64,000 nt of DNA, from positions 326,277-390,276 of the forward strand of contig VWND01000028.1 in assembly GCA_009599575.1 (NCBI GenBank). Reading direction: 5' to 3'. The DNA is from Blumeriella jaapii (Eukaryota > Ascomycota > Leotiomycetes > Helotiales > Drepanopezizaceae). How positions within the stretch are numbered: position 1 is the stretch's first letter; every line of letters begins with the position of its first letter. The translations under genes and the position numbers were made by a program. The notes beneath the pieces are model-generated. The model was not told the origin of the DNA, searched no databases, and saw only the letters and a list, made by a program, of their open reading frames with translations. Below, piece after piece: positions 1 to 64,000 of the stretch.

Positions 1-1116
1 TTTTTTACAAAAGGTATAATATACTTAAAAAAAATGCTAGGTCGTTTTTAATAAGTATTATTATCGTAGTATTTCGAAAATATTTTATAATAATCGCCGG
101 CTTAAGTTATTTTCTGTTTTTTTCAATTGGGACGGTATTAAGAAGTATAAAAACTTTTTTTTCGATATTTTCGAAAGCGTTAAGTTCTCGTTGAAATTGT
201 TTAACTTTTTTTCGGAATTCGTTTCGGCGTTTTAGAGTTTTTTCGAGTTTTTTAACTATTTCGTAAATCTTTTTCTTAGTTTTTTTCTGTTTTATTTTAG
301 CTTGTATTTCTTTTACTTTTTTACGTTTATCGTTTTTTTTTTGTTCGACGCGGATTCGTTTATCAGCTAGATAAATCAGGATTTCGATAAAAGATTTTTC
401 CGAATCGCTTTGAGCGTGGCCTTTTTTAATAATTTCTTCGATAAAAGAAATTGAAAAGTCGTCGCGCCTTGGTGGTGGGGTATTTTCGACCTTTGATAAA
501 GCTGGTAACGTTAAAAAAGACGATGGTACGAGGTTTTTTTAAGCAGCCGAAGGTGCTGAGTTTTTTTGAATAGCTGAAAATGCCTGTTTTCTGCGAATGC
601 GAAAAGCCATAATATCGATAATAACGATATAAATGTAATAGTATAGTAGAAGATTGTTTTAGTAATATCGAATTGCCGTTCCGGTGAATTAAAAAAATCA
701 GAATATAAAAATTAAAAGGCAGAGAAATACTAGTTTAAATAATAAAGCTTAAATAAAATTAAGTTAATAGTTAGACTGATTTTTATTTTTTATATTTTTA
801 ATAGAAGGCGTGTATAAGTACAAAAGGAGGGGTGGAGCCTTCGAGAAAAGTATTTCCCAGGAAACCAGGCGAGCCCCATTTAGTATGCTTTTCTAGCCCT
901 TATTCCGATCTTTTTTTATTTTTTTCAATATAATTTTAATAATTGGTTCCTTAGCAATTACTCCTATAAAATGTTTTATCTAAATGTCATTTCCAGCCCC
1001 TATAGTATTATCCGGCCCCCACGGCCTATCCGCAGAAAGTACTATTCGAGGGTTGGTAGGAGGCAGAGGGTCTTGGCGGATCACCTGACTCATACACGTG
1101 ATGTTGGTTCCTGACA
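1..1116 (-). mobile_element. Ty3/gypsy element copy A1, partial (leader/gag part plus 5' LTR)
   Basis: This segment is a near copy of 17,409-18,529, so it is the 5' end of a second copy of the complete gypsy element at 11,172-18,529, in the same minus orientation. The remainder lies beyond the left window edge. It contains the 413-bp LTR (704-1116) and about 700 bases of leader and start-of-gag sequence. No open frame survives. Differences from the other copy are mostly C/T and G/A transitions, as RIP produces. The five bases after the LTR are CCTAA; the partner duplication would be outside the window. Confidence 0.85.
704..1116 (-). repeat. LTR of gypsy copy A1 (413 bp)
   Basis: This aligns without length change to the LTRs at 11,172-11,584 and 18,117-18,529. 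The plus-strand left end reads TATAAAAATT where the 18,117 copy reads TGTAAAAATT, so the terminal TG has become TA. The right end is intact (CCTGACA). A GC-rich patch near 1016-1100 has escaped most mutation. Confidence 0.88.
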
Positions 1117-3460
1117 CCTAAATAAGTTTTAGCACGTGCTTAAATAATTTTCGCAGTTTTTCGTCGGAATATAAACTGATTATTAAAGTTAACTTCGAAT
1201 ACGTCGTAATCCGAATTTTTAATAGCAGCGAATCGATTAGCGAAGCCGATAACGTCGACTTTTTTTGTAATTAAATCGCAGTACGCCGCGTAACAGCGTA
1301 TATAAAAATAATAAAACTTTTCGTTTTTTTTGACGTTAATATTATTCGTAAAAACGAAATTAAAAAATCGGAGTTTTTCAGCGAAAAAAAGCTCGAATAA
1401 AAACGGATCACCGTTTTCAAAAGTTTTTTTTATTTATTCCGGCGTATTATATTTGCAGTTTCCGAAAAAGGCTTGGTTTAATTTTTGTTCGAAGCAAAAG
1501 GGAAAAAGCTGACGGATTCATTTGGTTTTTGTGTAAAAATATCGAAATAAAATTTCTGAATCGTTTCGTCGTCGAAAGCGAAAGTTTTAAGTAAAATAAT
1601 TTAATTTTATATTTTTTGTATAATTTTTTTCGCAATGATTTCGATATTTTTTTTTAAACTTTTTCGGTCGAAACGTATAATGGTCGAGATTTTAAATGCT
1701 TTTATTAGAATTTGAAATATTAGCGGTTCGACGTTTTTGAACGCAGCAAGCGTTTTTGATATTTGCGTATTTAATTTCGAAAGGTTAGATTCAAAATCGT
1801 TTAAATCTTTTTTTTTCGAAATATTAGAATTTTTTAAATCTGATTTTGTAAAATCGTCGCGTTTTTTATTAATTAATTTAAAGCTTATAGCTCGGCGTTG
1901 ATTTCCGGCTGTTTTTATTCGCGGTGTCTTTTTTGCTAGCGACGCGAATGATTTTTTTTTCCGAACAAAAAGGGTTTCGGAAATATCGGCGCGCTTTTCT
2001 ACGTTTTTTATTTTTATTTTTTCCGGGATTGTTTTTATAAATATAATAAGCTTTTTGTATTCGAATAGGCGGTTGTTTGCTGTTACGCTTTTGATTTCGT
2101 TTTTTGATTCGTTTTCGATAATTAAAAATAAAAATCGTTAAGTTGTTTTAGTTATTTTAAAAATATTAATTGTTACCGCGTGTGTTTTTTCGAACTAAAC
2201 GAAAATAATATTAGTTTTTTCGTTTTTTTCGTCGTCGTAAATTTGAAATATCGGAATAGCGTCGTTTTTTTTCTTTGGTATAAAAATGCCGCATTTAGCG
2301 ACGCTTAGTTTTTTGCTTTGAAAAAAGATTAGATTTAAAGTTTCGCAGCCGACTAAAACTTTTTTTAGCGATTGCATAGCGTCGTTAATCAGTTTGCAAA
2401 CAGCTGTAAAAAAGCTTATAAACCTGCGGGCTTTTGAATTGTTAGCTTTTAAGATTTGCGTTTTAAAAATATAAGCGTTTAATATTCAAACTTTTTTTTT
2501 CGTAAAAGTAATAATTTCGAAAAAGCGAGCGAAGTGCCGAAATAAAATAACACCGGTGATTTTGCTAAAAACGTATTTTTAAATATTTTTTTCTCGTTGA
2601 TTTAGCAAAAAGCGCAAAACTCGATCTGTTATTTTTTTTTTATTATCTCGAGCTTTTCGTATTCCGGCGAAAGCTTTTAAAGCGTTGTCGTAATTCAGCA
2701 GAAACTTATCGTAATTAAAATTTTTACGAACGAATTCAGTTTTAACGAAGCTTTCGTAATCGAATAAAAATTCGTTAACGTTTTTAATTATTATATCGAA
2801 TTGCTTTATAAATATTTTTACGAAAGCTGTTTATTAATTTAAAATAGCGGCATTATATATTTGTTTAAATTCGGAAAGATTGCGTATAATAGTTCCGTTT
2901 CAAAGTAAATTAAAAATAAATTTGCCTGGTTTAGCAACGCTTTACTTAGAAAACGATATAATATCGATAAGTTTATTAATTAAAAAAATATATTATATTT
3001 ATTAAAAAGTAAATAGGAAAAAGTATAAGAATTGTAAAATATTTGTATTCAAAAATTACGGAAATCCGCATGCTGTTTTTTTAATAAATTATAATTGTTC
3101 AGGCAGCCACCCGTTCAAAACAACGAAAAAAGTAAATAATGCAAAAAGTAGCAAATAATAAAATGTATAAAAAATAGTTTTCGTAAAATATGCGAATAAT
3201 ATAAATGTATCAAATATACGGCTCAAACATATACAAAGCTTTTGTTTTAATAAACAAAAGTACAGTTAAATAAAAAAAAGTATAATAAATGTCCTAAATA
3301 ATATAAAAAAAGGTTTCAAAAATAAATAATATATATAAAACAAAATAATTAAATTGTATATAAGCAAAGCAAAACAAAAACAGTAAAACAGTATATAATA
3401 AAAAAAAAACAATAAATAAACAAAAACAGTAAAACAGTTAGTAAACAATTTTATAAGCAC
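1117..3460. other. RIP-degraded repeat sequence, family not recognised
   Basis: The stretch is TA-rich with frequent in-frame TAA and TAG codons. The minus strand between about 2,960 and 2,100 can be read with few stops, including a piece at 2195-2377 with the string LVGCETLN. This faintly recalls the end of a Copia-type integrase, but I could not follow a Copia reverse transcriptase next to it and do not assign it. About 3,000-3,460 is low-complexity A/T sequence without LTR ends that I could match elsewhere. Confidence 0.5.
1917..1950. repeat. 34-bp repeat with ATTCGCG/CGCGAAT ends, copy 3 of 4
   Basis: This copy lies in the unidentified repeat rather than in gypsy B. Its ends are the same (ATTCGCGGTG … GACGCGAATG) and its interior is more diverged. 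Confidence 0.5.
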
Positions 3461-3499
3461 TTTTCTTTTTTTCGGTTATAAGTAAAATTACGATTTAAA

Positions 3500-3930
3500 T
3501 TATGCTTTCCGCAGGATTATCGTTCGATTGTTTTCAAACTTTTTCAAAAGATTCTTTTTTTTCAGAAGTATAATCGCTTTGGTCGGAATCGTCGTCGGAA
3601 TTACTAAAATCGGAATCGCTGTTTAAATTAAAATTCAAAAGGTAAATTTGCTGATTTTTTTTGTAAAATCGCTTTAATCGATTAGCGGCGAACGTTTTTT
3701 TCAGTTTTGTTTTATCGAATTCCGTAAACTTATAATAGCTTTTATTTAATTCGGCCTCGCATACTTCGTAAAATCCGAGCTATTTATAATTAAGTTTAGT
3801 ATCGGCCGATTTGTTAATAACGCGCTGAACGTCGTAAATTAAAACCAAATCTTTTTTTTTAATTAGCGTTTTTTTTAAAACCTTGGTTTTATTTTAAACT
3901 TTTTTAGCTGCTTTTTTATATCTTTTCTTT
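3500..3930 (-). pseudogene. Gypsy B integrase C-terminal region (remnant)
   Basis: A minus-strand reading gives a GYYEV-like turn followed by KSYYKFTEFDKTKLKKTF and AANRLKRFYKK. This resembles the chain closing many fungal gypsy integrases (a tyrosine-rich strand, then LKGTFAGNRLKRF in intact relatives). An acidic, serine-rich tail with repeated SDSDFSNSDDDSD-type residues follows. It lies downstream of the integrase core on the same strand, which fixes the 3' side of element B. Confidence 0.65.
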
Positions 3931-4199
3931 CGTAAAATCATTTTTTTTATATTTATATTACGGTAATTTAATTATTTAAATCTTATTATTAATAAATTTG
4001 CTTTCGTTTTTATTTTAACTACGTTATAAAGCTTTTATACAAACTATTTTGTTTTCAAAAACAGTCGAGCGTTTTTGTCGTATTAAATAAAAAATAAAAT
4101 TATTTTAATAAAAGCGTATATATATATACGTATAGCAAAAAGCATTTCCGAGAATTTCCGCGACCAACGCTTATAATCCTTTCGAATAGCTTTTAAAAA

Positions 4200-4570
4200 G
4201 CCGTTAAAAATATTTCTATGGCCTTATTTTACGAATCCGTTATTTTTCGAATTGTAAGCTGAGATTTAAATACGCTGGATCTCGTATTTTTTTGTAAAAA
4301 TCTCGATAACGCTTTTGTTTTCGGATTTATTATCGACGTTTAATTTACTAAACAAACCGTATCGATATATAACGTTTTTCTAAAAAAAAATCGCTATAAT
4401 TTCGAAAATAGCGTTTCGGAAAAATCGCTTTTTAAGCTATTCGGATAGATCGTTAATAGCGAATACGAAGCATATATAACCGCGATCGATAATTAGTACG
4501 CGTATAACGTCGAGGTTGATTTTTTCTCAAATTCTAAAAAACTACGTCGAATATAATAGGTTTTTTTTTC
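4200..4570 (-). pseudogene. Gypsy B integrase core (RIP-inactivated)
   Basis: A minus-strand reading gives VLIIDRGYICFVFAINDLSE, then RYGLFSKLNVDNKSENKS, then YEIQRI and ISAYNSKNNGFVK, interrupted by stops. This follows the DDE integrase core of fungal gypsy elements. Where relatives have an aspartate in the second catalytic segment and a glutamate in LVERGH, this copy has N-rich and K forms (…NNGFVK). These are the G-to-A outcomes expected from RIP. Confidence 0.7.
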
Positions 4571-4983
4571 GGCCAAGCTTTCGTTTTTAATAAAAAATGC
4601 AACTTTTAACGAAAGCTTTGCAATTTTCGAAGCATTTTTTTTATCAAAAGTCGTTTTTGATTCGGTAATAAATAATTTCAGTTTTTTTATAAAACATTTT
4701 CTCGTAAGCTTTTTTTATAACTTAAAATTTATCGGTTTTATTATTTATTACTAAGCGTTTTTAATATATATTATTTTTTATTTTATACAATTTCCTGTCG
4801 GCTAAAATATAATCGAAGGCTTGGTTTTTAAATAATTTAAACTAATAGTTTAATACGCTAAATAGTTTAAACAAAATAATTAAATAATATACGATTAAAT
4901 AAAAGTTTTCGGTTTTATAATTATCGATTAAAATTTTATTTTCGTCGCTAATCGGTTTATTCCGATCGTTTTCGATTAAATCC

Positions 4984-5017
4984 ATTCGCGATGCCAACCG
5001 AAATAATAACGCGAATG
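4984..5017. repeat. 34-bp repeat with ATTCGCG/CGCGAAT ends, copy 1 of 4 (first of a tandem pair)
   Basis: The unit begins ATTCGCG and ends CGCGAAT(G). A second copy starts 63 bases downstream at 5047. Related copies are at 1917-1950 and 6990-7023. Confidence 0.6.
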
Positions 5018-5046
5018 CTTTTTCGGCCCGAAAATCGGTGTTTTTT

Positions 5047-5080
5047 ATTCGCGGTGCCAGCCGAAATAACAACGCGAATG
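5047..5080. repeat. 34-bp repeat with ATTCGCG/CGCGAAT ends, copy 2 of 4
   Basis: It has the same inverted ends as the unit at 4984 and differs from it at a few C/T and G/A positions in the interior. Confidence 0.6.
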
Positions 5081-5799
5081 ATTTTGGCTTTATGAAATTT
5101 AAAACGCAAATAACGAAATAGCTAATTTCGTTAGCGATTTATTCGTCGATATTTTGTTTGTTTTATTTAGCGAAATCAAACGAATAAAAACGTTTTCGTT
5201 TGAAAAGGCCGTTTGCCGCTGTATTGATTATTTTTTTAATATATTTAATTTCGAAATTTATAAATCGCATCCAAGCTATTTAATTAGTTACGAATGCTTT
5301 TGGCAGGTTATTAGCTTTTTTATTCAATTGATTAACAAAAACTTTTGCGTTTGTTTCCAAAATAAAATGCACGCCGTATAATTCGCTTTTTATTTTTTTT
5401 ATTATTTTAAAAGCGCCTCGATATTTTCGTTTAATAGCATCGTAGCGTACTTCCGCGGAAAATCATAAGCCGCTTTCGAATCGTAAAAAATGCCGTTTTT
5501 TGTTTTTATCGATTTATTATAATACAATTTTCTAACCGAAAATACTGGCGTCGATAGTTAAAATAATTTTTCTGCGTTTGGGCTGTAGTCGATCCGTATA
5601 AATAATAGGGCCGATAAAAAATCGTTTTTAAAAACTTTTATAGCTTTGCTTTGTTTTTCTTTCTAAACGAAATCGATTTTTTTTTTTATCGTGGCGTAAA
5701 TAAATGCAGCTTTTTAAAAGAAATTTTTAATTTAATTGCGATAATAAATCACAACGCTAATAAAAACTCTAGCTTCGGTGATATTTTCGCATTTTTTTT

Positions 5800-6448
5800 A
5801 TTCGCAAATTTTTTTAATTTTTTTTCGTTAAAAATGGCGGCCAGCGCTGTTAGTCATATAACCGACGATATTTATTTCGAATATGTAAAATTTTAATCGA
5901 AGGCCAATAATAGCTTTGGCTTTTTCGAAGCAAACCATAATTTTATCGATGTTTTAAATATGTTTTATTATATAACGTCGAATTTCAGAAAAAAAATTTT
6001 TATTATTATAATATAATTTAAAGTTTTTTACTCCGACGTCGTCAACGTAAAGCAAAATAATGTCAGAAATACAAATTATAAGAATTTTGTATACGATTTT
6101 TACGAATTAAGCGATTGAATTAATAGCTTCTATAAGTATTCTGGTTATACGTAATAAACCGATTGGAATTTGAATTGCTATTATATTTCGAGATCGTAGA
6201 TTAAATATTAAATGGTCGTAGCCGAAAAACAAATCGAAAAGAAAAGCGATTATTAATTTTGCGAATTCGTTCGAAAATTGATCGACGTTAAATGGCACGT
6301 TAGCGTTTCGTATCGTTATTCTGTTTATTTCGACGATTACGGTAATAAGTTTGTAAATGCTTTTTTTTTTTGCAATAATAAACCATTTGTTTTTGTATAA
6401 GCCGTGGCAGAATTCGAAAATCTTTTGCTTAATTCGTTTTTTCAGCAT
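5800..6448 (-). pseudogene. Gypsy B reverse transcriptase (remnant)
   Basis: The open piece 6107-6448 includes FGYDHLIFNLRSRNIIAIQI and PIGLLRITRIL. After a stop, the same direction continues with FVRIVYKILI and LLYVDDVGVK, which contains an intact Y-V-D-D box near 6040. The arrangement (palm strand, 'QTPLGLLR'-type segment, YxDD box, then a conserved GxKG-type loop) is that of a Ty3/gypsy reverse transcriptase. Frame breaks on both sides make it a pseudogene. Confidence 0.8.
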
Positions 6449-6989
6449 TTCGACTATTTTATTCTAAAAAGCTTTAAAAACTGAAAAAGTCTTTTTTTGC
6501 CAGGCTTTATGAAATACGGTTTTAATATCGATATAAAACGTAACGTTAAAACTGAATTGGCTTATTTCGATAAAATCGAAGATTATAATTTTTTTCCGGT
6601 TGCGTAAAACTTCGTACAAAACCTTTTTTTTTTTTAGCAAAAATTAAATTCCGATTGCTAAATTATTAAATCGTTTTTTTGTAAATCGGCTGCCAAATAA
6701 TAAGCTGGAAAATCGGCCGGTAATAAGTTTTTCGAATTCGTTAATAACTGATTAAAATAGTTTTGTTGCTTTATCTTTTTTAAACCAATCGTTTATTTTT
6801 TCGGAAATATTTCCACCGAATTCGCTAAAATTCACGAATCGTATTTTATCAGCTTTGCGTTTGTAAAAAATGCTGATATTAATACAAAAAAATAAAATAT
6901 ATAAATCGGGTTTGTTTAATATAAAAACGAAATCTTCGGAACTTTTATTTCCGAATTAATAGCTAAAAATATTAATATTAGCCAATTTT

Positions 6990-7023
6990 ATTCGCGGTGT
7001 TATTTCGATTGATAACGCGAATG
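6990..7023. repeat. 34-bp repeat with ATTCGCG/CGCGAAT ends, copy 4 of 4
   Basis: It lies between the protease-like and RT segments of gypsy B and keeps both ends (ATTCGCGGTG and AACGCGAATG). Confidence 0.55.
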
Positions 7024-8399
7024 CTTTTAGCTAATTATTTTCCAGGTTTTATTATAGCCCAGCGTCTGTTTTAAAACCAAAGCCGGCTATTCGTTTTCCG
7101 ATAAAACGTCGATTAAAAAGATTTTGTCGCCGGCGACGATAATTTGATTTTAAAAAAATCGGTTTTAATTTCAGAAAAAGGTTTTTATTTGGCCGTTTTC
7201 GGTGTATTTGAAATTAACGAAACTTTCCAGAATTCAAGGTATTTTAAAAATAATAAAGTAAAAGCATTTTTTTATTATTAAAAAATTTCTATAAATAATA
7301 ATACTTTCAACGTCGATTTTAATATTTCGTACAATTTTATTAAATTCAATCGTATTTTCATTAACGATAATATAAATTATTCGTTTATCGGTAATAATCG
7401 GGATATTATTAGTTTCGGCTGTTTTCTGATTTATATAATTGATTTCGGCTCTATTATCGAATAAAACGAGAGCGGTCGTATTTTTTTTAAATATTGTTTT
7501 TATTTTTAATGCTTTTATAACCGTGTAAAAGCAGTTTCGTCGTTTTAATTTTTAAGTTTTTATAGCAAAAACCAAAAGGCTGATTTCTTCCGAGAATTCT
7601 TTTTTATCGGCTAAATTAACTGCGGTATTGTAATTTTTTTTTGGTTTTTTTTCAATTTAAAATCGTTTTTTTTTCGGATAATCTTAATTTTTTCGTTTTT
7701 TTTTAATGCAAAGATTTGTTTATTAATAATTTTGTCGAATCTCTTTTCTGTATTAAATAAATCGCTGAATTTCAATTTAATTTTTTGTTTTATAATTTTT
7801 TTAATAGCTTCGTCGACGGCTTCGAAGCTAATATATTTGTCGATTTATTTTTCGCTTTATATTAATAATAGGCGTTTAAAAGCTGGTATTTTTTGAATAA
7901 TTTAAACCGGAATATCGGTATCGATATTTTTTATATCGTCGTTAATTTCTTTTATTATAAGCGTTTTTTTAATAATTTTATCGATTTTTTTTCGAATTTT
8001 AAAATCTTTTTTTCTTTCGATTTTAACGTTTTTTTTCATATCAATTGATTTGGCGAATAAAACAAAAGCACTTTGCTTTTTTATAATTCGCTGGCTTGAT
8101 TGTATAGCTATAATATTTGCAAATGCGATACTTATATTAAAAATATATATATTTGTTTTTTATTTATACATTTAAACTTTATTTATATTTGGAATAAAGG
8201 ATTTCTTTTTGATTAATACGCCTTTTGAAATATTTTCTTTTTTATTAATAAAAATCGTTTTTGTATTTTTTCTGTTTTCTAAACAATCGTTTTATTTCGT
8301 GCTTTTTATTTTTAAGCGAATAATATTTAATCAGTTCTGATTTTTAATTTTGTTAAAAAGGCTTATTTCTGCTTCCGTTGGTCCGAAGCAAATCGCTCC

Positions 8400-9598
8400 G
8401 TATTTGTTAATATAGCAAACATTATTATTCACACAGAAATTAAATACTTTGCATTTAAGCGAATATAAGATTTTTCGTAATAAATTTTTTTGTTATTACA
8501 GAATTTACATTTAGGGCTACGGGGTTTTTTTTAATAATTACTTTTACCATTTTAGTAGCCGCGATTCTGGTTTCCGCGTTGATTTTCTTTTTTCTTTTAA
8601 TAATCGTTATTATAATTAGTATTTCGCTAATTCTGATTGTTAACACGAGAAAATTGCTATTAAACAGCTATTACTTTTACGATAGCTTGGCGAAATTGAT
8701 CGCTTCGCGTATTTTAAAAAAAGTAGTTATTGTAAAAGTTATTTTAATCGTTTTTATTATCCGAATTGATATAAAAAAGTTTTTTCTGCTATTATATAAA
8801 GCTTTCGATTTTGCTTTAAAGCTTTTGAATTTTAATATCGGTAAATTTTAATACGAGAGTTTCGATATTTTTGTCAAGCTTTTCCAAGCTAATAAGTTTT
8901 GCAGAACGATTAAATAATATAGTAATTGATTGTTTTTTAGCGATTTCGGTAACTTTTAATAGCTGGGCATGTTTTTATACTAAAGCTTCCACGTCTTTTT
9001 TATAAATAAGGAAAGGAGATTTTTTTTAATTTATAGCTTCGATAATACGTTCGCTTTGATTTTGTTTAAAAACAAACTTTACAAATTTGGAATACTGGTC
9101 GAAGGTTTCAGAATTTTATTTATTAATTTTAAAGTATTTAATAATTTTGTTGCGAATGCTAGTTGGAAAGCTAAATAAAAACAATTTTTCCTGTTTAACC
9201 TCGCTTAAGACTTTTTTGTTAACGAAAACGTTAAAAACTCTCGTATAAATACGATAATAAGCTTTGAGTTTTTTGGCTTAGCGAATTATTATAACAAACT
9301 GTTTAAAAAAAGCGATAGTATCGCGAATTTGTTAGCGATCGTAGTTTCGGAATTCCGATTTCAAGGTTTTAACTAATTTACGCCAGTTTCGAGCCCTAAT
9401 AGCTTTTTATTTATTTATCGATTTAATAATATTTTTAATAATTAAGTCGCAGTAGCGAGGGAGTTTATCGAATATCTTAGTTTTAAAAATTCCGAAATCC
9501 TTACAGGTTTTTTTATATTTTTCGATAAAATCGGTAATATTAGCGCTATTAAATAAAAGTGCATTAAAGGAGCCAAAAAGGGGCATGCGGCCTCGCAT
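8400..9598 (-). pseudogene. Gypsy B gag region (remnant)
   Basis: The minus-strand piece at 9598-9407 reads MPLFGSFNALLFNSANITDF followed by IEKYKKTC and KLPRYCDLI. Intact fungal gypsy gag proteins start similarly, with a 'FxGxNITxFLxxYE' segment and a KLPRYC motif. Further down (8646-8455 and beyond) is a segment with NVNSVITKKFITKN and a possible C-rich stretch. Position and order agree with gag lying upstream of the RT remnant. Confidence 0.65.
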
Positions 9599-9599
9599 A

Positions 9600-10542
9600 A
9601 GAAAACGAAAAGCGTCGTTGTTTATAATATTAGTAAAAGTGTTGGTAGGGTTTGAATTAAATAAATAAGTGTTTTCTAGAGTTGCAAATTGAAAGTTTTT
9701 AGCGTAAAAGAAATCGTTTTTAATAAAAAAGCTATTAAAAAAATTTTTGTATTTTTTAAAAAAATTAAATAAAATAAAATTGCGTTCAAATATTTAAATA
9801 GCGTATTAAAGAATTTGTTTTTTAGTAAATTAATTGGATTAATATAATATTGCTATATAATCCACGGTTTTAATATTCCGTAGCTTAGGCTAATGCACGT
9901 ACAGCTATTTTTTTACTATTTTTAATAAAAAGCCGCAAATTGTAATTGCTATAATTATAAAACGTAAAATCAAGAAGTTGAGTTTTCGCCAGGCGTTTGA
10001 TTAAAAGAAATCTAATTCAGAAAGGCCGAGCGCAGCGGTCGAAGCGTATAAATCAATATTCGATTTGTTATTTTTAAATAAAAAAGCGATTTTCGAGCTT
10101 TAAATTTCGCACGGTTTAAAATTGCTTAACCGTAATTTTAAACGTTTTTGAAATATATTGCATTTTTGTAATTTAATAATTGTGCGCAAAATAAAAAAAG
10201 CTATTAAAGGTTTTTCATATAATGCAGCTGCGAACAACACCATATAAAAGGTCTTTTAAGCCGTAGTAGCGAAATATCGAAATCGATTTTAATTGTAAAT
10301 TTAAGAAATGCATCGGCGAATATATAAAAACGAAACACCGAAGTTTGAATTTCTGCGTAGATTACTAAATGTAAAAGTAGATAAGAAAACCAAATTGATA
10401 CGGCCATATATCGGTAAGTAGGATAATCTAAAGAATTTCTAGAAAAAATTGAAAAAAGGAAAAGAAATATAAATAAAAGTATGAATTGAACTGCGTGCCT
10501 ATGGTACTATTTAAAAGAATACTTTGCTCTTATACCTGTTGA
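9600..10542. other. TA-rich sequence between gypsy B and the LINE; nothing recognised
   Basis: It may contain the 5' leader or LTR of gypsy B or a 5' portion of the LINE, but I found no matching LTR and no continuous frame. The minus-strand open stretch at 10,204-10,407 has no recognisable motif. Confidence 0.4.
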
Positions 10543-11171
10543 AAATAGTCAGTAGCAGAAGGTCTCGAAGGGATCCATGCCTCAATCATAGCTAAAACTA
10601 CCAACTCCCATCAATACAAGATATCACCGTTTTACAATAATAACGAAAAGCTATACAAAATAATAGGCTAGCATCGAATAACCACGAATCTTAAAGCTCC
10701 CTTTTTAATAATAAACGGCATTATAATTAAAAACACCAAAAACAAAGCTAACGTTTTGAAAAACAAAATACTTGGCCGCTTTTTAGCTACCGACGATTTC
10801 GACCAAAATCCTTTCATCGAATAAGCTAAATCGGGCCATTTTTTTTAAGCAGACTTCGTATCGCCCGAAAAAATAGAACGATATTGTATTAAAATTATTA
10901 ACATTTCTCCGGGCATTAACCGAATCACGGTAAAACTTTTAAAAGCTTACTAAAAAAAAGCCAAAACCGTTATATATAATTTATTTAACCGCTGCCTCGC
11001 AACGAACCATTTTCCGATCTTTTAAAAGTTGGCCGAAATGGTTATAATAATTAAAACCGGCAAACGAAACAAATCTTTTCCACGCTCGTAGCGCCCGATC
11101 GCTTTTTTTTTTTTGCATATTCAAAAACTTCGAAAAAATTATCGCTAGCAAAATCGCGTAAACAGCGCTTA
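10543..11171 (+). mobile_element. Tad1-like LINE, left part (ORF2 up to the gypsy insertion)
   Basis: A plus-strand reading gives KLYKIIG, NLKAPFLIINGIIIKNTKNK, then LGRFLATDDFDQNPF, SPGINRITVKLLKAY and LFNRCLATNHFP, then RPIAFFF. These are successive conserved segments upstream of and inside the reverse transcriptase of fungal Tad1/LINE elements. In-frame TAG and TAA codons replace expected Trp and Gln codons, in line with RIP. The reading continues exactly across the gypsy insertion at 11,171/18,530. The 5' end is not defined; the frame closes near 10,540, and the endonuclease domain was not found. Confidence 0.8.
11167..11171. repeat. Target-site duplication GCTTA (left)
   Basis: GCTTA directly precedes the first LTR base at 11,172 and is repeated directly after the last LTR base at 18,530-18,534. 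Removing the element and one copy restores the LINE reading frame. Confidence 0.93.
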
Positions 11172-11584
11172 TGTAAGGATTGAAAGGCAGGGAAATACTA
11201 GTTCAGACAATAGAGCTTAGATAAGGTTGGATTGATAGTCAGACTGATTTCTACTTTTTACATTTCTAGTAAAAGGCGTGTATAAGTACAAAAGGAGGGG
11301 TGGAGCTTTCGAAAAAAGTATTTTCCAGGAAACCAGGCGAGTTCCATTTAGTATGCTTTTCCAGCCCCTATCCCGACCTTTTTTCATTTTTTTTAATATA
11401 ATTTTAATAACTGGTTCCTTAGCAATTATTTTTATAAAATGTTTTATTTAAATATTATTTCCAGTTTTTATAATATTATCCGGCCTTTACGGCTTATTCG
11501 CAGAAAGTATTATTCGAGAATTGATAAAAAGCAGAGGGTTTTGGCGAATTATTTGATTTATATACGTAATGTTGGTTCCTGATA
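11172..11584 (-). repeat. 3' LTR of gypsy A2 (413 bp)
   Basis: It begins TGTAAGGATT on the plus strand, just after the duplication. Its right end is CCTGATA against CCTGACA in the other two copies. A run of T at 11,589-11,596 is a purine run on the element's coding strand just upstream of this LTR and is a likely polypurine tract. Confidence 0.92.
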
Positions 11585-11589
11585 TTACT

Positions 11590-13000
11590 TTTTTTTTAGG
11601 CCTTTGGTTTTCAAAAGCGATTGATTTTTTTGTACGTATGCTTTCGTATATAGCGTGCGTTACGCTTTCGAAATAACGTGCGGTTTTTTTCGCTTTCGGT
11701 CGTGAATTGTAATTGTTTCGTTCGCTTTTGGTTATGAATTATGGTTGTTTTGCTGTTTTGTTTTTTTTGTTTTCGGTAGCGCTTGCATTTTCGTTTGAAA
11801 AAGCTTTTTTTTTTAAAATGGCCGTTATTTTTTTGCTTAATTTTTTTTTTTTTTTTTTTATTTTTATTTTTTCGTTAGCTTTTTTTTATTTTAATTAATT
11901 GCTTTTTCGCCGCGTTCGCCGCGAATTTTTAAAATGCCTTTGATTTCTATTTGCCTTCGGTGCGTTCGCCTGATCTTACGCGAAAGCATTATAACGGACT
12001 TTTTGCTTTTTTGCGTTTTCGAGCTTTTTAGCGTAAAATGCAATCGCTGCAAAGCTTCGCATATTTAATACTTTTTTGTAAATCTTTTAAACTTTTATTC
12101 GGATTCGCTTTTAATTAGCTATAAGTTTCTGCCGCACGCGCTATCGAAGCGCAAATACTTTTCGCGAATTTTAACGATTTTATAAATCGTTTCGATGCTG
12201 TTATAATTGCTGCCGCTTTTTTTTTTTTTATTGCCGAAATCAAAGCTTTTGCTAAAACTTTTGTCGATTTTATTATTTACGACGCTTATATAAATCGTTT
12301 AAAAAAAAGTGACGCTTCGGCTTTTATAATAGTCGGAAGTCGTGCGAATCGCGCCGCGGTTCGGGCTGCCGCCGCTGCTGCTGCGCCCGTTTCTGCCGGT
12401 TTAGCGACTGCTGCTATTTTGGAAGCTTTGGCTGCGCCGGCTTTTTTTTTTAACGACGCTAATATAAAACGTATTTTCCGACGTTTCGAAAACGTCGCTC
12501 GGATCCATTTTAATTAGTTGAATTAAATTTTGGATTTTTACGAAAATATCGTAGTTGTAATTTAAAATTCGATTACGGCTATTATAAAAGTTTTAATTAG
12601 AATGAATCGAATACTTTGCGAATTCGTATAATATTAATTTTTTTTTTAGCCTGCCGCTGCTTTTGAATTTGAAAAAAATGGCGATAACGATAGGAAAAAA
12701 AATAACGATAAAAATAAATTAGTTTAGCAGCGGTTTTAAGGTTTTTTAAATGTTTTTGTTTTCTTTTTTTTACTTTTACAGCGCGCATTTGTTATTGCTT
12801 CGTTGCTATTATTTATCGTATTTTTTAAGTATTTTTTTACAATTTTTTTTGCGTTCGTAAAATGGTTTTTTGGCTTTTAAAAGTTTTCGTTTGATAAATA
12901 GCCTTTTTATCGCATTAAGTAATATCGGCTTTTTTTTGTATTTTTATAAGCTTGTATTAATTTGATTTTGTATTTTTCGGATTTTTGAAGTTTTATTATA
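11590..13000. other. Extra 1.4-kb region of gypsy A2 between pol and the 3' LTR
   Basis: In a plain gag-pol gypsy element the 3' LTR follows pol closely, but here about 1.4 kb intervenes. It contains a GC-rich island (about 12,345-12,450) whose plus-strand reading is alanine-rich (RAAVRAAAAAAAPVSAGL). Minus-strand readings are lysine/serine-rich (12,597-12,788). I could not decide which strand was coding. Candidates are an additional 3' ORF, an antisense gene, or captured sequence. Confidence 0.45.
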
Positions 13001-15850
13001 TTATTTTTCGGCTCGGTATCGTTCCGACCCTGCCAAGGTTTTAATAAAAAAACGTGGAAGGTATTATAAATACGATATTAAAAAGAAAGCTCGAGTTGGT
13101 AAGCTTGGCCGTGCTCGTATATAATTCGTTTGATTTTGAAAAATTTTAAATATTTATTTAAAAGCTTTCGAAAAGGTCGCAGCTGTCGGAGGTTTTTGGT
13201 CGATAATAGTATTTTGTCGTTTATTTGAAATTTAGTTTTTTTGTGTTTAGCGTCGTAAAATTTTTTATAATTCGCGTTGGCTTTTTTTAGCTTTTTATTA
13301 AATACTTTTTTTTTTTTTTTGTAATATTTTAATTCGTTTTTCCGCTAACGGTATTTTTTTTTTTACGACGTCGCTTTCGATGTTACTGCTAAGTTTTGGG
13401 TGAAAGCCGTATAATATGCGAAAAAGAATAAAACCCGTAAAGGCGTATATCGAGTTATTATACGTAAATTCGGCTAAAATAAGCTTCGTAGCCCAATCGT
13501 TTTGTCGATAATCGCAATACGTGCGAAAATAGAATTTTAAAATTTGATTTTGACGTTCCGTTTGGCCATCGGTTTAAAAATGGAAAGCGGTGTTTAATCG
13601 ACGTCGTATTTGTAAATGAAATATTATTAAAAACTAGAATTTACTAATGAAAATTGATTTTTTATTTATAATAATTTTTTTAAAGCAGCCAAAATTTTTG
13701 TAAACGTGTTGTATAAATATTTCAGCCAAATCTGAGGCTGAAATTGTTTTTTGTATCGGTATATATTTCGACAATTTCGTATATCGGTTTATTATAACGA
13801 ATATCGAATCGTAAATACGATTTCGTTTTTTGCTAAAGGGTAGATTCGTAATAAAGTTTATAGTTATTTTTTTTTAAGATTTCGTAGGGGTCGAAAAGGG
13901 GGCTAATTCGCTATAGGGTCGGTGCTTTTTAGGCTTGCTTTTTTGACATTTTTTATACGTATTAACGTAACGCTTTACGTCGTTTTATAAACCAGGCCAG
14001 AAATACTTTTTTTCGACCAGTTCTAGCATTCGCCGAAAGTTTTAGTGGCCGGCGGTCGGATCGTCGTAATTAATTTTTAATATTTCGCTTTTAATAACGC
14101 TTTTATTCGGAATATACGCACGTTTTTTGTAACGTAGTAATCTATTTTGGCTTATACGCTAGTGTTTTTCGGATCCGGCTCGATTGCTTTGCGCCGATTC
14201 GTACGTTTTTTGTAATATAAAAAAATCAAATTTTTGCAATTTAAGGATAGTTTTATAAATCGGTTTTGCTAGTTCGTTATTAGCCGTTTCGGATTGTAAT
14301 AATACAGCGGCTACGCTCCGTGGTATATATTGTTTGCAATTAGTAATATTAGCAAAGGATAATCCGGCGAAAAAGCCTTTTATTTGGCTTTTTTCCGTTT
14401 GCTTTTTACTTTTTAATTCCGTTAATAAAAGTTTCGAATACTTATCGGCGCGAAATAGTTTATGCTCCGATTTTAGGCGTGTTTTTATTGCGAAAAATAT
14501 TTTAAAATTTCTTAAATAAGCTAATTTTAGCTTACGATGCAGCGTAAGCAGCTGTTCGTTATTTTTTTTTAAATCTTTTTTTAAATTTGGCCGGCGGAAA
14601 AGACTATTCGCCGGGTTAAAAACTTTTGTTTTATATTCGATTGCAAAATCGTATTTAATTAGTTCGTCGGCCTATTTCGCTTGGCGTCCGTTTAAACGTT
14701 TTTTCGTAAAAAAGTATTTTAAATTGTAGTAATTTGTACGCATAATAATAACGTTAAAAATGCTACGTAAATATTAATTCTATTATTTGAAAGCGTGAAT
14801 TATAGCTATTAGCTCAGCGTCGTAGACTTTGTATTTTTGTTTTATAAGAAAAAGCTTTTTCGAATAATACGCGATAGGATGCTAACGTGCCTTCGTATTC
14901 TCGCCGAATAATTAAAATAATATTCCGCTTATAGCGAACTTCGAAGCGTTTGTTTCGATTTGAATTTTTAATCGAAGATCGAAATAGCGTAGAATCGGTG
15001 CTTGGCAAAACTTTTTTTTTAAAAGTAAAAAAGCGAGCTTCGCTTCGAATAAAAAACGAAAAAGGCCCGACATTTTTCTTCGTTATATCCTTTTCAAAAG
15101 ATTTATAATAAATCGGCAAAGCTTAGCGTAGTTTTTAATAAAACGTTTGTAAAAATTGATGAAACCTAAAAATATTTAAATATTTCGCCACGTAGTAGAA
15201 AAAAACTATTTCCGAATATTATTTACTTTTTTTGGGTCTATTTTAATTCCCGTAGAAATAACGACGAAGCTTAGGAATTTAACCGTATTCGTATCGAAAG
15301 TATATTTTTTCAGATTTTCGTAAAATTTGTTAGTACGAAGTTTTTCGAAAACTTTTTTTACCGCGTTTATATAATCGTCGGAGTTTTCGAAAAATATTAA
15401 AATATCGTCGAAGTAAATTATATACGTAATATTTATTAAACCGATTAAAACTTAATTAATATATGCTTGGAAGGTTGCTGGTGCGTTCGAAAGGCCGAAA
15501 GGTAATACGCAGTATTCGAAATATCCGTAACGAATGCGAAACGCAGTTTTTTATTTATTTCCCTTTTTTATTCGAAGGCGGTGGTACGCCCAAATGAGGT
15601 TTAGTTTGGTGAATATTTTAGCTTTTTTTAAACGATCCAAAGTTTCGCTAATAAAGGATAGAAGAGTTCGATTTTTAACCGTAATTGCGTTTAAACTTTT
15701 ATAATCGACGTATAATCGTAAACTTTCGTTTTTTTTCGGTATAAATATTACCGGTGCGTCGGCAGGATTAATAAACCTTTTTATCCAGCCTTTTTTTAAG
15801 TTCGAATCGAGATATTCGCGTAATTCGGTAAGTTTAAATTCCGACAAAAA
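13000..15850 (-). pseudogene. Gypsy A2 pol: reverse transcriptase, RNase H and integrase (remnant)
   Basis: The open piece 15,847-15,551 reads LREYLDSNLKKGWIKRFI, APVIFIPKKN, LRLYVDYKSLNAITVKNR and FTKLNLIWAYHRLRIKKG. These are the diagnostic blocks of a Ty3/gypsy reverse transcriptase. The catalytic box follows near 15,400 as IIYFDDILIFF. Downstream pieces match the RNase H region (about 15,100-14,800) and the integrase, where ITINFITNLPF near 13,855 carries N in place of the expected acidic residues. Numerous stops interrupt the frame. It encoded the replication and integration enzymes of the element and is now inactive. Confidence 0.88.
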
Positions 15851-16479
15851 ATAAATTAATTTCTAAAAAAGATTCTTTTTTTTCGCGAGGTTTATTCGAT
15901 GCTTTATAAGATAATAAGAAGCTAGGATAATCGCGGCGATATCGTCGAATACGTCGGCGTAATCGTCGTATTTAGAGGATAATTAATATTGTTTTTTAAT
16001 AGTTTTTTTTAAAACGATACAAAACGCTTGCTTTTTTTTGGATTTTTTTTTGAAACGTTTGATTATAACGAAATTAAGCTATAAGCGTTCGATTGGATAT
16101 CGCTACGATTTAGCTCGAAAGCTTATAGCAGGGTCGATATTTCGCAATCAAAGGAATTTTAAAATAAGTAAAACCCTTGGGATATTTATATCGTAAGCTA
16201 CGAAATCGCTTTGTATTTTTTTAATTGTTTTATAATTATCAATAGCGCGAATAAGTTGCGTATGCGTGCCGTAAATGATTACTTTTTTTTTTTTAATCGT
16301 AAATAAGTTAATACGTTTTTAAGTTGGTTTTTATTTATATTTAATTAATAACTTTTAGATTACGCAGTTTTTTTTCGCGCCGCAGTCGATAAAAGCTCGT
16401 TTCGTACGAATTTCGCTTTTAGCTTTTTTAATTTCGACTGAAATTATTATTTTCTGCTTTTTTTTTTCGCTCGATTTTG

Positions 16480-17650
16480 TTGGCAGCGACGAAATTAAAA
16501 TCGAGCGGAAGCTTTTCCCGAATTTTTAGATTTGTTAGCTTTAGGATAGTTTAGAATTATATATTTTTTTTTGTTGCATTTATAGCATTCGATTTTTGAA
16601 TAATTAGCCATACGGTGCCTTTTTTTTTGGCAGCGATTGCATTTCGAAAAGTAAAAGAAGTCGTTAAGAATTCTAGGATTTTAAAGGATTTTGTTAAGGT
16701 TATCGTTTTTTCGCTTTCGTTTTTCTTTTTGTAACGTATTTTCGAATCGAAAACGGTATATATCTGTTTTAGCTTTTAAACTTTGATCGTAAGTATAAGT
16801 CTTTTTTTTTTTTTTTTTTTTTTTTGCGTTCGTTTCGTCGTTTATTATTTTTCGTTTCGTCGCTGATGATTTTATTAGCATTTTCGATACGACGAGCGAT
16901 TAATATTAATTTTTCGTACGAGCTTGTAGCTGCAGTATTATTTCGTTTAATAATTTTTTTTCGAAAAGTAAATCGGAGTTTTGCGAAAAGTATTTTTTTT
17001 TTAATTGCATCGTTTGTTATTTGCAATTGTTATTCGAAGTTATTTAAATAAGCAACGAAATCGTTAATTAATTTATGCTTTTTTTGCTTCGCTTTATCGT
17101 ATAAATTCGAAATCGCGATTTTTCGATTTTTCGCATTTATTAAAAAGTTTAATATTTATTTTTTAAAATCGTTTCATATGGTTCGAATGTTCGTAGAACG
17201 TCGTTTATATCCGGTTTATTTTCTTTTTATTTTATCGTCGAAAGTTAAAATACAGGCGTTAATTTTCTTTTGATTAATATAAAATATTACCTTTTTATTT
17301 TGGCGGAAACTTCGTTTTGCACGCCGAATAAAAAATTAAGCTTTTTTAATATTTTTCTTTCGATATATTAAAAAGTTTTTTATTTTTAATGCTTTTCGGC
17401 TCGAATTCGCTGTGTTTTTACAAAAGATATAATATGCTTAAAAAAGATGCTAGGTCGTTTTTAATAAGTATTATTATCGTAATACTTCGAAAATATTTTA
17501 TAATAATCGCCGGCTTAGGTTATTTTCTGTCTTTTTTCAATTGGGGCGGTGTTAGAAAGTATAAAAATTTTTTTTTCGATATTTTCGAAAGCGTTAAGTT
17601 TTCGTTGAAATTGTTTAACTTTTTTTCGAAGTTCGTTTCGGCGTTTTAAA
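16480..17650 (-). pseudogene. Gypsy A2 gag with two zinc knuckles (remnant)
   Basis: The minus-strand reading includes DKAKQKKHKLINDFVAYLNN (about 17,090) and RFTFRKKIIKR, a gag capsid-like region. Two CCHC knuckles follow at about 16,650-16,570: CNRCQKKRHRMANY and CYKCNKKKYIILNY. In both, the last cysteine of CX2CX4HX4C is replaced by tyrosine (TGT or TGC to TAT), and glycine before the histidine is lost. Both are G-to-A changes on the coding strand and are direct evidence of RIP. Confidence 0.75.
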
Positions 17651-18116
17651 GTTTCTTCGAGTTTTTTAATTGTTTCGTAAATTTTTTTCTTAATTTTTTT
17701 TTGTTTTATTTTAGCTCGTATTTTTTTTATTTTTTTACGTTTATTATTTTCTTTTTGTTCGACGCGGGTTCGTTTATTAGCTAAATAAATCAGAGTTTCG
17801 GTGAAGGGTTTTTTCGAATCGCTTTAAGCGTAGTCTTTTTTAATAATTTTTTTGATAAAAGAAGTTAGAGAATCGTCGCGCTTTGGTGGTGGAGTATTTT
17901 CGACCTTTGGTGAAGCTGGTAACGTTAGGAGAAACGATAGTACGGAGTTTTTTTAAACAGCCGAAAGTGCTGAGTCTTTTTAAATAGCTGGAAATGCTTG
18001 TTTTCTGCGAATGCGAAAAGTTATAATATCGATAATAACGATATAAGTGTAATAATATAATAGGAAATTGTTTTAGTAATATCGAACTGCCGTTCCGGTA
18101 AATAAAAAAATCAAAA

Positions 18117-18529
18117 TGTAAAAATTAAAAGGCAGGGAAATATTAGTTTAGATAATAGAGCTTAGATAAAGTTGGGTTGATAGTCAAACTGATTTTTATC
18201 TTTTATATTTTTAATAAAAGGCGTGTATAAGTATAAAAGGAGGGATGGAGCCTTCGAAAAAAGTATTTCCCAGGAAACCAGACGAGCTTCATTTAATATG
18301 CTTTTCCAGCTTTTATTCCGACCTTTTTTCATCTTTTTTAATATAACCCTAATAACTGGTTCCTTAGCAATTATTTTCATAAAGTGTTTTACTTAAATAT
18401 CATTTCCAGCCTTTACAGTACTATCCGGCCCCTACGGCCTATCCGCAGAGAATATTATTCGAGGGTTGGTAGGAGGCAGAGGGTCTTGGCGGATCACCTG
18501 ACTTATACACGTGATGTTGGTTCCTGACA
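18117..18529 (-). repeat. 5' LTR of gypsy A2 (413 bp)
   Basis: This is the least mutated of the three LTRs: it starts TGTAAAAATT and ends CCTGACA. Its inner side joins the leader that is duplicated at 1-703. Confidence 0.92.
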
Positions 18530-18534
18530 GCTTA
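18530..18534. repeat. Target-site duplication GCTTA (right)
   Basis: It matches 11,167-11,171 and immediately follows the LTR end. Confidence 0.93.
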
Positions 18535-20942
18535 CGACCGGCCTGCTTAATTTATAATATAAAAGCGCTTTTCCGAAACGCTTTGCTTTCGACCTGACAG
18601 CGTATTTTACGGCCGATATCGAAATTACGTTCGCCGCAAAAAAATATATCACGATTGTTATTTTAAACGTGCAAAGCGCGTTCGACGCCGTTTTAACCCG
18701 ACGCCTGCTTAAAAAAATAATCGAGCAAAAATAGCTTTTTTTACTTTTTTTATTAATTAAATCGTTTTTTACGAAACGACGAATGCAAATACGATTCGAA
18801 AAAAAAACCACCGATTTTAATTATATCTATTGCGGCACTTCTTAAAAATCGCTATTTTTCCCGGTTTTGTATATGCTATACTTAGCAAAATTGCTTAATC
18901 AAAACCTTACTTTTCGTTTTGAATACGCAAACGATATATTAATTTACCGCATTTTATATAGCCTAAACGATAATATCGAGTTATTTGCGAAAAACGTTCG
19001 CGATATTTTCGAATAAAAAAACGAATATAAAATCGCTTTCGCGCCGGAAAAAATCGAAATAATATATATTACTACGCAAAATAATAACTACGCTTTTCCG
19101 ATTATAATCGACGATAAAATTACGATTTTTTATATTATTACGGCGAAAAAAAGCGAATAATCCGCGTTGCGCTAGCTAAAGGTTTGGTTCGATCGAAAAC
19201 TTATTTTTAAACGATACGTTAAAAAACGCGTAAACAAAGCACGATAAGCGGCGCAATATATCAAAAGCCTCGGCCGAATTAATAATAGCCTTTCGGCTAG
19301 CGCGCTGCGAAAAGCAATAATTATTTGTATTTTTTTTTCGATATTATTTAAAACCGAAATTTAATACGCAAGCCGTACGAAATCTAAACGCCGAACCGGA
19401 CGAAACAGCTAAATTAGCATCCGTTTCGGCGGTTATATCGATTTAATATAAAAAACTATTATTTTGGCCGTACGAAAAATACTTTTTGTATAACGTATTA
19501 TTTTTTTTATTATAATAATACGGAACGCAGGCTTTTTTTCCGCAAGCGCGGTTTTAGAAAAAAGCCAAAGCACGCTTTGCGATAAAATTGCAAACCGTAA
19601 ACGAAGCGTATTTTTTTGATTTAACGCATTTTTATCTTAATGATTTCTCGAAGTAAATACGCGGGCATATATATGGCCGCTAAAACGAAAATCCAGCGCT
19701 TCGGCGATATTTTTCCATAAATCCTACGACTTAAATTAATTTTTTTTCGCACTTTTCGCCCGGCAGCCGCACCGATCTTATTATAAGCGTTAAAAAAAAA
19801 AAAGCCGCGGAAGATTTTAAAAAATAATAAGCAAAACTACTTTTCGAAAACGTTACGATTTTTTCGAACGGCTGCGAAAAGTATAAAAACGGCGCCTATT
19901 TCGTAAATTACGAATATATTATATATCAAAACCGCAGGCAAATAGCGTTTAAATACGGCTCGATAAACGACCACTTTTACGTTTTCGACGCAAAAGCGAT
20001 AAAAGCATAAAAAAGCTTGCAAAAAGCTGCGAATATACCAGCCGAAATACGCACGTAAAAGCTATAAATATATATCGATAATATTTTAATAATTTAAAAA
20101 ATACGCGGAATACTTTTTTTCTTTTTTTAATAAGCTTTTCTGGCCTGCTAAAAAATAATAAAAACATACGACGTAAAAATCAAATAGGCTTCGAGCTATA
20201 CGAGCATCGAAAGCAATAAGGCCGCCGACAAACTAGCAAATGCGAATGCAAAAAAAACCTTTTAAAATAAAAGCTTTGCGTCCGAACCGATTATAAATAA
20301 AATACGCTCCGATTTTAAAAAAATGCGAAATTCGCACCGAAACCTTTAATAAAAAACAGTCAGTAAAAAGCTTTTACGAAATTATAAGCGGTAAAACCCG
20401 GTTTACGCAATTAAACTTTTGCCGAAGCTCGATATGCCGAAACGACTGTTTTATTATTATCTAGCGACCAAAATCATTTATAAAAACTACGAATAATACT
20501 ACGTCAAATATAATTTATACCGACGCTGAATTGCGTTGCAAATGCAAAAAGCTTAAAATTCTACTGTATTTAATACTATACCGCCGCGCGATCAAACGTT
20601 TTTTTAATTAGCCCAAAAAAACCCGACCAAACGCTTTTTTTCCCGAACCGAACGAAAAACCGTAATATTTCTTAAAAATTTGCTCCGCGAATCAAAGGAT
20701 TTTATAACGTTTCTACGCGTTATTATTATAATTTCTCAAATATAATTAATTTTGCTATACGTATACTGCTTGCTTTAATCGAATGCAGCTCGAATAAAAT
20801 AAACTGCGTACGGCCGCGCGAAACGACGTTACAGCAAAGCGAACACTATTATATACATTTGTATAACAAATGCTTTTCTATTTTAATAAGCGCAAATCTG
20901 TTTTCAGCTTTTGGTTTTTAAATTCGGATATTTAAACACTGC

Positions 20943-20967
20943 TTTTTTTTTTTTTTTTTTTTTTTTT
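20943..20967. repeat. Poly-T run (25 bases)
   Basis: An uninterrupted T tract within the 3' part of the LINE; it is unstable sequence and a possible sequencing-length artefact. Confidence 0.8.
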
Positions 20968-21310
20968 CGGCCTATTAGCCATACCATTATACGTTTTCAC
21001 GCAACCGATAAATCATACTTTGATCGGTGCCGTATACATATTTTTTTTAAGCTTTTTTTTAAGCTTTACGCCCATATTTTTCATTAACGAACCATCGTAA
21101 AAAGCGGCGAAAAGCGTAGTCGACAGCAGCTTTAGCTGTACTAACACGAACTGCTTTCGGGATCGTACTTTGTATTTAATTCCTTAGCTTAGCACGTCTC
21201 CGTACCCTCTGGAAGATCCTAGAAGGGCAGCCTCTCGGCTGCACTCCGCTAGACGTTAATCAATACTACTACTACTACTATTCAATAGCAGAGTTAAACA
21301 CTTAACACAC

Positions 21311-21556
21311 GATTCCCGAAGAAACTTCGGCCTACCAAAGCAGAACTAGCCAAAGCCAAAGCTTCGAACAAGGAACGCCCTAAAACCTCTTCTGACAACG
21401 AACTTACATCTGTATCAACCACACCACCAAAGGAACCGAAAGCAGTTGCACCATCTAAAAAGTTGATAACAACCGCTCCATCAAAACCTACAATTCTGTT
21501 CCGAAGCTTGGAATACCTACTCCTGCCTTCGAACCTAAAACTCGATTACAAATACG
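21311..21556 (+). pseudogene. Possible 3' end of a gene cut by the LINE
   Basis: The plus-strand frame from about 21,311 is open for 82 codons to a TAG ending at 21,562. It includes KLRPTKAELAKAKASNKERP, TTPPKEPKAVAPSKKL and TILFRSLEYLLLPSNLKL. Its composition is like ordinary coding sequence (Lys/Pro/Ser-rich) and unlike the RIP block. There is no start codon; the LINE ends about 25 bases upstream. It may be the tail of a gene interrupted or truncated by the LINE, but chance cannot be excluded. Confidence 0.3.
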
Positions 21557-21928
21557 ACTAGTGTAAAGGGATGAAGCCTACACTTTGGTCAGGTAGAAGC
21601 TCATGTTTGGTCACGTGATATGAACTCACACTGTTATCGTCTGACTGATTATAGTGTCACGTGAAAGCACACTTACATTGTATTCTAGAACTCGCGACCT
21701 CCCAACCTAGAACCTCGTAGTCGATGCAAGCCTTCTACTAACCTCCTGCTCCCTGACATGTTGACTACCAGGTTCTAAGTTGGAAGGTCGCAAATTCTAC
21801 GATAAAGTGTGTGCGTTCTATCACGTGACTCCTCAATCCCATAATAAAAGCTTGGATCTTTATCACGTGACAATATATTACCTTCAACCTGACCAAAATG
21901 TGGGCTCCATCCCCTTACAACTAGCTAG
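21556..21928. repeat. 373-bp foldback palindrome with TCACGTGA sites
   Basis: The left arm (21,556-21,726) and right arm (21,757-21,928) are inverted copies with roughly 70-75% identity by eye, around a 30-base loop. Four TCACGTGA octamers sit at mirror positions: 21,611 pairs with 21,863, and 21,657 with 21,821. Paired starts and ends sum to about 43,481-43,485, giving one centre near 21,742. The arm ends read GACTAGTGTAAAGG on the left and the complement of CCCCTTACAACTAGC on the right. This could be a foldback or MITE-type element. I see no coding capacity. Confidence 0.8.
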
Positions 21929-22019
21929 AAAACAAAAGCAATCTCGCTTTGTGGAATTAGATTCTGACGATGAAGAGATCCATGGCATCGACTAAAGAGG
22001 AAGGACTATTTGTGAGATA

Positions 22020-22130
22020 ATGGATCACGTGGATTTGATCACGCTCTGGTCACCTGACCAACCACGTTGCGCTCCGCGCACACCTTGAGAACTCGCAACC
22101 TCTCAACTTAGAGCTTCGTGGTCCTCATAC
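22020..22130. repeat. Partial third copy of the foldback arm
   Basis: The segment starts with ATCACGTGG and later reads GAGAACTCGCAACCTCTCAA, then CTTAGAGCTTCGTGGTC. The left foldback arm has AGAACTCGCGACCTCCCAAC and CTAGAACCTCGTAGTC at the same spacing. Another full TCACGTGA is at 22,279. It appears to be a diverged fragment of the same element. Confidence 0.55.
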
Positions 22131-24727
22131 CCTGAAATATTGAACTTGCTCTAAGACTGGTTTCAAAATAGAAATAGCACATTAATCTACGAAAGGTATT
22201 TCCCACCTTGTTAAGTGAATCAAGACGCTGGTTTCCTTTCGGTTCAATTTCTCTGTTGTGGAAATACCCAGTGATGTGTCACGTGACCATCATGTGATAT
22301 AACAGTCATGTAGTAGTGCACTAGCGGGGGCGCGCACCACCAGCCCATATCTCTGCATTCGCATAGTTCGTAGAAAGACATACAGATTTCAACCCATAAT
22401 TAAGACTATCCTTTTCCCCTGTATCACCAATCTGTGATACCGACATCTGTAATTGTCTCTGCTCTTTCCTATACTGAGCGATGTCAGCATCGTCTCTTTC
22501 TTTGCGATAGCGCGGTCCAGATTAGCGAGACAGGTCTTCATGTTTTCCATCGTATCGCTTGGTTGCTGGGAATATCTGCTCATATTGATGTGTTTTTGTG
22601 TGTCAAGCTCTTTTGGAAATCTCAAGTCGAGTCAGATCCAAAATGCTACCGCTTACTAGCGCCCCAATTTTTGGGGGGGATGTATTCCCTAACACTCACT
22701 ACTGACAAAAAAAAACAAAAAGCTGCTACACGAGGCATTCTTGTTACTTTCCTATGATGAATAATATCAATTGGTATTTCTGGGAATGCGTATCACCATA
22801 TTAATTGCAAAAAATCTATGTTATGTATTTGTGTTCACATTGTAGAATGATAATTAAATAATAGATTTTGGCATACGAAACTAGAACTTCGATTACCGAA
22901 GTCCGGCTTTCCAATGAAATACAAATTCAGCGTATACTCAGAAAAGACTGAGAGTTTTGCATCCGCGTGTATAAACAAGCATGAACAGCGGTTGCTGAAG
23001 CGAAACAGTTCACTTAAACTTGTAAATTCTGGTAAGCTTTCAAAGTTTCAAATACATCTTAATGCTTACGTAAATCTGCACTGAAAAAAAATGCATTCTT
23101 TTTTTCAAGCCCAGAAAACTAGGACATAAGGTATCTTTGTATGGTTGTTTGCTTCTCAAGTGATTGGCCAGTAGTGTCCTGCTCCTAAGCGTGATCTTTA
23201 GGGTGAGACTCTACTTTTGGATATTCCCCGCGAGAGTCAACAACCCTCCCCACACTTTCCCTCGACTACAATCTTTACCTCCACAGATACACGCAACTGG
23301 CAACCGCTTTACACGTTGCACGCATACGCACACGGCTACCTCGACTGCTACCAAATCTCCATTTTGAGTCAATGTAAGCGCCTCTTCCTTGACTTATCAC
23401 AGATCGATCTGACAGTTTCGTGGTGCCTCGCAGCACTTTTACTCTCAGCATGACTCCATCACAATCGAATTCCTGTGTTCCGAAGAAACGACAGCCCAAT
23501 ATTGAACTATGATTCTTCACACGTGCTACAAGAGTAAGGCTATACATGAACCCACACATGGCTCCGTCGGGCCCGGAATAAAGAGCGCTAGAGTTGGAGA
23601 GAACGCTACCAACCTCTTGAACGTCGAGTTGGAGAAGCTTAGGGTCAGAGCCTTATACGAAGTCTGCCTGCCTGCCCAGAATGATTCTCCCAATGCTGGG
23701 CTAAGGGCTTCCAACTCTGACCAGGCACTTCCCAGTCTGTTTCACAATCGAGAGTGGCGTTTGCCACTATTCAATACATTTCGCCATTCTAATAATGGTC
23801 CGAGTCTGCGCGAAACCGCATAATTTGGCTTTAGAGGATTATGCAGTAATAGCGATCATGGGGCTACGGGGTTATGAGGGTTGGGATTTTTGAAAAGGAG
23901 GATCTTTTATTAAACGGAAAGAACTGGCAAGGTAAAGGATCATCATGCTGGGAGTGCCACGCGATTTTTTTCATCATGGCAATGGACCCGGGAGGTGCAA
24001 GCCCACACAGTGCTGCTTTTTTGACAGACACGTTTCCTCACCCAGTGGTTGCGTCTGCATCTAGAATATCTCAAGCAGCAAGAATCACAAAGAAACGCCC
24101 TATGTTGCCATTTGATTATTGATTGCAATGCTTCACGTAGAACATTTCTTGCTTGGGCTTGGAAGCGTGCTGATCTTAAGCAAAGCTTTCTGTCTCTGAG
24201 AAGGAATGTGACTTTTGGTAGGATTATTCAACAGACCTAAAATGTTTGAGTAAATACTTTGAAGCTATAATTCTTTGGCCCAAACAAGGTGCCAAAATAT
24301 CATAAAAAGCCTTGTAACCGGTTCCGATGTAAAGAAAGATCTCTTTACTTAGCTCCAGACCTTATCAAAGTCGATTTACTTTGGATCTAGGCAAAGTTCA
24401 GTCATACCGTACAAAATTTGGTAAAGGTTAAGCAAACTCAGGGTGACATCAAAGCCCGAAACAACAGTGAAAGCCGACGTTTCCCAGGCAAGATTCACGT
24501 TGGAAAACCGCGCTAAAAATCGAACGTCTTTACCGACGCTTTCACACCTTCACTTTTGAAGAGCGTTCCAACCCAAACACGCTCGAACAACAACAACAAC
24601 AACAACAAAATCAACAGCCTGGTGCCAAAGCATCGAAAGTAAGCCAGTGATCTCCTGACAGCAAGATCAATGCTAATTTATCCAAGTCCGCAAAGCTCTG
24701 CTATTGACCCACCCCGACAATCCAAAA
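22131..24727. other. Intergenic, no supported gene
   Basis: This is about 2.6 kb of mixed composition. A minus-strand stretch at 22,389-22,625 (MENMKTCLANLDRAIAKKET) looks weakly helical but has no supporting splice structure. A plus-strand stretch at 23,509-23,823 contains NVELEKLRVRALYEV, again too short to call. A (CAA)n tract at 24,586-24,608 probably lies in the 5' leader of the gene at 24,728. Confidence 0.5.
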
Positions 24728-25495
24728 ATGACTGAACCAATACACTCCGCGGCACACGTGAAATACTTAAGGGAGGAGGTTCTTAAGCTTCGGCGTGAGA
24801 ACGGCGAACTGGCAACCGAGAACAAAATGATGAAGAACAGGCTTGTCAGCCAGGAGCCCCTCGTCAAGACCGCCGTCGCCATCCGTCGCCGCTTCTTTGA
24901 GCACGCAAAGAATCACCGAGGGTTCGAGAAGCCTAATGAAGCTATCATCGAGGCTGGATACCACGCTGGGAACCGAGGAGATTTGCGCGCGGATCTGGCG
25001 CTCTTCGATCTAGGCCACATGGACTACATGGGGTTTCCTCCATTGGACTCGGTTCCACCGATCGATCCAGTGTACAATGAGCTCTTCCTCGATCTGTACA
25101 CGGTCCCGTACAGCGAGTACTTCCATGCCTCCATCGCCCCATGGAACATATCCCACACGGAGGAGAGGTTCCTGAACCTGTGTGCCACGATGAACAGCCA
25201 CTCTCTCTTCGATGCAAACGAAGCCTCCCCTGGTAGCGACGATTTCAAGCTGTTCAAGAGCATGGCAGTTGGATATGTGAAGAGAACGGCGCGGTTCGGC
25301 GAGAAGCATAAGGATACCTATGCGACGGATGAGATGGCTGGGAAGGCGGCTAGGAACAAGGATATCGATGAGTGTCCACAGCTGGCTGCATATCTTGAAG
25401 TTATGAGTGAGATCGTCGAGAGGACGGTTGAGCAGGGAAAAGCAGCACGCACTCGGCAGAAGGGAGGGCAAGCCAAAGCTGCCAAGAGGGGTTAG
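24728..25495 (+). CDS. Coiled-coil protein with the shared C-terminal domain (family member 1)
   Basis: A single-exon gene of 255 residues. ATG at 24,728 is the first in frame (context AAAAATGAC); the frame upstream has only a TTG. Residues 10-40 form a leucine/charge heptad helix (YLREEVLKLRRENGELATEN). The rest carries the domain shared with the genes at 30,140, 33,375 and 41,951: an IR-R helix (VKTAVAIRRRFF, about 48-57), GYHAGNRGDLRADLALF at 77-93, and YNELFLDLYTVP at 116-127. The basic C-terminus is KGGQAKAAKRG. No known family is recognised, and neither a signal peptide nor a membrane segment is seen. A (CAA)n leader lies about 120 bases upstream. Its closest relation is to its own cluster, and a scaffold or interaction role is inference only. 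Confidence 0.72.
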   Translation: MTEPIHSAAHVKYLREEVLKLRRENGELATENKMMKNRLVSQEPLVKTAVAIRRRFFEHAKNHRGFEKPNEAIIEAGYHAGNRGDLRADLALFDLGHMDYMGFPPLDSVPPIDPVYNELFLDLYTVPYSEYFHASIAPWNISHTEERFLNLCATMNSHSLFDANEASPGSDDFKLFKSMAVGYVKRTARFGEKHKDTYATDEMAGKAARNKDIDECPQLAAYLEVMSEIVERTVEQGKAARTRQKGGQAKAAKRG

Positions 25496-26927
25496 GGATC
25501 TGGACGCTAAGATCTCGGAACTGTGTTACTGTCACTCTGAATTGGTGGATATTTCGTTCTGATGGGTACTCTGCTAGCACGTCTGCTCTCGAAGATCGAT
25601 CACGGGACGCTTGGAAGATTTTTCGCAGCAGGGAGCCAAGAAGTGGAAATTGAAACCGTGCAGGCTTTGCGGGTGTTTGGGGATATCCAGAGCCTAGGAA
25701 CATCGATGAGTTACACTGCTGCTTAGTTTCAGTTTAATGCGTTTCTAGGGAAGCAGGATAGCACAAACCAGTCAGAACCAGTTCTAGCACACGCATCCAT
25801 GCATTTCTTTCAACCAATCTGTTGCTTGCAACTCTGTCTTCTTATTACCTTTGGATGCGAACGCAGCACAACATTTGATAGTGCGCTATCATGAAGCATG
25901 GAATGGTTTTATGATTTATTGATTAAAATGATGGTAATGTCAATTCAGCACTGGGGCCACCGCGATATTTCTTTAGTCAGCATTGCTTTGTCAACGGGTA
26001 TACTTCAGTTACGAAGCCCCTTTGATACAGCAGTTAAAAGGTAAGTATCAAGAAAAGTGTAGCTCTGTGGCCAATCTGTACACTTTCAAACCGATCCCAA
26101 CAATGTATTGAGAGTGTTCCAGTCCTACCTACAGGAAAACCATGGAACACAGCCTCCAGTAAGAATTTACCTGTGCAAGTTTTAATAGTCACGCAGAGTG
26201 TGACGTAGGCAGTAATGCTTATGGAGTTGCATTTGACCAGATCATGCAGCACTGAATCATTATCTCTAGTTGTACGGTGGTAGGATCCCAAAACAGAAGC
26301 GCATTTGTATTTGAAAGGGACGCATCGAAGCTGTGGCTAAGGAGTACAATAGGCATATCAAGGTTTTGAAGCTTGCACCCGTTGCTAGAAACTTTGTGTA
26401 AGCGTAGCTTAGATATTGTGGCAGGGGACCTGGGACTATCGGGGATGATGATACCAGGCTTCTGAAATTTGGGGGGGATGATGAACAAGACAGTGCGACA
26501 GTCTAAATTTCATAGATAATCGAGGTGTGTTGAATCGACAGCTGGGTATCGTGAAACGTAGAGACGTTCGGCCGCTCATTGTGTGCCGATGACTTGTTAC
26601 CGAAGCGGTGACATACATAAGGCGGCAGGCTATCTTTCACCACACATGGATAGCATAAGTGCTCCGAATGACAGTATCGAGAGGCAGGGCCTTGAGGTCG
26701 CGAGATTCGGGATATTCTGTTCGCCGTATGCTGGTTGGAAAGATGCTCCATTTCTGAATGCTTCCTGCCCTGACAACGTAGTTGCCCATGGCCGCGCCAG
26801 TACCCCTAACCGACAAGCTAGTCTGCTTCTCCGTGATTCAGTTTTTGGGAGTTGCAAGCAATCAGGCAGAGATGTCCAACCTCGAGGTCCGCACCAGTGT
26901 TCCCATCATACAACCCAGGAAAGTCGT
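25496..26927. other. Intergenic, nothing supported
   Basis: This 1.4-kb interval holds the 3' side of the 24,728 gene and the 3' side of FAF1, which converge here. Short open stretches on both strands lack start context, splice sites or recognisable motifs. Confidence 0.5.
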
Positions 26928-27849
26928 TCAGCGACCGCGTTTTCCCTTGCCCCTTCCACTACCCCGCCTGCCGCTTCGATCACCTCTAGCACTAGGCATT
27001 GTCCTTGGGCCTTCGATCTCATAGATGTCCTTCTTGCTCAGAGTCAAAGTGCCCCCAGAAAATTTCCCTACACCAGGCGCGCCAATTCCTCTATCTCTTT
27101 TTCCAGTGCTAGTCTTCTTAGTGGCCATCTTGGCTTTCTCCAGAATGATGCCGTTCTCTTTGGCTTCGTGCCTTCTCTTTTCTTCCTTCTTGCCTGCCTT
27201 GGTGATCATTCCCTTGCGGTGTGACATGGGCATCTTCTTCTGCTTCAATATCGAGGTCTTGGATCCGAGAGTCTGCAGTCGCAAATCAGTGGCTTTATGC
27301 CTGTTGTTTCCACTGAGAATCGGGTTTGAGGATGATTCTAGCAGGTGGGATTCGGTGAGGAGTCGCTGAAGGGCAAGGTCTTTCTTGAGATTGGCAGCTT
27401 CGGAATCGTCATCGTCGACTATCTTACTACCTACTCGGTCTTGATTGGTGCATGTGCTAGGTGTGATTTTGGGAATTTTAGAACTCTGTTTAGATTAGCA
27501 AACGGCTACGAAAATTGTAAAAGCGATTTACCATGAAAATTTTGAGCTCCTCCTTGGACATTGCTGCCATTCTTGCCTGCGCATCCTCGTGCTCCACTAC
27601 CTGGACGCCATCCTCTTCTCCATCTGATAAGCCACCCCAGTCTGATTCCGTCTCTGGTACTTGGTCCGAACTCTCCTCTACCACGGTCGCATTCTGGACC
27701 TTGGGAAGAGGCTTGAATTGCGCCTCGAAATGACGCCTGAAAATTTCCTGTGCATCTAGCTCCTCTCCTAGAGATTCTTCACTCTGTTCCCTTGATGGTC
27801 CGATATCCTTAGTGGCGTGTCGCTTGCGTTTTCCGAGCCTTGTAGACAT
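26928..27849 (-). CDS. FAF1: Faf1-like small-subunit processome assembly factor
   Basis: Two exons on the minus strand (27,849-27,532 and 27,485-26,928) around a 46-bp intron (GTAAAT…TAAACAG) give 291 residues. The first ATG in frame reads MSTRLGKRKRHATKD; a longer frame upstream begins with TTG and was not used. The N-terminal half is acidic with a predicted helix. The C-terminal half has the family hallmark: SHRKGMITKAGKKEEKRR, EAKENGIILEK, then IGAPGVGKFSGGTLTLSK, and a basic tail. Yeast Faf1 and human C1orf131 (FSAF1) of this family act in nucleolar maturation of 18S rRNA and the 40S subunit. It is divergent from HIS6, with 216 bp between the start codons. Confidence 0.85.
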
Positions 27850-28065
27850 TTCCAGTGTTTCTGATATCTTTGACGACTTCAATGGATCCAAAAAACATCA
27901 AGTGTCGTTGAGAAAAAAACGCCAAGCTACCCTAGATCCGGGGTTTAACCGACGCTAACCCCAGCCTTACCCCTCGACGTTACCCCTCCACGTTGCCTCT
28001 TGACCTCACCCCTCGATCAACCCCACCATTTTGTCGAGTTAACGCGCGACAACATTTCTTCAAAC

Positions 28066-28940
28066 ATGACCAGATTCCGACCCTGCATAGATTTGCACTC
28101 AGGGCAGGTCAAACAGATTGTGGGAGGAACACTGACTACTTCCTCCGAGGATTTGAAGACCAACTACGTATCAAAGCTTCCGGCTGGGCATTTTGCACAG
28201 CTCTACAAAGACCATCATTTGGAAGGAGCACACGTTATCATGCTAGGTCCAGGAAACGAAGATGCAGCTAAGGAAGCACTTGCAACCTGGAAAGGTGGTC
28301 TGCAGGTTGGAGGAGGAATAACTGATAGAAATGCTGCGCAGTGGATCGGATGGGGTGCAGACAAGGTTCGTTGCAAACGCTGAACAAGGTTCATTGACTC
28401 AACTCTTCAGGTCATCATTACTTCCTTTCTCTTTCCCGAAGGACAGTTCTCTCAGCAACGCCTCGAGTCTGTACTTGCAGCTCTTGGTGGTGACAAGGAG
28501 AAGCTAGTGATTGACCTGAGCTGTCGTAAGAAAGACGATACCTGGTTCGTTGCCATGAACAAGTGGCAAACCATTACTGATATGGAAGTCAACAAAGGTC
28601 AGTATTATGTATTCAGCCATTGGTATCATCTCACTAATTCTCTAAAGCATCCATCCAGTCTCTTGAAGCTTACTGCTCTGAATTTCTCATCCACGCTGCC
28701 GACAACGAGGGCCTTCAAAAAGGCGTCGACGAAGATCTCGTCAAAAACTTGGCAGAGTGGTGCAGTATACCAGTCACCTATGCTGGGGGTGGAAGAAATC
28801 TCCAGGATCTGGATCACGTGAAGACTTTGAGTGGCACGAGAGTTGATCTCACTATCGGAAGTGCCCTCGATATCTTTGGTGGATCTGGAGTGACATTCAA
28901 CGAATGTGTGGAATGGAATCGTCAACAGCCAAAACGCTGA
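28066..28940 (+). CDS. HIS6: ProFAR isomerase (HisA/His6), histidine biosynthesis
   Basis: Three exons (28,066-28,365; 28,411-28,597; 28,648-28,940) encode 259 residues, close to the 261 of yeast His6. The enzyme converts the aminoaldose ProFAR to the aminoketose PRFAR by an Amadori rearrangement, the fourth step of histidine synthesis. Seen in sequence: [20 protein letters not shown] with the first catalytic Asp (D9), LQVGGGI of the first phosphate-binding loop, the strand [16 protein letters not shown], and the second phosphate site TYAGGG plus [12 protein letters not shown]. The first intron starts GTTCGT, an uncommon donor; the frame and the His6 similarity ([11 protein letters not shown]) require it. 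FAF1 is transcribed away from the same short promoter. Confidence 0.93.
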
Positions 28941-30139
28941 CTTTCAGTACGAAAATCTCAAGGATCCAGCGAGTTTCGCCTGCTCAATCCGTGATACTGA
29001 GAACGGAGACCTCCCAAAACCTCAGGCGAGGTTTCCAACTCCGACTTCTCTTATTCCAAACCACAATTTTCCTTCCTCAAATTCGCCAAATATCCTCAGA
29101 TAGGTGGCTCAGCATGGGCATGCGTGTTAATCACAACGTTTCTCGGCATCTGTCTTTTTCATATTCATTGTCTGCCGTTGGTCAAGAACAACAAAAGTTT
29201 GATTGGAGCCGAGAGAGCAGCCGATCACCATGGTGACGATTGCTAATACTCTTCTGTACCGCTCTGACTAACAGAGGCCAAGAGCTGATTTCCTAACATG
29301 TATAGGCTACTACTGCTTTGGCCTGTGGAACATCTCTATACCACCAAGCCATTGTCGAATTGCACGCGGGTGCGAAACGCTGAACGACTTTTATCTCAAG
29401 TTAACTCAACTTTCTTGGCCTCGTACTTCTTTCTGAAAGAATGCCAACATGACCGAGTCAGTGACAACTCAATGGATTCTCGGAGACAGAAACAAGTGCG
29501 ACAGAAAGAAGCATGCGTGATAGGAATGATACTGGCATATCTTGAAGCAAGAGGCAGGCGACAACAAAACTTCTGATCCGTAAGTCTCCTTGTAAGCAAG
29601 ATACTGAGAAGCCGTACTAACAAGAGAAACGCACAGATGCCACCCAAGAGAGAGCATTGCATCTCTAATCACCAGAGATGATCTTGATGCCTAGCCTTGT
29701 CTATTTAAAGTTTATTCGATCGCTCTTGACTTCTGCTGGACGAGCCTGCCAGAAAGTGTAGGGTTTGCAGGATAGCATAAACATCGTTGTGACTTCTGGA
29801 CACTGGCCAGAATGTAACTCACCTCGACGTCCTTATGACTAAGCGGAAATTGCCGCTAGTGTTTGGATTTTGCCGAAAGCCGACGCCACAACTTTTCTGG
29901 GCCCAGTGCGGAAACAACACCATCCATAGGGATCTCGAGATCAGCAGGCTCCTTTGGTTACCTGACAAGCTTTCGGTGAGTTTTGTCTCTTCCAGCAATC
30001 CACCTGAACGCTCTTTTTATCTGCTCCTACTCCTTCCTATTTGAAGCAAGTCAGCGACGGGGCAACATCCCTTTTCGCGCTTCGCGTGCTGAACGATACC
30101 CTTCTATAGTGCAAAAACACAACCCTGAGGTTAAAGTAC
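28941..30139. other. Intergenic, nothing supported
   Basis: Short open stretches on both strands have no shared motif, no splice-linked partners and no start context. It holds the HIS6 3' side and the presumed promoter of the gene at 30,140. Confidence 0.5.
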
Positions 30140-31332
30140 ATGATGTCTCCATTCCAAGAGATAGACAGTCTCAAAGTAAGTCGAGGAGCTTCAATTGGAG
30201 GTTTTGATGCTTACCGCTCTAGGACGAGAATGCCCGCCTGAAGGGAATCGTGACCAGACTAGAGCGCAGAGATGCAGATCGAGGTGGCAATCTCGCCCAG
30301 TACGTTCACATGATCTGCCGCGCCACTACTGTCAACATCTAGCTAATCTCTTGGGTCTTGCAGATCGGGAGTTGAGAGTAGGGCCTTGCGCCTAACTGTC
30401 CGAAACAAGGAAATCCAAATCTCCGCACTACACACTGCAGTTGAGACGAAGGATCAACTGATCAGCTCACAAGCAGAGGAGATCGAGAAACTCCGCAGAG
30501 CTGCCAATGTCGCCCATCATCAAGATCCAGTCGAACATGTCAGCATCGTCCAACGATTGGAGGCTGATCTTGCTGTTTTGGCGCAGAAGGTGAGGGATAA
30601 TGATGTGGAGTTTGAGGGTTTACGAGTTATGATGATGCCATGGTAAGCAAATAACCTATATCACTGAATGTCTAGGCTACCTCGTGGCTTCACTTATGAT
30701 GTCTAATATGCTTCAAATAGTTATCAAGTCGGCTATTGGATTCGGCAACGCAATAGTCAGAACGGAAATACATCATGGTTCGCTCAAGGCATTACCTGGT
30801 ACGTTACGTGGACACCGCCTCTCCCCCACAATTCCGATTGGGGAACTGAATCCAATTCATCTTCTGGAAGGGTGCTGGGCACGATTGCTAACGTACGACC
30901 AGTGATTGCACAACCCATGGCGCAGACCCCCTCGCCGACGCCAGCATTCTTCACTACGACGTCAATCTCCAACTTGTCAACTCCTCCGGTACTGACCAGT
31001 GGGCCCACTATGAGCAAAGTTACGGGGTTCCTCCCGATATCGTCTTGAATAAGCCTTATTTTCGCCGCTTCCTGGACCTCATCGCTTTCTATCGCAACAT
31101 GGAATGCTATGGCCAAGAAGGCTCTACGCCACCAGCCCAGGTAGCAGCATTCATGGACGAGACCAAGAAGCTTGTTGAGAAAGTTTATCCGTTGGGAATC
31201 TTCAAGTGCGACGAGGATATTGAGAAGGATGAGTCTAGCATTGCGATGTACAATCGCCTAGCTTTGGAGTTTCACAATGCCCGCACTAGACATCGTACCT
31301 TCCCACGCAAGATGGCCACTGGGGAGCAATGA
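30140..31332 (+). CDS. Coiled-coil protein with the shared C-terminal domain (family member 2)
   Basis: Five exons (30,140-30,175; 30,223-30,299; 30,364-30,642; 30,721-30,798; 30,903-31,332) join to 299 residues. Every intron has GT-AG ends; the last has the branch site TGCTAACG. Residues 5-110 are heptad-like coiled coil (IDSLKDENARLKGIVTRLER and KDQLISSQAEEIEKLRR). The shared domain follows: PCYQVGYWIRQRNSQ at 130-144, THGADPLADASIL at 161-173 and HYEQSYGVPPDIV at 192-204. The C-terminal third is helical without known motifs. No single ORF shows this gene; it appears only after splicing. Function is unknown. The same domain order as the genes at 24,728, 33,375 and 41,951 marks it as a paralogue. 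Confidence 0.72.
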
Positions 31333-33374
31333 AGGAACTGACGGAGAAGAGTTTTGCAGGTAGCTACGCGGTCATGTTATTTCGACGTGGGCGCTCGAGC
31401 TGCAGATGAATCATAGGCTTAGAATTGCAGAGAAAAACTTCAAGAGGCCATCGAAGGGAATTGCGGTTCTTTTAGAGGATAATGCAACCCCATGGGCTTT
31501 CAACCAGTAAGATCTGCTTGAATTTATGACAGTGAAATTGTGAAAGGGAATCATTTTCTCCGGCCAACTGATTAACATGAGGCGAAAGGCCAGATCTGGT
31601 TGAGGCCTCTGCAATTTTCCCAAAAGCCTTTCCTTGGGAATTATTTGCGCACAACAGTAAAATCTAATGTTCCGAAAATCGGACTGGCTGCTTTGCAAGT
31701 ATTATATGTACCAGTCAAACGGCAAGTGAGCGACTCTACAAAATCAGCACTCAACATGAGCAAGATCTGATAGAGGCTTGCAGCAGCCCGAGAAAGCCCC
31801 TTCCGCTCGATATATCCGAGAAATCCATGGTCCATGATTCGGGTTTCGTTCCTCGCTCCCAGATGTGGTTGCGAATTGTGCAGCATCGCGGTGAACTACA
31901 TCAACAAGAGTGTTTGATAGGTTAGGTTTGAGCTTTCATCCCTTTTCTATATCCTTTTGCTGTTCGCGGTGCCTGGAATTGTGTGAGGTTATGACTGATG
32001 AAGTCCTTCCCAGATGCCTCAATTGTTCTGTCTGCAGGACGGACACTTGCCACGAAAGAATGATTGCGCAACTAGAAAAAAGCCGGCTGGAGATTATGGC
32101 GAAGCTACTATTGGGACACTGGAAAATGGATCATGGATCCATTTTCGTATGATAAGTCAGTATTAACGGATCCACTAGGACGCTGAAGAGTTTAAAGCTA
32201 AAGAAGGAAGGTTCAACTACAGAAACTGCTTGAGGAGGGAAAATCAGCGTGTCAACTGAGAACCATTCTGGTAGATACTTGTTGCCTAGACTCTTGTGTG
32301 AATAATCAAAGATCGTAGACCGTATCTTAGGTGACTAACACAGTTCGCCGAGTGCCTTGCGACGGTCAACTGGTACTTCGGCAGTACCAGACTTCAGCAG
32401 GGCTTAAATCACTCTGTTCAGAGGAAGAAAACACAAGTCTGCGGCGACCTGGAGAATTTCCTAGTTTTTTTGAGGGGTGGAGGACGCTGGTGGTAGATAC
32501 CAGAGGACGGTCACGAATAATCAGGGCTGCCAGTTCCCACATTCATGATGCCGAGTCCAAGTTTCTGGGGGAGCGTATGACGACTAGTAGCAAGCTGATT
32601 GCATCTGACAGCTGCTAGAATTAAAATATTCCTTAGCTTCTCAGCGTGACACGTAGAAGACTATGAGTCCTACAGGCATGAATGAAGTTTTCCTGAGATT
32701 GTGCCAGCTACTTTTTTTCCCGACACAATTAACTTCAGGCGATTTACTTCACCTGCCGAACTGTAAGTATATCGTGAAGTTCAGTGTACTGCGTAGCTGA
32801 CAGAGATTATGATATAACTAGGCCAATCCGTTTGGAAAGTCCAGAGTTTATGCGCTTGATGAAGTCATCTCGAGGCCATCCCTGCAGAGACTCTCCTAGG
32901 AGATGACAATACGGGCATGCCGTCCTCACTCATATCGTCCGAGATCATCTCTACTTGAAGCCCTAAACATATACTCACCCCATCGTTGTCTAATGGCGCC
33001 ATTAAGGCTTTCTTTCAGGTCTTCGCGCTTTTGGTAGGTTCCATGTTTTTCCAATTCTCGCTTCTGCGGCCTAGCGCCCCCCACAATTCTCTCCCCGTCC
33101 AACGCTCCCACCTTCTTCCTTTCCTCTCCTCCTTCACACCTCGCCACAAATCTGAACATTGACCCAAATCGATGCTCCATTTTGTACCAAACTTTAACAA
33201 CATCAAAAAACACACCACAATCAAACAGCAAGTGTCGAGTAGGTCTCCTCGCTTCACGCCCCTCCTCCCATCTCTCGCTTCGCGCGCGCGTTGCTTCCTT
33301 GCGCGCTATCTCTATGCATCCTTGCGCTCTCCCTGTCTCCGATCTCGAATCCTCGCTGACAACTCGCAGCTAAA
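31333..33374. other. Intergenic, nothing supported
   Basis: This 2-kb interval contains the promoter of the large gene at 33,375. The pyrimidine-rich stretch 33,240-33,370 is probably its 5' leader. The minus-strand open stretch 32,926-33,231 looks like an antisense shadow of this leader. Confidence 0.5.
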
Positions 33375-36300
33375 ATGTTTACACCTACCGACCCCGCCGG
33401 CGGCGGCCCTGTGCCTATTGGCCAGGGTGCGTCTGTCCTCTCTACCACTCCTCCAACCCACATCAAGATCGAGAACGCTATCGAAGCATCCGTTGAGATG
33501 AGGACTCCCGAGGTTGTGCAAAAATCTGAGGCTGACCACGAGACTTCCGCCGAGCTCAATTCTGCCGTCGAATCTCGCAAGCCTATGTCCTTGAATAAAG
33601 TCATGAAGATTTGGAGAACACAGATCAAGACTGGGAAGGTTATCCAATTGGACAGTGTAACTGTGAAGAATCCTGAAAAGCAAATCGAGAGTCGCAAATT
33701 TGAGATTCTTGTAGTTGACCGTCTGAACGAATTCGATAAGTACGTACAAGTCATGGTTTCCCCTCCTCATTCGAATCTTTCCGCAATTGAGAGCACTACT
33801 AAAAGCCTTGCAGATTGTCGGCTGAGTCCAAGGCTCAGGCTGCTCTTGCTGCCCAGGCTGAACAAGAGTCCGCATCAATCGCTCTTGCCTCGGAGACTTG
33901 TGATCAGAAAGCTAAAGAAACATCTGACACCTTCTGGGCAAAGAGTGCTGAGGTCAGAGAGCTTGAGTGTTCTTACGCATCCATGGAATCTACTATGTCA
34001 ATTTCTGAGAAGAGACAGCTTCTCAAGAGATTAATCGAAACGGGTATCGAGATGGCAAACCTAAGAGTTCAAATGCTTGCTACTGAGAGAGAAACCCTTG
34101 AGGCTGAGATCGCTCTCGAGGAACAGAGATCCGCCCAGGAAGCTTCTGCCAAGAAAGCTGCTGCAAACAAAGCCCGGCAAATTCGCCAGCTTGCTGACGA
34201 AGCAGAATCTCGCCGCCTCAACTTCCACAACGATTTCCAAGACTGGTTTGCGAAGGCTAAATCTGCCTCTGGGTCATCTTCAACTTCGGATTCGAGCTCT
34301 GTTAGCGGTCGCTCAAACCACTCCGCTGCTTCCGAGGAGCATAAGGAAGAGTAAGTACTTCCACATTTATAATTATTCCCCGTCACTTTCTCAACATACT
34401 TGCTGACACTCGCTGTAGACTTATGGATGCCCTAGAGCAAATTGAGACTCTCACATGTACCAACAATCTCCTCAAGGCTGCCGCTCTGGCAGATGCAGAC
34501 AAGATTGCTTCCCTGCAAGCTCTTGAGATCGCGCTCAGTTCGAGTGCCAAGATTTCTTTTGCCCGTGTCCAAACTCTTGACCAGAGAATCTCCAGCTTGT
34601 CTTCGGCTGCCACGATTGATGCCAAGAGAATTACTGCTCTCGAAGAGGAGAAGGCGTCCGAGCTGGCTCGTGTCGAATCTCTTAGCAACGAAGTCGGTGT
34701 CTTGAACATGACAATCCAGGCTGCCGCTCAAAAGATCATATTCCTTCAAGCTGCTGAAACTTCTCTAAAGGAGGAGAATGCCAAGCTTTTGGGTCGTGTA
34801 AATGAGGAGGTCGGTATCTTGAAGATGTTGAAGTCGAGCGCCCAATCTGCTGATGAGAAAGTTGAATCTCTCGAGGCTCCAGAAAGTGCTTGGAAGGATG
34901 AGCGCTCCATGCTTCTTTTCCGCGTTGAGGTTGCTGAGAATGCTAGCAAGGAGATCGAGGCTTTGAAGCTGAGCTCACAGGCTGCTGCCCAAGAGATTGC
35001 TTTACTTAAGGACTCTGAGGCTGCTCTGAAGGAAGAGCGCTCCATGCTTCTTTTCCGTGTTGAGGTTGCTGAGAATGCCAGCAAGGAGATCGAGGCTTTG
35101 AAGCTGAGCTCACAGGCTGCTGCCCAAGAGGTTTCTTTGCTCAAGTCTTCTGAGGCTGCTTTTAAGGGCGAGTTTGCAGAGACTCTTGCTCGCACTCAGG
35201 TTCTGGAGAAGGAAAACGAGTTACTCAGATCTTCCGACAATGATTCCGCCTCGATTGATTGTGTCACTCATTCGGAGACATCAGATAATTGCACCAAGGC
35301 TTTTGAAAACATGACTGTCCCTGCTAGTAAGTCGATGCACCAATATCCTCATCGGATGCTATGCAGGACTTCCAAAAACAAGCTTAGAATGCGCGTTGCT
35401 GACTTTGATATTCTCTAGCCACAGAAAAGATATCTGAGTTGAAGATAGCGCAAGTTAACACGCTTAAGGCGAATTTGAAGGTCGAGACACAGATGTTGGA
35501 TTTCGTTGATGATGTTTCCTTCAAGTTTGTTGCTAGTAAGTCGTTCCAGAACGAGTCCCTTGTTGACTGGTTCGGACTGTCCCTGAGTATTTTTATGAAA
35601 TTACTGACTTTTTGTCTTGCAGCTACACCGGAGAATCGTACCATGGCTGTCACTCCAGCAAAGAGTGCTGATGACCTGCGCCATTTGCCACCACACCTAC
35701 GGTATACAAAGATGGCCAATCCCCAGCGTCACCTACCACCACACCTCCGTCACGGACCATTATATCAGCAGTCCCTCGTTGACGGTCCGAAGGCTCAGGT
35801 AGAGTCGCGCAGCATCGTACTCGCGGCTACCGAAATCGCTCCTCCACTCCAGTCTGTGATTACTCCCATCAAGGACAGTTGTAACACTGATGTCACTGTT
35901 ATCAATGGTGTTGCAACCCCAACCGCCGCTCAATTTGAGGCTCTGAAGAAGCATGTTGCCTATATCCAGCCACTCTTTGAAGTTGGTAGAAACGTCCGTA
36001 TTCGCCACAATATCTTTCAGCTGCGCCACCTCAAGGGTAGAGATTTTCAAGTCAACAAGCACCCCTTTTGCGAGGGTTACGAGGCCATCAACGGTGGAAG
36101 CGCTTTTGCTGATGCTACCTTGTACTTGAACGACGGAAAGTGCAAGAACGATTCTCGAAATTTTGAGGCTATCTACGGCCTTCCTGCTACTGTTGTCTGG
36201 GAGTACCGTGATTTCAGTACACTGGTCCACATTCTCAACATGGGTGTTGACATGAACGTGTACGGCAACACTGGCCCCTACAATTCCAACAACTCAAACT

Positions 36301-36638
36301 TCGCTGCCAACTACCAAAAGGTAACCAGCCGTATCATAGCAAATGGCTCGAAGAAGTTAGCCATTGGTTCCGATATTGAATTCAAGAAGTACCCTGATCT
36401 TGTCATGGCGTACAGAGACATGGTAAGTCGCTCCTCTCCTCTCCCAGAGCTCTACGGAGGTGGATAGTGACTGACAATTGCGTGTGTCCAGGTCTTCGAG
36501 CACAACAATGCCCTCAGGGCTCGACAAGAGCACAATGGCGAGAATAAGTTGTACGAAGCAGCCAGGGCTCTTCGCGAGGCTAGTTCTGACGTCCCCGCTA
36601 CGCTTAAGTCCGCTTGCCCTGCTCGGGTCGGTAAGTAG
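33375..36638 (+). CDS. Large coiled-coil protein with internal repeats and the shared domain (family member 3)
   Basis: Six exons (33,375-33,739; 33,814-34,350; 34,419-35,326; 35,419-35,535; 35,623-36,422; 36,492-36,638) give 957 residues. The N-terminus is proline/glycine-rich. A long helical region fills about residues 110-640, with a serine-rich break near 280. Inside it a 45-residue unit (ERSMLLFRVEVAENASKEIE…) occurs twice in tandem (34,900-35,034 and 35,035-35,169), nearly identical at DNA level. RHLPPHLR occurs at 662-669 and 678-685. The shared domain lies at 759-830: PLFEVGRNVRIR, GYEAINGGSAFADATLY and FEAIYGLP. Exons 3 and 4 end with the same bases around the donor (GCTAGTAAGTCG), hinting at exon duplication. 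The stop overlaps a GTAAGT string, so a further 3' exon is possible. Function is unknown. Confidence 0.75.
34900..35169 (+). repeat. Tandem duplication of a 135-bp coding unit
   Basis: Two units of 135 bp start with GAGCGCTCCATGCTTCTTTT and differ at only a few positions, mostly toward the end of the unit. In protein this is 45 residues, close to six heptads plus three, and extends the coiled coil. The high identity points to a recent duplication or ongoing unequal exchange. Confidence 0.9.
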
Positions 36639-39148
36639 ATGTTGACACACGCAAAGTATATGCTAAATTCACTTTGCGTTTCGTCATGTTCTCGTTTGAG
36701 AATATCGAGATGCGGCATATATTGGACTGCAGCTTGTGCGCGAAATTTCATCTTTTCTTGCCTTATTAGAAGGCTGTTTACATCCTTCGTGTGGGATGGA
36801 GAAAACACGAGAAAGTTCGTTCTGTTGCCTTGGGGGTTCTTCAATTTGTGTTGCGGGCGGCATCTAAACCAAACATTGGCTTGTGTTTTGTTCATTTCGG
36901 GAGCTTCTCAATCTGTCTTGCGCGTTGATGCATGTCACAGGATGAGTTTTATGCTCTCATTTCGGAAAATTTTAAGTCTGTCCAATGGGGTAGATGTAGA
37001 TTAAAATTAGCCCGATTTCTCTTCAGTTGGGAAACTTGTTTAATTTCTCTGGGGGGGATATGGTCACAAATTTGGGTGGTGTTGTGCGCTTGAAGATAGT
37101 TGAATTTGCGAGCGGGATGAATTTCATTTGGGGGATTGTTCAATGTCTTGCGAGGTGGACACAGGTCACACAATGGTCCCTCTTGCTCTCGTCTTGGAGA
37201 GCTCTGAATTGTGGGCGGGATGGATACTACACCACAAATTGCATGTTGAGTTTGCATGTTGGGTGTTTTTGGCTTGATCACCAGCTCTGCTAACGGATGT
37301 AAATAGTGACTGTAATAAAAAAAAATTCACTCTGTTCTGCTGTGACCCGTGATAACTTATGAAACCTCCATTTCCTATACAATTGTTCAGAATGATCTAG
37401 TTTTGATTCAGACTACACATTTCTAAAACTATCACGCTTAAAACTGTAAGGCGCTTACTTTAGCATTTAGCGTTACGAATGAATATTCAACAAAGAGGTT
37501 CGGACTTTGGAGCGTATGTCATATCAAGATGATCTGACACTCAGAAAAGAAAAGCTGTCTTGGGATGTCCGTCTTTGAAGACTTGCCAAAAACACGGTAG
37601 GGGACAACACGAGCATTGATACAGGAGTAGTCATAGATGGGTTCAATGAGTTTGCACAAGAAAGGACACAGTCTATTAGGCAGGGAGTCAAATCATGTCA
37701 GTTCATAGTCATCTGCTTGTGCCACACACTTCAAACTTCCAAAACACAATTGAGAATGGTCATATTTGAATCGTTTCTTTACGTGGAAAGATTTCGTTGA
37801 CCTTTGCTTCGAAGTAATTTGTGCAGCTGCAGTACGTAACGGACCATAATCGGCCATTCAAATTCTTCATTCTGTAGCTGGTCCTGATGTTTGGAAAAGA
37901 CAGGAGCTCGCTTAACGGCGCTCTAAACCGATTCTGGTGAAGCGTCCTTGGCAATATTCAGCTAGCTTGCCAAGGTACAATATGACTCCACGTGTAGTAC
38001 AGTACCACTACCTCGATTTATTGTCAACACTCACTTCTATCTGACTATGTTGACTATGTTGACAACGACCTCAAAAATCATCTTCCGTGTTCAGCAAATG
38101 CCTTCCTACATTCTCTACGCACCTTGCGGCGCGATCGTAACGAGGATGCTTGGTAGGAATGGACGTCTATGTTTTGATCCTCAGCTGGCAGAATTTTTCT
38201 CCTTTCTTACGCGCTTTGTGTAGCCAAAATCTGACAGCTAGCATCAGTTCTATTGGTTTTCTATTCCCAGCTTCAGGGATCACAACGCGCCGCGTACTTT
38301 ACCCAAGCCAATCGAGCTTCCAAATTTCCCGAGATGGATTTGGAGCTGAAAGGCATGCTCCGTGGTTGCATGAGATAATGCTATTTTTAGTTTCGTGGTC
38401 TTGGACGCGGGACAACACAACGCGCTTTCAGGCACAAGTGGCTTGACGCGTGATACCTGGCGAGACCAGGCTCTACGTTCCTCCTGCCTTGTGTATATTC
38501 TACCTCCTGGGAGGTGCGGCGGCTTTCATGGATCCATAAGCATGGTCTTTTGAAAACTTGAGCCTTTAAAATGCTAGGCTAGTGTTATAGACTGTTGCTG
38601 CTGCACCAAGATACACATTTAAACTGTCACATCGCCACTTTTTGCCTTACATACAATCAGCACGGCTACCAGAAAAGGGTCGGTAGATCTCAATGTGGCG
38701 TGGAATTCCTACAGGCGTTGGTGGCTTAAGACAACGACTTTTGAAGAAACACTAATGGCTGCTGATATCAGTAAGTGGAAACAATCTGGCGGCCAACCTG
38801 CGCGCAGATTGGCATCGCCCTTTATGTGGCGTTCTCATCCTCACTCGGTGCAGATGTGCAAATTGTTTGAGGCTGAAGATGTGGATACAGCCATGCGGTG
38901 TTTTTCAGGTGTGATAACCAATGATTCGACTCGTTCCCAATTTGATCCTGTACTGAGCTCAGCCCTGTGGTTTGGGGACTGTCTCAATTGAGCGATTACT
39001 TCTTTACGTATGGGTTACACTGGGGGCTCGGACTACGAAGTGCTCCTATAAGTGTTCCAGTATCCCTCATGTGAACTGCTGGGGTTTCTCCGCTCCTTTT
39101 AGCTCGGCACTGATACGTTTTTGACATTGGATAAGGGAATTTGACAAG
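36639..39148. other. Intergenic, nothing supported
   Basis: This is 2.5 kb without a supported gene. The open stretch at 38,695-38,991 begins with GTG and has no motif. The stretches at 36,639-37,293 are unlinked by splice sites and look like chance frames. Confidence 0.5.
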
Positions 39149-41468
39149 ATGGAGCATCAAGTATGCCTGACTGCGTATATATGTTGGTGAGGGAAACTAA
39201 CCTCTATAGACTCACATTCAACAAGCCGCTCTCTCTGCCGTCGATATCAGTCAGCACTATAACGGAGGCACTGGCTGGTTTAAAGGATTTCATTATCGCA
39301 ACCCGACCTTACGCGATGTCGAAAAAGATGGGCCTCTTGAGCCAGTTCCACAACACTTTCATCGAGATGTCTTGAAACGAGAAACCTATCGGCCTCGAGA
39401 CCTGGCTCGTTATATCAGTCCTACCTTTGGTAAACCGTACCGCATGTTGGTTCAAGCTGCCGATGGACCAAATACGCAACCGTCAGGAGAATGGCGTCGT
39501 CGTTCAGTCGGTGGAAACGCACCCACTCTTTTGAGAATAGCTACTTGGGCTATTCGATGGAACAACGACGGCGTTGAAGATGTTGCCTTGGCTATTGGGA
39601 AGTCAATTCTATCTATACCGGCGATCTTCTTCCTCGTTTCGTGGCCACTTAGCAACGGCCCAGGTGCGTCAAGATCGCAATATCTTGGCTTTCCCTACCG
39701 CTGCTACGAGTATCCCAAGCACGCACTTAACTCGCTTGATTCGGCACCCACTGCTTCGACAAAGGTCAAAGGTCAGAAGAAAGGTGATGATGATACAGAG
39801 TACGAGATTCATGGGGAGCAGAAACGGCTGGTTCGACCTCGTGCCTTGGTTGTTTACAGGGAAGGTGGATGGCACGTTGTCGATGACGGCAGCTATACGG
39901 GCTTGTATCTCTTCGTCAGCTATGCGGCAGCTCAGTATCAAGTCCCTGATCTAGCATCGCCAGACTCAGCTGCGACCACCTTGGATTCCCAGTCCCTCGA
40001 CTTTCGTGCTCGTCGACTTTGCGAACAATTTGGTGTTGAGGCCTACTGGTGTGACTACCATTGTCGTGCTTCCATACAACCCCATATAACGGATGACGTG
40101 CACCGGTTCTGTGATGTAGTGCGAGGGGCACACCAAATTTGCATTCTTCTACCAGATGCGTCGCCAAGTTCACTTATTTTCTTTGGCCAGCGACTTTGGT
40201 GCCTGCCCGAGGTTCTCTTGTCTCGCAATCACAAGGTCGTCCTCTGTACGCCTGGACCCCAGAAACTCCAGAACGCCGATTCAACTGAATCTGTCGACAT
40301 AATGGAAATGGTCCATCGCGGGTGGGCTTATCGAACGCTTCCTGACCAGCGATTTGAGCACGATCCCACCGTTGAAGAAACGTTTCGTCTCCTTGCTGAG
40401 CACTACACTGGGACTCTGGCACTGTCCCGTCTTGAGCTCATCCAAGTCGCACTAACTGCACTCAGATCTCGACAGTGGAGGGAGTTCCAACGCGGAGATA
40501 TTGCCTACGCTCTGATGACCCTCTTGGCCAAGCGACCTCGAATGGACCCTTCTGACACAGAATTGCAAGCGCTGGCTCGTCTCTCACTCGCAAATGATAG
40601 CGATCGCATTGTCGAGCGCATGATTTGTATGGACCAGCTCAGACTCCCAGGCCATGTCGGCTGGTTCAATACCTCTGACGACCTAGGAGCAAGTTTGTGG
40701 GACATCGAGCCTCTTTGTCAAGTTGCCGGTGTCTGTTATGACGGATCATTGATCGTGGACGGCTGCCACGGTATCAGCATTCGGTGGAAAGACATCCCAC
40801 GTATCGCGTTTCGGGTCCGGGACACATGGAAGAAGCTCTGGGCATTCACCGCTGTGCGCACTGCCCCTCTGTGGGTTGCTATAGGCGCCGGAATTTGTGC
40901 GGTCCCTTCTTTGCGTGGACTTGGTGCTTTTCTCTTGGTGATCGGCTTTCTGTTACTACTCATAGCTCCGTGGTGTATCTCTGTGATATATGGTGGTAAA
41001 GTATGGGGGGCTACACCGTGGCTTGTAGGCTTCGAGGGAACACTGTCTCTTGAAGAGATCGAGCATATGACGTTTGGAAACTCTATCGGACGCTTCACTT
41101 ATACTCCGAGCAGTGGACCCTACTGCTCAAGAATGTCCGACGAGAGAATTGGTGACGATCCATCCAGCAACTTCGGGAAATTAGCTAAAGGCCATAGGCT
41201 CTTTACACTGGTTGACACAGTAAGTTGTATGCTTGACTCTTTCCTTCGATTGGTGCTGACTTGATAGGGGACGATGACCGTCACGGTCTTCGCCGCCGCC
41301 AGGCCACCTTCAGTTGCATTGTTGTGCGGGAAAGAAGGTGGCATGCTCAGAGCCGTCCTCTGTTCCTACGAGAGATCCACAAACTCGCTTCAAAAAGAGT
41401 GTGTCCTGAGAATGGAAACCCCGATGTGGGACCAAAGTGTGCTTATGGGCTGGACGAAGCTCTCTTGA
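39149..41468 (+). CDS. Membrane protein with a TIR/HET-like domain (fungal family, function unknown)
   Basis: Three exons (39,149-39,160; 39,210-41,219; 41,268-41,468) give 740 residues. The tiny first exon (MEHQ) is joined by a 49-bp intron with branch AACTAAC, which supplies the missing ATG; the long frame itself has only TTG. A central segment (about 227-315) has LYLFVSYAAAQY, a strand with EAYWCDYHC, VVRGAHQICILLP and RLWCLPEVLL. This layout recalls TIR/HET-type domains in large fungal protein families, where such domains take part in non-self recognition. A hydrophobic stretch (about 560-605, GAFLLVIGFLLLLIAPWC) predicts one or two membrane spans. Some relatives are mis-named dehydrogenases. 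The gene is well supported; the function is inferred from fold-like patterns only. Confidence 0.7.
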
Positions 41469-41950
41469 CAGGTTGCTTTTGGATTGCGGCCTAAGTCGCG
41501 TGTTCCATGTTTGGTTTTCGTTACAAATCTTGACTAAGATGGCATTTATGGACGCCGAAATTTTGAATTATTGGAGTTTTCCGGCACTCTTACGGGCAAC
41601 TACTACCTGTTCGTTTGTCAATTCGTCACACTAAACTTCTAGCTTTTTTAATGACAACTGTGACGCAAAGCCTTCTTTCCTGATAAGGGTTTCGCTGAGT
41701 CCTAAATGATATGCTTAACAGATTCGATCATATGTTCTCTTGAATGGCGGACCAAAGATTGGGGTACTCAGCCGAATACTAGGCTGCCTTTGTTGACAAG
41801 TTTCTCGTTGTTTACTACGCCAAGCACTTTCGCGTACAATCTCCCCTCGTTGACGTCCACCCCATCGCGCCTTCGCATTTGCATGCACCCATCGCACGCG
41901 GGCAACTCGTAGGATGCACTTTCCACGCTGAAGTTGAGAAGTTGAGCAAC
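41469..41950. promoter_or_regulatory. Intergenic, likely promoter of the gene at 41,951
   Basis: No coding signal. The C/T-rich stretch around 41,780-41,930 may be the 5' leader of the following gene. Confidence 0.4.
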
Positions 41951-43969
41951 ATGGGGGGAAAGAAGAAAACCGCTGTAAAAAAGGGGGGTGCCAAGGCCAC
42001 GACCCCTCGGAGACAGACAGCTACCGAAGCTGTAGAAGAGAGACAGAACAACCTCATCGCAGCAGAAGGTATGGAAAACGAGGCCAGAGACCTCATGGCC
42101 GCTAACGAATTACAGAGAATGCGATCAGGCCCCCGTCCGGGGTCAGGAAATTCCATGTCTTGTCTTGCTTCGTCACAAAACACGATGACGATTGTAGCCA
42201 AAGGCGACGGAGACGATAGGAGTGCAGACGAGATGATGCCCGGCTTTTCAAACCTATCTATGAATCCCAGGATTGTTACCAGCGGCTCGCCCGAATCAGG
42301 TACGGTTACATGAGGCCGGCAATTTACATCTGGCTAAATGGGAGATTATGTCCTCTAGGAAGGAAGAATTTGGCCTGAAAACTTTGGGGGTTTCAAGATC
42401 TGACGATCATCCAGAGTGTTCTACCCGTTTTCGACAAACGCTGCTGGAGCGATTGCTTGTACATTGTTCCAAACGGTCGTGGGAGCTTCATGGGCTGAGA
42501 ATAGACCGAAATAAAATCGAAAAAGAACGAGTCAAAATGGCATCTGAACTCAGCAAACTCCAAGATGGCCACACAGCGACATGTTCCGAGCTTGCCGAGA
42601 CCAAAGAAGAGCTACGATTCACAGCAGAATCCCTGAGACATGCCCAACAGGAGTTCCAAGCTTTAAGGGTCGAGCACTCTCAACTAAATCAAAAGGTAGA
42701 CCGGCTTATCAGTGATGCCACCAATACCAGTGTCAACACAAAAACCCTGGAGAGGAAGCTTCGCAAAGAGCAGAGGAGACTCGCCAGACTCCAAGGTGCC
42801 TACGAAGAGCTCAATGTCCAGATCTCGCATATCACGGGCGAAACTACAGCCGCACATACTCTAGCAACTACGAAACCCGGGTCTCGTCTTGGTCTGACAT
42901 CTGCCACGAAAGATACGATCGCTAGCCTTCGAAACCTGAGGCAAAAGTATGACGACGTGGTAGAAGACTATGAGGACTCACAGAGCCGCCTTGAAGCACT
43001 TGAAAAGTTACAACAGCATCTGGAAGGCAGAAGACACACGGCTGAGAAGAAGCTAGTGGTAGTCGAGGCCGAATCCAAAAGAAAATCTCAGGATATCGAG
43101 ATGCTGCGGAAGGCCAAGGCAGACATGGAGAAGACGCGGGATCTCGTTGCGCCAATTTTGAAGATCGGAGTTGACATCAGATTGCGAAATCTTCAATGGA
43201 CCCGCCTGAAAGTATTCCATATACCACCCGGAAGCATCGGTAAAGCCATCACTCTCAATGGCAATGCCGCGGCTCACTGTGCGAACGGTGCGGTGGATGC
43301 GGCTATGTTCGTGGCTGGGCTTGTGCCGGAAAACTTTGTAGAAGAGGCAAGAGAGACATTTGAAAAGATGTACTCGATGACCCCACTACTGTATGGGTCT
43401 TCCTCTCCCAAAGCCTTGCGATTGATCGATTGTCAAGCTACGGTGATGACCGCGAAGGGCCATTTTCGGAAGAAAACACCATTTTGTGGGAAACTGTTAG
43501 CCCTACACAAGGAGTATCTCAAGCTCGAAAATTGGGTCTTGAGGAGGTCAGGAAGAGGATCTTCTAACGGGTTTAAGGAGGACGACAAGTTGGAAGAAAT
43601 TCTGAATCAGATGAAGGATTTATCAGAAGGTATTGCTGATACTGCGAGAAACAAACGAGTTACTTATTCAAAGAAATTCCGCCCATTTGTAAGTCTTGTT
43701 TCATGCTGTGCGGACACGCATCTTCTAATACGTAGCAGAACTATGTAGACAGCGAAGGTGGAAATGACTTATCGGAAGACGAAGACCCGGAAAGCACGAG
43801 TACGGACAGAGAGAATGAGAGTGAGGATGATGAGAGTGAGGATGATGAGAGTGACGAGGATGAGAGTGACGAGGATGAGAGTGACGAGGATGAGAGTGAC
43901 GAGGATGAGAGCGAGGAGGATGAGAGTGACGAAGATAGTGACGGATCCACGGATGAGGATACACATTAA
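41951..43969 (+). CDS. Coiled-coil protein with the shared domain and an acidic tail (family member 4)
   Basis: Three exons (41,951-42,299; 42,415-43,688; 43,739-43,969) give 617 residues. The acceptor of intron 1 (ATCCAG at 42,414) was chosen because it keeps frame; the nearer CTCTAG does not. The N-terminus is basic (MGGKKKTAVKKGGAKATTPR), possibly a nuclear signal. Residues about 130-360 are coiled coil. The shared domain follows: PILKIGVDIRLRNLQ from 363, GNAAAHCANGAVDAAMF at 399-415 and FEKMYSMTP at 432-440. The last exon encodes an acidic tail made of ESDED repeats. A basic head, coil and acid tail would suit a chromatin or scaffold protein, but this is inference. Paralogous to the genes at 24,728, 30,140 and 33,375. 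Confidence 0.75.
43815..43936 (+). repeat. 15-bp tandem repeat coding for acidic ESDED units
   Basis: About eight units of GAGAGTGACGAGGAT and close variants lie in the last exon of the gene at 41,951. The repeat is a whole number of codons, so length changes would keep the frame. Confidence 0.9.
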
Positions 43970-45853
43970 GCGAGAAACGGAGAGAGTGTAAAGTTAGTAT
44001 AGTCAGAGACAGCATGTAGAACAATCGAGGAGGCACAGCTACAAGATGTCAAGCTACAAAGTATGACAGTGAGTTTTTGCTCGCGACAGCACCATATTCA
44101 GAGAGGAAGAGCCAACCCACCACCCAAGACTGGTAGCAATGGGGCTCTCTATCAAGAAGAACGACCTTCGGATCGACCATGAAGTCGACTCGCTGGGGAT
44201 AGATTTTCATAGCGGAAATGCTGGCTTACTCTGAATCCGGCTTCCGCGGAAAGTAATCATCGATTTTGGGCCGATGATCTGGCGGGCGAGCAGATCGGGA
44301 TTTTATAAACGTAAGCGTAGATTGAAAACTGTAGCCTGTCTGAGGTGAAAGTTCAACAATTGCCTGACGAGGTAGATCTTAAGTTGAAAGGGGGCTGTCT
44401 AGCCCGAGTCATGTAGTACAAGTCGCGTCTTAGCGACTTCGTTATTCTCGCACGCAAGGGCAAGATTTCCAACTACTACGTATATCGTTGGATGCGAAAG
44501 TTCATCAGACTCGTTAAAAGGCTAACTCTGGAACCTAATTAAGCTTTCCCCGGATGGTGGTGAAGAAAATGGAAACCAGGAGGAAGCGTGCGTACAGTAC
44601 ATATAATGTCTATTACTTTGCGCTGCCGAGGGTCATGTGACAAGCGGAAGCAAAAGCTTGTGCCGAATTCGGTAAGAAGGTCAGAAGTCGCTCGACTTTT
44701 CGGTAACTAAATTCAAGCCCGTGAGATTCTTGCGACTGTTAGATAAGGAAAAAACAAAACCAACAAGCATCTCGCACATATATATATACAATCCCCTCCT
44801 CCCTTCCCAAGTTTAAGATATTAAGCTCCAAAGGAAGGCTGCAACCCACTGACTGTCTGAAGCTGAGAGCAAGAGAATCTTGCGTTTCGCGGCATGGGTC
44901 CATCTCTCTTACGCATATGTCTCCAATCGCTTTTGCGATCCTTATCTGGAAAACACAAGCGGAATAGGGATTAACAATAGTCTATACACTTAATAATAGT
45001 AGAAGCATAGACAAAAGCAATAAAAACCCACCAACGCACCAAGTCATCCTTTTATTTATCCCTTATCCGTTTACATTTTGATTTGCAGATCCCAGTTTGA
45101 ACATCGACTTTAGAATATGCACCTTTTATGCAAATCTTCCTTCCAACGAAGACACATATATGTTTCGTCCGCCCTTTTCTTGTCTTCGTCGATAATCTCC
45201 TTCTTCGACTGTCTTAACTAAATTGAAATGATCTGGACGGTGCTTAAAGCATTTATATACAAAGGTAGACTGCCCTATCCTCGTTCATATTACCTCGCGT
45301 CTATTTGGTGAATAACGTTATGCTGACCGATAGGCTGCTAGGGCGAGAAAATGTAACAAAAAAATTCAAGCACATCCACAATTTGAAAATTTGTCAGAGG
45401 AGTTTGTAAATAGCAGTAGCTCTCTCTGATAAAAACAAATTCGGAACCGGAATGGCCGATTCTTGAAAACATTAGAATGCCGTGTAGGAATTATTCATGG
45501 AGGAGATGGTGGCAATTCCAGCAGCGGAAATTCTCTTTGGAAGGTGTGTATGGGAGTGGGAGGTCAGTTGACATGGGGATGCTTCGAAGTAAATCAAGAA
45601 GTAAATAATAGTCCAGTGCTATAAGACAAGCAAAAGATTTTCCCAAGTGAGTGTCAGTGATTGTTTGTGCCTATGCAATTGTAAACCTATTAGGAAGAAG
45701 CCTTGGAGAATCTCAGAAGGAGACAAAGGGGGGAAAGAATTGCAAGATCAGACGGGTGATGCAATAAGATCTCTAGAATACACGTTGCCACGAAACGAAG
45801 CAAGCGCTCTTACCACCCCCACTCCACCCCCATTTCGATATGCTGCTCTTCTA
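43970..45853. other. Intergenic, nothing supported
   Basis: The 3' sides of the converging gene at 41,951 and of RPT2 lie here. It is 1.9 kb with no open frame of interest. Confidence 0.5.
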
Positions 45854-47409
45854 CTACAAATACAATCCCTCGGGCTCGCCCTCACTCTTCGTCTTCAGCA
45901 CGCGCTCCCTCGCGGCTCTGAAATCTGCCATCTGAACCCGCATCCTACGCTCCCGCAACGCCAGCAGACCAGCCTCGGAGCAGATTGCCTTGATGTCCGC
46001 GCCCGAGAGGTCGTCCTTCTGGTTGATGAACTCCTCCAGGTCAACATCCTCGTTGAGAGACATCTTGGACGTGTGCAGAGTGAAGATCTTGCGTTTAGTC
46101 ACTTGGTCGGGGTTCTCGAAGAGAATCTTTCGGTCAATACGGCCCGGTCGAATGAGAGCTGGGTCGAGAGTGTCGATCTTGTTGGTGGCCATGATGACTT
46201 TGACATCTCCACGGTCGTCGAATCCGTCCAGCTGGTTTAGAAGCTCGAGCATGGTTCTTTGAACTTCACGCTCTCCTCCGGAGGTGGACTCGTAACGCTT
46301 GGTACCGATTGCATCGATTTCGTCAATAAAGACAATGGATGGCGCGTTTTCGGCAGCAACCTGGAATCGATTAGCAGACGCGTATGAAACGAAGATGCAA
46401 GTCCCTACCTGGAAGAGTTGTCTGACAAGCCGAGGTCCATCACCCAAGTACTTCTGAATCAACTCACTACCCACAATACGCAAGAAAGTCGCACTGGTTT
46501 GGTTTGCAACAGCCTTGGCGAGCAGAGTCTTTCCGGTCCCTGGAGCACCATACAGAATGACACCCTTCGGAGGCTTGATACCCATTTCCTCGTACAGCTC
46601 GGGATGCAGAAGCGGTAACTCGACTGACTCCCTAACTTCCTGGATCTGAGACTCCAGCCCTCCGATGTCTGCGTAAGATTCCGTGGGGGCCTTGTCTAGT
46701 TTCATGACCGTGACCAGAGGATCGGCATCATCTGTGAGAACACCAACGATGGACACGGACTTGTGGTGAAGCAGAACACTCGCGCCAGGCTCAAGCAAAT
46801 CCTTATCGACGAAAGACATGATGGAGACGTAGTATTCGGGGCCAGTAGTGCTGGATACGATAGCGTGGTCATCATCAATCATTTCCTCCAAAGTTCCAAC
46901 ACCCATTGGGCTACCTCTCAGGTCATCAACCCGTCCTCGCTCATCGGCGTTCCTGTCGGCAGCCTCTGGGTCGAGGTTTGCAACCGGGGCGCCACCTTCC
47001 TTGACGGCCTTGGCCTTTCGCAATCGCTCCTGGTTCTCGACGTATTCCTCTTCCAGCAACAGGTGGTCGTGGATTCGTTGCATTCGGAGGTATCTCAGCT
47101 TGCATCGGGAGGTAGGGTAGATGGTGGGCAGTTTAGCAGATGCGTTCGGGCCACCTGCCTTGCGCTTCTTGCGGCCGATTCTGGTGGTTGGTCGTGGAGG
47201 CGGCTCGTACTTGGGCTTCTCCTTCTAGAAGGTAGCGTTAGCATTACTATCGCCACGATCTGACTGAAGGGCCATCCCGTACCTTCTTGTCTTTCTCGTC
47301 TTTGTTGTCGCCGGGTTGGCCACCTGCTCCCCCGAGCCCCGACTGATTAGCCCCCTGCGACACTTGGTTAACATGGCCTCTTGCCTGGCATCAACAAGAG
47401 CTTACCATC
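45854..47409 (-). CDS. RPT2: 26S proteasome regulatory ATPase Rpt2
   Basis: Four minus-strand exons (47,409-47,407; 47,354-47,283; 47,224-46,409; 46,360-45,854) give 465 residues. Exon 1 is only the start codon; after splicing the protein begins [10 protein letters not shown], keeping the Gly2 that is myristoylated in Rpt2 of other species. Seen: basic [18 protein letters not shown], coiled coil, OB region, Walker A GAPGTGKT (about residue 251), Walker [12 protein letters not shown], the second region of homology with RPGRIDRKI, and the C-terminal LYL (HbYX motif that opens the 20S gate). Rpt2 is one of six AAA ATPases that unfold substrates. The last intron is 48 bp without an in-frame stop, so retention would add 16 residues. 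It is divergent from UBC1. Confidence 0.95.
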
Positions 47410-48223
47410 GTGCCTGGAGCGCTTGCAAAGAATCGCTCGGGCAGGAAAGGAAAGTGGAAGAATGGAAAGCAGATTCAGGGTCAAGATCTGTGTATGAGTC
47501 TGGTTGAGAAAGAGGAGGTCGATGTGAAGGTTGATGTTGATGTTGATGTTGCGTACCATGTGGTTGGTGTTTGTTAGATGGAACAGAAGCCGCCAGCTCC
47601 AGCAGGCGACAGAGACGCGCAGCCAAAAGCGCTAAGATGCTTCTGGTAAGCGGCTCTCGGGTGATGGTCCAAGCTCGAGGACCCACCCGGGATTAGTTCG
47701 GCTGGACTTGGACTTGGCGCTCTTACGTTGCAGCACAGCACTTTATCAACCGAGAACTCTCGACTCTCAACTCTCAACTCGACTCTCATCCTCATGCAGA
47801 TTCCACCTTGCAGAACAACCCACAACCACTGCAGACGTCCCCCATCTATCCGTGGAGGCAGGCGCTTGGGAATTCGAGTTCTTACGAGACACAACACAAC
47901 CCCGTCCCCAAGTTGTCCTCTGGTCAAACGTTCTCGAGACTTCCGAGTACCCCGCCATCTCTGATCACAGAGCCCTCGAGCTAGGTAATCTTCTCTTGGC
48001 TGCCTTGCCAGCCTTATCATAATATTCGTATTTGGTCAATCATTATGAATCAAAAGCAAACTCTGACAACTCGCAGCTTCCGATCCGGTAGAAAATACAG
48101 TCAGTCGCATCTGCCGCAAAGACCTGGTGGAAGCCCTTCTCATAGTGACGTATCGACTCCTCGCGTCTACTGATCGAGCCCCTCTCCTACTTTTGCCAAT
48201 ACACCACAATCACCTACTCGGCA
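47410..48223. promoter_or_regulatory. Shared RPT2-UBC1 divergent promoter region
   Basis: 814 bp separate the two start codons. I looked for an obvious proteasome-control element like yeast GGTGGCAAA and saw none. Open stretches here on both strands are not supported as genes. Confidence 0.5.
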
Positions 48224-49058
48224 ATGGCATCCAATAGGCTCCGCAGAGTGGCCAAGGAGCTGGCAGACATTCAGAACGACAAAGAATCCAAAATCAAATG
48301 CGAAGCGGCAGACGGCCAGGACCTTACACACCTCCACGGCTCCTTTCTTGGGCCACCAGACACACCATATGAAGGGGGGACTTACATCGTGAACATTGTC
48401 ATTCCCAGCGAGTACCCTTTCAAGCCCCCGTTAATGAAGTTTAACACCAAGGTGTGGCACCCAAACGTCAGCAGTCAAACGGTATACAGTCCCGCACTTA
48501 CGGGACAGGATCATACTAACGCTTCGCAGGGTGCTATCTGCCTGGATACTTTAAGCACGGCCTGGTCGCCAGTTCTCACAATCAAATCCGCCCTTCTCTC
48601 CCTTCAGTCCCTCCTCAGCACACCCGAACCGAAAGACCCCCAGGACGCGGAAGTAGCCCGCATGCTAATGCAGCACCCCGAGCAATTCAAACAAGTTGCA
48701 CGAGAGTGGGCTATCAAGCATGCTTCGGCACCAACATCTACGAACTGGGAATTGACGCTAGCATCTCAGACGCCGTCCGAGCCGAAGTCTCAGAAGGTTC
48801 TAAGCCAGGAGGAGGAGGAGCGGCAAATGGAATTGAGGTAATTCTCCCATGCAAATATCTATTTATCGCCTAACCTGTGCTAGATACCAAGGGTACAACA
48901 GGGACCTGGTCAATAGATTTGTTGCCATGGGATTCGAGCTGGACACGGTTGTGGATGCGTTCATGTATGTCAACATTGACAGGAACGACGGGCTTGACTA
49001 CGAGCTCGAGGAGGCTTACATGGGGGACATCACGGCTAGGCTCCTGGGCGAGCCTTGA
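48224..49058 (+). CDS. UBC1: Ubiquitin-conjugating enzyme E2 with C-terminal UBA (Ubc1/E2-25K)
   Basis: Three exons (48,224-48,481; 48,530-48,837; 48,884-49,058) give 246 residues. Start context is GGCAATGGCA. The UBC fold is clear: RRVAKELADIQ helix, PPDTPYEGG, YPFKPPLMKF, WHPNV (HPN motif), and GAICLDTL with the catalytic Cys at about residue 90. After a Glu/Gln-rich linker the C-terminus (NRFVAMGFELDTVVDAF…) is a UBA domain, which sets this E2 apart as the Ubc1/UBE2K type that builds K48 chains. The first intron (48 bp, branch TACTAACG) has no in-frame stop, so unspliced message would encode a 16-residue insert next to the active site. Confidence 0.95.
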
Positions 49059-50239
49059 TTGCTAAATCGCGCAGTCTCTGGTGACTCGGGAGTGGTTACT
49101 TGAGAGTTTGGGACAGAGGACGGGTGGAATTCACTTGATCGATCAGAACGAAAGGCATGGGCAATGGCGTTGGGCTCACTTGATGTTTTTTTTTTTCACG
49201 GCGCGGGGCATGGGCTTCAGGCGTCAGATACACGGCGCTCTGGGCGACATAGCGATTGACACAGCGTGGCGAAATACACGGACTTTGTTTTCGTCCCATA
49301 TTCCCGGCACGATGTTTATATACTTTCTCCCCCTCTCAGTTCTCACATAGACTTAACATTCATCATGCTGTTACAGTCAGCAGGCAAGGGTCACTACCTG
49401 CTATCAATCATGAACGTCACCACAGCCCTAGCTTGCTTTACAAGCCTTAGCTCAACGGACACGGTATGGTGATCGGTCGGAAGCCTGAATGCTAATACTC
49501 TACATAACTTATCCTCCACATTCCCTTCCACGTGACTCCACATCTCCTCCCCCTAACCTGCTACGCGGGATCTACAGTATCTATCCTCCAATCTCACGTG
49601 ATTCTCAAATCCCACTGGATTCTACCCCTCACGTTCAATAATGCTCCAGACTTCCACGAACCAAATCTTTCGTGTTCTGCTACGCAAACGTCCACGGTTT
49701 GAGTCATCGCGAGAACCTGCAGAGATGGATGATGCAGTACTGTACTTGGCGCATAGTCACGTGTGGGTCACGCTAGTGGTGGTGTGTCCCGGCCGGGTCG
49801 AGATGTTCTTTCCGACAGCTTCATCGCAACAGTACAGTATGTACAGCATACAGTACAGTATGTACTGTGCTGTGTAGGATTTGCTTCGTAGTCATTTCAA
49901 CAACATCACAGTGTCGCACGTCTCAACCGGCTCGTGCCTCGTGCGCACACAGCCCTAGAGCGACACCAGCAGAACCTGACACGCAATGCTATTCTTTGAT
50001 TTATTTTATGTTTATTTTTCTTGTTGTTTTAATTTTCATTATGATTGGTTTAGAGGGGGGGAGGGGTTCTTTCCACTTCTGTTTAGCCGAGAGACAGGGC
50101 GGTCTGGGATCCCTTCTCCTGCCCTCCCTCTCTGTCTTCTCTGCTCGTCGCCTACCACTCACTCACTCACTCACTGTCTCGGTACAGTAGCTGCGTTCTG
50201 ACTCTCGTACGGGACTCTCTTGTTTTCCCGCCCTGGCGC

Positions 50240-50276
<37 letters not shown>

Positions 50277-51020
50277 ATCTTTTCGTTGCCCGAGCACTCA
50301 CTACGGGTGCGTGGATGATGGATGGATGGACGGATAGATGGATGGATGGATAGTTGAGTGCAGACTACCAGTCCGAGTCCCGAACAACCTGGCTACGGGA
50401 ATACGGGCGTTGGGGGTGAGGGGGTTGAGAGGGGGGGGAAGCGTGACGGGTTTGGCTCACCAGAAGAAGGCTGAACAGTCTGGTATTGGAAGGAACGTCG
50501 TGGATCCGGGAGGCGGCTCGTCTGGCAGAGTGGTCTGTCTGTCTGGCCGCTTGTCGCAGGCGAGGAAGAAGGGGATTCGGGGGAGGGCGCTTGGCTAGTA
50601 AGCAGACGCGGCTACATGGCCATTTTACGGCCCTTGTGCTGTAGATATCGCAGCTCGGTTGGTTGATGGTTTCCATGGCATGATACTTGGCACGTGTACT
50701 GACTGTATTTAGCAACTTGCGAGTGAGAGATTGACTTTCACGTACGGTAGGTGCTCGGGGCCTCGCTTAACACATACGTGAGCCGTCTACGTTCCTCCGA
50801 TGGATCGAATGCGACGAGGCATACTACTAGTCCATATCAAAACCGCTACCTGAGTTGTGGGGTTCCCAAACAAGGGCGGGAGGAATTGGTGGAAGTAAAT
50901 TCGGCAAAGTTGAAGTTACAGTACCTACTCCGCCGTTTTATGTTCGTTTACATGGAGGCAAGCGGCTCCTCAACTTCGCAATCTTACAGGTCAACGAACA
51001 CCCCCACGAAAAGGCACCCC
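49059..51020. other. Intergenic with microsatellites, no gene supported
   Basis: It contains (GT)n at 50,242-50,274, a GATG-type array at 50,311-50,351 and repeated GTACAGTATGTAC strings near 49,833-49,876. Several open stretches exist but none has splice-linked partners or known motifs. Confidence 0.6.
50242..50274. repeat. (GT)n microsatellite
   Basis: About 16 GT dinucleotides, followed 40 bases later by a GATG array (50,311-50,351). Confidence 0.95.
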
Positions 51021-51542
51021 TCACACACCAATCCCGCTCTCCGCGTCGGCGCCCTCCTCCTTGGGCGCCCGGTACTTCTCCTCCACAAGAACCAGGCCCT
51101 CCAGGCCCTTATCGGCCGTCTTCGTATCCACCACAAACGTCGCAATCAACACCGCCGGCTCCTTCTCGCTCGCGTTGTCGCTCACGCGATGCACGCAGCC
51201 GGGATGCTCCGTGAAGCTCTCCCCGGGCCCCTTGACCTCGACCGGGTCGTCGTTACGCGCGTTGAACACGTAGCCCGAGACGACGTGGCCGATCACGAAG
51301 GCGCCGGGGTGCGTGTGCGGCGGCGTGGAGCCGTTCGGCGGCAAGGTCACTCGCACGGCTGTCACGCTCTTGCCGTGGACGTGCGGGATTGGGTAGTTGT
51401 AGAGGACCTCGAGGCCGGGGAATGGGCGGCTGGGAGAGGCCGTGTTAGAGGCGCGTTTGCAAGCGGCGGTGGGGGATGATACGAACCTGGCATCGTAGGC
51501 TGGGTAGACGTCAGGCACCTGGGGCTTGGGAGAGAGGGACAT
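51021..51542 (-). CDS. Small single-domain cupin protein
   Basis: Two minus-strand exons (51,542-51,487 and 51,429-51,021) around a 57-bp intron (GTTCGT…CCCAG, branch CTAAC) give 154 residues. Seen: LYNYPIPHVHGKSVTAVRVT, then the first cupin motif PPHTHPGAFVIGHVVSGYV with metal-ligand histidines, and the second motif SFTEHPGCVHRVSDNAS. The Glu usual in motif 1 is replaced, which is common in small fungal cupins. Substrate is unknown. The intron is a multiple of three without a stop, so the unspliced frame also reads through. ATGs farther upstream in the same frame exist (MIGVSRLSS…); I chose MSLSPKP as the length fits single-domain cupins. Confidence 0.75.
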   Translation of the reverse strand: MSLSPKPQVPDVYPAYDARFVSSPTAACKRASNTASPSRPFPGLEVLYNYPIPHVHGKSVTAVRVTLPPNGSTPPHTHPGAFVIGHVVSGYVFNARNDDPVEVKGPGESFTEHPGCVHRVSDNASEKEPAVLIATFVVDTKTADKGLEGLVLVEEKYRAPKEEGADAESGIGV

Positions 51543-52496
51543 CTTGACGTGGGTGGGCGGGCGAGCGGCTTTCTGGTGATGTTCTTGCTGCAGGTGGCAT
51601 TCGAGAATCGGGGAGAGGCTGGAAAGCCGAGATACCCCAATCATTTTATGGCAAGGGTGGAAAGACACACGAGCCTGTGGACCGTCGGAGTCGTCGCTTC
51701 CACATGACCTCTCCACGACGCCGCGGCATCATCGTCGAGCTTGGAACAGCTCGTGTCTCCCCAGTTCCATGGTACAAGCACGCACTGGTAAGATGGAAGG
51801 GACGATCTCGGTGAACCTGGAACGAAGCAATCCCCCCGACGACAGAGGCCAACAAGCCTTTCTGGTTCTCTGGAAAACGACTGGATCTAGCGACATGATC
51901 TGAACGCGAGTGCGAGCCTCTACTTTGTGAAGCGGTACCCGCCACTTGGGGATGAATCGGGCTGATCTTCCAGGCTCACGATAATTCGACTGTACGCAGG
52001 TTGACATCCGCAGCTAACCGTGGGGGAGGACGAAGACGCCGCCGCCGGTTTGGAAGTGGCGTTGTATGACAAGTATGCAGTGGCCTCGTCGCCGTCACGT
52101 TGTACAAGCTGTGGTGGAAGAAAGTGCCTCATGTGTCTGTTACGGCGAGATCGTAAAACGTAGCTCCAAGTCACCGCAGCCCTAGCGAGATGTGGTACGC
52201 GCGGGACAATGGTGCTGCGAGTAGAACGTACCCCGGTCAGAAGCAGTATGCGATTTGAAAGATCGCCTTGGTGCGTCTACAACCATGACGATCTCGGGTT
52301 TCTCACGGCTTCAAATATCATCCGAAGGGACTCGCGCGGTTGGTCTCCATTCGGACTCGGTTAAAAATTTAGCGTCGCCCAGCGAGTGTTTGGAAAATTC
52401 AGGGGCTCGCTTAGCGCTCGGACGGTGCTCACAGTGCAAACAATCTATGGTTGCTTTTGATCTTGATCCATTCGGAATGCCTGGGCGGCGCTCTGC
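51543..52496. other. Intergenic, nothing supported
   Basis: This is the upstream region of the cupin gene and the 3' side of the acyl-CoA synthetase. Short open stretches on both strands are not supported. Confidence 0.5.
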
Positions 52497-54422
52497 TCAA
52501 CACTGGCCACCCATACGCCAGTACTCTAGCTCTTTCAAGTTCAAGACCTCCACCCCGTCCTTGCTCTGCCAATCTTGACCGAAGAACTTCTCCCGGGCTT
52601 CTTTCTTGGATACCTTGCCATTTGCCGTGTGCGGAATTTCTTCTCCATCGCGGAGCCAGTAAACGGCCGTGGGCTGCTTGAACAAGAACAGGCCGGTCTG
52701 CTCCGTCAGGTCGTGACGGAGTGTTTCTAGTCCCGGATGCTTTGATCGAAAGGCAGGATCGATCTGGAGAACAGCTGCAGCCCGCTCTTTGTACTCCAAA
52801 TCTTCGATGGGAAAGACTATGGCATTCTTGACATAGGGAAGGTGCAGCAGAGCGTTCTCAATCTCGCTTGTGTGCAAAGTGAAGCCCCAGAAATGGAGCA
52901 CTAAGATAGAAATTAGCCAGTGCTGCATGATGGCGAAGAGGATTGCGAGACCATCAATATTTGCCCGGCCGTGGAGAACGTAGCAGTTTCCCACCTTTTC
53001 GACACAATCGCCGGTCCGAAAAAAGCCTTCCTCGTCGAAGGCCTTCTCGTAATGAGTCGGGTCTTCAGAGAGGTAGCTTCGTTTTCGCGTCAGCCGCAGC
53101 CCAACTGCTCAAGAAGTCGTGTCTTACCGAGAGAACAATGTCGGCGCTTTGAGTCTCATCTCCCCGTCGACAATCTTGACCTCAACTCCAGGCACCGACG
53201 GCCCAACAGAGCACATGTCTGGATATTCCGGATGGTCCCATCTCATGTTGCATATCAGCATCACCTCTGTCGATCCGTAAAGGTTCAGCAAGGGTTTTCC
53301 TTTCCGGAACTCGGTCCACTTCCTCTGCGTTTGAGTGGTAAGCAGAGATCCCGTGACGCCCGCCACTCTTGCTGCTATCATTCCTTGGACGTAGGGCTCT
53401 CTCTCCGCCGGGGGGAGGACGGCGATGTGCTCATCAAAGTACTGGCCAAGCCTGTCATAGCCAGTAGGGGCGATATCAAAAATGCTGACGCCCCCTTGTC
53501 TGATGCGTTTCCAGAACCACTCAGGGTTGAAGTTGCCGGCACAGGTCTCACTACGAGTCACGCGTCAGCACGTGGCGATCCAAGAACCGCCCGCGACGGA
53601 GCCTCAGGGCGCACTCACAGGCAGGCTCCTGAGATCAAACTGGGAAGGATCCCGAAGATGCCCCCCATCCAGTTTCCAGGCTTGGTGAGGAGAATCACGT
53701 CGTCCTCGGTCATCGTCCATGTTTCGATGCGCTCGCGAGCGGATGCGAGGAGAGCTTTGTAGGCGTGCACAACCCCTTTCTGCTTCCCCGTCGTGCCCGA
53801 GGTGAAAAACAGCGAGCCCGTCTGCGAGTCGGCCAACCCCGTCTGAGCTTCGAGTTCGTACCGGCTGGAGTCCCCATCTTCGGGGTAGCCGGTCTGGATT
53901 TCCACGAGTGGAAGCGTCGGGTCCAGCGCGTCGTCCTCGGCACAGACTCTCTTGATCTCCTCTGCCTTCTCTGCCAGGGCCGGGGCGTAAAGCAGAGCCA
54001 GTGGTTTCGCAAGCTTCAACAGCGGTTTCAGGTCGTCCGGCCTGATCACGATGGCTGTAAATTGGCCATCAGCACGAGTTTCCTCTCTGGAACGTCGTTT
54101 CCGCGAATGAAAGCTGCTTACACTGCGCAGACATGCCCGAGCCGAGAGCAAAGATGGCGAGCATCGCCACAACGTACTCCCACCCCGGAGGGGCGATCAG
54201 AAAAACGAATTGATCGTCCCCCTCTTTCCGTCCCTCGTACATGCCATGGTGAAGAATCGCCGCTTGAACCTTTGCGCGGAGCAAGGACACGCTATGCAAG
54301 AGCTGCCCAGCCGTAGCCCTGACGCCCGAGGAATGATCCCAAAGGACTATCTTCCCGGGCTTTCGCACTGCGAGTCCCATCAGCTCCGGAAATGGAGAGG
54401 TGCGCGGGAAGGAGAGTGGCAT
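52497..54422 (-). CDS. Acyl-CoA synthetase-like AMP-dependent ligase
   Basis: Five minus-strand exons (54,422-54,122; 54,054-53,619; 53,550-53,128; 53,076-52,952; 52,900-52,497) give 562 residues. These enzymes adenylate a carboxylic acid and transfer it to CoA. ANL-superfamily core motifs are present in order: LFFTSGTTGKQKGVVHAYKA (A3, P-loop), LLNLYGSTEV (A5), GFFRTGD (A7), GRANIDVLHFWGFTLHTSEI (A8), and ANGKVSKKEAR with the A10 lysine. Intron 3 ends at ACGAAG (53,077), since the next AG breaks the frame. The acid substrate cannot be read from the sequence. The gene is divergent from the TauD-type dioxygenase at 55,387, suggesting shared regulation. Confidence 0.87.
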
Positions 54423-55386
54423 GCTGACTTCACGATGATGGGGATGGAAGCTGCCTGCCAGTGAGTCGGAAAACTCGCGGGCACTCCCCGACGAGAGCGC
54501 AGGAGAGCCTCAACATGCTCTAAATCGACATCTCGGCAGACGAGACGACAGCGGCGGTGCAACCGGACTCACATCACGAGATCAACGCTGTGGGTTTGAG
54601 CCGTGGCTCTGTCAAACGCCGTTAGCCCGCACTATGCGCGCCTGCTATGACACCGCAGTAGACGCTCTGCATCCATCCCAGCCCTGTTTCCGACCTTTTC
54701 GGCTGGGTCCCTCCAATGGCGCGGTCCTCGGTGGTGTTACCTGATGGTGTCGATCGAGCTGCTCGTCACACACGGATCTGCGGACGAACGGCGCAGATCG
54801 TTATTGCTCTGTGCTTTACACGGCAGACGAGCGCAGATGGAGTTCGCTGAAGATGGATTTTTGTAGATCTCTAGGCCGATCTCGCTGCTCGTCCTCGGCT
54901 TCGTTCCTGGCCTGAGATCTATGTTCCCTGCCTGTCGACTTCTCTCTGAGCGGAAGAATGCTCTTTGCACAACCCACTGCTTTACAAGTGTCCATCCTCT
55001 CCTATTTCGTAGAAGTCTGGTTCATTGGAGTCCATGGCGCGGAAGAGATGTTCAAGTCTTTAGCGTGCTGTGGTGGTACGGTTTCGTAGGTACTTCATTT
55101 CACTAGTCACCACGAACGACCATTGCAGGTCATCTACTGGCTTGGAAACGTTCTGCGACACTTCTTCTCGATTGTATGCCACTGAGTGTGTCGGTGACCC
55201 TGGATTAAGAAGGCTTGCGATGATGTAGGACTATTCAGGCCAAGTATAGGCCCAGGCCCGAGCTTGGTCTCAGAGTATCTCTGTCTATAAGTACTGTTGC
55301 AGCCCTTCTCAGGAGGCTAGTCGAGTGTGTTTGCCACGGAAAGTTTCTGAGCCGACTTTCAGGTCGATCGGCAGAGCAAGATCGAA
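54423..55386. promoter_or_regulatory. Divergent promoter region of the ligase and the dioxygenase
   Basis: 964 bp lie between the two start codons. No gene is supported and no operator-like palindrome stood out. Confidence 0.45.
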
Positions 55387-56877
55387 ATGGTACCGTTTCG
55401 CCCCCCTCAGATCGAAACGCTCGAAGCATACAAGCACATCTCCCCGGACTCCGGGCACCCAACCAGCATTCATCCCAACTACAATCCCAGAGTCGTGGCC
55501 CATACCCCTCAAGACCCCCCTCACAAGGAGTTTTGCCCACCTAAGGATCGAGGCTTGTGTGCCGATCCCGCGAAAAAGGCTTTGTTCGCGGTGGCCAAAC
55601 GGGTTGACGTGACTGAAAGTCTTGGTACGCAATCGACGTGCGGAATGCCGCGTCCTGCTGATTCGGGCTTACCATTCCCTGTTCCTAGGTACGGAGCTTG
55701 CAAACGTCCAGTTGAGTCAATTGAGTGCCCAGCAACTGGACGAGCTGGCGGCGTTGGTGAACGAGCGAGGCGTTGTTTTCTTCCGCGACCAGGACTTGAC
55801 GACCGAGCGACAGGTCGAGATATCCGGCCATTTTGGAGTGTTGGACAAGCATACCACGCAAAAAGTAAATAGAACCCCGTGGTCTTTCCGAGGAATCGAA
55901 GCTCCAACAGAAGAAAGGGAAGAAATGGGGCGCTGACCGACTTCTAGGACACGAAACATTTCATCGTCAGCGGAAGCAATGCCGACTGGCGCAACGTCCA
56001 CAAGTACACGCCGTGGCCCATGATGGAGTGGCACGCCGATACGAGCTTCGAGATCAACCGTGGGTCTTCCTTCTGTTTTCCTTTCGCGTCCCGACTCGTC
56101 TGTTGACCGTGAACAGCACCGAGCTACTCGCTTCTCCGCATGGAGAAGCACCCCACGGTGGGAGGAGACACGGCCTGGGTCTCTGCGTACGGCCTTTATG
56201 ACGAGCTCAGTCCTCATATGCAGAGGATGCTAGAAGGACTCCACGCAGTGCACACCTCGCGCTACCAGTACGAGACAGTGATTGTGAGGATCCGTCTTCT
56301 CTCTTTGGCACGGGAGGGGGGCTGCGTAGCCTTTTCCTATGCCTGAAGTCTCCCACATTTGCCCATCTGAGCAAGCACTGAGACACGGCTGCACAGGACT
56401 ATTTCGGAGACAAGCCCAACCGGGCCCCAGTCGACACCCACCACCCCGCGATCCGCACCCACCCGGTCACCGGTCTGAAGGCGCTCAACGTCAACCCGAC
56501 CTACTGCTCCGGGTTCGCCGAGCTCAGCAAGGCCGAGTCGGACGCCATCCTGCAGTTCCTGCACCTGCACATCCACAGCGCCGACGACCACTCCGTCAGG
56601 TGGAAGTGGGAGGTGGGCAGCATCGCGATGTGGGACAACGTAAGACTGCTCCGAGCCCGAAGCCGTGTGTTCTCACTCACCACCTGACGCTCCGTACAGA
56701 GGGCCACGCTGCATCGAGTCATCCCGGGCAATTACCAGATGGGCGAGCGGAGGGGGATCCGGACTACCGTCTTTGGAGAAAAGCGTGAGTTCGCATGATC
56801 CGGGTAGGCCAATCGCTGACTGGCACGATCCAGCATTCTATGACCCCCAGAGTCAAGCCGCCGGGAAAAGATGGTGA
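55387..56877 (+). CDS. TauD/TfdA-family 2-oxoglutarate-dependent dioxygenase
   Basis: Seven exons (55,387-55,624; 55,689-55,864; 55,948-56,059; 56,117-56,283; 56,397-56,639; 56,700-56,784; 56,834-56,877) give 354 residues. TauD-family enzymes hydroxylate sulfonates (taurine, as yeast Jlp1) or related acids, using Fe(II), O2 and 2-oxoglutarate. Seen: ELAALVNERGVVFFRDQ, the iron site WHADTSF (H167, D169), LLRMEKHPTVGGDTAW, AIRTHPVTGLKALNVN, and the distal LHRVIPG (H317) with R333 in GIRTTVFG for 2-oxoglutarate. All expected ligands are present. Substrate is unassigned. Neighbouring ligase, transporter and second oxygenase suggest a joint pathway. Confidence 0.9.
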
Positions 56878-57589
56878 GGGAGCTCGGTGGGGATCAAAAC
56901 GGCACCAGGGATGGGGTCGAGAGGCCCAATGGGAACGGTGTGAAGAATCGATGGAAGAATGGTAACGGGACGCCGAATGGTTCTTGACGCTTGCAGCTAC
57001 GTGCGCCAAAAGTGTGGGAGAGAGGGGGCGTATAAAATCTGAAAGTTGACATTGAGATATGTTGGTGTAAGACGAGTCTTCTGTTCGGTTGTTAAGTTCC
57101 ACGCTAAGTTCGGCTGTACTCGTGCACGTGATTGTATCACGTGACTGTCGCTTCTCCAAGCTGGTAAACACATGTTGCCAGTCCTGACTAAAGCCCGTTG
57201 TTTCCTGTGTGGAATAAATGGAGATCAGCAATGATCAAGTGACCGCCGAACAATCGCTAGAAGTGGGTTGTCGAAAGCATAGCTTTATTCCCAGAAATGA
57301 AGGCAAGAGAGACAGACTACAAATGAGAGTGTTCTAGTGTACACGAAGAATGGCCATCGGCCATGTCACCGCATCTTTTTCCATCCCCCAATCCATCCCC
57401 CCGATCCCCCCCGCCCCCTTGCAAATTGTCCTGTCCTTGTGTCATCTACAATACATGCTTTCACAACATCAACGCACCTAACACAAACAAACCCACGCCT
57501 TTTCACATTCCTTCACACTAGCCCTGACGGAACTCCTCCTCTTCCTCTTCATCTTCTTCTTCCCAAACGCGTCCAAGCTGATCCCCCGC
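56878..57589. terminator. Convergent 3' region of the dioxygenase and the MFS gene
   Basis: Two genes converge here with 712 bp between stop codons. No coding signal was seen, and no specific poly(A) motif can be singled out. Confidence 0.4.
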
Positions 57590-60006
57590 TCAATCCGAGC
57601 GCCGTTCAGTCGCGAAAACCATAGGCAGAATGGCAAGCACCTGGGTGACGATGGAAAAAGCTTCACGCTTATGATCAGCAAGGACCTTCAGCTGCGAGCC
57701 AGACACGCGGATGGAAGTGGGATGGGGAGGGAGCCTTTCATACCTGGCACGACCCAGAAACTCTTTCGAAAGCTCTGCCACACGAGCAGCTTGACGTTCT
57801 CGGGAAGCGCGTTGACGAGAGAAGAGTCCGTTAGGATGCTCTTGATGATCTGTTCTCGTCCGTCAGCGATCATCTTTGAAGGAGGGGCAGGAATCTACCT
57901 CGTTGTGGTCCGGAACGTTAACGAGAAATCTCTGAAGCGTGTGGTGGAATTGTCGCTTGAGGAGACTCGAGGTGAAGCTGATACCCAAGGCAATGCCGAT
58001 TTGCTGACTCATGTAGTACATGCTGATGGCTGTTGCCATCTCTTGCTTCGAGGCGGAATTGTAGAGACCGATGAACTGCGTCGACAGGACGATACCTGCG
58101 AAGAGACCGAATGGGAACGTTGCTAGGGCTTCCCACGTGCCTGTTATGAAGGTGAGTTATCAGTGAAGTCATTCATGGAGAGACCAAGGGTCGGGCTCGA
58201 AATGCACAGCAATCGGACGAGACGTACCAATGGGATGTGACCATTGACAGAGAACAAAGACTGAGGTGATGATACAGAGAAAAAGAGACGTCAACGATAG
58301 CTTTTTGTAGCTTCCCAATCTGGAAGCGGTCACCGTCAGCACGAGAACAACAATCGGTCAGGGGGAGAATTAAATACGCACTTTTTGATGATTTGTCCGG
58401 CGATGAGGTTGCCCAGCGCATTTCCGATGCTTGATGGGGCAATACGTCCTCCGGCTTGCGCATCCGAGAGACCTTGAGTGTTCGAGAAGTAAGGCGCTAT
58501 CTGAGTGATAAACTGTAGGGTCCACCGTAAGCGAGAAAGGGCAATATAAGATGGTGCATGGTACTCACCCCGTGGCAGCCCCCCATCAACAGCAACTGTG
58601 TTCCACATCCGCATTAATGACGATTCTTCAGAGAAGATCCGGAAGCCCACAAGCCGCACCCTTCTCTTTTCTTTTCCTTTTTTTTTTTTTTTGCTTTGGG
58701 ACCGGGAGGACTTACTTGCCCGGCACAAAACGCGCCCACGCCCGTTTTCAAGAGCCGCAATGGTATCAGAAGCTCTCGGTTGCCCGGGCACGTCTCAAAG
58801 GCAAAGAAAGCCAGCGCAGATGCTGCTCCAATGGCCGATGTGCCTATGATGACGGGATGGCCCCAAGACAGCTGGTCCTGTAAATCAATGACGGCAAGAA
58901 ACGAGGCCAGCCCGATCGCAAGAGTCATGGCCCCCGGGTAATCGAAGGACATATTGAGTGCCTTCATCGCGGTCTCGGGGTGGACCAAGTTCCGCTCTTC
59001 GTCTTTTTTGGCACGTGGCAGACACTTTCGGAGGCCGTGTGCAGTCAGAAAACAGCAGGTGGCTGCTATCGGAACTTGGCCCAGGAAGGACCTATTCGGA
59101 TCAACTTTGGATTCTGTCCCTCCAAGAATTAATCAGAGCGACTTACCACCTCCAGCCAACTGTTCCGCCGAGAAGTCCGCCAATGGGGCCACCAGACGTA
59201 AGTCCAATCGTCGAAGCTACGTTGACATAACTCCTCAGAATGGCGACGTCTGATGGCGCGGCAATATCTGCGAACAGACCGATTAGAGTCTGGCCGAAAT
59301 TCACGAGGCATGTTGGAGAAAGAAGATTGGAGTCGCTCACCGGTGATGACTATCGAAGCTAATGATATGATACCAGACGCGCCACAACCAGTAATGATCC
59401 TGCCGAGAATCACTTGCCAGTATGTCTGGCCAATGCCACTATTCCATATGAGCCTTGTGTAGAACGGCCACTGGAAGAAAGACTGCGGAGCAGGTGTGTG
59501 AAGACATACCAAAGGGTACATCCAATGGAAAATATGCAGTAAGAGGCAATGAGGGGACGGAGGCGGCCATAGGTATCACTCAAGCGGCCATACTGTTGAC
59601 ATGCGTTAACCGAGCCATGGATTCATAGCAAAGCAAATGCGGATCTGGAAGCAGGGACGAGACCGACCAGAGGCAGAGTGACACAGTATCCGATGGTAAA
59701 ACTGGTCATCATCCACGACGAGTTCCTCAGGGTATCAAACTGGGATGCCACGGTCTCGTGGGTCGCCCATACTAGAGACGTGTCGGCATATGCCAGCACG
59801 ATGCCTCCACATACAGTCAGCCTAGAACCTACTCTCCTTCACACGATTCCCGCCTCGAGCATCGAGGGAAGCGAAGGCTCACCACACAGTGCTCCGATCT
59901 GCCAAACCCCGAACCGGCTCCTGGCCTCCACCAGTCCGGCTGTCTCGCCATCACATTCTCGGTCGGCCGACGGCTTTGCCAGCAAACTTGTCGTCTCGTC
60001 GACGGC

Positions 60007-60009
<3 letters not shown>
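57590..60009 (-). CDS. MFS transporter, vacuolar basic amino-acid (VBA)/DHA2-like
   Basis: Twelve minus-strand exons give 536 residues: 60,009-59,883; 59,804-59,668; 59,592-59,510; 59,438-59,341; 59,267-59,147; 59,091-58,716; 58,595-58,569; 58,512-58,382; 58,319-58,228; 58,140-57,899; 57,849-57,744; 57,660-57,590. The N-terminus MAVDETTSLLAKPSADRE recalls VBA-type transporters. Motif A-like YGRLSDTYGRLRPLI follows TM2; later come RIITGCGASGIISL, GLTSGGPIGGLLGGTVGWRW (motif C region) and many hydrophobic spans, consistent with 12-14 TM. Exon 7 is 27 nt. An in-frame ATG at 60,147 exists, but the intervening codons are a (GA)n run, so I use 60,009. It may export or store the product of the neighbouring enzymes. 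Confidence 0.82.

Positions 60010-60043
<34 letters not shown>
60010..60043. repeat. (CT)n microsatellite touching the MFS start codon
   Basis: About 17 CT units on the plus strand, (GA)n in the transcript, directly upstream of the chosen ATG. Read in frame they would encode alternating Arg-Glu. Confidence 0.95.
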
Positions 60044-60045
<2 letters not shown>

Positions 60046-60724
60046 AATGGAGGACCACCCAAAGGCGGCGCTACATAGCAGGTCTTGACACCTATAAGAC
60101 CAGCACGAAGCATCGGAGGCTCGCACCCGGCACCACGCGAGGGCCATTGTCGCTCGGTGGCCACCATGTACTAGCTAAATTGAAGTGAGACATGGTTGAC
60201 TAGATCGCGATTTAGGAGCTCGAGATTTGGAGATCTCACTCGAGATCGCCGGGCCCCCGATACGTGACGTGACGCCCCTGGTCTCGACCTCGTTTGTGGT
60301 GGCTCCGGTTCGATTGGCTCCCGGTTCATCTGCTCGTACTCCTTCGCCATTCGACGGGTCAATGGAGCACCACCGTGTTTGCGGCCAAGAAGAAGGGCCG
60401 ACGCGGATTCTCACGTCGTCGTGGTTGTACGGAGGAGGCCATGGTCCGAAATGCCCACTGCCTCTCGTCATTTTCCAGGTCCCAGAAATCCGACCCTCGT
60501 CATACGGCAACGAGAACATCTCGCATCCGGTGCAACATTGGCCAACGCCCAGATACCCGACGAGAGTTCCCTGTCAAGCTCGTCGGCGGGCCTTGTGGCG
60601 TCTAGGGGACCTACAAAAACAGGTCTCCACGATTCCTCTCACAGCACAACATCTAAAACAATTTTTAAAAAAAAAATTGAAATTAAAATTACAAAAAGTC
60701 TCACGCCAGAACACAACGAGGAAC
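60010..60724. promoter_or_regulatory. Divergent region between the MFS gene and the oxygenase
   Basis: 715 bp lie between the start codons. The A-rich stretch 60,655-60,700 is likely the 5' leader of the oxygenase. A long open frame on the plus strand here is not supported as coding. Confidence 0.45.
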
Positions 60725-61664
60725 ATGACAATGTTCATACCGGAGACCGTCGAACACATGGAGGACCACGGGATTCCCGTGGCCAAGCTTCCTACCATCT
60801 CGCTCGCTAAGCTCCACGCCAAAGACCCAGCTGAGATGGCTCTCCTACAGAGAGCAGCTTCCGATACCGGCATCTTCTTCCTGGACCTACGCGGGGACAC
60901 AGGCGGCGAGCGGGTGCTTGGCCTGCTTCCCGAAGTGTTTGCTGTAGAAGAGAAGTACTTCACTCAGTCCGAGGAGGCCAAGTCCCAGGACATCAGACAC
61001 GACATCCAAGCCTCGCAGGACATAGGATGGAAGACGCTCCGCGGCGGTGAATCGTTCGAGGTTGGGCGCCCTGGATATCCTTCCACGACGAGAACCCCCC
61101 CCCCCCCCCCCCCCCCCTTCCTGTCGCTGCTAACGCCAAAGTTGCAGATTTCGCGAGACGAGCTGATCTCGCAAGGCGCGGCCATCCCGTGTCTGCCGCA
61201 GCTGTTCAGGGAGCAGTGGGAGTCGATCAGTGAATTCAGCACCGGGTGCGACGAGGCCTGCCTGACGTTGCTCAACAGCCTGTCTGCGGACTTCGGGGCT
61301 CACCACCGGATCGAGCAGGCCAGCGACACGGGTCTCAAGATGGTCTTGCACCCATCGCTGGCGGAAGCCTCCGACCCCGCGAGCGGGGTACACACTGACG
61401 GTGGAACGATTACGTTGCTCTTCTACCACGACTGGAGCATTCGCGCCTCTCCCCGATGCCAACGTCTGGGCGTTCGCGCCCCCGCGGGGAGGTTGTGCTC
61501 TGATCAACATTGCGGACGCGCTGCAGCGACTGTCACATGGGAAACTGCACTCGCCTAGGCATGGGGTGTCACAACCTTTCGCTGGCGTCAAGAATCGGTA
61601 CTACCTCAGCTACTTTCTGAGACCAGAGACGGCATTGCTGAAGCAGTGGTCTGAGGCCAAGTGA
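60725..61664 (+). pseudogene. Isopenicillin-N-synthase-like 2OG-Fe(II) oxygenase with a frame break
   Basis: Exon 1 (60,725-61,060) reads MTMFIPETVEHMED…, with VAKLPTISLAKLH and TGIFFLDLRG typical of the N-terminal DIOX_N region. An 87-bp intron (61,061-61,147, branch GCTAACG) contains a run of 23 C. Exon 2 carries the iron site GVHTDGGTITLLF (H194, D196). At about 61,445-61,455 the frame shifts by one base: before it TLLFYHDWSIRA, after it LPDANVWAFAPPRGGCALIN, then ALQRLSHGKLHSPRHGV and NRYYLSYFLRPE, ending at the TGA at 61,662. No intron can explain a one-base shift. Either the gene is newly broken or the assembly has an extra base. All other conserved residues are intact. Confidence 0.75.
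61095..61117. repeat. Homopolymer run of 23 C
   Basis: Lies in the intron of the oxygenase gene; its length is likely unreliable in any sequencing. Confidence 0.95.
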
Positions 61665-62207
61665 GGTGATCCCGGCCAGTGGGTGCTGGAGCGAAGAGAG
61701 CGTGCACAGAGCGGGATCGTGTGATGGCGAACGGCCCAATGGGGGCCGCAATGAAGATATACACGGCCGCGGGCTGACGCAGAAGATATCGGAGAAATGC
61801 CAAGCAAAACCCATCTCACTCTCAACACGTGCTCGATCGAATTGAGCGGATTCGAGCCTCGGGTGTGTCTTGTTGCCGCGGTCCGCCAACGTCGCTTACG
61901 TTACATTGCACAAATACATCTCCTCGTAGAAATGATGCACCCGATCCAGCTGCGTTGTTGTAGATGCACGCCCCCCCGCCCACTGAAGAGGGCTGCCTGT
62001 AAGGGTTGGCCTGAAGATGATTTCCTCTTGGAGCGGAAAGGCAATGCTGAGCTGAAGAGATCAGCTCGTGGGAGTACCAGGGGGTAAGACAAATGGAGAA
62101 ACGTCGTGTACGAGGCGAGTACTCTCGCTGGAGATTGAGGCGCGGAGAGATGTCCACCGGGGTTTCAACATGCGTCTGTGGATGAGGGAAGCGCTCATTA
62201 AGATTGA
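61665..62207. other. Intergenic, nothing supported
   Basis: Short open stretches on both strands only; it probably contains the promoter of the following gene. Confidence 0.45.
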
Positions 62208-64000
62208 CATCTTCCGTACTCTCTGCGAGGTTTCGTGAGCGTGCTTCCTAGGGTTTCCTGGGCCCCGACAAGAATCACCTGTTCCTTACTCAGCTTCGGA
62301 GCACCACTCGAGATCTCCTGTCGTCGCTGCGATGGTTCCCCTCATCCTGGGATTCGTCTCGGTGGCCGTGTGACGGCCTTGTTCTTCGCAGGCCAACTCA
62401 AATCTAGCATCCGAAGACGGGGGAATGGCAACCCCAAGACGGACCCACGCACCGACTCCCACGCCACCTCCTCGGCCGAGAAGAGCGTGGAGAGCCCACA
62501 GGAAAAGGCGGAAGGGCGAGACGAGCAGAAAGAGGTGGACGACGTCGAGCTCGAAGACCTCAGGGCGCTCAAGCATCTGTATTACCAACTGCACAATCTC
62601 GAGAGCTTCCCCGAGGTGCTTCCGCAGGCCCGGAAGCTGTTGCTCTACTTGCTGAGAGAGACGACCGCCGCCGCCCACGCAGCACCGGCGGCTGAGAACA
62701 TCTTGGATCTCGGCGCCTTCTCGCGACAGGCTCTGGAGCAATTTCAACACCGCCTCAACACCACGATCGGCAACGAATGGCAGGAGTACAATGCCCGGAG
62801 GAAGGCGGGCGGGCCGCGAGAGCTGTTCGCGGACAGAGAAGAGGCGATCGGCTGGCTGAAGCAACTTGCCCCGGTCAAGTACGTGGACGGGGCATGGCTC
62901 GGCCACATCGGCAAGGTGACAGCGCCGTTCGGGCTCCAGAAGACCATGAAGGGGGCGTGGCAGATCTTGTCCGAGGAGCTCGGGGACGGAGATCTCGAGA
63001 AGAACCACGTCCACGTCTTCCACGCGCTGCTCGGGTCGGTCGCGCCCGGCTTCCCCAACGCGGGAGAGCGGGACTTCGGGCACGCCCGGCATCAGCTCAA
63101 CGAGTTGTCGGTGTGGAAAGCCGCCGTGGCGCAGCTGCTCATCTCGCTGTTCCCACACGACTTCCTGCCGGAGATCCTCGGGTTCAACCTCCACTTCGAG
63201 GCAGTGTCCATGGACACCTTGAAAGCCGGGAAGGAGCTGAAGGAGGTCGGTCTGGATCCGTACTACTTCATCCTCCACATCTCCATCGACAACGCGGACT
63301 CGGGCCACACCGCTATTGCCATGGAGGTGGTCTGCGAGTACATGGACTACGTCCGCACGTGCGAGGGCGAACAGGCGGCGCACGCGGCATGGGCGAAAGT
63401 CCAGGCGGGCTATCTCCTGTCGCAGGGACTGCCCGGGACGGCCGTCAGCCCGTCCCGGAGGCGCGCGCAGGAGGTGGGCGAGGTGCTGCTGACCCCCATC
63501 GAGGTGCAGGTCGTGCGCATCTTCAAGGCCAAGGCCCAGGTGGTGCATGGCATCCATTGCAGCAGCACCGTTCGCATCGGATCGCGGAGCGTCGCCGAGT
63601 GGCTGGACCCGGTGGCACTCGAGTCGCCGGGGTGGCAGCGAGCGCTGCTCCGCGCCCTGGGCCGCAGCAAGTACTGGATCCGACGAGGCGATAGCCGCAA
63701 CAGCCGCTTCCTGCGCGAACTGCAGTGGAATGGGAGGATGTTCGGCTCCTTCACCCAGCACGAATTCGACGTGCTGCGGCAATGGGTCGAGAGCCTGGCG
63801 AGCATCTCCTCCGTGTTGGAGGCCCGCGGCACGCACGCCGAGGCCGAGGAGAACGACGTCCTGTCCGGATACCCAGCCGGCCCCCGGTACCCGCGGCCCG
63901 GCGCCGGGCAGATGCCGGCCGGGTCGGCCATCGACGTGTTCCCGTTCCGACGGCTTCCCGCCCTGGCCCTCGGCCCGCGGCCGGTGTTCGAGACGTTCCT
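62208..64000 (+). CDS. Haem-oxygenase-like (iron-containing redox enzyme type) protein, 3' end outside window
   Basis: The plus-strand frame is open from after a TGA at 62,205 to the window edge (more than 590 codons). Confident coding starts near 62,540 (ALKHLYYQLHNLESFPEVLP). Seen: AWLGHIGKVTAPFG, KNHVHVFHALLGSV, FLPEILGFNLHFEAVSMDTL, and PYYFILHISIDNADSGHTAI with further H/E/D residues. These match the helical haem-oxygenase-like fold of the Haem_oxygenas_2 type, often di-iron. No ATG begins this long frame, so at least one upstream exon is missing from my model; an acceptor CTTCGCAG at about 62,390 is one candidate. GC content is clearly higher than in the neighbours. Reaction is unknown. 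Confidence 0.7.

What the first reader, a model, noticed from the sequence alone, without database searches (positions are those of the whole stretch)
24728..43969. Four clustered paralogues with a coiled coil plus an unrecognised shared C-terminal domain
Genes at 24,728, 30,140, 33,375 and 41,951 are all on the plus strand and very different in length (255, 299, 957, 617 aa), but share one domain order. (1) An N-terminal coiled coil. (2) An IR-x-R helix: PLVKTAVAIRRRFF, PCYQVGYWIRQR, PLFEVGRNVRIR, PILKIGVDIRLR. (3) A glycine/histidine loop leading to A-D: GYHAGNRGDLRADLALF, THGADPLADASIL, GYEAINGGSAFADATLY, HCANGAVDAAMF. (4) A helix ending before a Pro or Thr-Pro: LFLDLYTVP, HYEQSYGVP, FEAIYGLP, FEKMYSMTP. 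Two of the four become visible only after splicing. I know no family name for it. Divergence with retained key positions suggests old local duplications under selection.
Basis: partly seen in the sequence, partly recalled or inferred. Interest (0 to 1): 0.88.

Follow-up and report, generated by a model that had tools for sequence, protein, structure and literature searches.

The report
Diverged fungal coiled-coil paralogues, shared helical domain
A fungal chromosome carries at least four, probably five, very diverged neighbouring genes that join a coiled-coil rod to the same unnamed tail domain; the kinship looks real but is too faint for ordinary searches, and the function is unknown.

Summary
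BLASTP on 3 of 6 pairs shows nothing in the domain, but leave-one-out profiles rank each held-out tail first (4 of 4; E 0.25, 0.096, 0.0013, 0.02) and 0-6 of 2000 shuffles reach it (12 runs). The profile led to a probable fifth copy outside the window (contig C28, 299.1-300.0 kb, minus strand), perhaps broken, across a 46-kb AT-rich, RIP-like block. No significant family match for the tail, no PDB sequence match, only the window's own proteins in two database searches; controls for fungal content failed. Structure models are unusable (pLDDT 40-42). Most likely: old, fast-diverging coiled-coil scaffold proteins whose kept tail docks an unknown partner. Homology well supported, function inferred: an unnamed domain, not a new kind of system.

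The parts
24728..25495 (+). Gene D1, single exon, 255 aa: short coiled coil (about residues 8-40), domain, basic tail
   Evidence: ORF; heptad score; leave-one-out
30140..31332 (+). Gene D2, 299 aa; exons 30140-30175, 30223-30299, 30364-30642, 30721-30798, 30903-31332
   Evidence: Splice sites and translation; branch-site motifs in 3 of 4 introns
33375..36638 (+). Gene D3, 957 aa; exons 33375-33739, 33814-34350, 34419-35326, 35419-35535, 35623-36422, 36492-36638; long Ala/Ser/Glu-rich rod, Pro-rich linker, domain
41951..43969 (+). Gene D4, 617 aa; exons 41951-42299, 42415-43688, 43739-43969; Lys-rich N terminus, strong coiled coil, domain, acidic Ser/Glu/Asp tail
   Evidence: coil matches ERM_helical and SMC coil models below their cut-offs
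24785..25492 (+). Segment of D1 used for the shared domain (with the end of the coil)
30721..31332 (+). Shared domain of D2 (last two exons)
35925..36638 (+). Shared domain of D3, split by the intron 36423-36491; its last helix is complete only after splicing
43101..43688 (+). Segment of D4 used for the shared domain (with the end of the coil)
1..22000 (.). AT-rich block (GC 0.25-0.37, composite RIP index positive in each 2-kb bin); continues leftwards on C28 to about 302 kb; separates D1-D4 from the probable fifth copy

Best explanation
The four genes (and a probable, possibly broken fifth outside the window) are old, highly diverged paralogues of one fungal family. Each protein is a coiled-coil rod followed by a shared, probably all-helical tail with a P-[LIC]-x2-[VIT]-[GA]-x2-[IVA]-R helix, a Gly-rich loop leading to A-D (V-D in D4), an [FY]-x-x-x-Y-x-[VLM]-(T)P helix and, by alignment in D2 and D3 and by eye in D1 and D4, a last helix carrying A-R-x-[RK] (D1, D2, D4) or L-R-A-R (D3). 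Proposed working: the coil makes dimers or larger assemblies; the kept tail, with its conserved arginines, docks a conserved, probably acidic or phosphate-bearing partner (protein or nucleic acid). Rod length and the extra basic or acidic ends vary freely, so the paralogues act as scaffolds of different reach for a similar partner, probably inside the cell and possibly in the nucleus. Shown: gene structure, homology of the tails, domain order. Inferred: helical fold, oligomerisation, partner, location.
For: Gene models and branch sites. Leave-one-out homology. The D1-D4 profile gave, as its best hit outside the four (E 2.4), a fragment that proved to have a coil and the P-L-x-x-I-G-x-x-A-R helix just upstream: that upstream piece is reached by 3 of 2000 shuffles in each of two alignment modes, the middle piece by 1 and 0. 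Same 10-residue spacing of the first motif in five copies; as a pattern, written after all five were seen, it matches 7 times in 509,304 six-frame residues, 4 of them family members, shuffled mean 1.8; D2 is split by an intron. Both AlphaFold2 models are all-helical with a long last helix, but at pLDDT 40-42. Home-made heptad score favours coils in D1, D2, D4 and the fifth copy.
Against: Four of six pairwise comparisons are within chance, and two of four leave-one-out E-values exceed 0.05. The placing of the last helix differs between alignments, and leave-one-out matches of D1 and D4 do not reach it. The C-terminal piece of the fifth copy is not significant (270 and 163 of 2000 shuffles), it lacks the A-R-x-[RK] end, and a collinear chain over its pieces does not stand out (7.7 bits against 9.8 for an unrelated chain). 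D3's coil is weak. No function, localisation, expression or structure evidence exists; domain pI ranges from 5.5 to 9.8, which does not favour a uniformly anion-binding surface.
Confidence: 0.4

Rival explanations
1. The resemblance is coil-adjacent chance: four unrelated coiled-coil proteins whose helical tails share short motifs picked out by eye.
For: BLASTP finds nothing in the domain (3 of 6 pairs run); 4 of 6 Smith-Waterman pairs are within chance; two leave-one-out E-values are above 0.05; the regions were selected by a reader looking for likeness.
Confidence: 0.07
2. Compatible with the best explanation: these are ordinary species members of an already annotated but unnamed fungal family of hypothetical proteins (from memory, similar coil plus 'GNxAAHxG..ADAxL' tails occur in filamentous ascomycetes).
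For: Recall only; the D4 and D1 motifs resemble that recalled pattern.
Against: No relative in two protein searches, but that database may hold few fungi and both control searches failed or timed out.
Confidence: 0.6
3. HEPN-like (DUF4145-type) RNA-binding or nuclease domain, suggested by a G-N-x-A-A-H motif in D4.
For: GNAAAH in D4 resembles a motif recalled from DUF4145.
Against: No DUF4145 or other HEPN match in Pfam at E up to 1 (of D2's tail only 31045-31329 was scanned there); the His is Asn in D1 and D3; no R-x4-6-H at that place in D1-D4 (by eye, alignment).
Confidence: 0.05
4. Accessory genes beside an AT-rich repeat block, being lost or silenced: paralogues diverge there because of local mutation rather than functional diversification.
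For: AT-rich, RIP-like block between the fifth copy and D1-D4; the fifth copy has stops between its pieces.
Against: D1-D4 show normal GC (0.48-0.55) and open spliced frames, and their bins no RIP signature; a His_biosynth gene and a proteasomal AAA ATPase lie among or beside them.
Confidence: 0.3

Closest known systems
Long coiled-coil rods (ERM_helical PF20492; SMC TIGR02168)
   Same: The D4 coil scores E 6.8e-6 and 8.5e-9
   Different: Both below their curated cut-offs and coil only; the tail domain has no significant match
DUF4145 / HEPN domains (recalled)
   Same: GNxAAH-like loop in D4
   Different: No Pfam match; His not conserved; R-x4-6-H absent by eye
Uncharacterised ascomycete hypothetical proteins with a coil plus 'AAHGG..ADA' tail (recalled, no accession)
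   Same: Domain order and motif order as remembered
   Different: Could not be fetched or compared with these tools

Membership tests
The proposed coil-plus-helical-tail family | Tail detectable by a profile made of the other members | tested here: met
   Ranked first 4 of 4, E 0.25 to 0.0013; 0-6 of 2000 shuffles
The proposed coil-plus-helical-tail family | Coiled coil N-terminal to the tail | tested here: met
   Home-made heptad score reached by 3 (D1), 2 (D2), 0 (D4), 2 (fifth copy) of 200 shuffles; D3 weaker, 13 of 200
The proposed coil-plus-helical-tail family | Common last helix ending in A-R-x-[RK] | tested here: inconclusive
   Aligned, not; D2-D3 local alignment reaches it; absent in the fifth copy
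The proposed coil-plus-helical-tail family | Common three-dimensional fold | tested here: inconclusive
   Both models all-helical but pLDDT 40-42
HEPN / DUF4145 | Significant Pfam match | tested here: not met
HEPN / DUF4145 | R-x4-6-H motif | tested here: not met
   Alignment A2, by eye
SMC / ERM proteins | Match above curated cut-off | tested here: not met
   Coil-only, sub-threshold matches

The most novel reading that the evidence does not exclude
An undescribed fungal protein domain used by a fast-diverging set of scaffold proteins grouped on both sides of a RIP-affected island, where rod length and tails are swapped while one docking domain is kept - for example a nuclear or self-recognition scaffold system.
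Probability: 0.2. Interest if true: 0.65.

Novelty: new variant of a known kind. Interest (0 to 1): 0.38.

Why it matters
If the domain is as unnamed as it looks, naming it would put a family label on a set of fungal 'hypothetical proteins' that pairwise searches cannot connect, and give a starting model for finding what the conserved tail binds. The case also shows that splicing-aware reading can recover a family that exon-by-exon searches miss: each of four own-genome protein searches with a member returned only that member.

Tried and rejected
BLASTP on 3 of 6 pairs: nothing significant in the domain. Own-genome protein searches with D1, D3, D4 and D2's last exon returned only the query; the first look is too strict to find even D2 from D3, so these say nothing on copy number. 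Own-genome DNA patterns for the loop and the F-E-x-x-Y helix: forward plus reverse 5, 10, 8, 9 matches against 4, 7, 9, 3 reversed-pattern controls; the profile found nothing better than E 9.7 in the five loci (whose last lines then stopped with a file error); one match is D4; the nine others were read by eye and none is a member; two matches are D3 and the fifth copy; two others were read and score E 22 and 32; four were not read; nine matches with near-identical letters, judged a repeat by eye, none fetched. Families: nothing significant for the domain in Pfam (D2 and D3 scanned in pieces), NCBIfam or PHROGs; no PDB sequence match at E up to 10. Protein database: D1 alone and the four-row alignment found only the window's own proteins. 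Viral-contig scans with D3 and D1 and a prokaryote-genome scan with D4, which find close relatives only: none. Structure: D1 alone and D4 with a four-row alignment, pLDDT 40.4 and 42.4; no fold search was run on such models. HEPN idea rejected. Collinear chaining test for the fifth copy: not decisive.

All six paper searches failed or timed out, so nothing is claimed about the literature.

Full report
WHAT IS THERE. The window is the last 64 kb of contig C28 (390,276 bases) of a 47.4-Mb, 91-contig assembly. Short introns with fungal-type branch sites, a histidine-biosynthesis (HIS6-type, name recalled) gene and a proteasomal AAA ATPase (Rpt2-like, name recalled) nearby point to a fungus; the species is not known to me. 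Four plus-strand genes were rebuilt from the DNA. D1 is one ORF (24728-25495). D2 has five exons (299 aa), D3 six (957 aa), D4 three (617 aa). Of 11 introns, 9 carry a CTRAY motif starting 14-21 nt before the intron end (7 of 9, 2 of 2).

THE SHARED TAIL. All quoted motifs are present. D1 and D4 have a similar helix by eye: the ends read KAARTRQ (D1), NARTRHR (D2), ALRARQE (D3), TARNKRV (D4) (tails printed). Alignment brings these together, that does not, and the leave-one-out matches of D1 and D4 stop before it (model positions 10-61 and 12-84). So a tail of some 160-200 aa is supported for D2 and D3 and only suggested for D1 and D4. In D3 this last helix is cut by an intron and complete only after splicing.

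IS IT MORE THAN CHANCE? Pairwise scores are poor: D2-D3 z 6.2, D1-D3 z 2.8, the other four pairs z 0.1-1.8, and BLASTP on three of six pairs gave nothing in the domain. Profiles do better. With each tail held out, a profile of the other three ranked it first among the six-frame fragments (25 aa or more) of the non-window genome fetched by then, 4 of 4, with E 0.25, 0.096, 0.0013 and 0.02. Against 2000 shuffles of the held-out tail, in three alignment modes each, 0-6 shuffles reached the real score. The regions were chosen because they looked alike and I set the edges, so these figures are somewhat flattering.

A FIFTH COPY. In the four leave-one-out searches one 63-aa fragment from about 27 kb left of the window was the first (twice), second and third background hit; with the four-member profile it was the best hit outside the four, E 2.4. 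Read in place (C28 about 299,071-300,000, minus strand), it is preceded by a coil and by a P-L-x-x-I-G-x-x-A-R helix, and followed by a helical piece. Tested piece by piece with the D1-D4 profile in two alignment modes, the upstream piece is reached by 3 and 3 of 2000 shuffles, the middle piece by 1 and 0, the C-terminal piece by 270 and 163, so the last is not significant. A chaining score does not single the locus out. I call it probable. Stop codons lie between its pieces; it may be spliced in a way I cannot see, or broken.

SURROUNDINGS. Between the fifth copy and D1 lies an AT-rich block, C28 about 302-348 kb (window 1 to about 22,000), GC mostly 0.25-0.37, composite RIP index above zero in nearly all 2-kb bins, at most 0.65; the bin at C28 310001 is -0.05 and the bin at 314001, with GC 0.43, is 0.01. 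The fifth copy lies about 2 kb left of it and points left; D1 starts about 2.7 kb right of it and points right. The bins holding D1-D4 have normal GC and a negative index. Of 326 kb scanned by profile (window, the five 3-kb loci and C28 from 80,001 on), no further member was recognised; the rest of the 47 Mb was not readable here.

WHAT IT IS NOT. No significant match for the domain in Pfam, NCBIfam, PHROGs or PDB sequences. Two searches of 5.8 billion proteins found only the window's own proteins. I could not show that this database holds fungal relatives of anything: both control searches failed or timed out. Absence there is therefore weak evidence. Scans of viral contigs (D1, D3) and prokaryote genomes (D4), which reach close relatives only, gave nothing. 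From memory only, filamentous ascomycetes carry hypothetical proteins with a similar coil and tail; if so, this is a known but unnamed family.

HOW IT MAY WORK. The coil should make dimers or larger assemblies; the tail, the part kept across four very different rods, should be the docking part. Conserved arginines in the first and, where present, last helix suggest an acidic or phosphate-bearing partner; D4's Lys-rich start and acidic end and D1's basic end would fit a nuclear protein. None of this was tested, and domain pI varies from 5.5 to 9.8.

VERDICT. Observation confirmed and extended; interpretation as diverged paralogues supported, 'local duplication' only in part, 'under selection' untested.

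Noticed in passing
C28 about 302-348 kb; window 1-22000: AT-rich block of about 46 kb with a RIP-like dinucleotide signature, probably degraded repeats.
   Followed up: partly
L012 9071..10000, minus strand (C28 about 299.1-300.0 kb): Probable fifth family member, perhaps a pseudogene; its 5' end probably lies in the next fetched stretch, L011.
   Followed up: partly
34893-35167: Two-copy, 135-bp, 91% matching tandem repeat inside the rod of D3: in-frame lengthening of the rod by duplication.
   Followed up: no
43811-43936: 15-bp repeat, 8.4 copies, coding the acidic Asp/Glu/Ser tail of D4; its length may vary between strains.
   Followed up: no
35680-35760: The D3 linker holds two copies of H-L-P-P-H-L-R, which resembles the YIPPHLR motif recalled from DDX3/Ded1 helicases; the paper search for it failed.
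   Followed up: no
39372-41264: Single 630-aa ORF between D3 and D4 without any Pfam match; by eye a protein with membrane helices.
   Followed up: no
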